From Sinosporangium album (GTDB lineage: Bacteria; Actinomycetota; Actinomycetes; Streptosporangiales; Streptosporangiaceae), in assembly GCF_900100605.1 (NCBI RefSeq), contig NZ_FNCN01000043.1, positions 1-47,053 of the forward strand: 47,053 bases of DNA. The letters are read 5' to 3'. A program made the translations under genes and the position numbers. Below the pieces are notes generated by a model. The model was not told the DNA's origin. It made no database searches and saw only the letters and a program-made list of their open reading frames with translations. Numbering within the stretch: position 1 is the first letter of the stretch; every line of letters starts with the position of its first letter. Below are positions 1-47,053 of the stretch, piece after piece.

Positions 1-126
1 GCGACCACCATCGAGTTCCGCGGTCATCTCAAAGCCCAGCACACCGACGCGCAACGCCACGGCGACATCGACCGTCAAGCTGCATACGCCAAGGCCATCG
101 ACACGCTCAACGACACGGTCGCTTGA
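1..126 (+). CDS. C-terminal fragment of an unidentified protein (cut by window edge)
   Basis: An open frame enters from the left edge and ends at a TGA at 124-126, giving 41 residues that begin ATTIEFRGHLKAQ and end LNDTVA. The composition (charged, Ala-rich, helical) is typical of the tail of a DNA-binding or mobile-element protein, but I do not recognise the family. The next 20 bases already belong to the cut end of the IS3 remnant on the other strand, so the insertion or deletion junction lies immediately after this stop codon. Confidence 0.45.
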   Translation, partial: ATTIEFRGHLKAQHTDAQRHGDIDRQAAYAKAIDTLNDTVA

Positions 127-129
127 CAG

Positions 130-470
130 CGATCACCCGCATAAGCGGCGGCTTTTTTAAGGAACTCGTTTTCCGTCCGCAGTTCCCTGTTCTGGCGTTC
201 GAGTTCGCGGAGGCGGGCTCTTTCGTCCACCGTCAGATCGGCTGCGGCGTTTGCTTCCTGCTGCTCCCGCCGGTAAGTGTTCACCCAATTGTGGAGGGTG
301 TGGGAACTGATGCCGAGCTCACGCGCAACTTGAGCGACCGGGCGCGAGGTCTCGATGACTAGGCGTACGGCCTCTTCCCGGTACTCGGGCGAGAAGCTTT
401 TTCTCTGTCGGGCCAAATCTCTTACCTTCCGGGTGACCCCCACTCTAGCGGGGGACCTGTCCGGAACCTT
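130..470 (-). mobile_element. Remnant of an IS3-family insertion sequence
   Basis: Only the left end plus orfA is present. The boundary on the orfB side is an abrupt cut near 130-145 where protein similarity ends inside the orfA tail. A short hairpin (CCCCCACTC...GCGGGGG, about 437-454) lies just ahead of the orfA start. The missing orfB and missing second terminal repeat show that the element was deleted from its 3' side. Confidence 0.7.
140..443 (-). pseudogene. IS3-family transposase OrfA, 3'-truncated
   Basis: The reading frame from 443 downward begins MGVTRKVRDLARQRKSF and contains the classical IS3/IS911 OrfA pattern. There is a helix-turn-helix (residues about 18-55, with YREEAVRLVIETSRPVAQVA and ISSHTLHNWV) followed by a leucine-zipper coiled coil (about 70-97, RLRELERQNRELRTENEFLKKA). 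Homology stops after KKAAAYAG at about position 145. The frame then runs into unrelated DNA, and no OrfB integrase domain follows. OrfA alone is the DNA-binding half, so this copy cannot transpose. The upstream sequence 444-468 (including GGGGGACCTGTCC) resembles an IS3 left end. Confidence 0.85.
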
Positions 471-539
471 CGAGGCACCTCAGTCCTGGCTCGGGACAGG
501 GACCGGCCGCGCTTGACGCTCCCACTCCTGCCCGCCACG

Positions 540-821
540 ATGGGTCGAGAACGGTTCGCTAAGTTTCTCGCAACGGAGGCAACGATGCGCGCTAGGTTCC
601 TCGGCAAGGACCCGGAGTCCCAGGAGGGGCAGTCGCCCACCCTGTTCGCCACCGACCGCGCCGACCGGGTGACGTACATCGCCCAGGGCTGGAAGGTCAC
701 CGACCCTCAGGCGCTCGCGGACGTCGGGGACGTGCCCGATCATGAGACCCTGATCGAGATCCCGGAGGACGTGCTCAAGATGTACGCCCGCCGCTACCTG
801 GAGCAGGAGAGCCAGCGCTGA
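540..821 (+). CDS. Conserved small actinobacterial protein of unknown function
   Basis: The frame ends at a TGA at 819-821. The well-formed core starts MRARFLGKDPESQEGQ (ATG at 585) and continues SPTLFATDR...YIAQGWKVTD...IPEDVLKMYARRYL. From memory this pattern (GKDP, SPTLY, VQGWxVTD, a final EIP motif) recurs in short actinomycete proteins near integrated elements and regulators, but I know no function for it. The start is uncertain: ATG 540 gives 93 residues, ATG 585 gives 78. I see no signal peptide or membrane segment. It lies 123 bases ahead of the radical SAM gene on the same strand and may belong to the same cargo module. Confidence 0.65.
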   Translation: MGRERFAKFLATEATMRARFLGKDPESQEGQSPTLFATDRADRVTYIAQGWKVTDPQALADVGDVPDHETLIEIPEDVLKMYARRYLEQESQR

Positions 822-944
822 GCCGTATGATCCAGATGTTTCGAGAAATCATAAGAAACTTTCTATTCACCGCTGCCTTTCCTTCCTACTCTCCAAACGA
901 GGACGCCGAACAGCGTCCGCCCACAAGGGGCTTGGGAGTAGCCA

Positions 945-2102
945 GTGGCGACCCGTGTTGCCCTGCTGAGCAGGGATCAGATCGACAAGCTTCCCGACCG
1001 TGCCCGTGAGGTCGTGGAGTACCGCAAGAGTGGCCTCAGCCTGAACCACATTCAGGGCTGTCCGCTGGACTGCGCGTACTGCATCCGGCACACCTACGGC
1101 CTGTGGGATCAGCGCGTACCGCGGGCACTCATGTCCGACGCCCAGGCCGTTGAGGAGCTGGTGGCTCACCAGTACTTCCAGCCGCACGTCACGCCGATCC
1201 AGGTGTTCAACCGGGCGACCGACCCGTTCCTCCCTGTCGTCCGGCCGCACACCTTCGCCGTGTTGGAAGACCTGGACGAGCGCGAGTTGACCAACCACGT
1301 CCTCGTCATCACGCGGCATCAGATGAAGCCAGAGGACATCGAGCGGCTGAACCAGCTCAAGCACATCAAGCTCACGCTGCTGTTCACGTTCAGCGGCATC
1401 GACAACAAGGAGATCGAGCCGTACCCGTCGTCGGTGGCGGCTGAGTCCTTGAAGCTCATGAGCGGGCCAGCGCGGCGCCGGTATCGCACAGTTCTCTACT
1501 GGCGTCCGTTAGTGCCCGGTCTCAACGACACCCCCGAGCACCTGGACGCCGCCTACCAGCTCGCCCAGCACGCCGACGCCACGGTGTTCACCGGCCTGTT
1601 CTACCGGGACGAGATCGCGGAGTACTACAAGGCCAACGGGCTGCCCGAGCCGTACGACGAGACTGCTCGGCGCAAGATCGTGCCGGAGACGTTGGAGGAA
1701 CGCATCCTCGCGGCGTTCGGCAACACCACTCCGTTGTTCCGCAAGACCTCGTGCGCCGTTGCGTACGCGCACGGTTTGCCGGACTACAACGGCCACATCG
1801 GCATCCCCGAGCTGTGCGACATCTGCCCGCTGAGTCAGCTCGAACTCTGCCGGAACGCACACACGCAACCGTCACCCGAGCGGTTGCGGGAGGTCGCAGC
1901 ACGCCTGCCTGAGGCGCGTGGTCTTGTGGTCGTGGACATCACCGAGCGGGCGGCCGTGGTGTCTGGCCTGGAAACCGAGCAGCCGCGCTACTACCTGCAA
2001 CACGCCCTCGGCTTCCAGGTTCACGACGTGCGCCACCCGCACCGTGAACGTCGGCACGGCCGTGCCAACATCGGCTGGAAGGGCGAGACGCAAGATGAGT
2101 GA
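945..2102 (+). CDS. SPL-like radical SAM protein
   Basis: A 385-residue protein with the radical SAM cluster motif CxxxCxxC at Cys39, Cys43 and Cys46 (GCPLDCAYC), which binds a 4Fe-4S cluster and S-adenosylmethionine. The following NRATDPFLP segment resembles the spore-photoproduct-lyase-like branch. Three further cysteines near residues 290-303 (CDICPLSQLELC) could hold a second cluster. The start is GTG 945, seven bases after GGGAG. The stop overlaps the ATG of the exonuclease gene at 2095, so the two are translationally coupled. The pairing with a DEDDh exonuclease suggests nucleic-acid modification or repair, but the substrate is unknown. Its setting among recombinase and IS debris marks it as mobile-element cargo. 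Confidence 0.85.
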   Translation: MATRVALLSRDQIDKLPDRAREVVEYRKSGLSLNHIQGCPLDCAYCIRHTYGLWDQRVPRALMSDAQAVEELVAHQYFQPHVTPIQVFNRATDPFLPVVRPHTFAVLEDLDERELTNHVLVITRHQMKPEDIERLNQLKHIKLTLLFTFSGIDNKEIEPYPSSVAAESLKLMSGPARRRYRTVLYWRPLVPGLNDTPEHLDAAYQLAQHADATVFTGLFYRDEIAEYYKANGLPEPYDETARRKIVPETLEERILAAFGNTTPLFRKTSCAVAYAHGLPDYNGHIGIPELCDICPLSQLELCRNAHTQPSPERLREVAARLPEARGLVVVDITERAAVVSGLETEQPRYYLQHALGFQVHDVRHPHRERRHGRANIGWKGETQDE

Positions 2103-2516
2103 CTGGACGAGCCTGAACTTCGTGGTCGTGGACGTCGAGGGCAACGGCCAGCAGCCGCCCGACCTGGTGGAGCTGGCCGCCGTCCCCGTGGTCGGCGGTG
2201 TCATCGGGGAGCCGCTGAGCTGGCTGGTGAAGCCGGACGCCCCGATCAAGCACTTCGCCACCCGCATCCACGGCCTGACCAACAAGGACGTGGCCGACTG
2301 CCCGTCGTTCGAGGCCATCACCGGCAACGTGCTCGCCGCCCTGGACGCTGACGCCCTCGTCGCGCACAACGCCCACGTCGACCTTGGCGTGCTGAGCCGC
2401 AAGCTCCCCGACTGGGAGTCGCCCGAGGTGTTCGACACGCTGAAGCTGGCGCGACGGCTAGTTCCGGGCCTCGACAGCTACCGGCTCGGCAACTTGGTGG
2501 AGACGTACAGCCTGCG
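2095..2516 (+). pseudogene. DEDDh 3'-5' exonuclease (DnaQ-like), C-terminally truncated
   Basis: The ATG at 2095 lies within the end of the radical SAM gene. The translation starts MSDWTSLNFVVVDVEGNG, with the ExoI D-x-E motif (VDVEG) at about residue 12. The HNAHVDLGVL motif at about residue 87 supplies the second Asp. The frame is normal through DSYRLGNLVETYSL at about 2510 and then becomes unrelated Arg-rich sequence. The Exo III motif (H-x4-D), expected about 15 residues later, is missing, so catalysis should be lost. The break coincides with the start of serine-recombinase homology, indicating a deletion or recombination junction that joined two genes. Confidence 0.75.
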
Positions 2517-3088
2517 ACGTGCTCAAGTCCGAGCAGGAACGCATCACACGCGAGCTGGCCGGAGCACAGCAGGCCATCGGCCGCGCCTCAACCCAGATCG
2601 AGGCCGTTGTGCGGGTGGTCGAGGAGGCATTGCTGTTGTGCGTCAACGCCCACCGGCTCTACCTCAGCGCCCCGCCTGCCGTCCGCCGCCAGCTCAATCA
2701 GGCCGTCTTCGCTCGCTTCTGGATCATCGACGATCAGGTGCATGGTGCGGACCTGACTGAAACCTTCGCCCACCTACTCACACCCGACCTTGCCGACCGG
2801 CTGGCCGGAGATCAGGACGGCGAAGACACCACGAACGGTGGCAACCAGCGCGGCCGTAAGGCCCGCAAACGTGCCCCAGAGGCACGGAAACCCACCCTGG
2901 AATTGGTGCGGCCCACGGACGCCATACAGCGCCCGCGCGGCCCACTTCCCGCCGAAACGACGAACCCCGGACCCAACCGGGACCGGGGTTCGAACGTACT
3001 TACTCTGGTGGAGATGAGGGGATTCGAACCCCTGACCCCTTCGATGCGAACGAAGAGGTCACTTAGCGCCTGCGGGGCACAGGAGTGA
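2517..3088 (+). pseudogene. Serine recombinase, C-terminal fragment only
   Basis: From about 2517 the frame reads LKSEQERITRELAGAQQAI, the coiled-coil segment found after the zinc ribbon of large serine recombinases. It continues AHRLYLSAPPAVRRQLNQAVF, typical of the same C-terminal region, up to about 2800. The catalytic resolvase domain and zinc ribbon are absent. The last 30 residues (MRGFEPLTPSMRTKRS) are not protein homology: they are the antisense of a tRNA 3' half. It is a non-functional relic of an integrase that probably brought in this region. Confidence 0.75.
3006..3060 (-). other. 3' half of a tRNA gene (attachment-site relic)
   Basis: Read on the minus strand, the segment folds as an anticodon arm (stem CTTCG/CGAAG, loop TTCGCAT, anticodon CGC if folded conventionally, i.e. 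Ala), a five-base variable loop GGGTC, a T arm (AGGGG-TTCGAAT-CCCCT), the acceptor 3' strand CATCTCC, discriminator A and an encoded CCA at 3006-3008. Upstream of the anticodon arm (above 3060) no D arm or 5' acceptor strand is seen. Lone tRNA 3' halves are typical of attachment sites used by integrative elements. The fragment is non-functional as a tRNA. The isoacceptor identity is tentative. Confidence 0.75.
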
Positions 3089-3128
3089 GCTCTAGACAGT
3101 TACCTTCTTGAGGTCGACGTCACAGCCC

Positions 3129-3716
3129 CTAAACCTGGGCGCGGGCTGCCTTGATGAAGGACGTGATCAAGGCCGGGTCCTTGACCCCACGGCTGACCTC
3201 GACGCCGCTTGACACGTCTACCCCGAAAGGCTTGGTTGCCGCGATGGCTTCCCCGACGTTGTCCGGAGTGAGACCTCCGGCGAGAAGCCACTTGTCCGTT
3301 GATGACCCGAATTGCGCCCAGTTCCAGGGGACGCCCGCCCCGGGCGTGGGGGCGTCGAGAAGGAGCATATCCTCCCCCATATCGCCATACTGCGGGATCG
3401 GCTCACGAAAGGCGGCGCCGCGGATCAGTACGACGTCGTCCTGGCGCAGAATGTCGTAGTAGTCGCGCCCCTCGCTCCCGTGCAGCTGAACCGCGCCCAC
3501 GCCCGCGGCGGAGCTCAAAGCCCGTACCTCCCCCAACGACTGGTTGCGGAAGACAGCGACCGTAAGCACATGCTCCGGCACTCGCCGTACAAGCCGCCGC
3601 GCGGTGTCCGCATCTACCTGACGCGGACTCTCGGCGAAGACAAACCCGATGGCGTCAGCTCCGGCTTCCACCGCGGTGTCCACGTCACGCTCGGTACGAA
3701 GACCACAGACCTTCAC
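3129..3716 (-). CDS. trpF: Phosphoribosylanthranilate isomerase (TrpF-like)
   Basis: A TIM-barrel protein of about 195 residues with the family signatures: FVKVCGLR at the N terminus (catalytic Cys), IGFVFAESPRQV, AVQLHGSE, LLLDAPTPGAG (Asp general acid), WLLAGGLTPDNV and GVDVSSGVE (phosphate binding). It isomerises phosphoribosylanthranilate in tryptophan synthesis. Well-studied actinobacteria commonly use bifunctional PriA for this step, so a free-standing trpF away from other trp genes is unusual. The start is uncertain: GTG 3716 places VKVCGL at the usual position; TTG 3731, behind GGAAC, and GTG 3749 are alternatives. It is transcribed away from cobK and could serve a specialised indole or anthranilate pathway; nothing nearby decides this. 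Confidence 0.85.
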   Translation of the reverse strand: MKVCGLRTERDVDTAVEAGADAIGFVFAESPRQVDADTARRLVRRVPEHVLTVAVFRNQSLGEVRALSSAAGVGAVQLHGSEGRDYYDILRQDDVVLIRGAAFREPIPQYGDMGEDMLLLDAPTPGAGVPWNWAQFGSSTDKWLLAGGLTPDNVGEAIAATKPFGVDVSSGVEVSRGVKDPALITSFIKAARAQV

Positions 3717-3929
3717 GAAAAGCGACGTCAATGGGTTCCAATCGTTCACGGCGGCCCTGTCGAGGGGATGACCTATCGCCATCAGCGGATAGCGACGACT
3801 CACGGCAAATCTAAGATCACGAGAGCTCTTCGAGCTGCTCCCGTCTGGGGACAGATTACCCTCGCAGCGCCCACGGGCCGATCGGCCCCGGGCCGCCGCG
3901 CGCTCAGCGCACGCCGTACTCTGCGTGAC

Positions 3930-4688
3930 GTGAACCTGAATGTCTTGCTGCTCGGCGGCACCGACGAGGCGAGGAGGCTTGCCGCGGCGCTGTACGGCCG
4001 GCCGGACCTGCGTGTCGTCTCGTCGCTGGCCGGGCGGGTCCGCGATCCGAAGCTGCCCGTAGGGGAAGTGCATGAAGGCGGTTTCGGTGGCGCGGAGGGC
4101 CTGGCCGCCTGGATACGCGACCACGGGGTGGATGTCGTCGTCGACGCCACCCACCCGTTCGCGGCGCGCATGAGCGCCTCTGCCGTGCAGGCCACCCGGG
4201 CCGCCGGGGTGCCGCTGCTGGTGCTGCGCCGCCCCGGCTGGCGCGAGCGCGACGGCGACGACTGGCATTGGGTGCCGTCCCTGGAGGCCGCAGCCCAGGC
4301 CCTGCCGGCCCTCGGCAGCCGAGCGTTCCTTACAACCGGCCGCCGAAGCCTTCCGGTTTTCGCGGCGCTGGATGGCGTCTGGTTCCTCGCCCGTTCGGTG
4401 GATCCGCCCGAGCCGCCGGTGCCCGCCAATGTCGAGATCGTGCTCAGCCGGGGCCCTTTCACGGTCGAGGGCGAGATCGCGCTCATGCGCGAGCACGACG
4501 TGGACGTGCTGGTCACGAAGGACAGCGGCGGACAGATGACGACCGCCAAGCTCGACGCCGCCCGCGAGCTCCGCATCCCCGTTGTGATCGTACGGCGACC
4601 GCCGGCCCATGAGGGCACCCCCCATGTGGACACCGTGGAGGCCGCCGCGCATTGGATCGACGCGCTCCGGTCAGCCGGGTCCCGTTGA
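3930..4688 (+). CDS. cobK: Precorrin-6A reductase CobK
   Basis: 252 residues with the CobK/CbiJ pattern: an N-terminal nucleotide-binding motif LLLGGTDEARRLA, then VVDATHPFAARMS near residue 70, FLTTGRRSLPVFA near 130, VEIVLSRGPFTVEGE near 170, and VLVTKDSGGQMTTAKLDAAR near 190. The enzyme reduces the precorrin-6A macrocycle with NADPH. The GTG start at 3930 is chosen because it puts the beta strand (VNLNVLLLGG) at the N terminus; no clear Shine-Dalgarno is seen, so leaderless translation is possible. It converges on cobN across a strong terminator and diverges from trpF. Confidence 0.93.
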   Translation: MNLNVLLLGGTDEARRLAAALYGRPDLRVVSSLAGRVRDPKLPVGEVHEGGFGGAEGLAAWIRDHGVDVVVDATHPFAARMSASAVQATRAAGVPLLVLRRPGWRERDGDDWHWVPSLEAAAQALPALGSRAFLTTGRRSLPVFAALDGVWFLARSVDPPEPPVPANVEIVLSRGPFTVEGEIALMREHDVDVLVTKDSGGQMTTAKLDAARELRIPVVIVRRPPAHEGTPHVDTVEAAAHWIDALRSAGSR

Positions 4689-4696
4689 GTGTGAAA

Positions 4697-4729
4697 CCCG
4701 GGCACCCACCGAAAGGGTGGGCGCCCGGG
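4697..4729. terminator. Bidirectional terminator between cobK and cobN
   Basis: A GC-rich stem-loop whose arms (CCCGGGC-A-CCCACC and GGGTGGG-C-GCCCGGG) flank a GAAA loop, with one mismatch. It lies between the convergent stop codons of cobK (4688) and cobN (4739), where a two-way terminator is expected. There is no long U tract, as is common in actinomycetes. Confidence 0.75.
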
Positions 4730-4738
4730 CGGGGATGA

Positions 4739-7700
4739 CTAGGCTTCGCCTTCCAGGTCGCCTTCGGCTTTGAGGTAGACCTCTTGCAGTTGGGCGTAGA
4801 TCTCGGGGTCGGGGTGCTCCCACATGCCGCGGTTGGCGGCTTCGAGAAGGCGTTCGGCGATGGAGTGGAGGGCCCAGGGGTTGGACTGGGTGAGGAAGGC
4901 CTGGTTCTCCGGGTCGAGGACGTAGGTGGCGGTCAGTTTGTCGTACATCCAGTCGGCCACGACGTCGGTGGTGGCGTCGTAGCCGAAGAGGTAGTCGACG
5001 GTGGCGGCGAGTTCGAAGGCGCCCTTGTAGCCGTGTTTGCGCATGGCGGCGAGCCAGCGCGGGTTGACGACGCGGGCGCGGAAAATGCGGGAGGTCTCCT
5101 CCGACAGGCTGCGGGTGCGGACGGCGTCGGGCCGGGTGCTGTCGCCGATGTAGGCGGCGGGGGCGCGGCCGGTGAGGGCGCGTACGGTGGCGACCATGCC
5201 GCCGTGGTACTGGAAGTAGTCGTCGGAGTCGGCGATGTCGTGTTCGCGGGTGTCGACGTTCTTGGCGGCGACGTTGATGCGCCGGTAGGCCGCCTCCATG
5301 TCGTCGCGGGCGGGCACGCCGTCGAGGTCGCGGCCGTAGGCGAAGCCGCCCCACACGGCGTAGACCTCGGCGAGGTCGCGGTCGTCGCGCCAGTTGCGGC
5401 TGTCGATGAGGGGAAGCAGGCCGGCGCCGTACGCCCCGGGCCGCGAGCCGAAGACCCGCATGGTGGCCCGGCGCGTGTCGCCGTGGGCGGCGCGGTCGGC
5501 GGCGACGTGGGCACGGACGTAGTTGTCGTCGGCGGGTTCGTCGAGCTCGGCGACGAGCCGTACGGCGTCGTCGAGCATGGCGACGACGTGGGGGAACGCG
5601 TCGCGGAAGAAGCCGCTGATGCGGATGGTGACGTCGATGCGGGGGCGGCCGAGCTCGGCGAGGGGGATGGGTTCGAGGCCAGTGACGCGGCGGGAGGCCT
5701 CGTCCCAGACGGGGCGGACGCCGAGCAGGGCAAGGACTTCGGCGACGTCGTCGCCCGCGGTGCGCATGGCGCTGGTGCCCCACACCGACAGGCCGACGGA
5801 TCGGGGCCATTCGCCGGTGTCGGCGCGGTAGCGGGCGAGCAGCGAGTCGGCCATGGCCTGCCCGGTCTCCCAGGCGAGCCTGCTGGGGACGGCCTTGGGG
5901 TCGACGGAGTAGAAGTTGCGCCCGGTCGGCAGCACGTTGACGAGGCCGCGCAGCGGCGAGCCGCTGGGACCGGCGGGCACGTAGCCGCCGTCGAGGGCGT
6001 GCAGGATGGCGCCGATCTCGTCGGTGGTGCGGGCGAGACGCGGCACGACCTCGTCGGCGGCGAACCGGAGGATCTCGACGACCAGGCCGTGATCCGCACC
6101 GTGATCCGCATCGGTGCCGGCGAGTACGGCCGACGCCACCTCGCCCGCCGCCTCCGCGTCCCAGCCCCGCTCCTCCATGCCCTCGACGAGCGCTCGCGCC
6201 GCGCTCTCCGCCTGGTCGACGGTAAGGCGGCCGACGGTGCCGTCCTCGGCGAGGCCGAGCGCTTCGCGCAGGCCGGGCAGCGCCTGCTTGCCCGCCCACA
6301 TCTGCCTGGCGCGCAGCATCGCCAGCACCAGGTCGACCCGGCCGGCGCCTTCGGGCGCCGCGCCGAGGACGTGGAGGCCGTCGCGGATCTGCACGTCCTT
6401 GACCTCGCACAGCCACCCGTCGAGGTGCAGCAGGAAGTCGTCGAACTCCGCGTCGTGCGGCCTGTCGTCGACGCCGAGGTCGTGGTCGAGTTTGGCCGCC
6501 TGGATGAGGGTCCAGATCTGCGCCCGGATGGCGGGCAGCTTGGCCGGGTCCATGGCGGCGATCGAGGAGTGCTCGTCGAGGAGCTGTTCGAGTCTGGCCA
6601 TGTCGCCGTAGGTGTCGGCGCGGGCCATCGGCGGCACGAGGTGGTCGACGAGGGTGGCGTGGGCGCGGCGCTTGGCCTGGGTGCCTTCGCCGGGGTCGTT
6701 GACGAGGAACGGGTAGATCAGCGGCAGGTCGCCGAGGGCGGCGTCGGGGCCACAGGTGGCCGACATGCCGGCGGATTTGCCGGGCAGCCATTCGAGGTTG
6801 CCGTGCTTGCCGACGTGGACGACGGCGTGGGCGCCGAAGCCGTCGGACAGCCAGCGGTAGGCGGCGAGGTAGTGGTGGCTCGGCGGCAGGTCGGGGTCGT
6901 GGTAGATCGCGATGGGGTTCTCGCCGAAGCCGCGCGGCGGCTGCACCATGACGACGATGTTGCCGGCGCGGAGCGCGGCCAGCACGATCTCGCCGTCGGG
7001 GTCGGCGGAGCGGTCGACGAAGAGTTCACCGGGCGGCGGGCCCCAGTGCTGCTCTATGTCGTCGCGCAGCTCCTGCGGCAGTGTGCCGTACCACTGGGCG
7101 TAGCGGCTCGCCGCGATGCGCACCGGGTTGCCGGCGAGCTGCTCTTCGGTGAGCCAGTCCTGGTCCTGTCCGCCGGCGGCGATGAGGGCGTGGATGAGGG
7201 CGTCGCCGTCCTGGGCGACCACTCCGGGCAGTTCGCCGTCGGCGCCGATGTCGTAGCCGTGCTCTTTCAGCGCGGCGAGCAGCCTCACCACGCTGGCGGG
7301 CGTGTCGAGGCCGACGGCGTTGCCAATGCGGGAGTGCTTGGTCGGGTAGGCCGACAGCATCAGCACGATGCGCCGCTCGGCGGGCGGGATGTGGCGGAGC
7401 GCGCCGTGCCGTACGGCGATGCCAGCGACTCTGGCGGCGCGCTCGGGGTCGGCGCGGTAGACGGTGAGGCCGTCCTCGTCGATCTCCTTGAACGAGAACG
7501 GGACGGTGATGATGCGCCCGTCGAACTCGGGGATGGCCACCTGGGTGGCGGCGTCGAGGGGGGACAGGCCGTCGTCGTTCTCCTCCCACGAGTCGCGGCT
7601 CGCGGTGAGGCAGAGGCCTTGCAGGATGGGGATGTCGAGCTCGGCGAGCGCCCCGACGTCCCACGCCTCGTCGTCGCCTCCGGCCGAGGCGGTGGCGGGG

Positions 7701-8353
7701 CGGGTGCCTCCGGCGGCGAGTACGGTGACCACGAGGGCGTCGAGCGTGCGCAGCTTGGCCAGCAGGTCGGGCTCCGCCGTGCGCAGGGAGGCGCAGTAGA
7801 GGGGCACGGCCTGGCCGCCCGCGTCTTCGACGGCCGAGCACAGGGTCTCGACGAACGCGGTGTTGCCGGCGACGTGGTGGGCCCGGTAGTAGAGGACGCC
7901 GATGACCGGTCCGTCGGTGCGGCGGGTCTCGCGGTCGAGCACGCCCCACGACGGGGTCTCGACGGGCGGGGCGAACCCGTGGCCGGTCAGCAGCACGGTG
8001 TCGGACAGGAAGTTGTGCAGCTCGGCGAGGTTGGCCGGGCCGCCGTGGGCGAGGTAGGCGTGGGCTTGCGCGCACACACCTCCGGGCACGGTGGCGAGCT
8101 CCATGAGCTCGGCGTCGGGGGCCTGTTCGCCGCCGAGCACCACCACGGGTCTCGGCCCGGCGAGCAGCAGGTCGAGCCCTTCCTCCCAGGCTCTGCGCCC
8201 GCCGAGGAGCCGGACCACGACGAGGTCCGCGCCTTCCAGGAGGGGCGGGAGGTCGTCGGCGGTGAGCCGCGCGGGGTTGCCGAGCCGGTAGTCGGCTCCG
8301 CTCGCGCGAGCGCTCAGAAGATCGGTGTCGGAGGTCGAGAGCAGAAGGATCAT
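4739..8353 (-). CDS. cobN: Cobaltochelatase subunit CobN
   Basis: 1204 residues, matching the large subunit of the aerobic, ATP-dependent cobalt chelatase that inserts cobalt into hydrogenobyrinic acid a,c-diamide. The CobN/magnesium-chelatase H signatures are visible across the length, e.g. VIGVLYYRAHHVAGNT (about residue 150), MLSAYPTKHSRIGNAVGLD, HVGKHGNLEWLPGKSAG, YRINVAAKNVDTREHD and NPWALHSIAERLLEA near the end. ATG 8353 is chosen over an in-frame ATG 48 bases upstream because GGGAGG precedes it by six bases and the protein then begins MILLLSTSDTDLL. The gene sits directly behind a cobalamin riboswitch. No cobS/cobT partners are in the window; many actinomycetes are thought to use ChlI/ChlD-type partners instead. 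Confidence 0.95.
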   Translation of the reverse strand: MILLLSTSDTDLLSARASGADYRLGNPARLTADDLPPLLEGADLVVVRLLGGRRAWEEGLDLLLAGPRPVVVLGGEQAPDAELMELATVPGGVCAQAHAYLAHGGPANLAELHNFLSDTVLLTGHGFAPPVETPSWGVLDRETRRTDGPVIGVLYYRAHHVAGNTAFVETLCSAVEDAGGQAVPLYCASLRTAEPDLLAKLRTLDALVVTVLAAGGTRPATASAGGDDEAWDVGALAELDIPILQGLCLTASRDSWEENDDGLSPLDAATQVAIPEFDGRIITVPFSFKEIDEDGLTVYRADPERAARVAGIAVRHGALRHIPPAERRIVLMLSAYPTKHSRIGNAVGLDTPASVVRLLAALKEHGYDIGADGELPGVVAQDGDALIHALIAAGGQDQDWLTEEQLAGNPVRIAASRYAQWYGTLPQELRDDIEQHWGPPPGELFVDRSADPDGEIVLAALRAGNIVVMVQPPRGFGENPIAIYHDPDLPPSHHYLAAYRWLSDGFGAHAVVHVGKHGNLEWLPGKSAGMSATCGPDAALGDLPLIYPFLVNDPGEGTQAKRRAHATLVDHLVPPMARADTYGDMARLEQLLDEHSSIAAMDPAKLPAIRAQIWTLIQAAKLDHDLGVDDRPHDAEFDDFLLHLDGWLCEVKDVQIRDGLHVLGAAPEGAGRVDLVLAMLRARQMWAGKQALPGLREALGLAEDGTVGRLTVDQAESAARALVEGMEERGWDAEAAGEVASAVLAGTDADHGADHGLVVEILRFAADEVVPRLARTTDEIGAILHALDGGYVPAGPSGSPLRGLVNVLPTGRNFYSVDPKAVPSRLAWETGQAMADSLLARYRADTGEWPRSVGLSVWGTSAMRTAGDDVAEVLALLGVRPVWDEASRRVTGLEPIPLAELGRPRIDVTIRISGFFRDAFPHVVAMLDDAVRLVAELDEPADDNYVRAHVAADRAAHGDTRRATMRVFGSRPGAYGAGLLPLIDSRNWRDDRDLAEVYAVWGGFAYGRDLDGVPARDDMEAAYRRINVAAKNVDTREHDIADSDDYFQYHGGMVATVRALTGRAPAAYIGDSTRPDAVRTRSLSEETSRIFRARVVNPRWLAAMRKHGYKGAFELAATVDYLFGYDATTDVVADWMYDKLTATYVLDPENQAFLTQSNPWALHSIAERLLEAANRGMWEHPDPEIYAQLQEVYLKAEGDLEGEA

Positions 8354-8464
8354 GCCTGGCCTCCCGCCTGGTGCGTCGGGACCGTCGAACGGCATGGGCA
8401 CGGCAGACAGCGCACTGAGCGTCCTCCCTCGGGGTCCTCGCCCCGGGTTGTGGTGGTCGCGACG

Positions 8465-8612
8465 GCGGGAGTCTCCTGGCTCCCGGATCGACGCTCGCCC
8501 CAGCCTTCCCGCCCGGTTTTCGGGCAGTGGCGCGCGGTGGGGGTCGCTCCCCGGTCACAGTGGCGGGACCACGCCGGAATCTCACCGGCTTCCTCCCAGG
8601 ACCGTCACCTAC
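8465..8612 (-). promoter_or_regulatory. Cobalamin (AdoCbl) riboswitch upstream of cobN
   Basis: On the minus strand the segment contains the diagnostic core in order: GGAAGCCGGTGAGATTCCGG, then GTGGTCCCGCCACTGTG (the B12-box region with CCCGCxACTGT), and further on GGGAGCCAGGAGACTC (matching AGxCAGGAGACC, about 8469-8484). The spacing of about 85 bases between the two conserved blocks and the intervening stem are typical of the class. About 110 bases separate its 3' end from the cobN ATG, enough for an expression platform that hides the GGGAGG site when cobalamin is abundant. Expected effect: repression of cobN by cobalamin. Confidence 0.93.
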
Positions 8613-8732
8613 GGTGAGCCTACGGCAGGGCGATCGGTCACAAGAAACCGGTGTATACCTTCGATACGTGTGGATTCATCGTTTTCGTCCGGCGATCCGA
8701 GCTCTCGCAGCGCCATCCGGGGCGGCGGCCCG
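8613..8732. promoter_or_regulatory. Divergent promoter region between cobN and cobG
   Basis: 120 bases between the riboswitch 5' end and the cobG start. The stretch GTGTATACCTTCGATACG (8650-8667) is the only AT-richer part and offers TATAC-like -10 candidates on both strands, so the two promoters probably overlap here. No riboswitch core is visible on the plus strand, so cobG-cobH-cobIJ does not seem to have its own aptamer. Confidence 0.4.
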
Positions 8733-10220
8733 ATGACGGCGATCGGCGACCCGGGCCGCACGCCCGCCCCCGGCGGGCGCGCCCGGGCGGACGCGTGCCC
8801 GGGAGCGCTCCACGTCCACCAGGCCGCCGACGGCGGCCTGGCCCGCATCCGCGTGCCCGGCGGCCACGTCACCGCACCACAGCTCAGGCTCCTCGCCGCC
8901 TTCGCGCCCGTCGAACTCACCTCCCGCGCGAACATCCAGATGCGGGGCCTCGCCTCCGGCGCCGAGCTCCCCCTCGCGGCCCGCCTCGCCGACGCCGGGC
9001 TGCTGCCGTCCCGCACCCACGAGCGCGTACGCAACATCGTCGCCTCCCCCTTCAGCGGGCTCGACGATCAGAGCCTCCTCGACGTCGCCCCCCTCGCCAC
9101 CGCCCTCGACGCGGCCCTGTGCGCCGCCCCGGCCCTCGCCGCGCTCCCCGGCCGCTTCCTGTTCGCCCTCGACGACGGCCGGGGCGACGCCACCGCCCTC
9201 GACGCCGACGTCACCGCCGTCCCGCTCGGCGGGGGAACGCCGGACCGTACGGCGAAAGCCGGCCCGCCGCAGGTGGCGCTGCTTCTCGCCGGCGTGGACA
9301 CGGGTCTGCGGGTGCCCGCCGCCCACGCCGTAGCGGCCATGCTCGCCGCTGCCTCCGCGTTCCTCGACGAGGTCGCCGCCGACGGGACGCGCGCCTGGCG
9401 TATCGCCGAACTGCCCGACGGCCCCCGGCGTGTCACGGCCCGTCTGCTCACCGCCCCTCACAGGGCGACAAGCCTGTACGGCACAGCCCCGTCCACCTCC
9501 GCCCCCGCCACCGGCCCGCTCCCCATGGCCCCCGCCTCCGCCGACCCCGACGGCGGGCCGCTCCCGGTCCCCCCCAGCCCGGTCCCCCGCAGCGCAGTCC
9601 CCCCCGGCCCGGTCCCCCGCAGCGCAGTCCCTCCCGGCCCGGTCCCCCCCGGCCCGGTCGCCCAGCTCGACGGCCGGGTGGCGCTGGCTCTCGCCGTACC
9701 GCTCGGCCGCCTCACCTCCGCGCAGCTCGACCTGCTCGCCGAGGCGAGCGAGGCCACCGGCCGTGCCGTACGGCTGACGCCGTGGCGCGGCGTCGTCGTG
9801 CCGGGCCTTGCCGCGGCGGACCTCGACGCGTGGACCGAGCGGCTGGCCGCCGCCGGCCTGGTGGCCGATCCCGCCTCGCCGTGGGTCGGGGTGACGGCCT
9901 GTACGGGGCGTCCGGGGTGCGCGAAGTCGCTGGCCGACGTCCAGGCGGACGCGGCGGCGGCCGTGGACGCTTCGGCCGTGGACGCTTCGGCCGTGGGCCT
10001 GGGTGCGGCGCGCCCGGCGGAGGCGGGTACGCTTCCCGTGCACCGGGCTCCCGTGCATTGGGCGGGCTGCGCGCGGCGGTGCGGACGCCCGAAGGGGCGG
10101 GTGGTGGACGTGGTCGCGACCGGCAACGGCTATCGTGTCGATTTCGGAAATGTCGGTGTGAACTGCGCCGATCTCCAGGAAACCGTGGCCGCGACGGCGG
10201 CTGTCAGAGGGGAACGTTGA
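8733..10220 (+). CDS. cobG: Precorrin-3B synthase CobG
   Basis: 495 residues of the nitrite/sulfite-reductase-like family. It has a ferredoxin-like half domain near residues 25-75 (ending ANIQMRGL), a second half domain from about 310 ([17 protein letters not shown]), and the Fe-S/siroheme-type cysteine pairs ACTGRPGC (near 390) and [11 protein letters not shown] (near 445). CobG is the oxygen-dependent monooxygenase of the aerobic B12 route, so its presence sets the pathway type. ATG 8733 is chosen because the upstream frame is non-coding in character. Between about residues 250 and 310 lies a Pro-rich linker with imperfect [10 protein letters not shown] repeats, longer than usual. The stop overlaps the TTG start of cobH. 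Confidence 0.93.
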
Positions 10221-10843
10221 GCGACTACGTCAAGGACGGCGCGGAGATCTACCGCCGCTCCTTCGCCACCATCCGCGCCGAGACCGACCTTTCCGGCATG
10301 CCGGAGGATGTCGCCCGCGTCGCCGTCCGCATGGTGCACGCCTGCGGCATGGTCGACCTCGTCGAGGACATCGCCTACAGCCCCGGCGTCGCCGCCGCCG
10401 CGCACGCGGCGCTGCGCGCGGGAGCGCCTATCCTGTGCGACGCGATGATGGTCGCCTCCGGCGTCACCCGCAAGCGCCTCCCCGCCGACAATCCGGTCAT
10501 CTGCACCCTCGGCGACCCCCGCGTGCCCGACCTCGCCGCGCGCCTCGGCACCACCCGCAGCGCCGCCGCGCTCGAACTGTGGCGCGACAAGCTCGACGGC
10601 GCCGTCGTCGCCGTCGGCAACGCGCCGACGGCGCTGTTCAGGCTGCTCGAACTGGTGGAGGAGGGCGCCGGCCGACCGGCCGCCGTGCTCGGCATCCCCG
10701 TCGGGTTCATCGGCGCCGCCGAGTCCAAGCAGGCCCTCGCCGACCACCCGTCCGCCCTCGAACACCTCGTCGTCCACGGCCGCCGGGGCGGCAGCGCCAT
10801 GGCCGCCGCCGCGGTCAACGCCATCGCGAGCGAGCAGGAGTGA
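10217..10843 (+). CDS. cobH: Precorrin-8X methylmutase CobH
   Basis: 208 residues beginning [16 protein letters not shown] from a TTG start, with AGAGGGGAA four bases upstream. It carries the family signatures [12 protein letters not shown] (the catalytic His near residue 42), [19 protein letters not shown] and [15 protein letters not shown], plus the terminal [17 protein letters not shown]. It moves the C11 methyl group to C12, giving hydrogenobyrinic acid. The TTGA overlap with cobG shows translational coupling. Its own stop overlaps a GTG that opens a small frame running to cobIJ. Confidence 0.95.
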
Positions 10844-11091
10844 GCCGGGACCACGCCCTGGCCGAACAACCCGGCGGGCCGGACTCCCCGAGCCCCCGGA
10901 CGGCCGGCGAAGCGGAACTACGACACCACGGTCCGGCGCGGCGAACGCGGCGGCGGACGCGTGATCGGCACGTGGGCGAAGCGGAACTACGACACCACGG
11001 TCCGGCGCGGCGAACGCGGCGGCGGACGCGTGATCGGCACGTGATGGACACCGGATGGACACGGCAGCGACGGCAGAGGACACAGACATGA
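10840..11091 (+). CDS. Possible small repeat-containing ORF between cobH and cobIJ
   Basis: An 83-residue frame starts at a GTG overlapping the cobH stop (GTGA) and ends at a TGA overlapping the ATG of cobIJ. It therefore fits the coupled layout of the operon exactly. However, its Arg-rich product ([21 protein letters not shown], twice) has no recognisable domain, and most of it is a 69-bp tandem duplication. It may be a real coupling peptide or simply an intergenic insertion that happens to stay open. I cannot identify a function. Confidence 0.3.
10906..11043 (+). repeat. Perfect 69-bp tandem duplication
   Basis: Two adjacent copies (10906-10974 and 10975-11043), each beginning GGCGAAGCGGAACTACG and ending ATCGGCACGT plus one base (G at 10974 and 11043). 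The copies appear identical throughout. Sixty-nine is a multiple of three, so any frame stays open (23 residues per copy). It fills most of the cobH-cobIJ gap. Confidence 0.95.
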
Positions 11092-12593
11092 CGGGTAAGC
11101 TCTACGGGGTCGGGCTCGGCCCCGGCGACCCGGAACTCGTGACCGTCAAGGCCGCCCGGCTCATCGGCGAGGCCGACGTGATCGCCTACCACAGCGCCCG
11201 GCACGGCAGGAGTATCGCCAGGTCGGTGGCGGAGCCGTACTTCCGGGGCGGCCAGATCGAAGAGGCCCTCATCTACCCCGTCACGACGGAGACCACCGAC
11301 CACCCCGGCGGCTACCAGGGCGCGATCGACGAGTTCTACGCCTCGTGCGCCGAGCGGCTGGCCGCCCACCTCGACGCGGGCCGCACGGTGGTGGTGCTGA
11401 GCGAGGGCGACCCGCTCTTCTACGGGTCGTACATGCACATGCACAAGCGGCTCGCGGGGCGCTACCCGACGGAGGTCGTGCCGGGGGTGACGTCGGTCAG
11501 CGGGGCATCCGCCGTACTCGGCAGGCCCCTCGTCGAGCGGGACGAAACGCTCACCGTGCTGCCCGGCACGCTGCCGCCCGACGTGCTCGCAGAACGGCTC
11601 GCCGCCACCGACTCGGCCGCCGTGCTCAAACTGGGCCGCACGTTCGAACGGGTCAAGGAGGCGTTCACCAAGGCCGGACGCCTCGACGAGGCGTGGTACG
11701 TCGAGCGCGCCACCACCGGCGCGCAGCGCATCGCCCCCCTGGCCGACGTGGACCCGGCGAGCGTGCCGTACTTCTCCCTCGCCCTCCTCCCCAGCCCCGT
11801 CAACGCCGCCCTGCCCGTCCCGGCCGAGGCGGCGCCCAAGCCGTACGGCACGGGCGAGGTCGTCGTCGTCGGCCTCGGCCCCGCCGGCAGCCCGTGGCTC
11901 ACCCCCGAGGCGCAGCACGAGCTGGCCGCCGCCGACGAGCTCATCGGCTACGGCCCCTACCTCGACCGCGTGCCGCCGAACCCGCGCCAGCGGCGCCACC
12001 CCACCGACAACCGCGTCGAGGCCGAACGCGCCGCCCACGCCCTCGACCTGGCCCTCGCCGGCTCCCGCGTCGCCGTCGTGTCGTCCGGCGACCCGGGCGT
12101 GTTCGCCATGGCCAGCGCCGTACTCGAAGTGTCGTGCGAGCCGCGCTTCGCCGACGTGCCCGTCCGCGTCGTGCCCGGCCTCACCGCCGCCCACGCCGTC
12201 GCGTCGCGCGTCGGCGCTCCCCTCGGCCACGACTACTGCGTGCTGTCCCTGTCCGACCTGCTCAAACCGTGGGACATCATCGCCGGGCGCATCAGCGCCG
12301 CCGCCAAGGCCGACCTTGTCATCGCGATCTACAACCCGGCGTCGCGCAGCCGTACATGGCAGGTGGACGCGGCCAAGGACCTCCTCCTCGCCCACCGCGC
12401 CCCCGACACCCCCGTCGTCATCGGCCGCGCCGTCGGCTCCCCCGCCGAAACCGTCACCGTCACCACCCTGGGCGACCTCGACCCGGCGGCGGTCGACATG
12501 CGCTGCATGCTCCTCATCGGCTCCAGCACCACCCGCGTCGCCGACCGGCCCGCCGGCCGCGTCGTCTACACCCCGCGCCGCTACCCGGCGTGA
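11088..12593 (+). CDS. cobIJ: CobI-CobJ fusion: precorrin-2 C20- and precorrin-3B C17-methyltransferase
   Basis: 501 residues made of two SAM-dependent tetrapyrrole methylases. The N-terminal CobI half (about 1-245) starts [19 protein letters not shown] and has VLSEGDPLFYGSYMHMHKRL and the VVPGVTSVSGASA loop. The C-terminal CobJ half (about 255-500) starts VVVVGLGPAGSPWLTPEA and has VVSSGDPGVFAMASAV and VVPGLTAAHAVASRVGAPLG. Fusion of these consecutive enzymes is known in actinobacteria. ATG 11088, seven bases after AGAGGA, is preferred; an in-frame ATG at 11055 would add 11 residues. It acts on both sides of CobG in the pathway, in keeping with the gene order. Confidence 0.94.
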   Translation: MTGKLYGVGLGPGDPELVTVKAARLIGEADVIAYHSARHGRSIARSVAEPYFRGGQIEEALIYPVTTETTDHPGGYQGAIDEFYASCAERLAAHLDAGRTVVVLSEGDPLFYGSYMHMHKRLAGRYPTEVVPGVTSVSGASAVLGRPLVERDETLTVLPGTLPPDVLAERLAATDSAAVLKLGRTFERVKEAFTKAGRLDEAWYVERATTGAQRIAPLADVDPASVPYFSLALLPSPVNAALPVPAEAAPKPYGTGEVVVVGLGPAGSPWLTPEAQHELAAADELIGYGPYLDRVPPNPRQRRHPTDNRVEAERAAHALDLALAGSRVAVVSSGDPGVFAMASAVLEVSCEPRFADVPVRVVPGLTAAHAVASRVGAPLGHDYCVLSLSDLLKPWDIIAGRISAAAKADLVIAIYNPASRSRTWQVDAAKDLLLAHRAPDTPVVIGRAVGSPAETVTVTTLGDLDPAAVDMRCMLLIGSSTTRVADRPAGRVVYTPRRYPA

Positions 12594-12594
12594 T

Positions 12595-12867
12595 TCACGT
12601 GCGCAGCATGCCCACCAGGGCGACCACGGCACGCTCGTCGTAGTCGGCCGCCGTCTCCGCCCCGTGCAGGACGCGGTCCTGGAACAGGCCGACCAGCAGG
12701 GCGTGTACGGCGGGAGCCGGATCGGCCGCCTGCTCCGCCGTCGTGCGCTCCTCGCCTCCCTCGGCCAGGCGGCGGCCGGTGAGGAGCGCGGCGATGGAGA
12801 TCCCCATCTCCTCCGGCGGGTCGACGACGGCATCACACGCCTCGTCGAACGCCTTCCGATCGGCCAT
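12595..12867 (-). CDS. Small hypothetical protein
   Basis: The frame ends at 12595, two bases beyond the cobIJ stop (convergent). From ATG 12867 it gives 90 acidic residues starting MADRKAFDEACDAVVDPPEE and ending DYDERAVVALVGMLRT; a GTG at 12945 would add 26 low-complexity residues. It looks largely helical, has no Cys motif or membrane segment, and I do not recognise a family. Neither start has a convincing ribosome-binding site. Codon usage (third-position GC) favours this strand and frame. Confidence 0.5.
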   Translation of the reverse strand: MADRKAFDEACDAVVDPPEEMGISIAALLTGRRLAEGGEERTTAEQAADPAPAVHALLVGLFQDRVLHGAETAADYDERAVVALVGMLRT

Positions 12868-13014
12868 GGTCAGGGACGCCACACCATCCGCATCGCCGAC
12901 ACCCCCGGCGCCGTCGGCCGGCAGACCCGCATCATCGGGCACCACTGACCCGGCGCCCCACCAGGCCGCTCCCCGACCCTCCGCGTCCGGGAGCGGCTTG
13001 CCGCGCCAGAGCCG

Positions 13015-13755
13015 TCAGCCCGCGGCGGGATGAGCGATCGCCGTGATCACCAGCCCGTCCCGGGCCAACCAGCGCCCCTCGAACCCGGCGAGCGCCTCCC
13101 CCGCGACCACCGGCCCGGGGACGAGGAGGCTCGCGGTGAAAGTGCCGTCCACGTGGAACACGATGCGAGCGTCCTCGAACCCCAGCCAGCGCCGCGCCAA
13201 CGGATACCACGCCTTATAAACGGCCTCCTTAGCGGAGAAGATCAGCTTCTCCCACGGAACACCGGGTTCCACCGAGCCCAGGTGGGCCAACCTCGTGCGC
13301 TCCTCCGGAAGCGTCACCGCCTCCAACACCCCCTCCGGCAGCGGCCCCGCCGGCTCCGCGTCGATCCCCACCGAAACAAGGTCGCGCTCCCAGGCGACCA
13401 CACACGCCCGATACCCCTGGCAGTGCGTCATGCTCCCCACCACGCCCCCCGGCCACACCGGAGCCCGCGCCTCCCCCGGCACAATCGGCACCCGCCCGAA
13501 CCCCAGGCCCGCCAGCGCCCGCCTCGCACACACCCGGACAGTGATGAACTCGTGCCGGCGACGCTCCACCGCCTTCGCGATCGTCGCCTCTTCCTCAGGA
13601 AAAAGCCGCGCCTCCGGATGGAGCTCCGGGTCGACGGCATCCTTGAACAACTCCACCGCCACCGCGTTGGGCGGCAACAACCCGTTCAACAGGCCGCTGT
13701 CCGAACCGCTCCCCCACGCTGCTTCCCCCGACGACACCGGGCCCGGAACCGTCAC
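13015..13755 (-). CDS. 4'-phosphopantetheinyl transferase (EntD/Sfp type)
   Basis: About 246 residues. The EntD-type signatures are clear: LHPEARLFPEEEATIAKAVE, RRHEFITVRVCARRALAGLG (CoA contact), PIVPGEARAPVWPGGVVGSM followed by THCQGY, VSVGIDAEP (Mg-binding Asp) and WEKLIFSAKEAVYKAWYP (the W-x3-KEA motif with the second acidic ligand). It transfers phosphopantetheine from CoA to the serine of acyl- or peptidyl-carrier proteins, so it probably serves polyketide, nonribosomal peptide or siderophore synthases elsewhere in the genome. The start is uncertain (GTG 13755 or ATG 13809), as no strong Shine-Dalgarno is visible. IS30 debris lies immediately upstream. Confidence 0.9.
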   Translation of the reverse strand: MTVPGPVSSGEAAWGSGSDSGLLNGLLPPNAVAVELFKDAVDPELHPEARLFPEEEATIAKAVERRRHEFITVRVCARRALAGLGFGRVPIVPGEARAPVWPGGVVGSMTHCQGYRACVVAWERDLVSVGIDAEPAGPLPEGVLEAVTLPEERTRLAHLGSVEPGVPWEKLIFSAKEAVYKAWYPLARRWLGFEDARIVFHVDGTFTASLLVPGPVVAGEALAGFEGRWLARDGLVITAIAHPAAG

Positions 13756-13969
13756 GAGAGCACGGGAACAACGTCGAACGATCCCCCGGCGTACGGCTCG
13801 GCAAGACATCTGGACACGTGTTGTGCCACCCCTCCGGTCTCGACGACGCGACCATCCTGCGTCACGCCCCCGGCCGCACACACACTGGACCTCACCGGGG
13901 CCGCGCAACTTCCTAGTGTCGCAACCGCCAGACCGCGCCACAACGCCACAAGCAGATCAACTACCCGAC

Positions 13970-14200
13970 CCACGACAACCCCGTCAAGTACTCGCGGAGC
14001 CACCGGTTCGTGTTCTCGTTGGTGCCCCCACTCCCAGGGCGAATGCGGGTGGGCGAAGTACACCTCGATGTCAGCGGCCACCGAATGGCGCGGCGTGGCG
14101 GGCCATCTCGGCACCGCAGTTCCACGTCAGGGTTCGGCGCAACGTCACGGGCAGCCCCCTTGGTCCGCTCGGCGACCGATGCACGGACGGGGGTGCTTAC
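13970..14200 (-). pseudogene. IS30-family transposase, frameshifted C-terminal remnant
   Basis: Minus-strand homology is spread over three frames: TLTWNCGAEMARHA (about 14130), then SVAADIEVYFAHPHSPWEWG (about 14060-14080), then GTNENTNRWLREYL (about 14000). In an intact IS30 transposase these are contiguous (LTWDxGxEMAxH, then VYFADPHSPWxRGTNENTNGLLRQY), so there are at least two frameshifts. No N-terminal DNA-binding region or terminal inverted repeats are visible. The rest of 13756-14239 holds no credible gene. Confidence 0.8.
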
Positions 14201-14239
14201 GGGCCGACCTTGGGACGGTGTCCACATATCACGTCGCCG

Positions 14240-14644
14240 TCAGTCACAGTCGCGTTTGAGGCCACTGCGGGTCTCGAACGAGCGCTGGGCCTCGCTGAGC
14301 AGGCTGCCGACATGAGGGCCCGCGCCGGCCTGCAGCTCCCGCATCATGGCCTCCTTCGCCTCGGCGGCCGCCAGTTCGCCCGCGTGCACCGCAGCGACCA
14401 CGGCGTCGCCGATGGTCACGCCGTCGAGCCTGCGCTTGCTCAGCGGGCTGATCTCGAGGGACAGCAGGTTCCCTGCCGCGTCTACAGTGGCGACGACGCC
14501 GCCCTTGTCAGCCGTGCCGGTGAAGCGCCGCTCACTCCACTGCGCGACCGATGCCTCGAACGCAGCCGACGATTTCGACAACTGTTCGGCCAGCCTGCGC
14601 AGCTCGCCCAGATCGCCCAGATCGCCCAGATCGTCCATGCTCAC
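14240..14644 (-). CDS. YbaB/EbfC-like protein, copy 2
   Basis: 134 residues from GTG 14644, whose GTGA overlaps the stop of the preceding gene; ATG 14638 is an alternative. The N terminus carries a short DLG triple repeat (9-bp units at about 14610-14637) and then a coiled-coil helix (LRRLAEQLSKSSAAFEASVAQ). The YbaB-like sheet follows (GGVVATVDAAGNLLSLEISP, DGVTIGDAVVAAVHAGELAA), then a helical tail. YbaB proteins form dimers that bind DNA or, in actinobacteria, accompany WXG/type VII genes. It is the last gene of a four-gene coupled operon. Confidence 0.8.
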   Translation of the reverse strand: MSMDDLGDLGDLGELRRLAEQLSKSSAAFEASVAQWSERRFTGTADKGGVVATVDAAGNLLSLEISPLSKRRLDGVTIGDAVVAAVHAGELAAAEAKEAMMRELQAGAGPHVGSLLSEAQRSFETRSGLKRDCD

Positions 14645-15027
14645 CCGCCCCGCAGGATGTCGTTGAAGTACGCGGCGAAAGGATCGTGGTTGGGGTCAGG
14701 CTGCGGCATTCCGTGGGTCAGCGCGTTCATGGCCGTGGTCAACTCCTCGGCCATAGCGATGCGTGCGGCTTCGATCGCCTGCCGTACGGCCTCGGCGACC
14801 TCGACGTGGTCGAGGTCACGCATCGCCTGCGGAGCGACGGTGACCTTCAGGAGCCGCCCTGAGCCCGAGACCTTGGCCGTGACTCGCCCGCTTTCGTCGT
14901 AGCCGGTCAGCGTCTGTTCCTCGAGCTCGCGTAGTGTCGTGGCCATCGCGTCGACCCAGTTGTGGATATCGCCGACCAGCTTGCCGATATCACCCGGTCC
15001 GGTGTCGAAGGCGTCGTTGTGCCTCAT
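14641..15027 (-). CDS. YbaB/EbfC-like protein, copy 1
   Basis: 128 residues starting MRHNDAFDTGPGDIGKLVGD from ATG 15027, which overlaps the preceding stop by four bases (ATGA). An N-terminal helix (WVDAMATTLRELEEQTL) precedes the YbaB-type strand pair GRVTAKVSGSGRLLKVTVAP and a second helix (HVEVAEAVRQAIEAARIAM). It then has an acidic/Pro tail (PQPDPNHDPF). It shares its fold but little sequence with the adjacent copy 2, so the two may form a heterodimer. There is no membrane segment. Confidence 0.8.
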   Translation of the reverse strand: MRHNDAFDTGPGDIGKLVGDIHNWVDAMATTLRELEEQTLTGYDESGRVTAKVSGSGRLLKVTVAPQAMRDLDHVEVAEAVRQAIEAARIAMAEELTTAMNALTHGMPQPDPNHDPFAAYFNDILRGG

Positions 15028-15857
15028 GCCGTCTCTTCGTTGACCGGTGCCCAGTAGGCGGTGTTGGCGACCTGCGGACTCATGTTCAGGTCGCGCGGTC
15101 CCATCGCGGGGTTGCCGCTCACGTAGAACAGGCCCTTGAGGTCGAACGCTTTGGTCTCGAGGTCGTTGAGCGCACTTTCGTACTTGGTGTAGATGTCGGC
15201 GAACTGCTTGATCAGATTGCCCGCCGCCGTGATGAAGGCCCCGGCCTGCGCTATGAGGGCGACTCTGCCCAAGGGGTGCGCGCTCAGGTTCTTGAGAGCT
15301 CCGAAGACGGGCGCGGAGGTCGCCATCAGGGTGAGCGCCGAGAGGTCGTACTCCAGTACCTCCTTGTACTGGCTGTGCATGGTGCCGTTCATCTCCTTGG
15401 CGATGGCACCGAGCTGGTCGAACATGCCGATCAGCTTGAACCGGAGGTACTGCTGGAAAGTCTCCACTGCGTGGCCCTTCCAGTTGGGTGAGATGTCGCT
15501 GAAGTAGACCAGCCACACATCCCATGCGCTGCCTTTGAGGTAGCCCAGCATCTCCTTCCAGGTATCCCGCCGGAAGACGAACAGAGCAGGGTTGCCGATG
15601 TTGGCCATCACGGCCCCCACGATGACCACGCCCGGCAGGCCGACTCCGGCCATGACCAGTCCCTGCCTGACCGGGTTGCTGTGAGTTCTCACCTGTGTGA
15701 GCACGGACTTGAAGAACCCTGGGTCGGTGGGACGGCTGAAAGTGACGGTTCGTACCAACCTCCCCTCGTTATTAAGGACGTTCAGCTTCCCGGGGCTAGT
15801 GGGAGGGAGGTTCTTCGGGAGGCTAAAGGCGGGCGGCCGGGGTGAGGGATCGGGCAT
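15024..15857 (-). CDS. WXG-like membrane-associated protein of a YbaB operon
   Basis: 277 residues from ATG 15857. The N terminus is Pro-rich (MPDPSPRPPAFSLPKNLPP). A hydrophobic segment near residues 66-90 (GLVMAGVGLPGVVIVGAVMA) could span the membrane. The central part is long helices with a WKGHAVETFQQYL stretch near residue 128, which resembles the W-x-G turn plus helix of WXG100/ESX-type effectors. More helices with a second apolar stretch (GRVALIAQAGAFITAAGNLI) follow. No catalytic motif is recognised. The neighbours suggest a type VII-secretion-associated or surface role; this is inference from context and fold only. Confidence 0.6.
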   Translation of the reverse strand: MPDPSPRPPAFSLPKNLPPTSPGKLNVLNNEGRLVRTVTFSRPTDPGFFKSVLTQVRTHSNPVRQGLVMAGVGLPGVVIVGAVMANIGNPALFVFRRDTWKEMLGYLKGSAWDVWLVYFSDISPNWKGHAVETFQQYLRFKLIGMFDQLGAIAKEMNGTMHSQYKEVLEYDLSALTLMATSAPVFGALKNLSAHPLGRVALIAQAGAFITAAGNLIKQFADIYTKYESALNDLETKAFDLKGLFYVSGNPAMGPRDLNMSPQVANTAYWAPVNEETA

Positions 15858-15867
15858 GGGATGCCTT

Positions 15868-16842
15868 TCAGCGCTTCAGTCGGGCAGCCGCGGCCTTGGC
15901 CTCATCCTCGGCGCAGGTGTAGGTGGCGGCGACCTTGTCGATCTTGTCCGAGTCCTGGTCGAGCACGCGCTCCAGGATGTCGGCGCAGTCGGCCCAGAGC
16001 TGGGAGATGTTGTTGAGTCGATGGACGTACATGAGTCCGATGGCCGGAATCCCGGCGAAGGGCAAGAGGTTCGAGCCGTCAAAGAAGGGAGTGGCGGCGC
16101 CGATCTGACCGACCGACCTGCCGGCGGACTCCAGCGTGTGGCCGAAGGAGGCGATGGTGCTCGTGTCGAAACCGAGGCAGCCCCGGTCGCTCGGCGCGGG
16201 CTTCTTGGGACCGGGCGGAGTGATGACAGGGAGGTCGTCGCTGGGCAGGAGGCCGGGGGGAAAGCATGGTTCAACGCAGCGGGGCTGGTGCGGGCACGGA
16301 TTGTTCGAGGTGAGAGGAGTACTGGGGCCGCCTGCCGACGGGCTCGGCGGCCCCGTCTCACTAGGCGAAGGGCTCGGAGAGCCGCTCCCGCTAGGCGAAG
16401 GGCTCGGAGAGCCGCTCCCGCTAGGCGAAGGGCTCGGAGAGCCGCTCCCGCTAGGCGAAGGGCTCGGAGAGCCGCTCCCGCTAGGCGAAGGGCTCGGAGA
16501 GCCGCTCCCGCTAGGCGAAGGGCTCGGAGAGCCGCTCCCGCTAGGCGAGGGACTGGGCGAGCCGCTCCCGCTAGGCGAGGGACTGGGCGAGCCGCTCCCG
16601 CTAGGCGAGGGACTGGGCGAGGCGGGGTTGCTTGGGGACTGCGAGGGCCCCGCAGAGGAGCTTGGCGATGGGCCATTTGATGGGCTCGGGTCGGAAAGCA
16701 TACCGTTGGGCACCCCGTTACCTCTTCCCCTGCGCTGCTGTCCTGGAGGCAGCCATCTACGATCGTTCCCCAAGAGAACGAGCAACGCGCAAGAGGGGAC
16801 CCCCGTCGACCTCGCCCCCGCCGCATGAGCATGCGGGGTCAC
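15868..16842 (-). CDS. Pro/Ser-repeat protein with WXG-like C-terminal helical domain
   Basis: About 325 residues if started at GTG 16842, six bases after GAGGAG; GTG 16713 with AAGAGG is an alternative, giving 281. Residues about 60-140 are low-complexity: nine copies of a 10-residue unit (SPSPSGSGSP), encoded by a 30-bp minisatellite, presumably a flexible extended stalk. The C-terminal 150 residues have paired cysteines (PHQPRCVEPC), then helices ending in the segment LWADCADILERVLDQDSDKI, which resembles a WXG/LXG-type bundle, though this is tentative. No classical signal peptide is evident. First gene of the four-gene operon, 10 bases ahead of the next. Confidence 0.65.
   Translation of the reverse strand: MTPHAHAAGARSTGVPSCALLVLLGNDRRWLPPGQQRRGRGNGVPNGMLSDPSPSNGPSPSSSAGPSQSPSNPASPSPSPSGSGSPSPSPSGSGSPSPSPSGSGSPSPSPSGSGSPSPSPSGSGSPSPSPSGSGSPSPSPSGSGSPSPSPSGSGSPSPSPSETGPPSPSAGGPSTPLTSNNPCPHQPRCVEPCFPPGLLPSDDLPVITPPGPKKPAPSDRGCLGFDTSTIASFGHTLESAGRSVGQIGAATPFFDGSNLLPFAGIPAIGLMYVHRLNNISQLWADCADILERVLDQDSDKIDKVAATYTCAEDEAKAAAARLKR
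16361..16620 (-). repeat. 30-bp minisatellite, nine units
   Basis: On the plus strand each unit reads CTAGGCGARGGRCTSGGMGA followed by GCCGCTCCCG (or equivalent). Units start at 16361, 16391, 16421, 16451, 16481, 16511, 16541, 16571 and 16601 (the last 20 bases only). Six units carry the GAAGGGCTCGGAGA variant and the last three the GAGGGACTGGGCGA variant, grouped in blocks. The period is a multiple of three, so copy-number changes keep the frame. Confidence 0.95.
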
Positions 16843-16863
16843 GCTCTGCTCCTCGGATTTATG

Positions 16864-16869
16864 ACTATA
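16864..16869 (-). promoter_or_regulatory. Candidate -10 element of the repeat-protein operon
   Basis: TATAGT on the minus strand lies about 20 bases ahead of the GAGGAG/GTG start in an AT-rich island (16855-16925) that stands out from the GC-rich surroundings. No clean -35 hexamer is seen at 17 bases. The rest of 16894-17000 contains no gene. Confidence 0.35.
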
Positions 16870-17000
16870 CATCCATGATCCACCCAAAATCACCCTTTCG
16901 GTCGATCTCGGCGATAGCCCAAAAAGAGCCGCTGCTCAGACATGGTCCGACCCTGCTCCAGGGGATCAACATGCGGGCGGGGACGCAGATTAGATGCAGG

Positions 17001-17201
17001 CGGACCGGTTTCCGCGGGGCGCTCAACCGCTACCGGAACATGAATCGAGACTGGGCCGCCGCCATCAAGGCATTCCCCGTCACCCTGCCGGGTTAGGTCT
17101 CCTCGCGCACATTCGACGGCTACGGCCACTGGATCCAACAGGAAGGGCGAGACGAGGTCAACGAGATCCTGACCGGCCGGCTCGGGTCGCTGCCCACCTG
17201 A
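17001..17201 (+). pseudogene. Epoxide hydrolase / alpha-beta hydrolase C-terminal relic
   Basis: In one frame the plus strand reads RTGFRGALNRYRNMNRDW (about 17001-17055). After a TAG at 17094-17096 the same frame reads FDGYGHWIQQEGRDEVNEIL up to a TGA at 17201. In epoxide-hydrolase-like proteins the first block precedes the lid/acid region and the second holds the catalytic His (GHWIQQE) near the C terminus, normally about 60 residues later. The relic therefore has lost its N-terminal two thirds, has an internal deletion and has an in-frame stop. Confidence 0.75.
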
Positions 17202-17283
17202 CCTGGGGGACGCGCAGGGCACCTGCCCAGTGCGGCCCTGCCGCCTCCGGTCCCTGAGCCCCCGACCGGCGCCGAGACCGCTG

Positions 17284-17733
17284 TCAGCCGGGACGGGCGG
17301 CCAGGCGGGCGAGGCGCTGGAGCGACAGCCGCAGCAGCGCCTCGCTCAACGGCCGGACCGGCAGCCAACCCACCCGGCCCACCGGGCCGAACGGCAAGTC
17401 CAGCGACTCCCACCACGTGATGACCGAACGCCCCGGGCCGGTGTCCTCGATGCGGAAAGCCCCGGATCCACGCACCAGCCGCCCGGTGTGCGCCACCTCG
17501 ACCAGGTGTGGCGGCTCCCACCGGGTGATCGTCATCGTGTCCAGGAACCCCGCCGGCCCGACCCCGCTGAACGCCGCGATCCGGCTGCCCACGCTCCTGC
17601 CGTCCCCCTCGCGCACCTCCGCGGACGTCAACACCATCCACTCCCGGTGCCGCGGCCAGTCCGTGAGCACCGCGAACACCCGCTCCGCCGACGCCCCCGC
17701 CCGCACGCTCACCGCGATCTCCACCCTGGACAC
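17284..17733 (-). CDS. SRPBCC (START/Bet v1-like) family protein
   Basis: 149 residues from GTG 17733. Typical SRPBCC features: an N-terminal strand and helix (VEIAVSVRAGASAERVFAVL, then TDWPRHREWM), a central sheet (MTITRWEPPHLVEVAHTGRL), GSGAFRIEDTGPGRSVITWW, and a long C-terminal helix (LSEALLRLSLQRLARLA). The fold forms a hydrophobic cavity that binds lipids, polyketides or other small molecules; such stand-alone proteins are often called polyketide cyclase/dehydrase family. The ligand is unknown and no obvious partner is adjacent. Confidence 0.85.
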   Translation of the reverse strand: MSRVEIAVSVRAGASAERVFAVLTDWPRHREWMVLTSAEVREGDGRSVGSRIAAFSGVGPAGFLDTMTITRWEPPHLVEVAHTGRLVRGSGAFRIEDTGPGRSVITWWESLDLPFGPVGRVGWLPVRPLSEALLRLSLQRLARLAARPG

Positions 17734-17885
17734 CCCGTCATCGTGCCACGACTCCCCCGCCCCAATGAACGACCGGACGCCTACGGCCGCCGACCACCAC
17801 TGACAACTTCGCCCATGCCTGGCCGCGCGGTCAGAGGGACACCATGTCCGCTACTCATATGCCTGACAGCCGTCGACCGACTTGA

Positions 17886-18482
17886 TCAGGAGCCGACGAG
17901 GAGCCGCTCGACATCACGCCAGGACTTGTCAAAGGACGGCGCCGACTTGCGAGCTGCTGGGAGGTCGAATGCGGCGGCCAATCCCGCCTGATCCACCGTC
18001 GGCTTGTAGCTGGTGCCATCGGTCTTGCGCGCGGACAGCCACTCTTTGGCCCCTCGGATCGCCTCTGGATCCGAAGGTCGCTCCAGCGGATCAGCGAGTC
18101 CTCGGCAGCCGCCCAACGATGCTGCGGCGGCCAGGAACCACGCCTCGAACTCCCGATGGGCGAGAACCACAGAGATCTCACGATCAGCGCGTACGGAACG
18201 TCCCCTTTCGAGCAACGTGGGCCCCAGCTCAGCGGGACAATCGTCGTCGGAGTCGATGAGAATCAGAACTCCTCCAACGTTTCCCACCTGGTAGGAAACC
18301 TGGAGCACAGCATTCTCAACTCCACCCGGCGCCAAGAGCTTGCTCCGTGTCACCCGATGTGGCCGCGGAAGAGCCAAATTCCACACCGATAGTTCGGTCG
18401 CGATCCTTCTCAACAGGACTGGCAGCGCGGTGACCTCCCCCTCGCCTTCAACGATGGAGGCGATGACGACGGGCTCGCTCAC
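17886..18482 (-). CDS. DUF4276 family protein (TOPRIM-like)
   Basis: 198 residues from GTG 18482. It opens VVIASIVEGEGEVTALPVLL, the acidic motif of a TOPRIM-like fold, and has LILIDSDDDCPAEL near residue 75, the matching D-x-D. HREFEAWFLAAAASLGG and a C-terminal FDKSWRDVERLL follow, as in DUF4276. Members are usually encoded directly after an AAA/OLD-type ATPase and are suspected nuclease or defence partners. Here the start overlaps the stop of just such an upstream reading frame (GTGA), but that frame has been cut away by a tnpB transposon. The gene itself looks intact, though it has probably lost its promoter and partner. Confidence 0.8.
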   Translation of the reverse strand: MSEPVVIASIVEGEGEVTALPVLLRRIATELSVWNLALPRPHRVTRSKLLAPGGVENAVLQVSYQVGNVGGVLILIDSDDDCPAELGPTLLERGRSVRADREISVVLAHREFEAWFLAAAASLGGCRGLADPLERPSDPEAIRGAKEWLSARKTDGTSYKPTVDQAGLAAAFDLPAARKSAPSFDKSWRDVERLLVGS

Positions 18483-18617
18483 GTGCCGGCCTCCGTCCGC
18501 AGGTGGCCGCCGCGCATCAGTTCGCCGATCGTCGTCCTCTTGTCGGCGACGAGACGGCGGCTGACGTGGTCGATCTCGCCGATCGAGGTGACTCCTCCGC
18601 TCATCGTCACCACACGT
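18479..18617 (-). pseudogene. C-terminal stub of the gene upstream of DUF4276 (probable ATPase)
   Basis: About 45 codons ending DHVSRRLVADKRTTIGELMR followed by GGHLRTEAGT and a TGA that overlaps the DUF4276 start. Upstream the frame runs into the right end of the tnpB transposon. The tight coupling implies it was the partner gene. The piece is too short to prove it encoded an ATPase; that is inferred from the usual DUF4276 neighbourhood. No N-terminal part is found on the far side of the transposon, so more than a simple insertion occurred. Confidence 0.5.
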
Positions 18618-18630
18618 GTGACTCCTCCGC
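18588..18630. repeat. Direct repeat GTGACTCCTCCGC at the transposon right end
   Basis: The 13-bp sequence occurs at 18588-18600 and again at 18618-18630, 30 bp apart. One copy adjoins the right-end hairpin; the other lies in the flanking stub gene. It could be a duplicated transposon terminus or a chance amplification. Confidence 0.85.
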
Positions 18631-18800
18631 CTCCTGAAGGAGGCGGCTTCTCGCTAAGCCGCTTCCGCAGCCCGGCGAAGGGCAAGCCCTGCCCTCAAGA
18701 TGTTGACCGCCGCGTTCACATCGGCGTGCGCTTCGTGCCCGCACGCCGTACACGCGAACCCGGCCTGGGTGGTGCGGTTCTCCTTCGCGCGGTGCCCGCA
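18600..18800 (-). ncRNA. Predicted omega RNA of TnpB
   Basis: By analogy with studied tnpB elements, the guide RNA scaffold overlaps the 3' end of tnpB and runs through the right-end hairpin, with the guide taken from DNA just beyond the right end (about 18600-18617). The hairpin and position fit. The 5' end and processing cannot be read from sequence. Confidence 0.4.
18627..18646. repeat. Right-end hairpin of the tnpB transposon
   Basis: CCGCCTCC-TGAA-GGAGGCGG, a perfect 8-bp stem with a four-base loop, eight bases beyond the tnpB stop. Such subterminal palindromes are recognised by TnpA and form part of the omega RNA scaffold in IS200/IS605 elements. Confidence 0.8.
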
Positions 18801-19838
18801 GCGGGCACAGGTGCGGGAGGTGCCGGCGGGGTCCACCGCGATCAGCTCCCGACCGGCGCTTTCAGCCTTGTGCGCGAGGACCTGCAGGAACACCCCCCAA
18901 CCCGCGTCCAGAATCGAACGGTTCAGACCGGACTTGGCCGCGACGTTCCGACCCGGAGCCTCGACCGTCCCGGACGCGCTGCGGGTCATGTTCGCGATCT
19001 TCAGGTCCTCGTGGACGATCACGTCGTAGCCGCGGACCAGCGCGTTCGCCGCCTTGTGCGCGCCGTCCAGGCGCTGACGCCGCACCCTGGCGTGCAGCGC
19101 GGCGATGCGCGCCACCTGCTTGCGGCGGCGCGTCGACCCGCGCTTCTTCCGGGCCAGGGCCTGCTGCGCGGCGGTGAGGCGGCCGGCGGAGGCAGCCAGG
19201 TGGCGCGGGTTGTCCAAGTGCTCGCCGCCGCTGGTCGTCACCAGGGAGGCGACCCCCATGTCCAGGCCGACCGCCGCACCGGTGGCCGGGAGCGGCCGGG
19301 CGGGCACGCCGTCGCACGACAGGACCACGTACCAGCGGGAGCCCTCCCGCTTCACACCGATCGTCTTGACGGTGCCGGACACGCGGCGGTGCCGGTGGAC
19401 CCGCACATGCCCGACACCCTGAAGCCGGACATACGTCGCGGTCGGGTGGTCGGGCTGGGAGTCCCACCGGCACCCGTCGCCGTCTTTGGGCCATTCCACG
19501 GTGTCGAACCGGCCGCGCCCTTTGAAGCGGGGGAAACCGGGCGCGCGACCTGCTTCGACGCGGGCGAAGAACGCCTTGAACGCCCTGTCCAGACGGCGCA
19601 GGGTGGCCTGCTGGGAGGAGAACGACCACCGTCCCTGCCCGCCGGGGTCGCCGGCGCGGATGTGCTTCAACTCTCCCGACTGGTCGCCGTAGCGGACGGT
19701 GACGCCCGCCTTGCCGTAGGCGGTGCGGCGGTGCTCCAACGCGGCGTTGTACAGCTCCCGGTGGTCCTCCAGACACGCGGCAAGCGCGGCGGCCTGCCGG
19801 GCGGTGGGGCGCATCAGGAACTTGAACGACCTACGCAC
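18654..19838 (-). CDS. tnpB: TnpB RNA-guided endonuclease
   Basis: About 394 residues starting VRRSFKFLMRPTARQAAALA from GTG 19838 (GTG 19844 or 19847 also possible). The TnpB/Cas12-like layout is intact. There is an N-terminal WED/REC-type region, then a split RuvC with Asp in AVGLDMGVASL, Glu in DVIVHEDLKIANM and Asp in CGHEAHADVNAAVNIL. The zinc ribbon CxxC...CxxC (TCARCGH and CTACGH) lies between the last two. All three catalytic acids and four zinc cysteines are present, so the enzyme should be active. It cuts DNA next to a target motif under guidance of the omega RNA and promotes retention of the element. No tnpA is present, so transposition would depend on another copy. Confidence 0.93.
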   Translation of the reverse strand: MRRSFKFLMRPTARQAAALAACLEDHRELYNAALEHRRTAYGKAGVTVRYGDQSGELKHIRAGDPGGQGRWSFSSQQATLRRLDRAFKAFFARVEAGRAPGFPRFKGRGRFDTVEWPKDGDGCRWDSQPDHPTATYVRLQGVGHVRVHRHRRVSGTVKTIGVKREGSRWYVVLSCDGVPARPLPATGAAVGLDMGVASLVTTSGGEHLDNPRHLAASAGRLTAAQQALARKKRGSTRRRKQVARIAALHARVRRQRLDGAHKAANALVRGYDVIVHEDLKIANMTRSASGTVEAPGRNVAAKSGLNRSILDAGWGVFLQVLAHKAESAGRELIAVDPAGTSRTCARCGHRAKENRTTQAGFACTACGHEAHADVNAAVNILRAGLALRRAAEAA

Positions 19839-20187
19839 GGCCACCACCCCCGGGGAGGCACCGGGACCGCGACCGCGGCGCGGGCAGCCGGGAACGCGGA
19901 TGACCGAACCCGGCGCGCGGGTGGCCGGAGGCGGACCCCCTGGACCGGTCGGCGACATGCGGCAGCGGGTTCTCCGGCTGCGCCTTGACGGGCAGGTGCA
20001 CGCAGCCGGGCACCACCTCAAGCGCCGCGACCCGCCGGCCGTGCCCTCGGTCCCCGGCACCGATCGGCTCCCGGAGGCGGGCCTCCACCCGCCCGCCCGG
20101 GACCGGGCGGCGGCACCACGGGCACCGCACCACGCGGTGGCCGAGGTCGAACGCAGCACCGGGAGAGGTGGGCACCTGGCGGGTCAC
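19831..20187 (-). CDS. Small protein overlapping the tnpB start (transposon cargo?)
   Basis: A 118-codon frame from GTG 20187 begins VTRQVPTSPGAAFDLGHRVV and contains CPWC followed by a possible second ligand pair (CVH). It then becomes basic and low-complexity, ending inside the tnpB start (8-base overlap at 19838). The first 60 residues look protein-like (RCPWCRRPVPGG, VAALEVVPGC) and could bind zinc; the tail does not. I do not recognise a family. It could be a passenger gene of the transposon or left-end sequence that happens to be open. Confidence 0.4.
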   Translation of the reverse strand: MTRQVPTSPGAAFDLGHRVVRCPWCRRPVPGGRVEARLREPIGAGDRGHGRRVAALEVVPGCVHLPVKAQPENPLPHVADRSRGSASGHPRAGFGHPRSRLPAPRSRSRCLPGGGGRA

Positions 20188-20305
20188 CCGGTCATCATGA
20201 CGCCGCCGCACATCCGACACGCCCAAGACCGCAGACCTCCGACGCGCGGACCGGACAGGTCAGGGCACGCCCGGGCCTTGGCGGCCCTCCCGCTCCCGAT
20301 TCCCC

Positions 20306-20325
20306 CGCCGCCTGAAGGCAACGGT
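20306..20325. repeat. Left-end hairpin of the tnpB transposon
   Basis: CCGCCGCC-TGAA-GGCAACGG, the same size, loop and arm sequence class as the right-end hairpin, with two positions that pair only as G-U in one strand's transcript. It marks the opposite end of the element. Confidence 0.65.
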
Positions 20326-20458
20326 CCCCTCGGGAGAATCTGATGGGACGAGCGACGGTGGTCGCCTCCGGAGACCATCTCTCCGGCACGGTGACGCCCG
20401 GTTGTGGGCGGTGGCGGCCGTGCACCGACACCCGCACGAAGGACCGGCGCAGACGCGA

Positions 20459-20490
20459 CGAGGCGGCGGCTCGTGTGAGCCGCCGCCTCG
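20459..20490. terminator. Stem-loop terminator, 14-bp perfect arms
   Basis: CGAGGCGGCGGCTC, loop GTGT, then GAGCCGCCGCCTCG. It lies 50 bases beyond the stop of the dehydrogenase gene (minus strand) and between it and the tnpB transposon, so it ends the catabolic operon. Confidence 0.8.
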
Positions 20491-20504
20491 GTGATGCGGG
20501 GTCG

Positions 20505-20532
20505 GCGTTGGCCGACACCCGGCGGCCAACGC
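20505..20532. terminator. Second stem-loop after the dehydrogenase gene
   Basis: GCGTTGGCCG and CGGCCAACGC are perfect 10-bp arms around an eight-base loop, nine bases after the dehydrogenase stop. Together with the neighbouring stem it forms a tandem terminator. The remainder of 20188-20540 is transposon left end without another gene. Confidence 0.75.
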
Positions 20533-20540
20533 TGGGGTGG

Positions 20541-21437
20541 TTACTCCTCGCCGCGGAGGGGCAGGCCGGCGGCGCGGGCCTCGACCTCGTAGAGGGCGGC
20601 GTAGTCCTCTTCGGCGAAGCCGTGGCCGATGGCGGTCTGGATGAGCTGGTGGACCATGGAGCTCAGCGGCATGGGCACCTCAAGGGTGCGGGCCGCGCCC
20701 AGACCGAGGTCGTAGTCCTTGCGGAGCATCTTGTTGTTGAAGGTGGGCGTGTAGTCGCGGGCGACGATCGCGCGGGACTTGTGGTTGATGAAGGTGGAGC
20801 CGAGCACCGAGCCGTTGATGAAGCTGGTGAAGGCGGCGCGGGTGACGCCGCCCTTCTCGGCGAGGGCGGTGACCTCGACGAGGGCCTGGGTGATCATGCC
20901 GAGCAGCAGGTTGTGGCAGATCTTGACCAGGCGGCACTCCTCGCCCGGGCCGGCCCACACGACGGTGGGGGCCATGACCTTGAGGTAGCCCTCGACCTCG
21001 TCGAAGGTGGCCTTGGGGCCGGAGGTGACGATGGCGGCGCGGCCTTCGGCGACCATGTGCGGGTTGCCGCTGATGGGCGAGGCGATGAAGGCGACGCCCG
21101 CTTCCTCGGCGGCGGCGCGGACCTCGGCGGAGGCCTCGGCGGAGACGGTGGAGCAGTCCACGATGATCTTCGGACGGCGCTCGGCGGTGAGCAGGCCGCC
21201 CTCGCCCTTGGTGACGGCGATCAGGTCGGCGGAGGCCGACACCATGACGAACACGATGTCGTTGGCGCCCAGCTCGGCGACGCTGCCAGCCACCTTGGCG
21301 CCCTTGGCGACGAGGGGCTCGGTCTTGGAGACGGTGCGGTTCCACACGGTCACGTCGGCGCCGCTGTCGAGCAGCATGCCGGACATGACGGCGCCCATGT
21401 TGCCGGTGCCGAGCCAACCGATGCTGTGCTTACTCAT
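20541..21437 (-). CDS. NAD(P)-dependent beta-hydroxyacid dehydrogenase (3-hydroxyisobutyrate dehydrogenase family)
   Basis: 298 residues from ATG 21437 (AGGAGAG upstream). It has the Rossmann motif IGWLGTGNMGAVMSGML at the N terminus, VTVWNRT, the DCSTVSAEAS substrate-loop region, ASPISGNPHMVAEGRAAI, and the catalytic Lys in CRLVKICHNLLLGMI (family consensus K-x2-N-N; here K-x2-H-N). The all-helical C-terminal domain includes RKDYDLGLGAARTLEVPMPL. Family members oxidise 3-hydroxyisobutyrate, tartronate semialdehyde and related beta-hydroxyacids. As last gene of the minus-strand catabolic cluster, it probably handles a hydroxyacid or aldehyde product of the upstream enzymes; the substrate is not predictable from sequence. 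Confidence 0.88.
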   Translation of the reverse strand: MSKHSIGWLGTGNMGAVMSGMLLDSGADVTVWNRTVSKTEPLVAKGAKVAGSVAELGANDIVFVMVSASADLIAVTKGEGGLLTAERRPKIIVDCSTVSAEASAEVRAAAEEAGVAFIASPISGNPHMVAEGRAAIVTSGPKATFDEVEGYLKVMAPTVVWAGPGEECRLVKICHNLLLGMITQALVEVTALAEKGGVTRAAFTSFINGSVLGSTFINHKSRAIVARDYTPTFNNKMLRKDYDLGLGAARTLEVPMPLSSMVHQLIQTAIGHGFAEEDYAALYEVEARAAGLPLRGEE

Positions 21438-21550
21438 ATCTACGCTCTCTCTCCTGATGCGCATGGTGCGCACGCATTGGTTTCGTACGGCGGCGCACCG
21501 GCCACTCGCCCACGCCGGGGGAGGGCGGACGAATGGCCGGTGCACACGGT

Positions 21551-21578
21551 GGCCCGGCGGCGGGTCCTCCGCCGGGCC
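21551..21578. terminator. Intercistronic stem-loop between E1 beta and the dehydrogenase
   Basis: GGCCCGGCGG and CCGCCGGGCC form perfect 10-bp arms around an eight-base loop. A second pair, CACCGGCCA...TGGCCGGTG (about 21506-21543), flanks it. In a same-strand cluster these may attenuate or set 3' ends rather than terminate fully. Confidence 0.6.
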
Positions 21579-21653
21579 GGTCCCGGGCCGCCGGTCCACA
21601 GAGTGGGCCTGGCTGCGCCTTTTCCACGGGGGTCCCCGAGGGGGCCCTGAGGG

Positions 21654-22634
21654 TTAGCCCTTGAGGGCCTTGGCCACGGTGTCGGCGATGCGCCGAGGCG
21701 TGGGCAGGGCGAGGTCCTCCAGGCTGTCGGCGGACGGCAGCGGGATGTGAGGGGTGGTGATGCGGATGGGGGCGCCGTCCAGAGCGTCCCAGCGCTCTTC
21801 GGTGACGATCGACACGATCTCCGCGCCCCAGCCGCACAGACGCGGGTTCTCCTCGACGGTGAACAGGGTTCCGGTCTTCTCCACCTCGCTCAGGATGGTC
21901 TGCGTGTCGAGCGGAACCAGGCTGCGCACGTCGACGACGGTGGCCTGGATGCCGTGCTCCTCGGCGAGGAGGTCGGCCGCGGCGAGCGACCTCGGCACCA
22001 TGGCGGCGAGCGCGACGATGGTGGCGTCGCCGCCTTCACGGCGGACGACGGCCTTGCCGAGCTCGTCGACGATCTCCCCGTCGGGCACTTCCTCCTTGGA
22101 CGCGTAGAGCGCCTTGTGGTTGAAGAAGACGACCGGGTCCTCGTCGCGGACGGCGGCGGCCATGAGGCCGACGACGTCGCGGGGGGTCGCGGGAGCGACG
22201 ACCTTGAGGCCGGGGATGGACATGGCCCAGTTCTCGATCGACTGGGAGTGCTGCGCGCCGAACCGCAGGCCGGCGCCGTTGCCGCACTGGATGACCAGCG
22301 GGAACGACACCTGGCCGTCGGACATGTAGCGGCTCTTGGAGATCTCGTTGGCGACGAGATCCCAGCAGACCGCGAAGAAGTCGCTGTACATGATCTCGGC
22401 GATCGGGCGCAGCCCGGTCATGGCCGCGCCCATGGCGGCACCGAGGATCGCCTGCTCGCTGATGGGTGTGTCCCGCACCCGCAGCGGGCCGAACTCCTCA
22501 AGCAGTCCTACGGTCGTCTTGAAGACGCCGCCGGCGGCGGCGACGTCCTCACCGAGGAACACCACCCTGTCGTCCCGGCGCATCTCCTGAGCGATGCCGC
22601 GGGCGACAGCGCTGCGATAGGTCAACAAACTCAC
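21654..22634 (-). CDS. Thiamine-pyrophosphate dehydrogenase E1 component, beta subunit
   Basis: 326 residues from GTG 22634. Pyruvate/acetoin dehydrogenase E1-beta signatures: YRSAVARGIAQEMRRD, VVFLGEDVAAAGGVFKTT, RVRDTPISEQAILGAAMGAA (Glu that activates thiamine pyrophosphate), FRFGAQHSQ-like LRFGAQHSQSIENW, and the C-terminal VEENPRLCGWGAEIVSIV domain. Full length for the family. With the alpha subunit it decarboxylates a 2-oxoacid or cleaves acetoin and passes the acyl group to a lipoyl domain. It is separated from the lipoyl gene by a hairpin (22710-22742), which may adjust subunit ratio. No E2 catalytic or E3 gene follows. Confidence 0.92.
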   Translation of the reverse strand: MSLLTYRSAVARGIAQEMRRDDRVVFLGEDVAAAGGVFKTTVGLLEEFGPLRVRDTPISEQAILGAAMGAAMTGLRPIAEIMYSDFFAVCWDLVANEISKSRYMSDGQVSFPLVIQCGNGAGLRFGAQHSQSIENWAMSIPGLKVVAPATPRDVVGLMAAAVRDEDPVVFFNHKALYASKEEVPDGEIVDELGKAVVRREGGDATIVALAAMVPRSLAAADLLAEEHGIQATVVDVRSLVPLDTQTILSEVEKTGTLFTVEENPRLCGWGAEIVSIVTEERWDALDGAPIRITTPHIPLPSADSLEDLALPTPRRIADTVAKALKG

Positions 22635-22709
22635 TGGATCTGCACTTCTTTCCTGTGAACGAGAGATTCTCCCCGGTCCGCGACCGCGCAGGAGACCTGT
22701 CGTGCCCCC

Positions 22710-22742
22710 GCCGTCCCCCGCACGTCTCCGTGCGGGGGCGGC
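22710..22742. terminator. Intercistronic stem-loop between lipoyl gene and E1 beta
   Basis: GCCG(T)CCCCCGCACG and CGTGCGGGGGCGGC pair around TCTC with a single bulged base, ten bases after the lipoyl-protein stop on the minus strand. It is a likely partial terminator or mRNA-stabilising stem. Confidence 0.6.
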
Positions 22743-22751
22743 TCACAGGGG

Positions 22752-22991
22752 CTAGTCGGGGTCGATGACGCCGAGAACGGTTCCGATGTCGACAGTCTCA
22801 CCGGCCTGGACCCGGATCTCGCGCAGGACCCCCGAGACGGGGGCAGGTACCTCTGAGTCGACCTTGTCCGTGCCGATCTCCAGCAGCGGTTGGCCGGCCT
22901 CCACACGGTCACCGGGCTTGAAATACCAGGAGTTGATGGTGCCGTCATCAACGGTTTCCCCCATGCGGGGCATGACCACTTCGACGCTCAT
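22752..22991 (-). CDS. Free-standing lipoyl (biotinyl/lipoyl-attachment) domain protein
   Basis: 79 residues, a single lipoyl domain and nothing else: MSVEVVMPRMGETVDDGTIN, FKPGDRVEAGQPLLEIGTDK, then VDSEVPAPVSGVLREIRVQ and a final GTVLGVIDPD. The modification Lys is Lys43 in the ETDK-like motif GTDKVDS. It lacks the subunit-binding and acyltransferase domains of an E2. Placed between E1 alpha and E1 beta, it is presumably the acyl or electron carrier of this E1. Whether an E2 core is borrowed from housekeeping complexes or replaced is open. The domain resembles 2-oxoacid dehydrogenase rather than GcvH or biotin carriers. Confidence 0.92.
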   Translation of the reverse strand: MSVEVVMPRMGETVDDGTINSWYFKPGDRVEAGQPLLEIGTDKVDSEVPAPVSGVLREIRVQAGETVDIGTVLGVIDPD

Positions 22992-23060
22992 TGCTGTTCT
23001 TCACCCCGATTCATGCGTTCGTTCGTACGGCAGGCTGAACGATCCGGAGCGCTTGCGCGC

Positions 23061-24065
23061 TCAGTTCCGCCACTCCGCGCCGCCGTCGGCCCAGACATTC
23101 GTGTAGAGACGCTCGGGCTTCGGCCACTCGCCGGCCTTGGCCTCCTCGGTCGCCGCGTCCACCTCGACACCGATCTCGGCGTCGATCTTCTCGAACACAC
23201 TGGGGTCGACTCCCCGGGCGATCAGGCGCGCCCGGTAGGCGGGAAGGGGATCCTTCTCCAGCCATTCCGCGACCTCGGCGGGGTCGCGGTACTTCGCGGG
23301 ATCGGCCCGGGAGTGCCCGCCGTGCCGATAGGTGACGGCCTCGATGATGGAGGGGCCGCCGCCCGCGCGGGCGAGATCGACGGCCTTCTTCGCGGTGAGG
23401 TAGACCTCTTCCACGTCGTTGCCGTCGATGACGATCCTGGGCAGGTTGTAGCCGGCCGCCCGGTCGGCGGCGGGGTGCTCGACCGCGGTGATGGTGTCGG
23501 TCTTGGTGTACTCCATGTAGAGGTTGTTCTCACACACGAAGACGACCGGCAGATTCCAGATCACCGCGAAGTTGAGCGCCTCGTGGAAGGCGCCGATGTT
23601 GGTCGCGCCGTCGCCGAAGAAGCAGACCGTGACCTGGCCGCTGCCGCGGTACTGCGCCGACCAGGCGGCGCCGTTGGCGATGACGAGCTGGGCGCCGATG
23701 ATCGCATACGACCCGAGCACGCCGCGTTCGGCGTCGATGAGGTGCATCGACCCGCCCTTGCCGTGCATGAGGCCGTTGTCGCGGCCGAGCAGCTCGGCCA
23801 TGAGCGGCGCGAGCGGGGTGCCCCGGGCGACCAGGTGGTTGTGACCGCGGTAGGTCACGAAGGTGTAGTCGCCGTCGGCCATCGCCTCGGCGACGCCGGA
23901 GGCGACGGCCTCTTGGCCGATGCCGAGGTGGGTGGTGCCCTTGACCAGGTTCTGCATGAACAGGTCGTAGGCACGCTTCTCGAACTGGCGGGCGGTACTC
24001 ATCGACCGGTACAGCGAAATGCCCAGCTCTTCCGAGATCTCGGATGAACTTTGGACTTCCGTCAT
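23061..24065 (-). CDS. Thiamine-pyrophosphate dehydrogenase E1 component, alpha subunit
   Basis: 334 residues from ATG 24065, seven bases after GAGG. Family signatures: HLGIGQEAVASGVAEAM, YRGHNHLVARG, LMHGKGGSMHL and the thiamine-pyrophosphate motif GDGATNIGAFHEALNFAVIW followed by NLPVVFVCENN. The phosphorylation-loop-like YRHGGHSRADPAKYR follows. Closest in feel to acetoin/pyruvate dehydrogenase E1 alpha (AcoA/PdhA types). The gene starts 14 bases after the M24 gene stop and precedes the lipoyl gene, so it is expressed with them. Confidence 0.92.
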   Translation of the reverse strand: MTEVQSSSEISEELGISLYRSMSTARQFEKRAYDLFMQNLVKGTTHLGIGQEAVASGVAEAMADGDYTFVTYRGHNHLVARGTPLAPLMAELLGRDNGLMHGKGGSMHLIDAERGVLGSYAIIGAQLVIANGAAWSAQYRGSGQVTVCFFGDGATNIGAFHEALNFAVIWNLPVVFVCENNLYMEYTKTDTITAVEHPAADRAAGYNLPRIVIDGNDVEEVYLTAKKAVDLARAGGGPSIIEAVTYRHGGHSRADPAKYRDPAEVAEWLEKDPLPAYRARLIARGVDPSVFEKIDAEIGVEVDAATEEAKAGEWPKPERLYTNVWADGGAEWRN

Positions 24066-24078
24066 GTCAGTCCTCACA

Positions 24079-25326
24079 TCAGTACTGGTTGGTGACGAAC
24101 AGCTCGTCGGCGGGGAACTTGGTCAGCACCTCGCAGCCGTCGGCGGTGACGACGACCTCCTCCTCGATGCGGGCGGCCGACACGCCGTCGGTCGCCGGGC
24201 AGTAGGTCTCCAGGGCGAAGACCATGCCCTCCTGGATCTGCATGGGGCTGTCCAGGGAGCTGAGGCGGCTGATGATCGGGCGCTCGTGCAGGGCGAGGCC
24301 GAGGCCGTGCCCGAAGAGCAGGCCGAAGGCCTCCTTCTCGTCGTTCATGCCGATCTCCTGCGCCGTCGGCCACAGCAGCGCGACGTCGGAGGTCGACACA
24401 CCCGGCTTGATGGCCTGGATCGCGACGTCCATCCACTCGCGGGCGCGCACGTAGGCGTCGCGCTGCGGCGCGGTGGACTTGCCCACCGCGAAGGTGCGGT
24501 AGTAGCAGGTCCGGTAGCCGTTGAACGAGTGCATGATGTCGAAGAACGCCTGGTCGCCCGGGCGGATCATGCGGTCGGAGAAGTTGTGCGGGTGCGGGTT
24601 GCACCGCTCGCCCGACACGGCGTTGATCGACTCGACGTCGTCGGAGCCCATCTCGTAGAGGCGCTTGTTGGCCAGCGCGACGATCTCGTTCTCGCGCACG
24701 CCCGGCTTCAGCGCCTCGACGATGTCCTGGTAGACACCGTCCACCATGGCCGCCGCCATCGAGAGCAGGGTGATCTCGTCGCGGTTCTTGATCTGGCGGG
24801 CGTCGAGCATGGTCTGCTGACCGTCGCGCACGTCGATGCCCTGCTTGCCGAGCTCCGTGAGCATCGGCATGTCGACGATGTCGACACCGATCGGCATGCC
24901 GCCGACGCCGGCGTCCTCAAGGCGGCCCTTGATCTCGCGAACGGCGTTCGCCATCAGGTCGCCCGGAGGCACCGCACCGCGCATGGTGGTCCAGGAGGAG
25001 AGGCAGTTCTCCGGCTTCATCCACGGCGCGTACATGCGGTTGTGCACGGCGGCGGAGCCGAAGTCCCACAGGATCAGCTCGCCGGTACGCGTGTAGATCG
25101 CGTAGCGCGACAGCTTCTCCCGCGTCCACTCCCCGATCGCGATCCCGGTCAGGTAGCGGATGTTGTTGTTGTCGAAGACCAGGACCGCGCCGAGGTCGGA
25201 CTGCTCCAGCGCCTCCTGGATCCGACCGATGCGGTACTTGCGCAGCCGGTCGAAGTTGATCCGCTCCTCGAAGTCGACCAGCATGTTGCCCGGAGCGGGG
25301 GCGACGGGGATCCTCGGGATGGTCAC
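24079..25326 (-). CDS. M24 (creatinase/prolidase-fold) family protein with altered metal site
   Basis: 415 residues from GTG 25326 behind a strong AGGAGGT. An N-terminal creatinase-like domain (VLVFDNNNIRYLTGIAIGEW) precedes a pita-bread C-terminal domain. Aligning with the M24 ligand set gives Asp263, His340 (FGHGLGL), Glu373 (VFALETY) and Glu388 (ARIEEEV). The second Asp of the D-x10-D motif is Cys274 (FNGYRTCYYRTF). Loss of a bridging ligand argues against ordinary aminopeptidase action; non-peptidase members (creatinase, the DMSP lyase DddP, ectoine hydrolase) show that the fold can take on other chemistry. Overall length and order resemble DddP-like proteins, but this is only a weak analogy. 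It heads the second half of the operon, after a stem-loop. Confidence 0.85.
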   Translation of the reverse strand: MTIPRIPVAPAPGNMLVDFEERINFDRLRKYRIGRIQEALEQSDLGAVLVFDNNNIRYLTGIAIGEWTREKLSRYAIYTRTGELILWDFGSAAVHNRMYAPWMKPENCLSSWTTMRGAVPPGDLMANAVREIKGRLEDAGVGGMPIGVDIVDMPMLTELGKQGIDVRDGQQTMLDARQIKNRDEITLLSMAAAMVDGVYQDIVEALKPGVRENEIVALANKRLYEMGSDDVESINAVSGERCNPHPHNFSDRMIRPGDQAFFDIMHSFNGYRTCYYRTFAVGKSTAPQRDAYVRAREWMDVAIQAIKPGVSTSDVALLWPTAQEIGMNDEKEAFGLLFGHGLGLALHERPIISRLSSLDSPMQIQEGMVFALETYCPATDGVSAARIEEEVVVTADGCEVLTKFPADELFVTNQY

Positions 25327-25352
25327 GAATACCTCCTGGATATTTCATGTGA

Positions 25353-25400
25353 CGTACGGCTCGCGCCGGGAGCCGCGCCGGTTCTGGCGCGAGCCGTACG
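25353..25400. terminator. Stem-loop with 15-bp perfect arms between dppF and the M24 gene
   Basis: CGTACGGCTCGCGCC (25353-25367) and GGCGCGAGCCGTACG (25386-25400) pair perfectly around an 18-base loop. It lies 24 bases after the ATPase stop and 27 before the M24 start on the minus strand. It could end part of the transport transcript and uncouple transporter from enzyme levels. No other feature fits the 97-base gap. Confidence 0.7.
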
Positions 25401-25423
25401 GTTGTGGGGATGGCGTAGGGATG

Positions 25424-26467
25424 TCACCCGCGCACGGTGGCCCCGTGGTAGCAGGCCACCTGCTGGGTCGGAGAGAGCGGCGTGGTGAGCACAGGGATGT
25501 CGCCCTTGCACACGTCCGTCACGAAGGTGCAGCGGGTGTGGAAGGGGCAGCCCGGCGGCGGGTCGAGCGGGCTCGGCGGTTCGGAGACCGGGCCGAGCTC
25601 CCTGCGCCGTGCCGAACGTTCCGCCTGCTTGTCGGGGTTCGCCACCAGGGTGGAGGCGAGCAGCGTCTGGGTGTAGGGGTGGCCGGGAGTGTCGTAGACC
25701 TCGTCGGCGGGTCCCAGTTCGGCCAGACGTCCCAGGTAGAGCACGCCGATGGTGTCGCTCACGTGGCGCACGACGTCGAGGTCGTGGGCGATGAACAGGT
25801 AGCTCACGCCCAGCTCCCGCTGGAGCTCCATGAGCAGGTTGATGACCTGGCTCTGGGTGCTGACGTCGAGTGCGCTGACGGCCTCGTCGCAGACGATGAG
25901 CCGGGGCTTGGTCGACAGGGCCCTGGCGATGGCCACGCGCTGCCGCTGGCCGCCCGAAAGCTCGTGCGGGTAGCGGTCGGCGTGGTAGGACGGCAGGCCG
26001 ACGCTGTCGAGGAGGCCGATGACCTCCTTGTCGAGCTGCCGGCTCGGCATCGGCCGGTGGCGGTTGATGCCCTGGCCGAGGGTGGTGCCGATGGTCTGCC
26101 TCGGGTTCAGCGACGACATCGGGTCCTGGAACACCACCTGCATGTCGCGGTGGTACGAGGCGGGGGCGCGGCGGCCGAAGCCGCCGACGTCCTGCCCGTC
26201 GAAGATGACCTTGCCCTCGGAGATCGGCGCGAGCCGCAGGATGGCCCGGCCGATGCTGCTCTTACCCGAACCGGACTCGCCGACCAGGCCGAGCGTCTTG
26301 CCCGCCTCGATGCCGAAGGTGACATTGTTGACCGCGGCGAGGCTGGTGGTGCGTCCGGTGATGCTCCGGCCGAGCGGGTAACGCACGGTGAGGTTCTCGA
26401 CCGACAGCAGCGGGCGCGCTCCCGGCCGCGCCCCGGCCCGCTCCTCCAGCATGGTCTCCCTGCTCAT
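25424..26467 (-). CDS. Oligopeptide-type ABC transporter ATP-binding protein (DppF/OppF-like)
   Basis: 347 residues from ATG 26467, overlapping the preceding stop (ATGA). Walker A GLVGESGSGKSS, Q-loop VVFQDPMSSLNPRQT, signature LSGGQRQRVAIARAL, Walker B RLIVCDEAVSALD and the switch His in IAHDLDVVRH are all present. The C-terminal oligopeptide-transporter extension has the three-cysteine pattern CPFHTRCTFVTDVC, which in OppD/F-type proteins can hold an Fe-S cluster. It energises the importer with the fused permease-ATPase and DppB-like permease upstream. Confidence 0.93.
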   Translation of the reverse strand: MSRETMLEERAGARPGARPLLSVENLTVRYPLGRSITGRTTSLAAVNNVTFGIEAGKTLGLVGESGSGKSSIGRAILRLAPISEGKVIFDGQDVGGFGRRAPASYHRDMQVVFQDPMSSLNPRQTIGTTLGQGINRHRPMPSRQLDKEVIGLLDSVGLPSYHADRYPHELSGGQRQRVAIARALSTKPRLIVCDEAVSALDVSTQSQVINLLMELQRELGVSYLFIAHDLDVVRHVSDTIGVLYLGRLAELGPADEVYDTPGHPYTQTLLASTLVANPDKQAERSARRRELGPVSEPPSPLDPPPGCPFHTRCTFVTDVCKGDIPVLTTPLSPTQQVACYHGATVRG

Positions 26468-28443
26468 TTGGCACCTGCCAGCTTGAGTTCGACCGCCCGG
26501 CGGCAGCGCACGCCGTCGTCGAGCGGGATGAAACCGGTCTTGCACTCCTCCACGGCGTAGGTGCAGCGGGGGTGGAAGCGGCATCCCTGCGGCCACGCCC
26601 AGGCGGGCGGAACCCGTCCGGGGATGGTGGCGAGGGCCTCGCTGCCGTTCGCGCCGTGCGGCATGGCGGCGAGCAGCGCCTCGGTGTACGGGTGCCGGGG
26701 CTGGTTGAACGCGCCGCGTACGGTGTTCACCTCGACGACCTGGCCCGCGTACATGACGCCGACGCGGTCGCAGATATCGGCCACCACGCCGAGGTCGTGC
26801 GTGATGAGCAGCAGCGACATGTTCAGCCGCTCCCGCAGACCCGCGAGCAGGTCGAGCACCTGCGCCTGGATCGTCACGTCGAGCGCGGTGGTCGGCTCGT
26901 CGGCGATGAGCAGCTCGGGGTCGCAGGCGAGCGCGCCGGCGATGACGACGCGCTGCGCCATACCACCGGAGAACTGGTGCGGGTAGTCCAGCAGCCGCTT
27001 GCGCGGAGCGGGGACGCCGACCAGCGACAGCAGTTCGACCGCGCGTTCCTCCGCCTGCTGCTTGGTGAGGCCGCTGTGCGAACGGATGGCGTCGGTGAGC
27101 TGGCGGCCCACGGTGTGCACCGGGGACAGCGCCGAGATCGGGTCCTGGAACACCATGCCGACGCGGCGTCCGCGGATCTGGCGGAGCGCCTCCCCGCCGA
27201 GGCCGGTCAGCTCGGTGCCGTCGAGCTGGACCGAGCCGCCGGTGACCTCGACGCCCTTCGGAAGGAGGCCGAGGATCGCGGCGGCGGTGATGGACTTGCC
27301 GCAACCGGACTCGCCGACCAGGCCGAAGGTCTCGCCCTTGCCGATGTGGAAGGAGGCGCCCGACACCAGTTCGGCGCCGGTGTGCGTGGTGACGGTGAGC
27401 CCGCTGACGGTGAGCAGCGCGTTCTTCGCCGCGTCGGCGGTGGGAGCGCTCGCCGGGGCGGTGGTGACGGCCTTGGCGGTGCCGTTCTGCTCGGCCTCGG
27501 CGGTGGCGGCGGTGTTCTTGGCGGGCTTCTTGCGCTTGCCGCCGCCGACGCCGCGCGGCGAGCTGGCGTCGCGCAGGCCGTCGCCCAGGAGGTTGAACAC
27601 GAGCACGCTCAGCGTGATGGCCGCACCGGGGAAGATCGCGAGCAGCGGCTGCTCGCTGACGTGCTGGCGCGAGGCGTCGAGCATGGAGCCCCAGCTCACC
27701 GCGGTGGCGTCGACGCCGATGCCGAGGAAGCTCAGCGTGGCCTCGATGAGCAGTGCCGTACCGAGGGCGATGGACGCCTGGACGATCAGCGGCGGGGCGA
27801 TGTTCGGCAGGACCTGCCGGAACATGATCGACGAGGATCTCAGGCCGAGCACGCGGGCCGCGTCGACGTAGAGCCGCTCCCGTTCGGCGAGCACGACGGC
27901 CCGGGCGACCCGCATGAAGCCGACGGCGAAGATGATGCCGACGGCCAGCATGGCCTTGCCGAGGCCGTTGCCGATGACGGCGACCAGGGCGAGGGCGAGC
28001 AGCAGGGCGGGGATGGACTGCATGACGTCGGCGATGCGCATGCCGATCCGGTCCCACCAGCCGCCGCGGTAGCCCACGAAGACGCCGAGGCTCACGCCGA
28101 GCACGAGGCCGATGGCCACGCTCTGCGCGGAGGCGATGAGCGCGGTCTGGGTGCCGTAGATCAGGCGGGACAGCGTGTCGCGGCCGAGGTCGTCGGTGCC
28201 GAGCAGGAAGGCGCTGCTGGGGCTCTCCAGCCGGTGCTGCACGTTCGGCTGCAGTGGGTCGTACGGCGCGAGCAGCGGCGCCGCCAGGGCGATCACGATC
28301 TGTAGCGCCAGGATGGCCAGGCAGATGAGCGTGATCGGCTGCCGGACCGCCCGGTAGAACATCCCGATCTTCTGCCGGGCCGTCGGGGCGTCCTCGGCGG
28401 TGCTCGGAGGCGGGTCGGCGAGAGCGACGGGTTCCATTGTCAC
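26464..28443 (-). CDS. Fused ABC permease and ATP-binding protein (DppC-DppD type)
   Basis: 659 residues from GTG 28443 (GTGA overlap with the permease stop; ATG 28437 is alternative). Residues about 1-290 are a DppC-type permease with LLGTDDLGRDTLSRLIYGTQ, six membrane helices and the EAA-like loop ARVLGLRSSSIMFRQVLPNI. A Lys/Ala linker (about 300-345) leads to an ATPase with Walker A VGESGCGKS, Q-loop VFQDPISALSP, signature FSGGMAQRVVIAGAL, Walker B LLIADEPTTALD, H-loop THDLGVV and the C-terminal three-cysteine motif (CRFHPRCTYAVEEC). Such fusions occur in actinobacteria. The two domains are fused in frame with no sign of a frameshift. Confidence 0.93.
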   Translation of the reverse strand: MTMEPVALADPPPSTAEDAPTARQKIGMFYRAVRQPITLICLAILALQIVIALAAPLLAPYDPLQPNVQHRLESPSSAFLLGTDDLGRDTLSRLIYGTQTALIASAQSVAIGLVLGVSLGVFVGYRGGWWDRIGMRIADVMQSIPALLLALALVAVIGNGLGKAMLAVGIIFAVGFMRVARAVVLAERERLYVDAARVLGLRSSSIMFRQVLPNIAPPLIVQASIALGTALLIEATLSFLGIGVDATAVSWGSMLDASRQHVSEQPLLAIFPGAAITLSVLVFNLLGDGLRDASSPRGVGGGKRKKPAKNTAATAEAEQNGTAKAVTTAPASAPTADAAKNALLTVSGLTVTTHTGAELVSGASFHIGKGETFGLVGESGCGKSITAAAILGLLPKGVEVTGGSVQLDGTELTGLGGEALRQIRGRRVGMVFQDPISALSPVHTVGRQLTDAIRSHSGLTKQQAEERAVELLSLVGVPAPRKRLLDYPHQFSGGMAQRVVIAGALACDPELLIADEPTTALDVTIQAQVLDLLAGLRERLNMSLLLITHDLGVVADICDRVGVMYAGQVVEVNTVRGAFNQPRHPYTEALLAAMPHGANGSEALATIPGRVPPAWAWPQGCRFHPRCTYAVEECKTGFIPLDDGVRCRRAVELKLAGAK

Positions 28444-29384
28444 TGCGGCCTCACCTTCGGGTTGATCAGGCCGTACGCGATGTCGGCCGCGAGGTTGACC
28501 AGTAGCACGAAGACCGCGACCACGACGATCGTGCCCTGGAGAACGGGGTAGTCGGCCCGGACGACGCTGTCCATGAGGAGCGTGCCGAGGCCCGGGATGG
28601 CGAAGATCCGCTCGATGACGAAGCTGACCGCGACCAGCACCGACATCTGGATGGCGACGACGGCGAGCACCGGCACCATCGCGTTCTTCGTCGCGTAGCG
28701 CAGCACGATCGCGCCGCGTTTGACGCCTCTGGCCAGCAGGGTCTGGACGTAGGACGAGTCCAGGGCCTCGATCATCGCGCTGCGGACCTGCCGGGCGATG
28801 ACCGCTGCGGTATGCACGCCGAGGGCGAGCGACGGCAGCACCAGGCCCATCAACCAGCCGACGGGGTCCTCGAACAGCGGTGTGTAGCCGATGACCGGGA
28901 ACCACCCGAGGTTCACGGCGAACACCAGCGCTAGGAGCAGGGCGAGCCAGAAGCTGGGTACGGCGAGGCCAGCGGCGACCACGACCGTCAGCAGGCGGTC
29001 GGCCACGGTGCCGGGGCGGAGCGCGCCCAGGACGCCGAGGGGGATGCCGACGATCAGCGCCACGGCCATTCCGGCGATCGCCAGCGACAGCGTGATGCCG
29101 ATGCTGTCGCCGATCGATTCCGAGACCGACAGGCTGGTGTAGAGCGAGGCGCCGAGGTCGCCCTGGACGGCCGAGACCAGCCAGGAGACATACTGCTCGG
29201 CGACCGGCCGGCCCAGGCCGAGCTGCTCGGCGAGCTGAGCCTTGGCCTCGGAGGAGGCCCCCTCACCCAGGATCTGCGCGACCGGGTCGATCGGCGTCGC
29301 GTGGATGAGGAGGAAGACGAAGACCGAGACGAGCAGAAGCGTGGGCAGGGCGGACAGCAGTCGTCCGACGACGAATTTGATCAT
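28440..29384 (-). CDS. Oligopeptide-type ABC transporter permease (DppB-like)
   Basis: 314 residues from ATG 29384, overlapping the amidohydrolase stop (ATGA). An N-terminal transmembrane helix (LLSALPTLLLVSVFVFLLIH) is followed by the periplasmic region typical of DppB, then five more helices and the EAA loop (YVQTLLARGVKRGAIVLRYA). The end ADIAYGLINPKVRPQ is family-typical. It forms the membrane pore with the DppC half of the downstream fusion. Confidence 0.93.
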   Translation of the reverse strand: MIKFVVGRLLSALPTLLLVSVFVFLLIHATPIDPVAQILGEGASSEAKAQLAEQLGLGRPVAEQYVSWLVSAVQGDLGASLYTSLSVSESIGDSIGITLSLAIAGMAVALIVGIPLGVLGALRPGTVADRLLTVVVAAGLAVPSFWLALLLALVFAVNLGWFPVIGYTPLFEDPVGWLMGLVLPSLALGVHTAAVIARQVRSAMIEALDSSYVQTLLARGVKRGAIVLRYATKNAMVPVLAVVAIQMSVLVAVSFVIERIFAIPGLGTLLMDSVVRADYPVLQGTIVVVAVFVLLVNLAADIAYGLINPKVRPQ

Positions 29385-30748
29385 GCCGCCGGAACTTTCC
29401 TGAGGTGCGGTGGCATGGCGGGGTGCTCCTCTCCGAGCACGCGGGTCCTGACACGCTGGATGGCGGCACCCGCGTCGCCGGCGTCCAGGTCGGTGAGGCG
29501 GCCACCCTGCTTGCGCACGACGCCGCCGATGACCACGGTGTCCACGTCGGCGGGAGCCGTACGCAGGACGACGTGGTTGGCCGGGTCGCCGAGGGCCATG
29601 CCGTACGGTCCCGGGTCGATGACCACGAGGTCGGCGAGGTAGCCGGGGGCCAGCCTGCCGAGGTGGTCGCCGAGGCCGATGTGCTGTGCGGCGTTGACGG
29701 TGGCGAACTCCAGCATCGTGCGGGGCTCGACGAGCGGAGTCCCGGGGCGGCGCTCCAGCGGCCAGCGGTCCGCTTCGCGCTCCTCCTGCGCCTGCAGGTA
29801 GCGCATGATGGTGAAGGTGATCCGCATCTGGCCGAAGATGTCGACCTTGGTGCGGGCGGCGGTGTCGACGCCGAGGCTCGGCGTGACACCGGCCTTGAGG
29901 GAGCGCGCGATCACCGTCATGGAACGTCCGCCGACGAATTCGCCCTCGGGGGTGAAGGAGATGCCGCCGCCCATGGAGGCGAGCACCTCCAGTTCGTCGT
30001 CGGCCGCGACGTTGGCGTGCGCCGGCAGCATGTCGCCGCCGAGCAGCCCGAGCTGGTGGAGCTGGCGGAGCTGGCCGCCCACGTTCTGGTGGAACGTCAT
30101 CCGCAGGCCGAGCTCGCGCGCGAGCGCGATCTCGGTCTCCACCTCGTCGACCGAGCGGTATTCCATGGAGGACACGGCCAGGCCCAGGCGGATCAGCTCG
30201 GCGGGGTCGTCGCCGAACTGGGCGTGCAGGTCGCGCACCTTGTCGAGCCGCCACTGGTGGTCGGTCTTCAGCTCCTCGAAGCTGCCGAGCATGCCGATCG
30301 CGAACACGGCGCGCTGGCCGTTGTCGCGGTGCGCCCGGACCGACTCGTCGGCGTGCTCGGGCGTCATGGTGTTGTGGCAGAAGTTCAGCACGGTGGTGAT
30401 GCCGGCGTCGATCATCTCCACGCCCGCCGCGAACGTCGCGTCGTACATGTCCACCGGGGTGAAGCTCTCCCGCAGTGAGAACACATTGTTGTGGTAGTCC
30501 GCGTTGCCCCAGCCGTGCGCGTAGCCGCCCCGGAGGGGGGCCTGCCACGAGTGCATGTGCGTGTCATGCAGGCCCGGGATCACGATCTTGCCGCGGGCGT
30601 CGATCACCTGGGCGCCCTCGGCCTCAAGGCCGGCGCCGACCGCGGTGATCCGGTCGCCCTCGATGAGGATGTCACCTAGCACGTCCCCCAGCAGGGGGTC
30701 CATGGTGAGGACGATTCCGCCCTTGATGAGTAGGCGGCGTTCAGACAC
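29381..30748 (-). CDS. Amidohydrolase family protein (ATZ/TRZ-like aminohydrolase)
   Basis: 455 residues from GTG 30748, overlapping the previous stop by eight bases. The composite beta-sandwich start (LLIKGGIVLTMDPLLGDVLG) leads into the metal motif GLHDTHMHSW (His64, His66). Further ligands follow: His in MTFHQNVGG, His in PAHANVA and Asp in SLGVDTAARTKVD. The end has the usual GRLAPGYLADLVVIDPG sandwich return. Members are metal-dependent deaminases or chlorohydrolases acting on guanine, S-adenosylhomocysteine, triazines and the like. All ligands are present. Its link to the transporter suggests it acts on the imported compound. Confidence 0.88.
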   Translation of the reverse strand: MSERRLLIKGGIVLTMDPLLGDVLGDILIEGDRITAVGAGLEAEGAQVIDARGKIVIPGLHDTHMHSWQAPLRGGYAHGWGNADYHNNVFSLRESFTPVDMYDATFAAGVEMIDAGITTVLNFCHNTMTPEHADESVRAHRDNGQRAVFAIGMLGSFEELKTDHQWRLDKVRDLHAQFGDDPAELIRLGLAVSSMEYRSVDEVETEIALARELGLRMTFHQNVGGQLRQLHQLGLLGGDMLPAHANVAADDELEVLASMGGGISFTPEGEFVGGRSMTVIARSLKAGVTPSLGVDTAARTKVDIFGQMRITFTIMRYLQAQEEREADRWPLERRPGTPLVEPRTMLEFATVNAAQHIGLGDHLGRLAPGYLADLVVIDPGPYGMALGDPANHVVLRTAPADVDTVVIGGVVRKQGGRLTDLDAGDAGAAIQRVRTRVLGEEHPAMPPHLRKVPAA

Positions 30749-32417
30749 GCGAAACCCCCAGCGAACGGTTGGCGGTGGTGACGGGCAGGGTGCCGTACGG
30801 CTCGGCGGTGTGGACGACCTTGCCGCCGACGACCGTCAGGACCGAGAAGAGGTGCTGGATCTGCTCCAGGTCGACCGTGTAGTAGTCGTCGCTGAGCACC
30901 GCGAGGTCGGCGAGCATGCCCGGCTCAAGACGGCCGCGCTCTTCCTCCTCGAAGCTGAACCACGCACCGGCGGCGGTGTAGCCGCGCAGCGCCTCCTCTC
31001 GGGAGAGCAGGTTGTGCTTGGCCAGCGTCTCCTTGCCGTTGACGGTCTGGCCGGTGAGGAACCACGCGAGGGTGGTGAACGGGTTGTACGACGCGACGCG
31101 CATGGCGTCGGAGCCGAGGCCGACCCGCATGCCCATGTCCAGCATCTTGCGGAACGGCGGAGCCTCCGCCACGACCTCCTCGCCCCAGATCTCAAGGGCG
31201 TCCTCGCCCTGGAAGCGGAACAGGCCCTGGGCGAGCACGCCGCCGCCGAGCGCCTGGATGCGCGAAAGGTCCACCGGCTTGAGAGGCTCGGCGTGGACCA
31301 GCGACCAGCGCAGGCCGCTGATGTCGAACTCGGCGTGCACCTTCTCCCAGGCCGTCAGGATCGCGTCGATCGTCTCGTGCTGGTGGGCGTGGGCGTGGAT
31401 GGTCCAGCGGTTCTTGGCCAGGTCGCGGAACATCTGAAGGAACTGGTCCCGCGCCTCGGCGCCCACGTCGGCGGGCTGGCCGATCTTGTCCAGCGACCGG
31501 TAGAGGATCAGCTCGCCGGCGCCGAGGACGCGCAGCATGCCGTCGCCGAGGTCGAGCGGGGTGAACCGCTGGTAGCCGGCCATCTCCTCGAACTCCCGGC
31601 CCGCCGCGGAGGCGTGCAGGGTGAGGCGGGTGCGGACGGTAAGCTCACCGCGCCGCCACGTCTCGTACATCGCGCGGTAGGTGTCGGGGCCGCTGTTCAT
31701 GCCGCCGCCGTCGATGGCACCGGTGATGCCGAGCCGGTTGAGCTCGCGCGACATGGTCGCGGTCGAGGCGACCTGCTCCTCGAAGGTGGGGGCCGGCATG
31801 CGGCTGTAGAACCACTTCATCATCTCGGTGCCGCTGACCTTGCCGGTGAACCGCCCGTCGGCGTCGGTCTCGAAGTACTGCGGGCCGAGCTCGTTCACCA
31901 GGTCGGCGTTCACGTCGATCGCCTGCATGGCGGCCGTGTTCAGAACCGCCCAGTCGTAGAGGAACTGCACGTAGACCGGGTTGTTCGGGGCGACGGCGTC
32001 GAGTTCCTCACGTGTCGGGCCGCGGCCCTCGGGGAACTGGCCCGGGTGCCAGCCGCCGATGGTCCTGATCCACGCGCCGGGCGGCAGCGAGGCGGCGCGG
32101 CGGCCGATGGCCTCAAGGGCGGAGGCGAGGGAGTGCTCGTTCTCCCAGCGCACCTCATCGTTCCAGGTGCGCCCGGCTCGCATGATGTGCACGTGCGAGT
32201 CGATGAGGCCGGGGATGACCCGGCGCCCCGCGAGGTCGACCACCTGCGTGGCCGGGCCGGCCAGCCTCCTGATCTGCTCGCTGGTGCCGACGGCCGAGAT
32301 CCGGTCGCCGGTGATCGCGAGTGCCTCCACTTCGTCGGCCGGGTCGTAACCCGCCATCGTGGTGATGCGGCCGTCGACCAGGATCAGGTCGGGCGTGCTG
32401 TTCTCGTTGAGGGCCAT
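30741..32417 (-). CDS. Amidohydrolase family protein (YtcJ-like)
   Basis: 558 residues from ATG 32417, seven bases after GGAGACACC. It begins LILVDGRITTMAGYDPADEV, has the metal motif IPGLIDSHVHIMRAG, then ITGAIDGGGMNSGP, HAHAHQHETIDAIL (His cluster), SLVHAEPLKP and GMRVGLGSDAMR (the terminal Asp). It closes with GRLEPGMLADLAVLSDDYYT. This is the large amidohydrolase_3 branch, often secreted or cytosolic hydrolases of unknown natural substrate. No signal peptide is visible here. Two unrelated amidohydrolases side by side suggest successive hydrolytic steps on one imported amide or heterocycle. Confidence 0.88.
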   Translation of the reverse strand: MALNENSTPDLILVDGRITTMAGYDPADEVEALAITGDRISAVGTSEQIRRLAGPATQVVDLAGRRVIPGLIDSHVHIMRAGRTWNDEVRWENEHSLASALEAIGRRAASLPPGAWIRTIGGWHPGQFPEGRGPTREELDAVAPNNPVYVQFLYDWAVLNTAAMQAIDVNADLVNELGPQYFETDADGRFTGKVSGTEMMKWFYSRMPAPTFEEQVASTATMSRELNRLGITGAIDGGGMNSGPDTYRAMYETWRRGELTVRTRLTLHASAAGREFEEMAGYQRFTPLDLGDGMLRVLGAGELILYRSLDKIGQPADVGAEARDQFLQMFRDLAKNRWTIHAHAHQHETIDAILTAWEKVHAEFDISGLRWSLVHAEPLKPVDLSRIQALGGGVLAQGLFRFQGEDALEIWGEEVVAEAPPFRKMLDMGMRVGLGSDAMRVASYNPFTTLAWFLTGQTVNGKETLAKHNLLSREEALRGYTAAGAWFSFEEEERGRLEPGMLADLAVLSDDYYTVDLEQIQHLFSVLTVVGGKVVHTAEPYGTLPVTTANRSLGVSRV

Positions 32418-32470
32418 TGGTGTCTCCGTGGTGGCGTCATTTCCTGGGGTGATCGAACCGCTTGTGGCGG

Positions 32471-34051
32471 TCACCCCTTGACCTTGGCTTCCTTGTAGCG
32501 GAAGAGCGCGACATCGTTGGTGGTGGACACGATGTTGTCGACCTTCTTGGGGTTGTAGGCCCAGAAGCCGGTGTAGCTGAAGTAGCCGCAGTCCAGCGCC
32601 TCTTCATCGACGATCTTGGTGATCTTCTGCCAGGCGGCGTCCCTGGCATCGGGCGTCTTGGCGTCCAGGGCCTCTTCCACAGCCGCGGTGATCGCGGGGT
32701 ACTCGACCTTCAGCGGGTTGCCGGACGCGTCGGGCGCGAACTTCGTCGTGTAGTAGTCGTAGGCGCCGGCGCGCGCGCCGTCCGACAGGATGGCGAGCGG
32801 GTACTTGCCGTTCTGGTAGGTGCTGAGGAACTGCGGGAAGTTCGGCAGCTCGACCGTGACGTCGATCCCGATCTCCTTGAGCTGGCTGCGGAAGAGCTCG
32901 GCGATCGGGCGCTGGGTGTCCCAGCTGATCAGAGTGAAGGCCACCTTGGGGTTGCCGAGCTCCTTCATGAGCTCCTTGGCCTTGGCCGGGTCGTAGGAGT
33001 AGCCCTTGACGTCGGGGTTGAAGCCCGGCTGCCCTTCCCTGAAGCGCTGCGTCTGGATCTCGCCCCTGCCGCCGAGCGCGGCGTCGATGTAGTCCTTGGG
33101 GTTGATCGCGTAGCAGATGGCCTGACGCAGCTTCGCGGGGTTCAACGTCTTCTTCGTGTCGTACATCTGCAGGTGCCACAGCACCGACGGGAACGACGCG
33201 GACGCGAAGCCTTCCTTTTCGGCCTTGTCTGCCAGGGCCGGCGTGGCCCAGACCACGTCGAACTGGCCGGTGCGCATCGCGTTGTAGAGGCTGTCGGCGT
33301 CGTTGATGTAGGTGACTTCGAGGTTCTGCGGGCCGACGCTGGCCTTGTCGTAGTACTTGTCGAAGTACTTCAGGGACACCTTCAGGCCGCGGGTCGACGC
33401 CGCCGTGTCGATCTTCCAGGGGCCGGTGCCGCTCGGCGTGGTCTTGTAGGAACCGTCGTCCAGCGCCTTCGGCGAGATGATGTAGGTGCCAAGCCGGGCG
33501 ATTTCCATGAGCAGGCTGGGCGCGGGCCGCTTGAGCTTGATGACCACCTCGGTGGGGCTCTTGGCGGTGACGCTCTCGACTTCCTTCATGCTGCCCTGGT
33601 AGGTGCTGGGCGTGGTGCGGACGCGCTCCAGGTTCTTGACGACCGCGTCGGCGTTGAACGGCGTGCCGTCATGGAAGGTGACGTTCTCGCGGAGGGTGAA
33701 GCTCAGCTCTTCGTCGCTCTCCTTCCAGCTCGTCGCGAGCTGGGGCTGGAGCGTAATGCCGTCCTTGGCCAGCGACAGCAGGCCCTCGTAGACCAGCGCG
33801 GTGTACGTCGCGTTCTGCTTGGTGATCGTCTCCCAGTCATCGAGACGCTGGTTGGTCCCGAAGTGGAGCGTTCCACTGGGACCCGCCCCCTGAGCTCCCG
33901 TCGGGGAGGCATCGTCCTCGGCCGGGGCGGCGTTCCCCCCGCCGCAGGCGGCCAGAACCGCGGCGGCGAGAAGGCCGCCGAACCCTGCGGTTAGGGTCCG
34001 GCGGGCACCACCGACCCGCCGTGAGGGGTGTGAAATGTTCTTGTTGTGCAC
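32471..34051 (-). CDS. Family 5 extracellular solute-binding lipoprotein of the peptide-type ABC importer
   Basis: 526 residues from GTG 34051. The N terminus has arginines, a hydrophobic core and the lipobox VLAAC (Cys36), so it is a lipid-anchored binding protein on the outer face of the membrane. The mature part shows SBP_bac_5 features: GTLHFGTNQRLDDWE, LATSWKESDEELSFTLRENV followed by FHDGTPFNADAV, GTGPWKI and LRQAICYAINPKDYI. It is the first gene of the cluster and lies opposite the XRE-cupin regulator. It defines uptake of a peptide-like or amide ligand, which the sequence does not identify. Confidence 0.94.
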   Translation of the reverse strand: MHNKNISHPSRRVGGARRTLTAGFGGLLAAAVLAACGGGNAAPAEDDASPTGAQGAGPSGTLHFGTNQRLDDWETITKQNATYTALVYEGLLSLAKDGITLQPQLATSWKESDEELSFTLRENVTFHDGTPFNADAVVKNLERVRTTPSTYQGSMKEVESVTAKSPTEVVIKLKRPAPSLLMEIARLGTYIISPKALDDGSYKTTPSGTGPWKIDTAASTRGLKVSLKYFDKYYDKASVGPQNLEVTYINDADSLYNAMRTGQFDVVWATPALADKAEKEGFASASFPSVLWHLQMYDTKKTLNPAKLRQAICYAINPKDYIDAALGGRGEIQTQRFREGQPGFNPDVKGYSYDPAKAKELMKELGNPKVAFTLISWDTQRPIAELFRSQLKEIGIDVTVELPNFPQFLSTYQNGKYPLAILSDGARAGAYDYYTTKFAPDASGNPLKVEYPAITAAVEEALDAKTPDARDAAWQKITKIVDEEALDCGYFSYTGFWAYNPKKVDNIVSTTNDVALFRYKEAKVKG

Positions 34052-34282
34052 GGTGTGAACCTCCGCAGTGCCGTGGACCCGAGTGTGACCGCGACAACAC
34101 TCTGTGCGTTATGATGAACATATGTGCAGTGACACTGTCAACAGTAGTTGCAGATTAAACCGCCATCTTGCACAAAACGTGACACTTGGCGTTAGCTATA
34201 CGCGCAGATCATCAAGGTTTATCGCTGTACAGTGCGGTGGATGTTCAACGCGAGAACTCGCGTACACAGGTGAGGGGGCTCC
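34052..34282. promoter_or_regulatory. Divergent control region of the catabolic cluster and its regulator
   Basis: An AT-richer stretch (34100-34225) between the binding-protein gene and the regulator. On the minus strand TTGACA (34136-34141) is a good -35 for the operon; the -10 is less clear (ATCAT-like, about 34111-34118). Overlapping it are two nested 11-bp palindromes, CAGTG-A-CACTG (34127-34137) and TGACA-C-TGTCA (34130-34140), a plausible operator for the XRE-cupin protein. On the plus strand a TTGGCG/TATACG-like pair near 34183-34203 could drive the regulator. Confidence 0.5.
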
Positions 34283-35065
34283 ATGAACTCTCCCAAGCCC
34301 GGCGCCAGCCCCGGGCTCGGTGTAAGGCTACGCAAGATACGGACCGAGCGTCGCATGTCGCTGCGCGAGCTCGGCCAGCGGGCCGGGTGCTCGGCGAGCC
34401 TTATATCTCAGGTCGAACGCGGACAGAGCGCGCCCTCCGCAGGGGTGCTCTACGCTTTGGCCAACGAACTGCAGATCTCCCTCGACTACCTCTTCGGCGT
34501 CAGCGATGCGGAGGGCGCGCCCGCCCCGGTTCCGACCCCCATCCCCGAGGCCCCCTCGATCTCCTGGGGTGAGTACACGCCTGCTACCCAGATCGCTCAC
34601 TCCCCCGCCCCCGCGAGCCACGCCCCGGTGCCACCCCCGCCGGGCCATGCCGCCGAGGGCTCACTGCTCACCGAGGCCCCGCAGGGCGCCCCCATCACCG
34701 GCCCCGCCCTCGCCCCCGCCGTGCCCACCATCCTGCAGCGTGGAAGTACCAGGCGCACCATCGACCTCGCCAGCGGCGTGCGCTGGGAGCGGCTCACGCC
34801 GCAGGCGGACGGCCGCGTCGACTTCCTCGAAGTCGTCTACGCGCCCTTCGGCCGCTCCACCGAGTCCCGCACGCTGATCCGCCACGAGGGCCGCGAATAT
34901 CTGCTCGTGCTGGAGGGCCGCCTCCACGCGGACATCGGCTTCGAGACCTACGTCCTCGAACCGGGCGACTCGCTGGCGTTCGACCCCTCGGCGCCGCACC
35001 AGTACCGCAACATGACCGACCAGCCGGTCCGCGTGGTGTCGGTCGTCATCCACCGCGCCGACTGA
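34283..35065 (+). CDS. XRE-family regulator with C-terminal cupin domain
   Basis: 260 residues from ATG 34283 behind GAGGGGG. An HTH (residues about 14-68; LRKIRTERRMSLRELGQRAG, then SLISQVERGQSAPSAGVLYALA) is joined by a long Pro/Ala linker (about 78-150) to a cupin barrel (VVYAPFGRSTESRTLIRHEG, EYLLVLEGRL, LEPGDSLAFDPSAPHQYRN). This is the architecture of PuuR/SutR-type regulators, where the cupin senses a pathway metabolite. Divergent from the transport/catabolic operon, it is its likely local regulator. The linker is unusually long and low in complexity. Confidence 0.92.
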   Translation: MNSPKPGASPGLGVRLRKIRTERRMSLRELGQRAGCSASLISQVERGQSAPSAGVLYALANELQISLDYLFGVSDAEGAPAPVPTPIPEAPSISWGEYTPATQIAHSPAPASHAPVPPPPGHAAEGSLLTEAPQGAPITGPALAPAVPTILQRGSTRRTIDLASGVRWERLTPQADGRVDFLEVVYAPFGRSTESRTLIRHEGREYLLVLEGRLHADIGFETYVLEPGDSLAFDPSAPHQYRNMTDQPVRVVSVVIHRAD

Positions 35066-35083
35066 CCGCCGGGCCGCGGCCCG

Positions 35084-36304
35084 TCACCAGGTGAGTTCCA
35101 AAGCCCGCGGCGAGCGGTGCATCAGTGTGGGCACCATGGTGACGGGCAGATCCGGGGAGAGCCGCAGTCCGGGCAGCCGCGTGGTCAGCGTCTCCAAGGT
35201 GACGCGCACCTGCTCCCGGGCCAGATGCGATCCCGGGCATCCGTGAACCCCGTGCCCGAAGGCCAGGTGCCGGGCCGGGGAGCGGGTGATGTCGAACCTC
35301 TCGGGCCGGTCATATCTGGCCTCGTCCCGATTGGCCGAGCCGAAGGCCACCAGGAGTTGCGCCCCCGCGGGCAGGGCCGTACCCGCGAGAACCACCGGTC
35401 TGGTGGTGATCCGCCGGAACGCCTGCACCGCCGTGTCGTAGCGCGCCGCCTCCTCCACCGCCGCGGGGATCAGCTCCGGCGAGGCGCACAGCAGCTCCCA
35501 CTGCTCCCGGTCGCTCAACAGGTGCAGCACCGACGTACCGATCAGCGCGGCCGTCGTCAGATGCCCGGCGATGAGCAGGTTCAGCAAATTGGACACCACC
35601 TCCCCGCGCTGCTCGGGAGTCAGCTCGTCCGCCCCGGGCGCGAGGCCCATCACGATCTCCGAGCAGAGGTCCTCCCTCGGCCGCTCCCTGCGGGCACGCG
35701 CGTAGCGGTCGAGCATGTGCTGCAGGTCCACCATGTCGCGGGCCGCGCGCAGGCGCTCCTGGTCGCCGAGGTGGTGGAACAGCAGCGCCTCGGCCTGATA
35801 ACCGCCGTGTACGGCGAAAGCCACGTCGGCCTCGTCCAGCCCGAACAGCCGGCCGATCACCTCGCCGGGCAGCCGCCTGGCGTAGCCCTCCATCAGCTCG
35901 ACCCGCCCGTCCCCGGCGAACGAGTCGACCAGGGCCTGCGCCCTCTCCTCGATGAAGGGGATCAGCGCGGCGACCCGCCCGGAGGAAAGCCCTCTGTTGA
36001 GCGGTCTTCGGTAGCGCCGGTGGGCATCGCCGTCGGCCGTGACCACGGTGCCTCCGCCGCCGATGCCCCGCGCGAGTTCGGCCAGCACCTCGGGACTCGG
36101 CGGGATGTCCGCCAGCATGGCGTTCGCGGAGGAGAAGTCCTCGGGGCGGCGCAGCACCTCGCGCGCGTCGGCGTGCCTGCTGACCAGCCAGGAGTCGAGC
36201 TCGGGGATGAAGGTCAGCCCTTCGGCCGCCCTGGCGCGCGCGTAGAGCGGGTAAGGATCCCAGTAGATATCCGCGTACGGCATGCGCACCCCATCCTCGG
36301 TCAA
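35084..36304 (-). CDS. Cytochrome P450
   Basis: 406 residues from TTG 36304 (GAGGGG six bases upstream); ATG 36283 (MPYADIYWDPYPLY) is an alternative. Heme-binding motif FGHGVHGCPGSHLA near residue 345, the ExxR pair in VEEAARYD, and the I-helix LLIAGHLTTAALI are seen. In the usual A-G-x-[DE]-T-T motif the acidic residue is Leu here, which may alter proton delivery. It is a soluble bacterial CYP acting on small molecules with ferredoxin/reductase partners not found nearby. It converges on the regulator gene (18-base gap) and may be independent of the catabolic cluster. Confidence 0.93.
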   Translation of the reverse strand: MTEDGVRMPYADIYWDPYPLYARARAAEGLTFIPELDSWLVSRHADAREVLRRPEDFSSANAMLADIPPSPEVLAELARGIGGGGTVVTADGDAHRRYRRPLNRGLSSGRVAALIPFIEERAQALVDSFAGDGRVELMEGYARRLPGEVIGRLFGLDEADVAFAVHGGYQAEALLFHHLGDQERLRAARDMVDLQHMLDRYARARRERPREDLCSEIVMGLAPGADELTPEQRGEVVSNLLNLLIAGHLTTAALIGTSVLHLLSDREQWELLCASPELIPAAVEEAARYDTAVQAFRRITTRPVVLAGTALPAGAQLLVAFGSANRDEARYDRPERFDITRSPARHLAFGHGVHGCPGSHLAREQVRVTLETLTTRLPGLRLSPDLPVTMVPTLMHRSPRALELTW

Positions 36305-36677
36305 AGAGATCCCCTCAGACTCACGCGAACCCGATCTTTACTCCCATGGTGGCAGGTCGGCCCCCTCCCCCACAGGCAGTCCCAGGATCAGCCGGACATT
36401 CACCGCCCGTGCCTCCTCGATCAGCGGCGGAGGGCCGAGATCGAAAGACTTGGCGAAATTGCAAATTGCAAGATTCTTTAATTCGCAAGGCTGTTGGGTA
36501 GAGTGGTGCTCTGTCGGCGAGCAGCGGCAGGCGCGGGCGACGACACCTCTGACCCATGCGGCCATCGAGGGCGACCCGCACCGCTGCACAGCGGCGACAA
36601 TGCACAAGAGCGCGCCGGTCCGCACCGGGCGCGAGTGGGGATGGGCCGGGCACGGTCCAGACGAAGGAGTGGAGTCC
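36305..36677. other. Intergenic region between P450 and DUF3073
   Basis: 373 bases with no convincing gene. A conspicuous AT-rich island at 36455-36490 contains GAAATTGCAAATTGCAAG (tandem AATTGCA units) and is the likely promoter area for the plus-strand DUF3073 gene and possibly the P450. A short minus-strand frame ending at 36338 (…VRLILGLPVGEGADLPP) looks slightly protein-like but is unidentified. Confidence 0.5.
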
Positions 36678-36845
36678 ATGGGGCGAGGCCGGGCCAAGGC
36701 GAAGCAAACGAGGGTGGCTCGCAAGCTCAAGTATGACAGCCATGTCATAGATCTCGATCGGCTCCGTCAGGAGCTCAACGTAGCCGAGGACTCCGAGCCG
36801 GACGACGAGGTTCCGGCGCCGGGTGACAGACAGGAAGGCCGATAA
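36678..36845 (+). CDS. DUF3073 family small protein
   Basis: 55 residues starting MGRGRAKAKQTRVARKLKYD, the nearly invariant N-terminal signature of the actinobacterial DUF3073 family, followed by HVIDLDRLRQELNVAED and an acidic tail. The basic start and acidic end suggest nucleic-acid or protein contact, but the function is unknown. A GAAGGAG lies 10 bases upstream. It is at the short end of the family range; the tail after residue 40 is abbreviated. Confidence 0.88.
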   Translation: MGRGRAKAKQTRVARKLKYDSHVIDLDRLRQELNVAEDSEPDDEVPAPGDRQEGR

Positions 36846-36963
36846 CCGACAGCCCGCGGACCCCTCCGCCACACGCGGAGGGTCCGCCGGCACGAGCCCC
36901 CGGACGGCGGCAGGTCCGGACGCACGTGGCCCCCTGGGGCATGAACAGGGAAGGGAGATCATA

Positions 36964-37323
36964 TTGAGCACGCCGCTCTACCAGCTGAAGGCCGAGTTCT
37001 TCAAGACACTCGGCCATCCGGCGCGCATCCGGATCCTGGAGTTGCTGAGCGAGCGTGATCATTCGGTCTCGGAGCTGCTTCCCGAGGTCGGTATCGAAGC
37101 CGCCCACCTCTCCCAGCAACTCGCCGTCCTGCGCCGCTCGAACCTCGTCGTGTCACGCAAAGAGGGCTCCACGGTGCACTACTCGCTGACGACGCCGCTG
37201 GTGGCCGACCTCCTCGACATGGCGCGGCAGATCCTCACCGAGATGCTCTCCGGCCAGGCCGAGATGCTGCACGATCTCCAGGCGGCGCACGCCCCGCTCC
37301 GGGCCGCCTCCTCACGGAGCTGA
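36964..37323 (+). CDS. ArsR-family transcriptional regulator
   Basis: 119 residues from TTG 36964 (GGGAGA upstream). It begins LSTPLYQLKAEFFKTLGHPA, with RIRILELLSERDHSVSELLP and the recognition helix AAHLSQQLAVLRRSNLVVSR, then KEGSTVHYSLTTPLVADLL. This is the winged-helix ArsR/SmtB fold. There is no CxC metal motif in the alpha-3 region, so it probably senses something other than a soft metal. A C-terminal helix (LTEMLSGQAEMLHDLQAAH) should add to dimerisation. No adjacent target gene is obvious; SulP, a frequent neighbour of such regulators, lies 7 kb away. Confidence 0.9.
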   Translation: MSTPLYQLKAEFFKTLGHPARIRILELLSERDHSVSELLPEVGIEAAHLSQQLAVLRRSNLVVSRKEGSTVHYSLTTPLVADLLDMARQILTEMLSGQAEMLHDLQAAHAPLRAASSRS

Positions 37324-37463
37324 GACCGCCGACGTTCGTCGGACCTCATCGTCGGACTTGTCCGCAAAATTCTGTTCGCCATCTGTTCCTTATGGATGGC
37401 CCAGCTCGGCGGCAACTATGCTTGTTCTTGATCATCCGCGGGGTCGGACAGAAGGAACATCCA

Positions 37464-38294
37464 TTGACCGAGAGCGACTGGGATCAGCAGGAGAAAGACC
37501 GGGTTCCGCCGACGGTGGACCCGACCAGACCGAGCATCGCACGCATCTACGACGCGATCTTAGGCGGAAAGGACAACCTGGCGGTCGACCGGGCCGTCGC
37601 CGAACTCGCCTGCAAGGCGTTCCCCGACGGCGGGGAAGGGGCCAGGCTCAACCGCGCCGTGCTGGCCCGAGCCGTACGCCACATGTGCGAACAGGGAGTC
37701 GATCAGTTCCTCGACCTGGGCTCGGGGCTGCCCACAGTCGAGAACACCCACGAGATCGCCCAGGCGGTCAACCCCGACGCCAAGGTCGTCTACGTCGACA
37801 ACGATCCGGTCGTGCTCACCCACGGCCGGGCCCTGCTGGCGACCAACGCCAACACCACGGTCGTGACGTCCGACCTCCGCACCCCGCAGCAGGTGCTCGA
37901 ACACCCCCAGATCTCGGGTTTCCTCGACATGTCCAAGCCGATCGGCCTACTGCTGGTCGCCATCGTCCACCACGTGCTGGACGAGGAGGACCCCGCGGGT
38001 CTCATCGCGGAGTACAAGAAGGCCCTGGCCCCCGGCAGCTACATGCTCATCACGCACTTCACCAACTCCACCCCCGAGGCGCGCGAACTGGAGACCGTGC
38101 TGCTGAGAACCATCGGCCGCGGCCAGCTCAGGAGCCGTGAGGAGATCACGGCCTTCTTCGACGGGTTCGAGCTGGTGGAGCCGGGTGTAGTGCACCCGCC
38201 GCAGTGGCGTCCCGACGACCTGCAGGGCCCGGCGCCGCAGAAGCTCAGCAGTCTGCTCTACCTGGCGGGACTGGGCCGCAAGCCGGACGCCTGA
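37464..38294 (+). CDS. SAM-dependent methyltransferase, DUF574 type
   Basis: 276 residues from TTG 37464 (AAGGA seven bases upstream). The DUF574/Methyltransf_19 signatures are clear: DPTRPSIARIYDAILGGKDN, RAVRHMCEQGVDQFLDLGSG (SAM-binding glycine motif), LPTVENTHEIAQAVNP, VVYVDNDPVVLTHGRALL, and VAIVHHVLDEEDPAGLI. Actinomycetes encode many paralogues; their substrates are mostly unknown. No membrane segment or extra domain is present. Confidence 0.92.
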   Translation: MTESDWDQQEKDRVPPTVDPTRPSIARIYDAILGGKDNLAVDRAVAELACKAFPDGGEGARLNRAVLARAVRHMCEQGVDQFLDLGSGLPTVENTHEIAQAVNPDAKVVYVDNDPVVLTHGRALLATNANTTVVTSDLRTPQQVLEHPQISGFLDMSKPIGLLLVAIVHHVLDEEDPAGLIAEYKKALAPGSYMLITHFTNSTPEARELETVLLRTIGRGQLRSREEITAFFDGFELVEPGVVHPPQWRPDDLQGPAPQKLSSLLYLAGLGRKPDA

Positions 38295-38385
38295 CGTCCA
38301 CGGACCGTGCACATGGCACATGGCACTGGGCACATGGCACTGGGCCCCGCCGCGTGGCAGCGGCCGGGCCCAGGGCGTGATCGGC

Positions 38386-39738
38386 TCAGACGCGCGGCAG
38401 CGCCCGGCTCAGGAACACATGGGTCGCCTTGCCTCCGTCCATGATGAACGAGAGCACCTCGTGGTGGGCCCCCTCGCCTTCCACGGCGATGAAGACATGC
38501 TCCGACAGCGCGACATACCGCTTCGTCGAGGTCGGCATCTCCTCAAGGCCCGGCAGTTCCCCCGGTGCGGTCGACACCTGGAGGGCGCCGCCGCCCGCGT
38601 CCACGACGTCGTAGCGGAGGATGGGGGCGGCGTAGGAACCGACATACGGAGCGGTGTCGACGACCTCCGGCTCGGCCGGAGGCTTCGGCGTCACAGGGCG
38701 GGTGAGGCCGGCGACGTCGCGGGCTAGGGGGGTGACGACGTCGTCGAGCAGCCCCATCACGTCGCCGCCGTTGACGGCCAGGGCCAGGACGACCCCCCGT
38801 TCGGGGGCGATCCACCAGGTGGTGGACTGCCCCGGCGTGCCGCCGTCGTGCCCATAAGCGCCACCGCCCCAGCCGTGAAGCTCCACGCCGAGCCCCCAGG
38901 CGGAGGGGAAGCCCGGGAAGTACGGCACATCCACCTGCGGCGTGACCATCGCACGGACCGACTCCTCCGACAGCACCCGCGTGCCGTCCTCGGCGACGCC
39001 CCCCGCCAGCAGCATCCGCCCGAACCGCACCAGCTCACGCGGGGCCAGGCACAGCGTGGAACCCGCGGGGCCGTTGCTCCGCGGGGCGAGCCACGGCCTC
39101 ACCACCTGCGGCTTGTCCGGCGGGCCCCCATGTCCGGCGGCGGCCCGGAACAGCACCGCCTCCTCCGGCAGCACCGCTACCTGCGTGCATCCGAGCGGCT
39201 CGGCGAGGTGCTCGCGCAGCGCCTGCTCCCAGGTGCAGCCGCGGAGCCTGGCCACGATCGCACCCAGGACCACATATCCGGAGTTGCAGTAGGAGAACGT
39301 GCTGCCCGGCTCGTCGATCTGCCCGGCGATGCTCAAGGACTTCACGTAGATGTCGACGCAGTCGTCGCCGCGCCCGGTGTCGGTGAAGATGTCGCCGACG
39401 AAGCCGCCCGTGTGCGTGAGCAGGTGCCGTACGGTCACCCGCGCCGCGGCCTCCTCGTCGGCCAGCGTGAACTCCGGCAGGTAGGCGCGGACAGGCTTGT
39501 CCAGGTCGACCAGGCCCTCGTCGACAAGCTGCATGATGAGGGCGGCCGTCCACACCTTCGTCGTGGAGCCGACCTGGTGCACGCTGTCAGGGGTCGCCTC
39601 GACACCCGTCTCCACGTTGAGCACACCGGCGGCGGCCTCGTGCAACTCGCCGTCGGCGTAGACGGCGAGGGTCGCACCGGGCACGCCGCGAGCCTTGACC
39701 GCCTCGTCGAGGGTCTTCTGCAGTTCGGAGAGCGTCAT
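38386..39738 (-). CDS. Serine hydrolase (class C beta-lactamase/esterase family), copy 1
   Basis: 450 residues from ATG 39738 (AAAGGGGAT upstream). The penicillin-binding-fold motifs are intact: S-x-x-K at Ser58-Lys61 (VGSTTKVW), Y-x-N in FSYCNSGYVVLGA and H-x-G in YGHDGGTPGQS. A C-terminal lipocalin-like extension (from about residue 365, PYVGSYAAP) is typical of the EstB/Pab87-like branch. There is no signal peptide, so it is probably a cytosolic esterase or peptidase rather than an antibiotic-resistance enzyme. It is a tandem paralogue of the gene at 39999-41351, with the same length and a matching 21-bp operator 52 bases ahead of the start. Confidence 0.92.
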   Translation of the reverse strand: MTLSELQKTLDEAVKARGVPGATLAVYADGELHEAAAGVLNVETGVEATPDSVHQVGSTTKVWTAALIMQLVDEGLVDLDKPVRAYLPEFTLADEEAAARVTVRHLLTHTGGFVGDIFTDTGRGDDCVDIYVKSLSIAGQIDEPGSTFSYCNSGYVVLGAIVARLRGCTWEQALREHLAEPLGCTQVAVLPEEAVLFRAAAGHGGPPDKPQVVRPWLAPRSNGPAGSTLCLAPRELVRFGRMLLAGGVAEDGTRVLSEESVRAMVTPQVDVPYFPGFPSAWGLGVELHGWGGGAYGHDGGTPGQSTTWWIAPERGVVLALAVNGGDVMGLLDDVVTPLARDVAGLTRPVTPKPPAEPEVVDTAPYVGSYAAPILRYDVVDAGGGALQVSTAPGELPGLEEMPTSTKRYVALSEHVFIAVEGEGAHHEVLSFIMDGGKATHVFLSRALPRV

Positions 39739-39789
39739 CCGATCCCCTTTCGTATGGAGAGCGCCGGTAGTTGCTCGGCTGCGCCACGG

Positions 39790-39810
39790 GTAAAGTGCAT
39801 CGCACGTTAT
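39790..39810. promoter_or_regulatory. 21-bp inverted repeat upstream of serine hydrolase copy 1 (candidate TetR operator)
   Basis: GTAAAGT-GCATCGC-ACGTTAT: two seven-base arms (one clear mismatch between inner hexamers TAAAGT and ACGTTA) seven bases apart. The right arm ACGTTAT and the spacing are identical to the site at 41422-41442 next to the tetR gene. Confidence 0.6.
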
Positions 39811-39998
39811 AGGGGCGGATCAGTGCGCGCCACATTCGATCCGCCAAACTCGGCAACCGTCTTCGTACACCCCGACATACAGGGCGGACACCTGTGTCAG
39901 AGTGCCTCGGCCGCGGCGACCTGCGCCTGGTACGCCTTGTGCACAGTGCGGGGCCGTGACGCCGGGACCCGGCGTCACAGCCCGCAGGGGTCTCCCGC

Positions 39999-41351
39999 TC
40001 AGACGCGGGGCAACGCCCGGCCGTCGAACAGGCGGGCGGCCCTGCCGTCCTTCATGGCGAACGAGATCACCTGGTGCTGTCCGCCGAGGGGTTCGGTGCC
40101 GATGAAGGTGTGCTCGCCGTACGCGACGAAGCGCACGGCCGTGTCCGGCAGCCCGAGTGCGGAGATCGGGCCGGTGACGGTGATCTTCACTTCGAGCGCG
40201 CCGTCGACGGCGGCGACGTTGTAGCGGACCTGCGGACCGGCGTAGACGCCGACGTAGGGGGCGGCGTCGGCGCGGGCGGGCTCCGCCGGGGGCACGGGCC
40301 TGGTCTCGGGCACCAGTCCGGCCTGGCTGGTGATCGGGTTGACCACGTCCTCGACCAGGCTGTCGACGTCACCGCCGTTTGCGTTGACGGCGAGGACGAC
40401 TCCGCTCTCCGGGGCGATCCACCAGATGGTGCTCTGCCCGATCGTGCCGCCAGTGTGGCCGTAGGCGCCGTTGCCCCAGCCCATGATGGTGAACCCCAGC
40501 CCCCAGTGGCCGCCGAAGCCGGGCAGGTCCGGCACCTTGAACTGCGGGGTGAGCATCTGGCGGACCGACTCCTCCGCCAGGACGCGCGTCCCGTCCTCCG
40601 CCACACCCCCGGCCAGGATCATCCTGGCGAAGCGGACCAGCTCGCGGGGCGCCAGGTTCAGCATCGAGCCCGCGGGGCCGAGGCTGCGGGGAAGCTGCCA
40701 GTGGGGTGCCGGCACCGGCTCGGAGGCACCTGGCGGGGTCACGTGGCCGAAGGCGGCGCGGAACAGCAGGGCCTCCTCCGGGTACAGCGCCGCCTGCGTG
40801 CACCCGAGGGGGGTCAGCAGGCGCTCACGCACGACCTGCTCCCAGACGGCGCCGCGCAGCCTCGCCACCAGCGCGCCCAGCACGATGTAGCCGGAGTTGC
40901 AGTAGGCCAGCGCCTCCCCCGGCGGCGTGACCTGCGCGGCCGTGGAGAGGCCCTTTACGTAGATGTCGACGCAGTCGTCGCCGCGCCCGGTGTCGGTGAA
41001 GATGTCGCCTTCGAAGCCGCCGGTGTGGGTGAGCAGGTGCCGTACGGTGACCCGCGCGGCGGCGTCCGCGTCGGCGAGCGTGAACTCGGGCAGGTAGGTG
41101 GCGACGGGCTTGTCCAGGTCGACCAGGCCCTCCTCGACGAGCTGCATCACCAGCGCGGCGGTCCACACCTTGCTCGTCGACCCCACCTGGAACACGCTGT
41201 CGACGGTCGCCTCCACGCCGGTGTTGACGTTGAGCACACCGGTCGCGGCCTCGTGCAGCGCGCCGTCGGCCCACACCGCGATGGCCGCGCCGGGCACGCC
41301 GTGGGCGCGCGCCGCATCCTCGAGGTTCTTTTGGAGATCGTCCAGCATCAT
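39999..41351 (-). CDS. Serine hydrolase (class C beta-lactamase/esterase family), copy 2
   Basis: 450 residues from ATG 41351, eight bases after GGAAGGGA; this start aligns exactly with that of copy 1 (MMLDDLQKNLEDAARAHG against MTLSELQKTLDEAVKARG). Catalytic motifs: S-x-x-K in VGSTSKVW, Y-x-N in LAYCNSGYIVLGA and H-x-G in YGHTGGTIGQS. Long identical stretches with copy 1 (such as VRHLLTHTGGF and GDIFTDTGRGDDCVDIYVK) show a tandem duplication. The C-terminal lipocalin-like domain is the most diverged part. It is divergent from tetR, with the operator between them. Confidence 0.92.
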   Translation of the reverse strand: MMLDDLQKNLEDAARAHGVPGAAIAVWADGALHEAATGVLNVNTGVEATVDSVFQVGSTSKVWTAALVMQLVEEGLVDLDKPVATYLPEFTLADADAAARVTVRHLLTHTGGFEGDIFTDTGRGDDCVDIYVKGLSTAAQVTPPGEALAYCNSGYIVLGALVARLRGAVWEQVVRERLLTPLGCTQAALYPEEALLFRAAFGHVTPPGASEPVPAPHWQLPRSLGPAGSMLNLAPRELVRFARMILAGGVAEDGTRVLAEESVRQMLTPQFKVPDLPGFGGHWGLGFTIMGWGNGAYGHTGGTIGQSTIWWIAPESGVVLAVNANGGDVDSLVEDVVNPITSQAGLVPETRPVPPAEPARADAAPYVGVYAGPQVRYNVAAVDGALEVKITVTGPISALGLPDTAVRFVAYGEHTFIGTEPLGGQHQVISFAMKDGRAARLFDGRALPRV

Positions 41352-41421
41352 GGTGCCCGTCCCTTCCACCTACGGCCCGCGGTCTGTGCCGGGGCGGGCC
41401 GCGTCCGACTTCCGCCAACCG

Positions 41422-41442
41422 TTAACGTATAAAGCACGTTAT
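41422..41442. promoter_or_regulatory. 21-bp inverted repeat between serine hydrolase copy 2 and tetR (candidate operator)
   Basis: TTAACGT-ATAAAGC-ACGTTAT: near-perfect seven-base arms (TAACGT/ACGTTA exact) seven bases apart, in the only AT-rich part of the divergent gap. It lies 71 bases from the hydrolase start and 74 from the tetR start. Its position and repetition at 39790 fit autoregulation plus control of both hydrolases. Confidence 0.7.
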
Positions 41443-41515
41443 GGAGGACGTCATTGCGTCGCCATGGCGGATCCACCAAACGGTCCACGTTTCTTCGTCC
41501 GAGGAGACCTAGCGC

Positions 41516-42175
41516 ATGACGGCCCCGAGACGCACCCGTGTGCGGCGCAACTCACTCAGCCGAGCCCTCGTCGTCGAGGCCGCCATCACGCTGCTCGACC
41601 GGGACGGCCCGGACAAGGTCACCATGCGCGCCGTCGCCTCCGCGCTGGGCGCGCAGCAGATGTCGATCTACAACTATGTGAGCGGCAAGGCCGACCTGTT
41701 CGCCGCCGTCGAGGAACATCTCTACAGCACACTGCGGGTGCCCGATCCGGCCACGGCCGGGATCGAGGAGTTCGTCGGCGTCTACCGCGAGCTCTGGCGT
41801 CTACTGAAGGCCCATCCGTGGCTGGTCCACCTCCACATCGCGGTGGTGGACGTGCCGGACATGCGCCTGCGCATGGCCGAGGCGACCTACGCCATCCTGT
41901 TCCGCCTCGGCCTCTCCGCACGGGAGGCCGTCATCTTCTCCACCGCGGCGGGAAACCTCGTCCTCGGATGCGCCGCGCTGTACGCCGAAGCGCGGCACAC
42001 CGACGTCGAGGCGGACCGGGCGGCGGCGATCAGGCGGCTCGCCGGCGGCTACCCCTCGCTGATCCACATCACCGAAGTCCAGGACATCGTCCTGCAGGAC
42101 GATGTCCTGGACTTCGGGCTCGCCGCCCTCGTCCGGGAACTGCGCGAACGCACTGGAGCCGGCGGAGCCGCCTAG
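41516..42175 (+). CDS. TetR-family transcriptional regulator
   Basis: 219 residues from ATG 41516 (GAGGAGACC upstream). The N-terminal HTH reads VTMRAVASALGAQQMSIYNY with VSGKADLF. The rest is the alpha-helical ligand domain typical of the tetracycline-repressor-like C-terminal family (LVHLHIAVVDVPDMRLRMAE, then ATYAILFRLGLSAREA). Near the 3' end the gene contains a perfect 46-bp palindrome (42072-42117) that codes for ITEVQDIVLQDDVLDFG. The stop overlaps the stop of the convergent HAD gene by three bases. It probably represses both serine hydrolases and itself through the 21-bp sites. Confidence 0.92.
   Translation: MTAPRRTRVRRNSLSRALVVEAAITLLDRDGPDKVTMRAVASALGAQQMSIYNYVSGKADLFAAVEEHLYSTLRVPDPATAGIEEFVGVYRELWRLLKAHPWLVHLHIAVVDVPDMRLRMAEATYAILFRLGLSAREAVIFSTAAGNLVLGCAALYAEARHTDVEADRAAAIRRLAGGYPSLIHITEVQDIVLQDDVLDFGLAALVRELRERTGAGGAA
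42072..42117. repeat. Perfect 46-bp palindrome inside tetR
   Basis: The left half CCGAAGTCCAGGACATCGTC plus CTG (42072-42094) is followed without spacer by its exact reverse complement (42095-42117). There are no mismatches over 23 bp per arm. It lies 55 bases before the tetR stop, in frame, with no U tract. Confidence 0.97.
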
Positions 42176-42906
42176 AAGTGGTCGAGCAGCTCGGGGAAGG
42201 CCGACAGGTGGAGGACCCCGGCGTCGCCGGGGTCGAGTTCGTCGTGCTCCAGCACCCAGGTGTGGGCGTGCGGGATGAAGACCGCGTTCATGCCCGCCCG
42301 CCGCGCCGGGAGGATGTCCGACTTAGGAGAGTTGCCGATCATCCAGGTGGCGGCGGGCAGGAGCGCGAGGTCCGCGCTGATCCGCGTGTAGGTGGCGACG
42401 TCCTTCTCGGGCACGATGTGCACGCTGCTGAAGTGGTGGGCGAGGTCCGAAGCCTCGATCTTGCGCCGCTGCTCCTCGACGGCGCCCTTGGTCAGCAGCA
42501 GCAGGTCGTGTCTGCCGCCGAGCTCGGCGAGCGTGTCGGCCACCCCCGCGACGAGCTCGACGCGGCGCTCCGTGAGCGCGACGGCCAGCCGATCGATGTG
42601 GCGGAGCTCGGCCTCGGAGGCCGGCCTGCCGCGGAGCCGGGCGAAGCAGTCGGCGAGGCTGCGGAGGAAGACCAGCGTGCCGTAGCCATGCACGCGCGTG
42701 TTCGCCTTCTCGATTTCGTTGAACACGGCGCGGCGGGCGTCCCTGTCGGACTCGGGATGCTCGACCCAGTCGAGAAAGTCGCCGATGATCCGCTCGAAGA
42801 TGACGTTGTTCTCCCAGAGCGTGTCGTCGGCGTCGAAGATGAGCACTTGCCGGTCGCGTCTCACGCCCGGCCTCCCGCTCTGGGAGGCCGTCTCCGTCGG
42901 TTTCAC
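42172..42906 (-). CDS. HAD-superfamily hydrolase
   Basis: 244 residues from GTG 42906 (GGAG five bases upstream). Motif I is LIFDADDTLWENN (nucleophile Asp in DxDxT), motif II LLLLTKGAVEEQ (Thr), and motifs III/IV are in VHIVPEKDVATY (Lys) and ATWMIGNSPKSDILPARRAG (GNSxxxD). The alpha-helical cap between motifs I and II is of the C1 type. It is probably a cytosolic phosphatase of sugar-phosphate or nucleotide type; the substrate is not predictable. Tail-to-tail overlap with tetR. Confidence 0.92.
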   Translation of the reverse strand: MKPTETASQSGRPGVRRDRQVLIFDADDTLWENNVIFERIIGDFLDWVEHPESDRDARRAVFNEIEKANTRVHGYGTLVFLRSLADCFARLRGRPASEAELRHIDRLAVALTERRVELVAGVADTLAELGGRHDLLLLTKGAVEEQRRKIEASDLAHHFSSVHIVPEKDVATYTRISADLALLPAATWMIGNSPKSDILPARRAGMNAVFIPHAHTWVLEHDELDPGDAGVLHLSAFPELLDHF

Positions 42907-43012
42907 TGAAGCTCCTCACTCCCCTCGCCCCGACTTGGGGCCACAGGGAGCGTACATTTCCGGAGCGTCCGCAGGCTTCAGGTTTTTACCTGGCCTCCGC
43001 CGGGGCCTCGCA

Positions 43013-43031
43013 TCCCCTGAAATACAGGGGA
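43013..43031. promoter_or_regulatory. 19-bp palindrome upstream of the HAD gene
   Basis: TCCCCTG and CAGGGGA are perfect arms around AAATA, a size usual for a dimeric regulator site. The cognate protein is unknown; the nearby FadR-type regulator is one candidate. Confidence 0.45.
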
Positions 43032-43247
43032 ATCCACCGCGTGACCTGCGCCGTGGTGCGCGCGGCGGCAAAAAACTCCCCTCGAACTCTTGACATAGGC
43101 CACGACCAGAGGTGAGTGTATTGGCATAGCCACTTATCCGATTGGCTGATGTTGGGACGGATAGGTGCACCGGGAGGCGGTTTGACCGCGGAATCGCCCG
43201 CTTCCCACGCCGGTGGTGCATACGGAGCGGCGGCATGGACGCCGCGC

Positions 43248-43276
43248 GGGTGTCCACACAACCCCAGTGGACACCC
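43248..43276. terminator. Terminator after the FadR-type gene
   Basis: GGGTGTCCAC and GTGGACACCC are perfect 10-bp arms around a nine-base loop, 68 bases beyond the stop of the minus-strand regulator gene. Confidence 0.7.
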
Positions 43277-43343
43277 CCAGCCCCGGCTCCGGGTGGGCGG
43301 GACGGCCTGATCCCCAGTCACAGCCGTCTCGCCCGCACCGGAG

Positions 43344-44138
43344 TCACCACTTGTGAGTGTGGCGGCGGCCCAGGTGGTCCATCACCATCGTGTGGTGGTT
43401 CTGGACGGCGGACACCGCCGCGTCCTCGTCGGCCCGCTCCAGCGCGTGCATGATCGGCTCGTGGATCGCAATCAGCCTACCCGCCGCACTCGGCTTCAGC
43501 CAGGCGGGCACCTTCTCGCTCTGGATCCACGGATCGTATTCGTAGCGGATCACCGCCGTGTGCACACTCTCGTAGATCGACGACAGGAACGGGTTGCCCG
43601 AACGCTGCACCACCGTGGCGTGGAACACCGTGTCGGCAGCGATCCACGCCGACGTGCTGCCCGCGGCCTCCTTCAGCTTCTCGAACGCCGCCCGCACGTC
43701 GTCCAGCCCTTCGGTGCCGCCGCGGCGGACCGCCTCGCGAACACCTATCGTCTCCAGCCACAAACGGAGCTCGGCGAGGTCCGCCACGGACTCCTTGTCG
43801 AGTTCCAGCATGAGACTGACCGACGCCGTCATGCTGCGGTCGGGCCTGTGCACCACGTAGGCGCCCGACCCGGGGCGGATCTCCACCAGGCCCATCAGGG
43901 ACAGGGTGCGCAGTGCCTGACTCACGGTGGGGCGGCTCGCGCCGAACCTCACCGCGAGGTCGCGCTCGGAGGGAAGGCGGGTGTTCTCCGCCAGATCCTC
44001 GGTCACGATGAACTGGCGGATCTGCTCGGCGACAAGCTCCGACAGGCGGCTCACGGCCACGGGGCGAACGGGTCCGAAATCAACGGGCCCAGACCGACCG
44101 CGCCCCGCACCACCGGCCGAACCCTTCGATGCCTTCAT
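43344..44138 (-). CDS. FadR-subfamily GntR regulator
   Basis: 264 residues from ATG 44138 (AAGGGG about 10 bases upstream). A short basic Gly/Ser-rich leader is followed by the GntR winged helix (LVAEQIRQFIVTEDLAENTR, LPSERDLAVRFGASRPTVSQ, ALRTLSLMGLVEIRPGSGAY). The C-terminal helical FCD domain has its metal-binding set (Asp/His in DTVFHATVV, His in IHEPIMHAL, His in QNHHTMVMDHL). FCD regulators respond to organic acids or sugar acids. The target is unknown; SulP upstream on the same strand is separated by 188 bases. Confidence 0.92.
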   Translation of the reverse strand: MKASKGSAGGAGRGRSGPVDFGPVRPVAVSRLSELVAEQIRQFIVTEDLAENTRLPSERDLAVRFGASRPTVSQALRTLSLMGLVEIRPGSGAYVVHRPDRSMTASVSLMLELDKESVADLAELRLWLETIGVREAVRRGGTEGLDDVRAAFEKLKEAAGSTSAWIAADTVFHATVVQRSGNPFLSSIYESVHTAVIRYEYDPWIQSEKVPAWLKPSAAGRLIAIHEPIMHALERADEDAAVSAVQNHHTMVMDHLGRRHTHKW

Positions 44139-44326
44139 GAGCGACTGCCCCTTCTCGTCATCAGATCCACGGGCGAGTCTAGGCCGTTTATCCTCAGCGC
44201 GCCGCCCCGCTTCGGCGGCATCTCGCACTGCGGCGAGGGGGTTTGCCGACCTCTGTGATCCCCGGTGTCCGCGCCCATGGCACCCCCTCGCGCTCAGATG
44301 TCGCCGATCAGCTGGAATGCCGGTGG

Positions 44327-46024
44327 TCAGGGGCTCGCGGAGGGGAGCACATATCGGCCGGCGACAAGGTGCCGGGCGTGCGCGATCGCCGATGGGGTGT
44401 CGGTGAAGACCGACCCCTCGCAGGCCACGCCGAGAGCGGTGAACACCCTCCTGTGCTGGGGCCGTACGCCCGACAGCAGGACCGTGATGTCGCGCTGCTC
44501 CAACTGCTTGATCACCTCGCCCAGCACCTGGGCCCCGGTCGCGTCGACGGTGGTGACCTGCGACATGCGCAGGATGACGACCTGGACGTCGGCGACGGCC
44601 CCGAGCTGGAGGAGGAACCGGTGGGCGGCGGCGAAGAACAGGGGTCCTTCGAAGCGGTAGGCCACGATGTGCTCGTTGAGGAGCCGGCGCTCCTCGTCGG
44701 TCTGCGCGCCCGCGGCCCCGCCGAGGGGGACCCGCTGAACCTGGACGCTGCGGGCGACCGCCCGGACCGCCAGCAGGATCGCGACGCCGATGCCGACGAC
44801 GACCGCGGTGATGAGGTCGAGCGCGACCGTCACGGTGAACGTCAGCACCATGACGAGCGCGTCGCCGCGGGTGGAGCGGGCGATGGCACGCAGCGAGCCG
44901 ATCTGGACCATGCGCACGGTCGTGCCGAGCAGCACGCCGGCGAGCGCGGCGAGGGGGATGCGGGCCACCAGGCCCGCGAGCGCGAACACGATGACGGCCA
45001 GGACCAGCGCGTGGACGACGGCCGACAGGCGGGAGCGGGCCCCGGCGCGCACGTTGACCGCGGTACGGGCGATGGCCCCCGTGGCCGGCACCCCGCCGAA
45101 CAGCGGCGTCACCAGGTTGGCGACTCCCTGGCCGAACAGCTCACGGTCCGGCTCGTGGCGCTCGTCGGCGCTCATGGTGTCGGCCACCGAGGCGCACAGC
45201 AGGCTTTCCAGCGCGGCGAGCGCGGCGACGGCCAGGGCCGCCGGCAGGAGTACGGCGATCGCCCCGAAGTCGAGGAAGTCGAGCGAGGGCGCGGGGAGCG
45301 TGGCGGGCAGGGCGCCGATCCTGGCGATGTCGAGCTCCAGGGTCTCGGCGGCGAGGGCGGCGAGCGCCACCGCGATCAGCGAGAACGGCACTCCCGGCCG
45401 CCACTGCGCCCCAATGAGCATCACCGCGGCGACCAGCAGGGCGACCAGAGGCGCCTCCCAGGAGGGCGCCCGCACGAAGGCCGCCACCGCCTCCGCCGCG
45501 ACCTGCCAGACCCGCTCGGCAGAGCCCGCGGCGACGCCGAGCGCGGCGGGGATCTGCTGGAGGGCGATGACCACGGCGATGCCGGCGGTGAACCCTTCGA
45601 TCACAGGAGTGGGGACAAAGGCGGCGAAGCGCCCCACTCTCGCCAGGGCCAGGCCGAGCAGCATCACCCCGGCGAGGAGCCCGACGAACAGCACGCCGTT
45701 CACCCCGAACTGCGCGATGATCGGGACCAGCACCACGGTCATGGCGCCGGTCGGCCCGGACACCTGGAGGTTGCTCCCTCCGAAGACCGCGGCTAAAAAA
45801 CCCGCCACGATCGCGGTGGCGAGCCCCGCCTGCGCGCCCGCCCCCGAGGTGACGCCGAAGGCCAGGGCCAACGGCAGCGCCACGATGGCGACGGTGACAC
45901 CTGCGACTAGGTCGCGCCGCGGATCGCGCCGCATGGCCGCAAGGTCAGCTCGGCCGGGCAGCAGGCCATGGAACAGGGCGGTCAGTCTGCGCTGCGTCCA
46001 CGCAGTTGCGAGTGCCGTACTCAC
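44327..46024 (-). CDS. SulP-family anion transporter with STAS domain
   Basis: 565 residues from GTG 46024 (GAGGGGAG upstream). It has about 12 membrane helices; the family motif is seen in LVAGVTVAIVALPLALAFGV and SGPTGAMTVVLVPIIAQFG. A C-terminal cytosolic STAS domain begins near residue 455 (IVAYRFEGPLFFAAAHRFLL) with VILRMSQVTTVDATGAQVLG and GVRPQHRRVFTALGV. Bacterial SulP proteins import sulfate, bicarbonate or dicarboxylates with sodium or protons; the substrate cannot be fixed here. No carbonic anhydrase gene or domain is attached. Confidence 0.93.
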   Translation of the reverse strand: MSTALATAWTQRRLTALFHGLLPGRADLAAMRRDPRRDLVAGVTVAIVALPLALAFGVTSGAGAQAGLATAIVAGFLAAVFGGSNLQVSGPTGAMTVVLVPIIAQFGVNGVLFVGLLAGVMLLGLALARVGRFAAFVPTPVIEGFTAGIAVVIALQQIPAALGVAAGSAERVWQVAAEAVAAFVRAPSWEAPLVALLVAAVMLIGAQWRPGVPFSLIAVALAALAAETLELDIARIGALPATLPAPSLDFLDFGAIAVLLPAALAVAALAALESLLCASVADTMSADERHEPDRELFGQGVANLVTPLFGGVPATGAIARTAVNVRAGARSRLSAVVHALVLAVIVFALAGLVARIPLAALAGVLLGTTVRMVQIGSLRAIARSTRGDALVMVLTFTVTVALDLITAVVVGIGVAILLAVRAVARSVQVQRVPLGGAAGAQTDEERRLLNEHIVAYRFEGPLFFAAAHRFLLQLGAVADVQVVILRMSQVTTVDATGAQVLGEVIKQLEQRDITVLLSGVRPQHRRVFTALGVACEGSVFTDTPSAIAHARHLVAGRYVLPSASP

Positions 46025-46539
46025 CCGAATCTCCCCTCACTCGTGTTTCGGTGCTCTTCACTCCGGTCACGCGCGGGTAGCGGATGAGCGCGGGCCCTCC
46101 GTCCATGCCGCAACCGGTGGTGCGATGCGCTGAACAACTCACGGGGTGCCGAGTCCGGTTGGGAGGCCCGCATGTTGGGCTCGCCACGACCGAACCCACT
46201 CCGACACGACTGACCACATATTTGGCGTGGTACGGCATGTGCGGGGTTAGCCAATTGCGCAAATTCATAGGGATTGGCGAAACGCCAATATTGTAACCAT
46301 GCGTAACACCTATCTGACTAACCGTACATGCCCACTGAAGCGCTTGGTACAGAAATCCCAGGCGGCGGGGATCAACACCAGTCGTTCCCCTACACCCCGC
46401 CAACTCTTCGCCCCGGACATGATCATGCCTCCGGCGCATTCCGCGTCGGAGGCGTGAGCCGACAGGATCAGAGGGGACCAGACAGGACCAGACGGGGTCG
46501 GGCGGGGTCGGGCGCGCTCAGGCCGGGGCCGGGCCGGGG
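46025..46539. other. Intergenic region upstream of SulP
   Basis: 515 bases with no supported gene. A pronounced AT-rich segment (46195-46325) contains the palindrome ATTGGCG-AAA-CGCCAAT (46273-46289), a likely operator or promoter element. Near 46470-46540 the sequence is a simple run of GGGGTCGGGC/GGACCAGAC-like short repeats just beyond the stop of the XRE-PPOX gene. Confidence 0.5.
46273..46289. promoter_or_regulatory. 17-bp palindrome upstream of SulP
   Basis: ATTGGCG-AAA-CGCCAAT, perfect seven-base arms with a three-base centre in an AT-rich island about 250 bases ahead of the SulP start. The binding protein is unknown. Confidence 0.5.
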
Positions 46540-47053
46540 TCAGGCGCAGACGCGGATGCGGCGGCCGGTGATCTCGCCCGCGTCGACGCGCACGTAGAGC
46601 TGGCGGTCTCCGCCCGCCCACGGACGCACACCGAGGGTGGCGACGGCGTCGCGCTCCTCCTCGGCGACGAGGTGAGCGCCGCCGCGCACAAGGACGCTCC
46701 AGCCTTCCCGGTTGACGTCGTCGATCCGATCGACCTCGAAGGCGATCTTGAAGGCGAGCCCTTCGACGCCGGTGCGCAGGCCGCGGTCGAGCGGGCCGCC
46801 GAAGGCGGTGCGGAAGTAGACCGCCCCGTCGTGCAGCACGTAGTTGACCGGGAGCACGGTGGGTCCGCCTTGGTCGTTGAAGCCGACGCGCCCGACTCCG
46901 CCGGGGGCGATCAGGCGCAGGCAGTCGGCGCGGTCGAGCATCTCCAGGACGGGTTCGCCGGTGCCGCAGCGGGGGCCGCTGCCGGGCGGGCGTTCGACGG
47001 AGCCACCGAGAAGCTCGTCGGGCGGGACGGAGAGGGCCGAGGCGAGACGGGTC
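46540..47053 (-). CDS. XRE-PPOX fusion: flavin-binding pyridoxamine-phosphate-oxidase-like protein (5' end outside window)
   Basis: The frame enters from the right edge with no start needed and ends at 46540, giving 171 codons. The first visible residues (TRLASALSVPPDELLGG) match the last helix of an XRE-type HTH. A linker follows, then a PPOX-type split barrel (CLRLIAPGGVGRVGFNDQGG, TVLPVNYVLHDGAVYFRTA, FEVDRIDDVNREGWSVLVRG, LYVRVDAGEITGRRIRV). HTH-PPOX fusions of this kind are known in actinomycetes and may be redox- or flavin-responsive regulators. An internal ATG at 46941 would drop the HTH, but the upstream frame is clearly coding. Confidence 0.85.
   Translation of the reverse strand, partial: TRLASALSVPPDELLGGSVERPPGSGPRCGTGEPVLEMLDRADCLRLIAPGGVGRVGFNDQGGPTVLPVNYVLHDGAVYFRTAFGGPLDRGLRTGVEGLAFKIAFEVDRIDDVNREGWSVLVRGGAHLVAEEERDAVATLGVRPWAGGDRQLYVRVDAGEITGRRIRVCA

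Follow-up and report, generated by a model that had tools for sequence, protein, structure and literature searches.

The stretch of DNA analysed here (termed the window) comprises 47,053 nucleotides from Sinosporangium album, and includes a cluster of 11 genes that ORF and Pfam domain analysis places on the same (minus) strand, from position 34051 down to 20541. The original prediction had described the gene content of this cluster, its common strand, its overlaps or short gaps and a divergent XRE-cupin regulator, all of which were borne out by the ORF and domain assignments.

The upstream portion of the cluster encodes an importer and two hydrolases. The first gene specifies an SBP_bac_5 solute-binding protein of an oligopeptide/nickel-type importer (32471..34051; Pfam SBP_bac_5, 2e-65), whose best NCBIfam match is NikA-like and under cut-off. 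This is followed by an Amidohydro_3 hydrolase (AH3; 30741..32474; Pfam, 9e-85), which we take to be YtcJ-like by family name, and an Amidohydro_1 hydrolase of the TRZ/ATZ/PRK08204 kind (AH1; 29381..30748; Pfam, 5e-23), which narrowly misses the PRK08204 model NF006056 (377.2 bits versus a cut-off of 391). The remaining importer components are an OppB-type permease (gene call at 28440..29384; BPD_transp_1, 2e-30, inside the ORF 28440-30548), an OppC permease fused to an OppD ATPase (about 26464..28443; BPD_transp_1, OppC_N, ABC_tran and oligo_HPY in a single frame) and a second, OppF-type ATPase (25424..26467; Pfam ABC_tran and oligo_HPY) that reaches 333 bits against the NCBIfam cut-off of 408 for NF008453. 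OppC-OppD fusions of equal size are present in the related loci L040, L043, L051 and L179.

The downstream portion begins with an M24-fold protein that carries Cys274 at the place of the second metal-ligand Asp (termed Cys-M24; 24079..25326; Pfam Peptidase_M24, 3e-39). Next are the alpha subunit of a TPP-dependent E1 enzyme (23061..24077; Pfam E1_dh, 5e-75), a 79-aa protein with a single lipoyl domain and a TDKV motif (22752..22991; Pfam Biotin_lipoyl, 3e-22) that presumably is its lipoylation site, and the E1 beta subunit (21654..22634; Pfam Transket_pyr, 3e-41, and Transketolase_C, 8e-34). The last gene encodes a dehydrogenase of the 3-hydroxyisobutyrate/tartronate-semialdehyde-reductase type (HIB; 20541..21437; NAD_binding_2/NAD_binding_11, the former at 8e-35). 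The beta-hydroxyacid dehydrogenase of the original prediction is thus present, but it starts at 21437, where an AGGAGAG ribosome site precedes it, and the start at 21599 that would give a 352-aa ORF was rejected. The regulator, an XRE-family protein with a C-terminal cupin (34283..35065, plus strand; Pfam HTH_3, 2e-13, and Cupin_2, 7e-16), is also divergent from the operon in L040 and L043.

Conservation of at least 95% marks residues that we presume to form the active sites of three enzymes: H75, H77, H343, H375 and D437 of AH3 (numbered on the 558-aa form; nine aligned sequences), H64, H66, H220, H244 and D295 of AH1 (19 sequences), and K172 and N176 of HIB (75 sequences). Those of AH1 presumably correspond to the HxH, H, H, D metal motif of the PRK08204 amidohydrolase, and we take those of HIB to be the catalytic Lys and Asn of the 3-hydroxyisobutyrate/tartronate-semialdehyde family. 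Pfam domains and residue conservation thus give HIB the family fold and Lys/Asn feature, and its NCBIfam scores, taken on the 352-aa ORF, pass no substrate-specific equivalog cut-off (TIGR01505, 161.7 versus 340.75; TIGR01692, 138.8 versus 291.6; the remaining listed models fall still further below).

With the listed starts, the genes from the binding protein through AH3, AH1, OppB and the fusion to the second ATPase overlap successively by 4, 8, 4, 4 and 4 bases. A codon-based gene caller favours later starts for AH3 (32417) and for the OppC-OppD fusion (28437) which, if used, would separate two of these overlapping pairs by 53 and 2 bases. Further downstream, gaps of 97 (ATPase to M24), 1 (M24 to E1 alpha), 69 (E1 alpha to lipoyl), 117 (lipoyl to E1 beta) and 216 bases (E1 beta to HIB) separate the genes, the 97- and 216-bp gaps leaving room for separate transcripts. 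Promoter and terminator scans returned zero of each, at or below the results for shuffled sequences, and were uninformative.

Neighbourhoods of Cys-M24 and the TPP-dependent step

Peptides of Cys-M24 match at least 594 stretches in a one-genome-per-species collection, and at least 591 encode a relative (these are numbers of stretches, not of species). Among 126 Cys-M24 loci, genes found anywhere in the stretch include HIB in 87, an E1-type enzyme in 76, ALDH of the succinate-semialdehyde (SSADH) type in 55, E2 in 33, an FrsA-type hydrolase in 29 and an AH1-type hydrolase in 20. Where present, HIB (63/87) and E1-type genes (61/76) mostly lie within two genes of M24, and AH1-type genes do so in only 6 of their 20 loci. 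The 50 loci without an E1-type gene are explained in part by contig ends. On the M24 tree, the presence of an E1 neighbour requires at least 26 changes, 18 of which are forced by well-supported branches, and it is nonetheless clustered (shuffled mean 39.3 changes; none of 500 shuffles as low). Changes that are many yet clustered indicate that the M24-E1 pairing was gained or lost many times. On this tree, neither ALDH nor HIB tracks E1 (sign test on independent pairs, median p of 1).

Other neighbours hint at the compounds handled. Beside some Cys-M24 genes are genes of an amide or N-heterocycle type, encoding an adenine-deaminase-like enzyme with a RidA-family protein, molybdopterin hydroxylase subunits, an LLM monooxygenase with a flavin reductase, or an amidase. 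Some relatives have polyol-like company (RbsABC importers, zinc alcohol dehydrogenases, SDRs) and others a carboxylate/sulfonate-like one (TRAP transporter, TauE family), and the link to N-heterocycles may thus not extend to the whole family. On a Paenarthrobacter plasmid (L087), an M24 relative is located a few genes from sulR. Breakdown of sulfonamide heterocycles, a candidate role drawn from that locus, was dropped because these heterocycles are reported as dead-end products in the strains tested in PMC10873849.

The TPP-dependent step takes three forms among the loci, namely E1 alpha/beta, a fused E1 with E2, and a split transketolase. The E1 subunits of acetoin and pyruvate dehydrogenase complexes are clear homologues of those in the operon, but these complexes have E2 and E3, whereas a Pfam scan of the ORFs in 20541-34051 revealed neither an E2 acyltransferase nor an E3. 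Moreover, E1 alpha scores under the pyruvate dehydrogenase equivalog cut-offs (TIGR03182, 338.7 versus 393.85 bits; TIGR03181, 238.9 versus 411.35). E1 beta exceeds a subfamily cut-off (NF006667, 332.7 bits versus 321). In NF008854, a model of E1 beta, the N-terminal part is matched by the 79-aa lipoyl protein and the other half by E1 beta of the operon. Both E2 and E3 are encoded elsewhere in the S. album genome.

The original prediction of a free lipoyl carrier lacking E2 and E3 holds for the cluster itself, but not as a defining feature. The lipoyl gene is sporadic among related loci, which led us to reject it as a hallmark. Four loci (the window, L040, L052 and L189) carry it between the two E1 genes, L047 has it as a fusion with E1 beta, and it was not found in L043, L038 or L048, even though the L043 operon is near-identical and its M24 protein is 91% identical. 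Lipoyl ORFs also occur in L100, L149 and L167, but each is cut short by the end of its contig and could be part of a truncated E2. Furthermore, E2 next to E1 in homologous loci, which the prediction had said would count against it, was seen in part: among loci with a fused E1, 16 of 17 have E2 no more than three genes away, versus 10 of 50 with a split E1. None of the 19 split-E1 loci from the window's order in the main set has E2. However, L182, from the same order but outside the main set, carries a full E2 adjoining its E1 pair and contradicts any rule that E2 is absent from this lineage. Five roseobacter plasmid loci have the order E1a-E1b-lipoyl-ALDH-E2, one of them also with LpdA.

These variants bear on the chemistry of the step. 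Rather than oxidative decarboxylation of a 2-oxoacid, it might be cleavage of an acyloin (alpha-hydroxyketone) as in acetoin dehydrogenase, in which case E1 would release an aldehyde for oxidation by ALDH and pass the acyl half to lipoyl/CoA or, with transketolase, to an aldehyde acceptor. Such a reaction would suit the replacement of E1 by a split transketolase, which is seen by Pfam in L039 and L180 and, through clustering with L039, in L042. It would also suit the SSADH-type ALDH of the 55 loci noted above, and an acetoin-reductase-like SDR (TIGR02415, 201 bits; cut-off 304) that precedes M24-E1-E2 on a roseobacter plasmid. However, the window cluster has no ALDH gene, ALDH does not track E1 on the tree, and E1 alpha is matched best by pyruvate dehydrogenase models, albeit below cut-off and in an NCBIfam result that held no acetoin E1 model for comparison. 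We regard acyloin cleavage as a real possibility, but less likely than not.

Recurrence of the gene set

The association of E1 with M24 is more than chance. A survey of 345 genomes from the window's order gave 47 E1-alpha homologues, of which 34 have an M24 homologue within 500 bp, and the genome background is six E1_dh genes in 7.06 Mb, two of them beside M24. Beyond these 34, L189 has a truncated M24 at its contig end. In all, 13 of the 47 are not within 500 bp of an M24. E1 pairs without M24 in the stretch (L185-L188 and L190) keep diverse company: an amidase with LLM, an SDR with beta-galactosidase, LacI-HIB, or ALDH with ECH.

The full set, consisting of the Opp importer with fused OppC-OppD, both amidohydrolases, HIBADH, M24 and the E1 pair, recurs in three further genomes, two of them from other genera (L040, L043 and L051, the last with a rearranged gene order). 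Other forms are L093 (AH3, AH1, HIB, M24 and E1), L180 (AH1, AH3, HIB and M24 with a split transketolase and a Liv importer) and the Opp variants L178 and L179, which are two stretches of one contig whose M24 and second AH3 are about 27 kb apart. Nine loci, including the window, have a window-type AH3, and these also encode AH1-type (8), HIBADH (9), M24 (8) and TPP (8) enzymes, in agreement with the original prediction that the genes belong together.

It is improbable that the cluster represents two unrelated units that happen to adjoin, with an Opp-amidohydrolase operon ending 97 bp before an M24-E1-HIB operon. The gap after the second ATPase would permit this arrangement, and AH3 is mostly elsewhere, with 25 of 32 homologues not within 30 kb of M24 and seven (window included) within that distance. 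In contrast, all three AH3 homologues outside the window with at least 63% identity are within 30 kb of M24, and the reappearance of the same set in L040, L043 and, rearranged, L051, and of other forms of it in L093 and L178-L180, speaks against accidental adjacency.

A cysteine at the metal site of the M24 protein

The original prediction doubted that the M24 protein is a plain peptidase, and the loss of a metal-ligand Asp agrees with this view. Xaa-Pro peptidases of the M24 family have a two-metal site with an Asp three residues before a conserved Arg. Cys274 replaces this second ligand in all 126 aligned M24 sequences, and in all 50 (window included) that were not selected by the motif. The C274-Y-Y-R motif is invariant among the relatives, while a canonical M24 protein from the same genome (L004), used as a control, retains Asp at this place. 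From these sequence features we infer that Cys-M24 is not a normal peptidase. Many public plasmid records label it 'Xaa-Pro peptidase family protein', a name made doubtful by the missing ligand. Breakdown of an imported peptide by an ordinary Xaa-Pro-type enzyme would account for this annotation, the M24 fold and the Opp-type importer, but the cysteine and the NCBIfam result, in which all peptidase models fall over 100 bits short of their cut-offs, make it very improbable.

The structure predicted for Cys-M24 (model pLDDT 87.5) has as its nearest solved fold the DMSP lyase DddP (Foldseek TM 0.83, 20-23% identity), also the best NCBIfam match, over residues 24-409. Like Cys-M24, DddP is a catabolic, non-peptidase protein with the two-domain M24 fold; the comparison is of the protein alone. 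DddP has six metal ligands, Asp295, Asp297, Asp307, His371, Glu406 and Glu421 (PMC4108388). The counterparts in Cys-M24 are D263, M265, C274, H340, E373 and E388, such that two of the six ligands are absent. The assignment of C274 to Asp307 follows from its spacing of three residues ahead of the conserved Arg; the HMMER alignment itself opens a two-residue gap there. Position 265 is M, I or L in 124 of 126 sequences. Despite the shared fold, it is very unlikely that Cys-M24 is a lyase of the DddP type, with DMSP or a different onium compound as its substrate, given 114.5 bits against a cut-off of 600 (NF043017), the low identity and the exchange of Asp297 for Met/Ile/Leu and of Asp307 for Cys.

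The M24 fold also includes C-N hydrolases of small-molecule catabolism such as ectoine hydrolase DoeA and creatinase. Both are Foldseek matches to Cys-M24 at 18-20% identity, and identity with DoeA was rejected (TIGR02993, 61.8 bits versus a cut-off of 613).

A proposed catabolic module

On balance, we favour the view that the operon represents one form of a catabolic module that is widespread and apparently undescribed, with catabolism of an amide or N-heterocycle ending in TPP-dependent C-C cleavage. This view draws on gene content, synteny, recurrence, residue conservation and predicted fold, and the reactions and their order are inferred. Points that count against it are the 50 loci lacking an E1-type gene, the 13 E1-alpha homologues away from M24, the E1 pairs in other company, the failure of ALDH and HIB to track E1, the small number of AH1-type genes close to M24, the polyol- or carboxylate/sulfonate-like company of some relatives and the 97- and 216-bp gaps; E2 next to E1 in related loci and the sporadic lipoyl gene weaken the original prediction. 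The fixed part would be Cys-M24, mostly accompanied by a TPP enzyme and the beta-hydroxyacid dehydrogenase and frequently by SSADH-type ALDH, and the front end would vary by substrate. In S. album, the Opp-type ABC importer may take up a small amide, cyclic amide or N-heterocycle, which AH3 and AH1 would open or deaminate. Cys-M24 could then split a C-N or C-C bond of the amidohydrolase product, HIB would oxidize a beta-hydroxyacid or reduce a beta-semialdehyde, and E1 alpha/beta would split the C-C bond next to a carbonyl. Transfer of the acyl group to CoA would involve the small lipoyl protein, where present, or else a housekeeping lipoyl-E2, and genes elsewhere in the genome would supply E2 and E3.

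Parts of this scheme resemble known routes. Nicotinate fermentation combines an amidohydrolase (enamidase) and a HIBADH-family enzyme (2-hydroxymethylglutarate dehydrogenase) in one pathway, and HIB matches the latter enzyme (3cky, 8e-28). We know of no counterpart of M24, E1 or the importer in that pathway. A nicotine-type route is suggested in some loci by an FrsA/DHPON-type hydrolase and molybdopterin hydroxylase subunits, but the window operon has none of these. The FrsA-type hydrolase of the 29 loci noted above is a relative of DHPON (2,6-dihydroxypseudooxynicotine) hydrolase, as judged from L069 (match to 2jbw, E 2e-45), and in 16 of these loci it lies within two genes of M24. The gene set appears to be undescribed in the open-licence literature, a partial source that provides weak evidence of absence.

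More tentatively, Cys-M24 may represent a novel catalytic class among M24-fold enzymes, in which the cysteine either sits at the second metal or takes its place. This enzyme would perform the key step of an undescribed pathway in Actinomycetota, Proteobacteria, SAR324, Chloroflexi and haloarchaea that funnels amides, N-heterocycles or polyols into one TPP-cleaved intermediate, and in the S. album operon a free lipoyl protein would receive the E1 product, with no E2 dedicated to the step. If Cys-M24 does mark a common catabolic route, then many genomes carry a pathway that is misnamed, and the compact enzyme set of this operon would be a convenient starting point for identifying its substrate.

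Layout and recurrence of the operon

ORF, domain and gene-call evidence agree on the gene list of the original prediction, which had placed here an importer, two amidohydrolases, an M24 protein, an E1 pair with a free lipoyl protein and a dehydrogenase. The operon comprises 11 genes on the minus strand, running from 34051 to 20541, with a divergent XRE-cupin regulator gene at its head. If each gene is given its longest plausible form, there are overlaps of 4 or 8 bases at five of the ten junctions (two of these overlaps hinge on which start codon is taken) and a 1-base gap at one, and wider gaps precede the M24 (97 bases), lipoyl (69), E1 beta (117) and dehydrogenase (216) genes. The latter encodes a 3-hydroxyisobutyrate-type dehydrogenase (HIB) and starts at 21437, with a good ribosome site ahead of its start. 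Directly downstream (18654-20159, minus strand) lies a gene for an IS605 OrfB/TnpB-like protein with a Cas12f1-like TNB domain; L040, a locus from the same genus, carries an SBF-family (bile acid symporter-like) gene in this place. Upstream of the operon (35084-41369) are a cytochrome P450, which has a counterpart in L040 at 77% identity, an S-adenosyl methyltransferase and two beta-lactamase-family proteins. Cobalamin-type genes occupy 3930-12593 (CbiJ/CobK, CobN, nitrite/sulfite-reductase half domains, CbiC and a tetrapyrrole methylase).

M24 relatives are present in 82 of the 345 genomes searched in the window's order (E <= 1e-30). E1-alpha relatives in the order number 47 (E <= 1e-90), of which 34 have an M24 relative within 500 bp and 35 within 20 kb; at locus L189 the M24 gene adjoining E1 alpha is truncated by the contig end. 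The 7.06-Mb genome of the window holds six E1_dh genes, of which two adjoin an M24 gene, and adjacency at the observed scale is therefore not expected by chance. E1 pairs also occur in other company, with no M24 gene in the stretch (L185-L188 and L190).

The fullest relatives of the operon are L040, L043 and L051. L040 has the order SBP_bac_5 binding protein, Amidohydro_3 hydrolase (AH3), Amidohydro_1 hydrolase (AH1), OppB, fused OppC-OppD, OppF, M24, E1 alpha, lipoyl protein, E1 beta and HIB. L043, from another genus, keeps the window's order without the lipoyl gene and adds an aldehyde dehydrogenase (ALDH) after HIB, and L051, also from another genus, has the same importer, amidohydrolase, HIB, M24 and E1 genes split into two blocks. 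Nine loci, the window included, carry the window's type of AH3 (two of them, L178 and L179, are stretches of a single contig); HIB is found in all nine, and an AH1-type gene, M24 and a TPP enzyme in eight each. AH3 homologues mostly lie away from M24, with 7 of 32 within 30 kb (E <= 1e-90). Across L178 and L179, about 40 kb holds two Opp-AH3-HIB clusters together with AH1-type genes; M24 accompanies one cluster, and ALDH, VOC, fused E1 and E2 the other.

The Cys-M24 protein and its family

The predicted model of the operon's M24 protein has the full M24 fold (pLDDT 87.5), and its best solved structural match is DddP (TM 0.83, 20-23% identity). The Asp of the prolidase motif D-x-x-R-T is a metal ligand, Asp307 in DddP (PMC4108388). 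The operon's protein, termed Cys-M24, has C-Y-Y-R at this site. All 126 rows have Cys, but 76 of them came from a search using the Cys motif as one of two peptides; an unbiased tally, with the window counted, is 50 of 50. The remaining ligands (D263, H340, E373 and E388) are invariant. Because Cys replaces a metal-ligand Asp that is kept in L004, another M24 protein of the same genome, Cys-M24 is judged from its sequence unlikely to be an ordinary dipeptidase. The Cys may bind metal or serve as a nucleophile.

To survey the family, 131 loci were gathered: the window, 40 from the order, 10 plasmid stretches and 80 genome contigs recovered by the peptides GYRTCYYR or GMVFALET. Four duplicates were dropped, as was L126, whose M24 gene was missed by the home-made gene caller. 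In the 126 loci kept, for which counts rest on home-made gene calls and many contigs end early, HIB is found anywhere in the stretch in 87, an E1-type gene in 76 (50 split pairs, 17 fused and 9 partial), SSADH-type ALDH in 55, a LacI-type regulator in 48, E2 in 33, an FrsA/DHPON-hydrolase type in 29, an XRE-cupin type regulator in 20, and AH1 type, counting adenine-deaminase-like proteins, in 20. Counting only genes no more than two positions from M24, the figures are 63 loci for HIB, 61 for an E1-type gene, 16 for FrsA and 6 for AH1. An E1-type gene is present in 50 of the 76 loci that span 19 kb or more. On the M24 tree (126 rows) the E1 neighbour changes at least 26 times, with 18 changes forced, and is clustered (shuffled mean 39.3 changes; 0 of 500 shuffles as low).

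The TPP enzyme and its partners

Both E1 subunits of the window, alpha and beta, belong to the PDH/acetoin type and contain long blocks of conserved sequence. A single known model, NF008854, covers the lipoyl protein with one of its two parts and E1 beta with the other, and the two are fused in locus L047; the free lipoyl form is thus only a small step from known architecture. Fused-E1 loci have E2 in the stretch in 16 of 17 cases, always within three genes of E1, and split-E1 loci in 14 of 50, 10 of them with E2 at most three genes away. The order E1 alpha, E1 beta, lipoyl protein, ALDH, E2 is seen in five plasmid loci of roseobacters, with LpdA next in one. None of the 19 split-E1 loci of the window's order in the main set has E2; L182 (10861-16486), from the same order, has HIB-M24-E1 alpha-E1 beta and, as the next gene, a complete E2 carrying lipoyl and E3-binding domains. 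Outside the operon, the window's genome contains six E2-domain matches, four above 130 bits, and one lipoamide dehydrogenase above the cut-off. Given these genes and the pattern of E2 across loci, the simplest reading is that E2 and E3 are supplied in trans.

Acyloin cleavage, rather than 2-oxoacid decarboxylation, is a live alternative for the TPP step, because a split transketolase can take the place of E1. Pfam domains identify such an enzyme beside Cys-M24, its N and C halves encoded by separate genes, in L039 (10117-13258), which belongs to the window's own genome, and in L180 (14316-17419); clustering places another in L042. L039 and L042 are among the nine partial E1-type loci.

Possible substrate class and proposed pathway

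Importers vary across Cys-M24 loci (Opp, Liv, Rbs, NMT1-type and TRAP). Some Cys-M24 genes adjoin adenine-deaminase-like proteins and a RidA-family protein, molybdopterin hydroxylase subunits, an LLM monooxygenase with flavin reductase, or an amidase, and L185, one of the stretches without M24, has a cytosine/purine-type permease beside its E1 pair. Together with AH1 and AH3, these front enzymes and the permease suggest amide and N-heterocycle substrates. At odds with this theme, loci that combine Rbs importers with alcohol dehydrogenases have a polyol-like look, and those with TRAP/TauE genes a carboxylate- or sulfonate-like one. TauE/SafE-type exporter genes (one assigned by domain scan, the others by clustering) lie near Cys-M24 in L102, L119, L133, L135, L136, L142 and L143, several with TRAP-type genes, a hint that the substrates of some relatives are sulfonates or carboxylates. 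A relative 54% identical to Cys-M24 lies on a Paenarthrobacter plasmid (L087, 9190-13362), separated by a few genes from the sulfonamide-resistance gene sulR, and one on a haloarchaeal plasmid (L083; 36% identical) keeps the same Cys and adjoins an SDR gene.

In the most likely scheme for the operon, a substrate would be imported by Opp, hydrolysed by AH3 and AH1 and cleaved by Cys-M24; HIB would then carry out an oxidoreduction, and E1 a TPP-dependent C-C cleavage, the product passing to CoA by way of a lipoyl group. Of this scheme, the analysis establishes which genes are present, that they recur, the residues and the fold as predicted; the reactions are deduced from these. We found no account of this gene set in the open-licence literature. 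Catabolic operons served by an ABC importer are commonplace as a kind; what is unusual here is the Cys-M24 family and its recurrent association with TPP enzymes.
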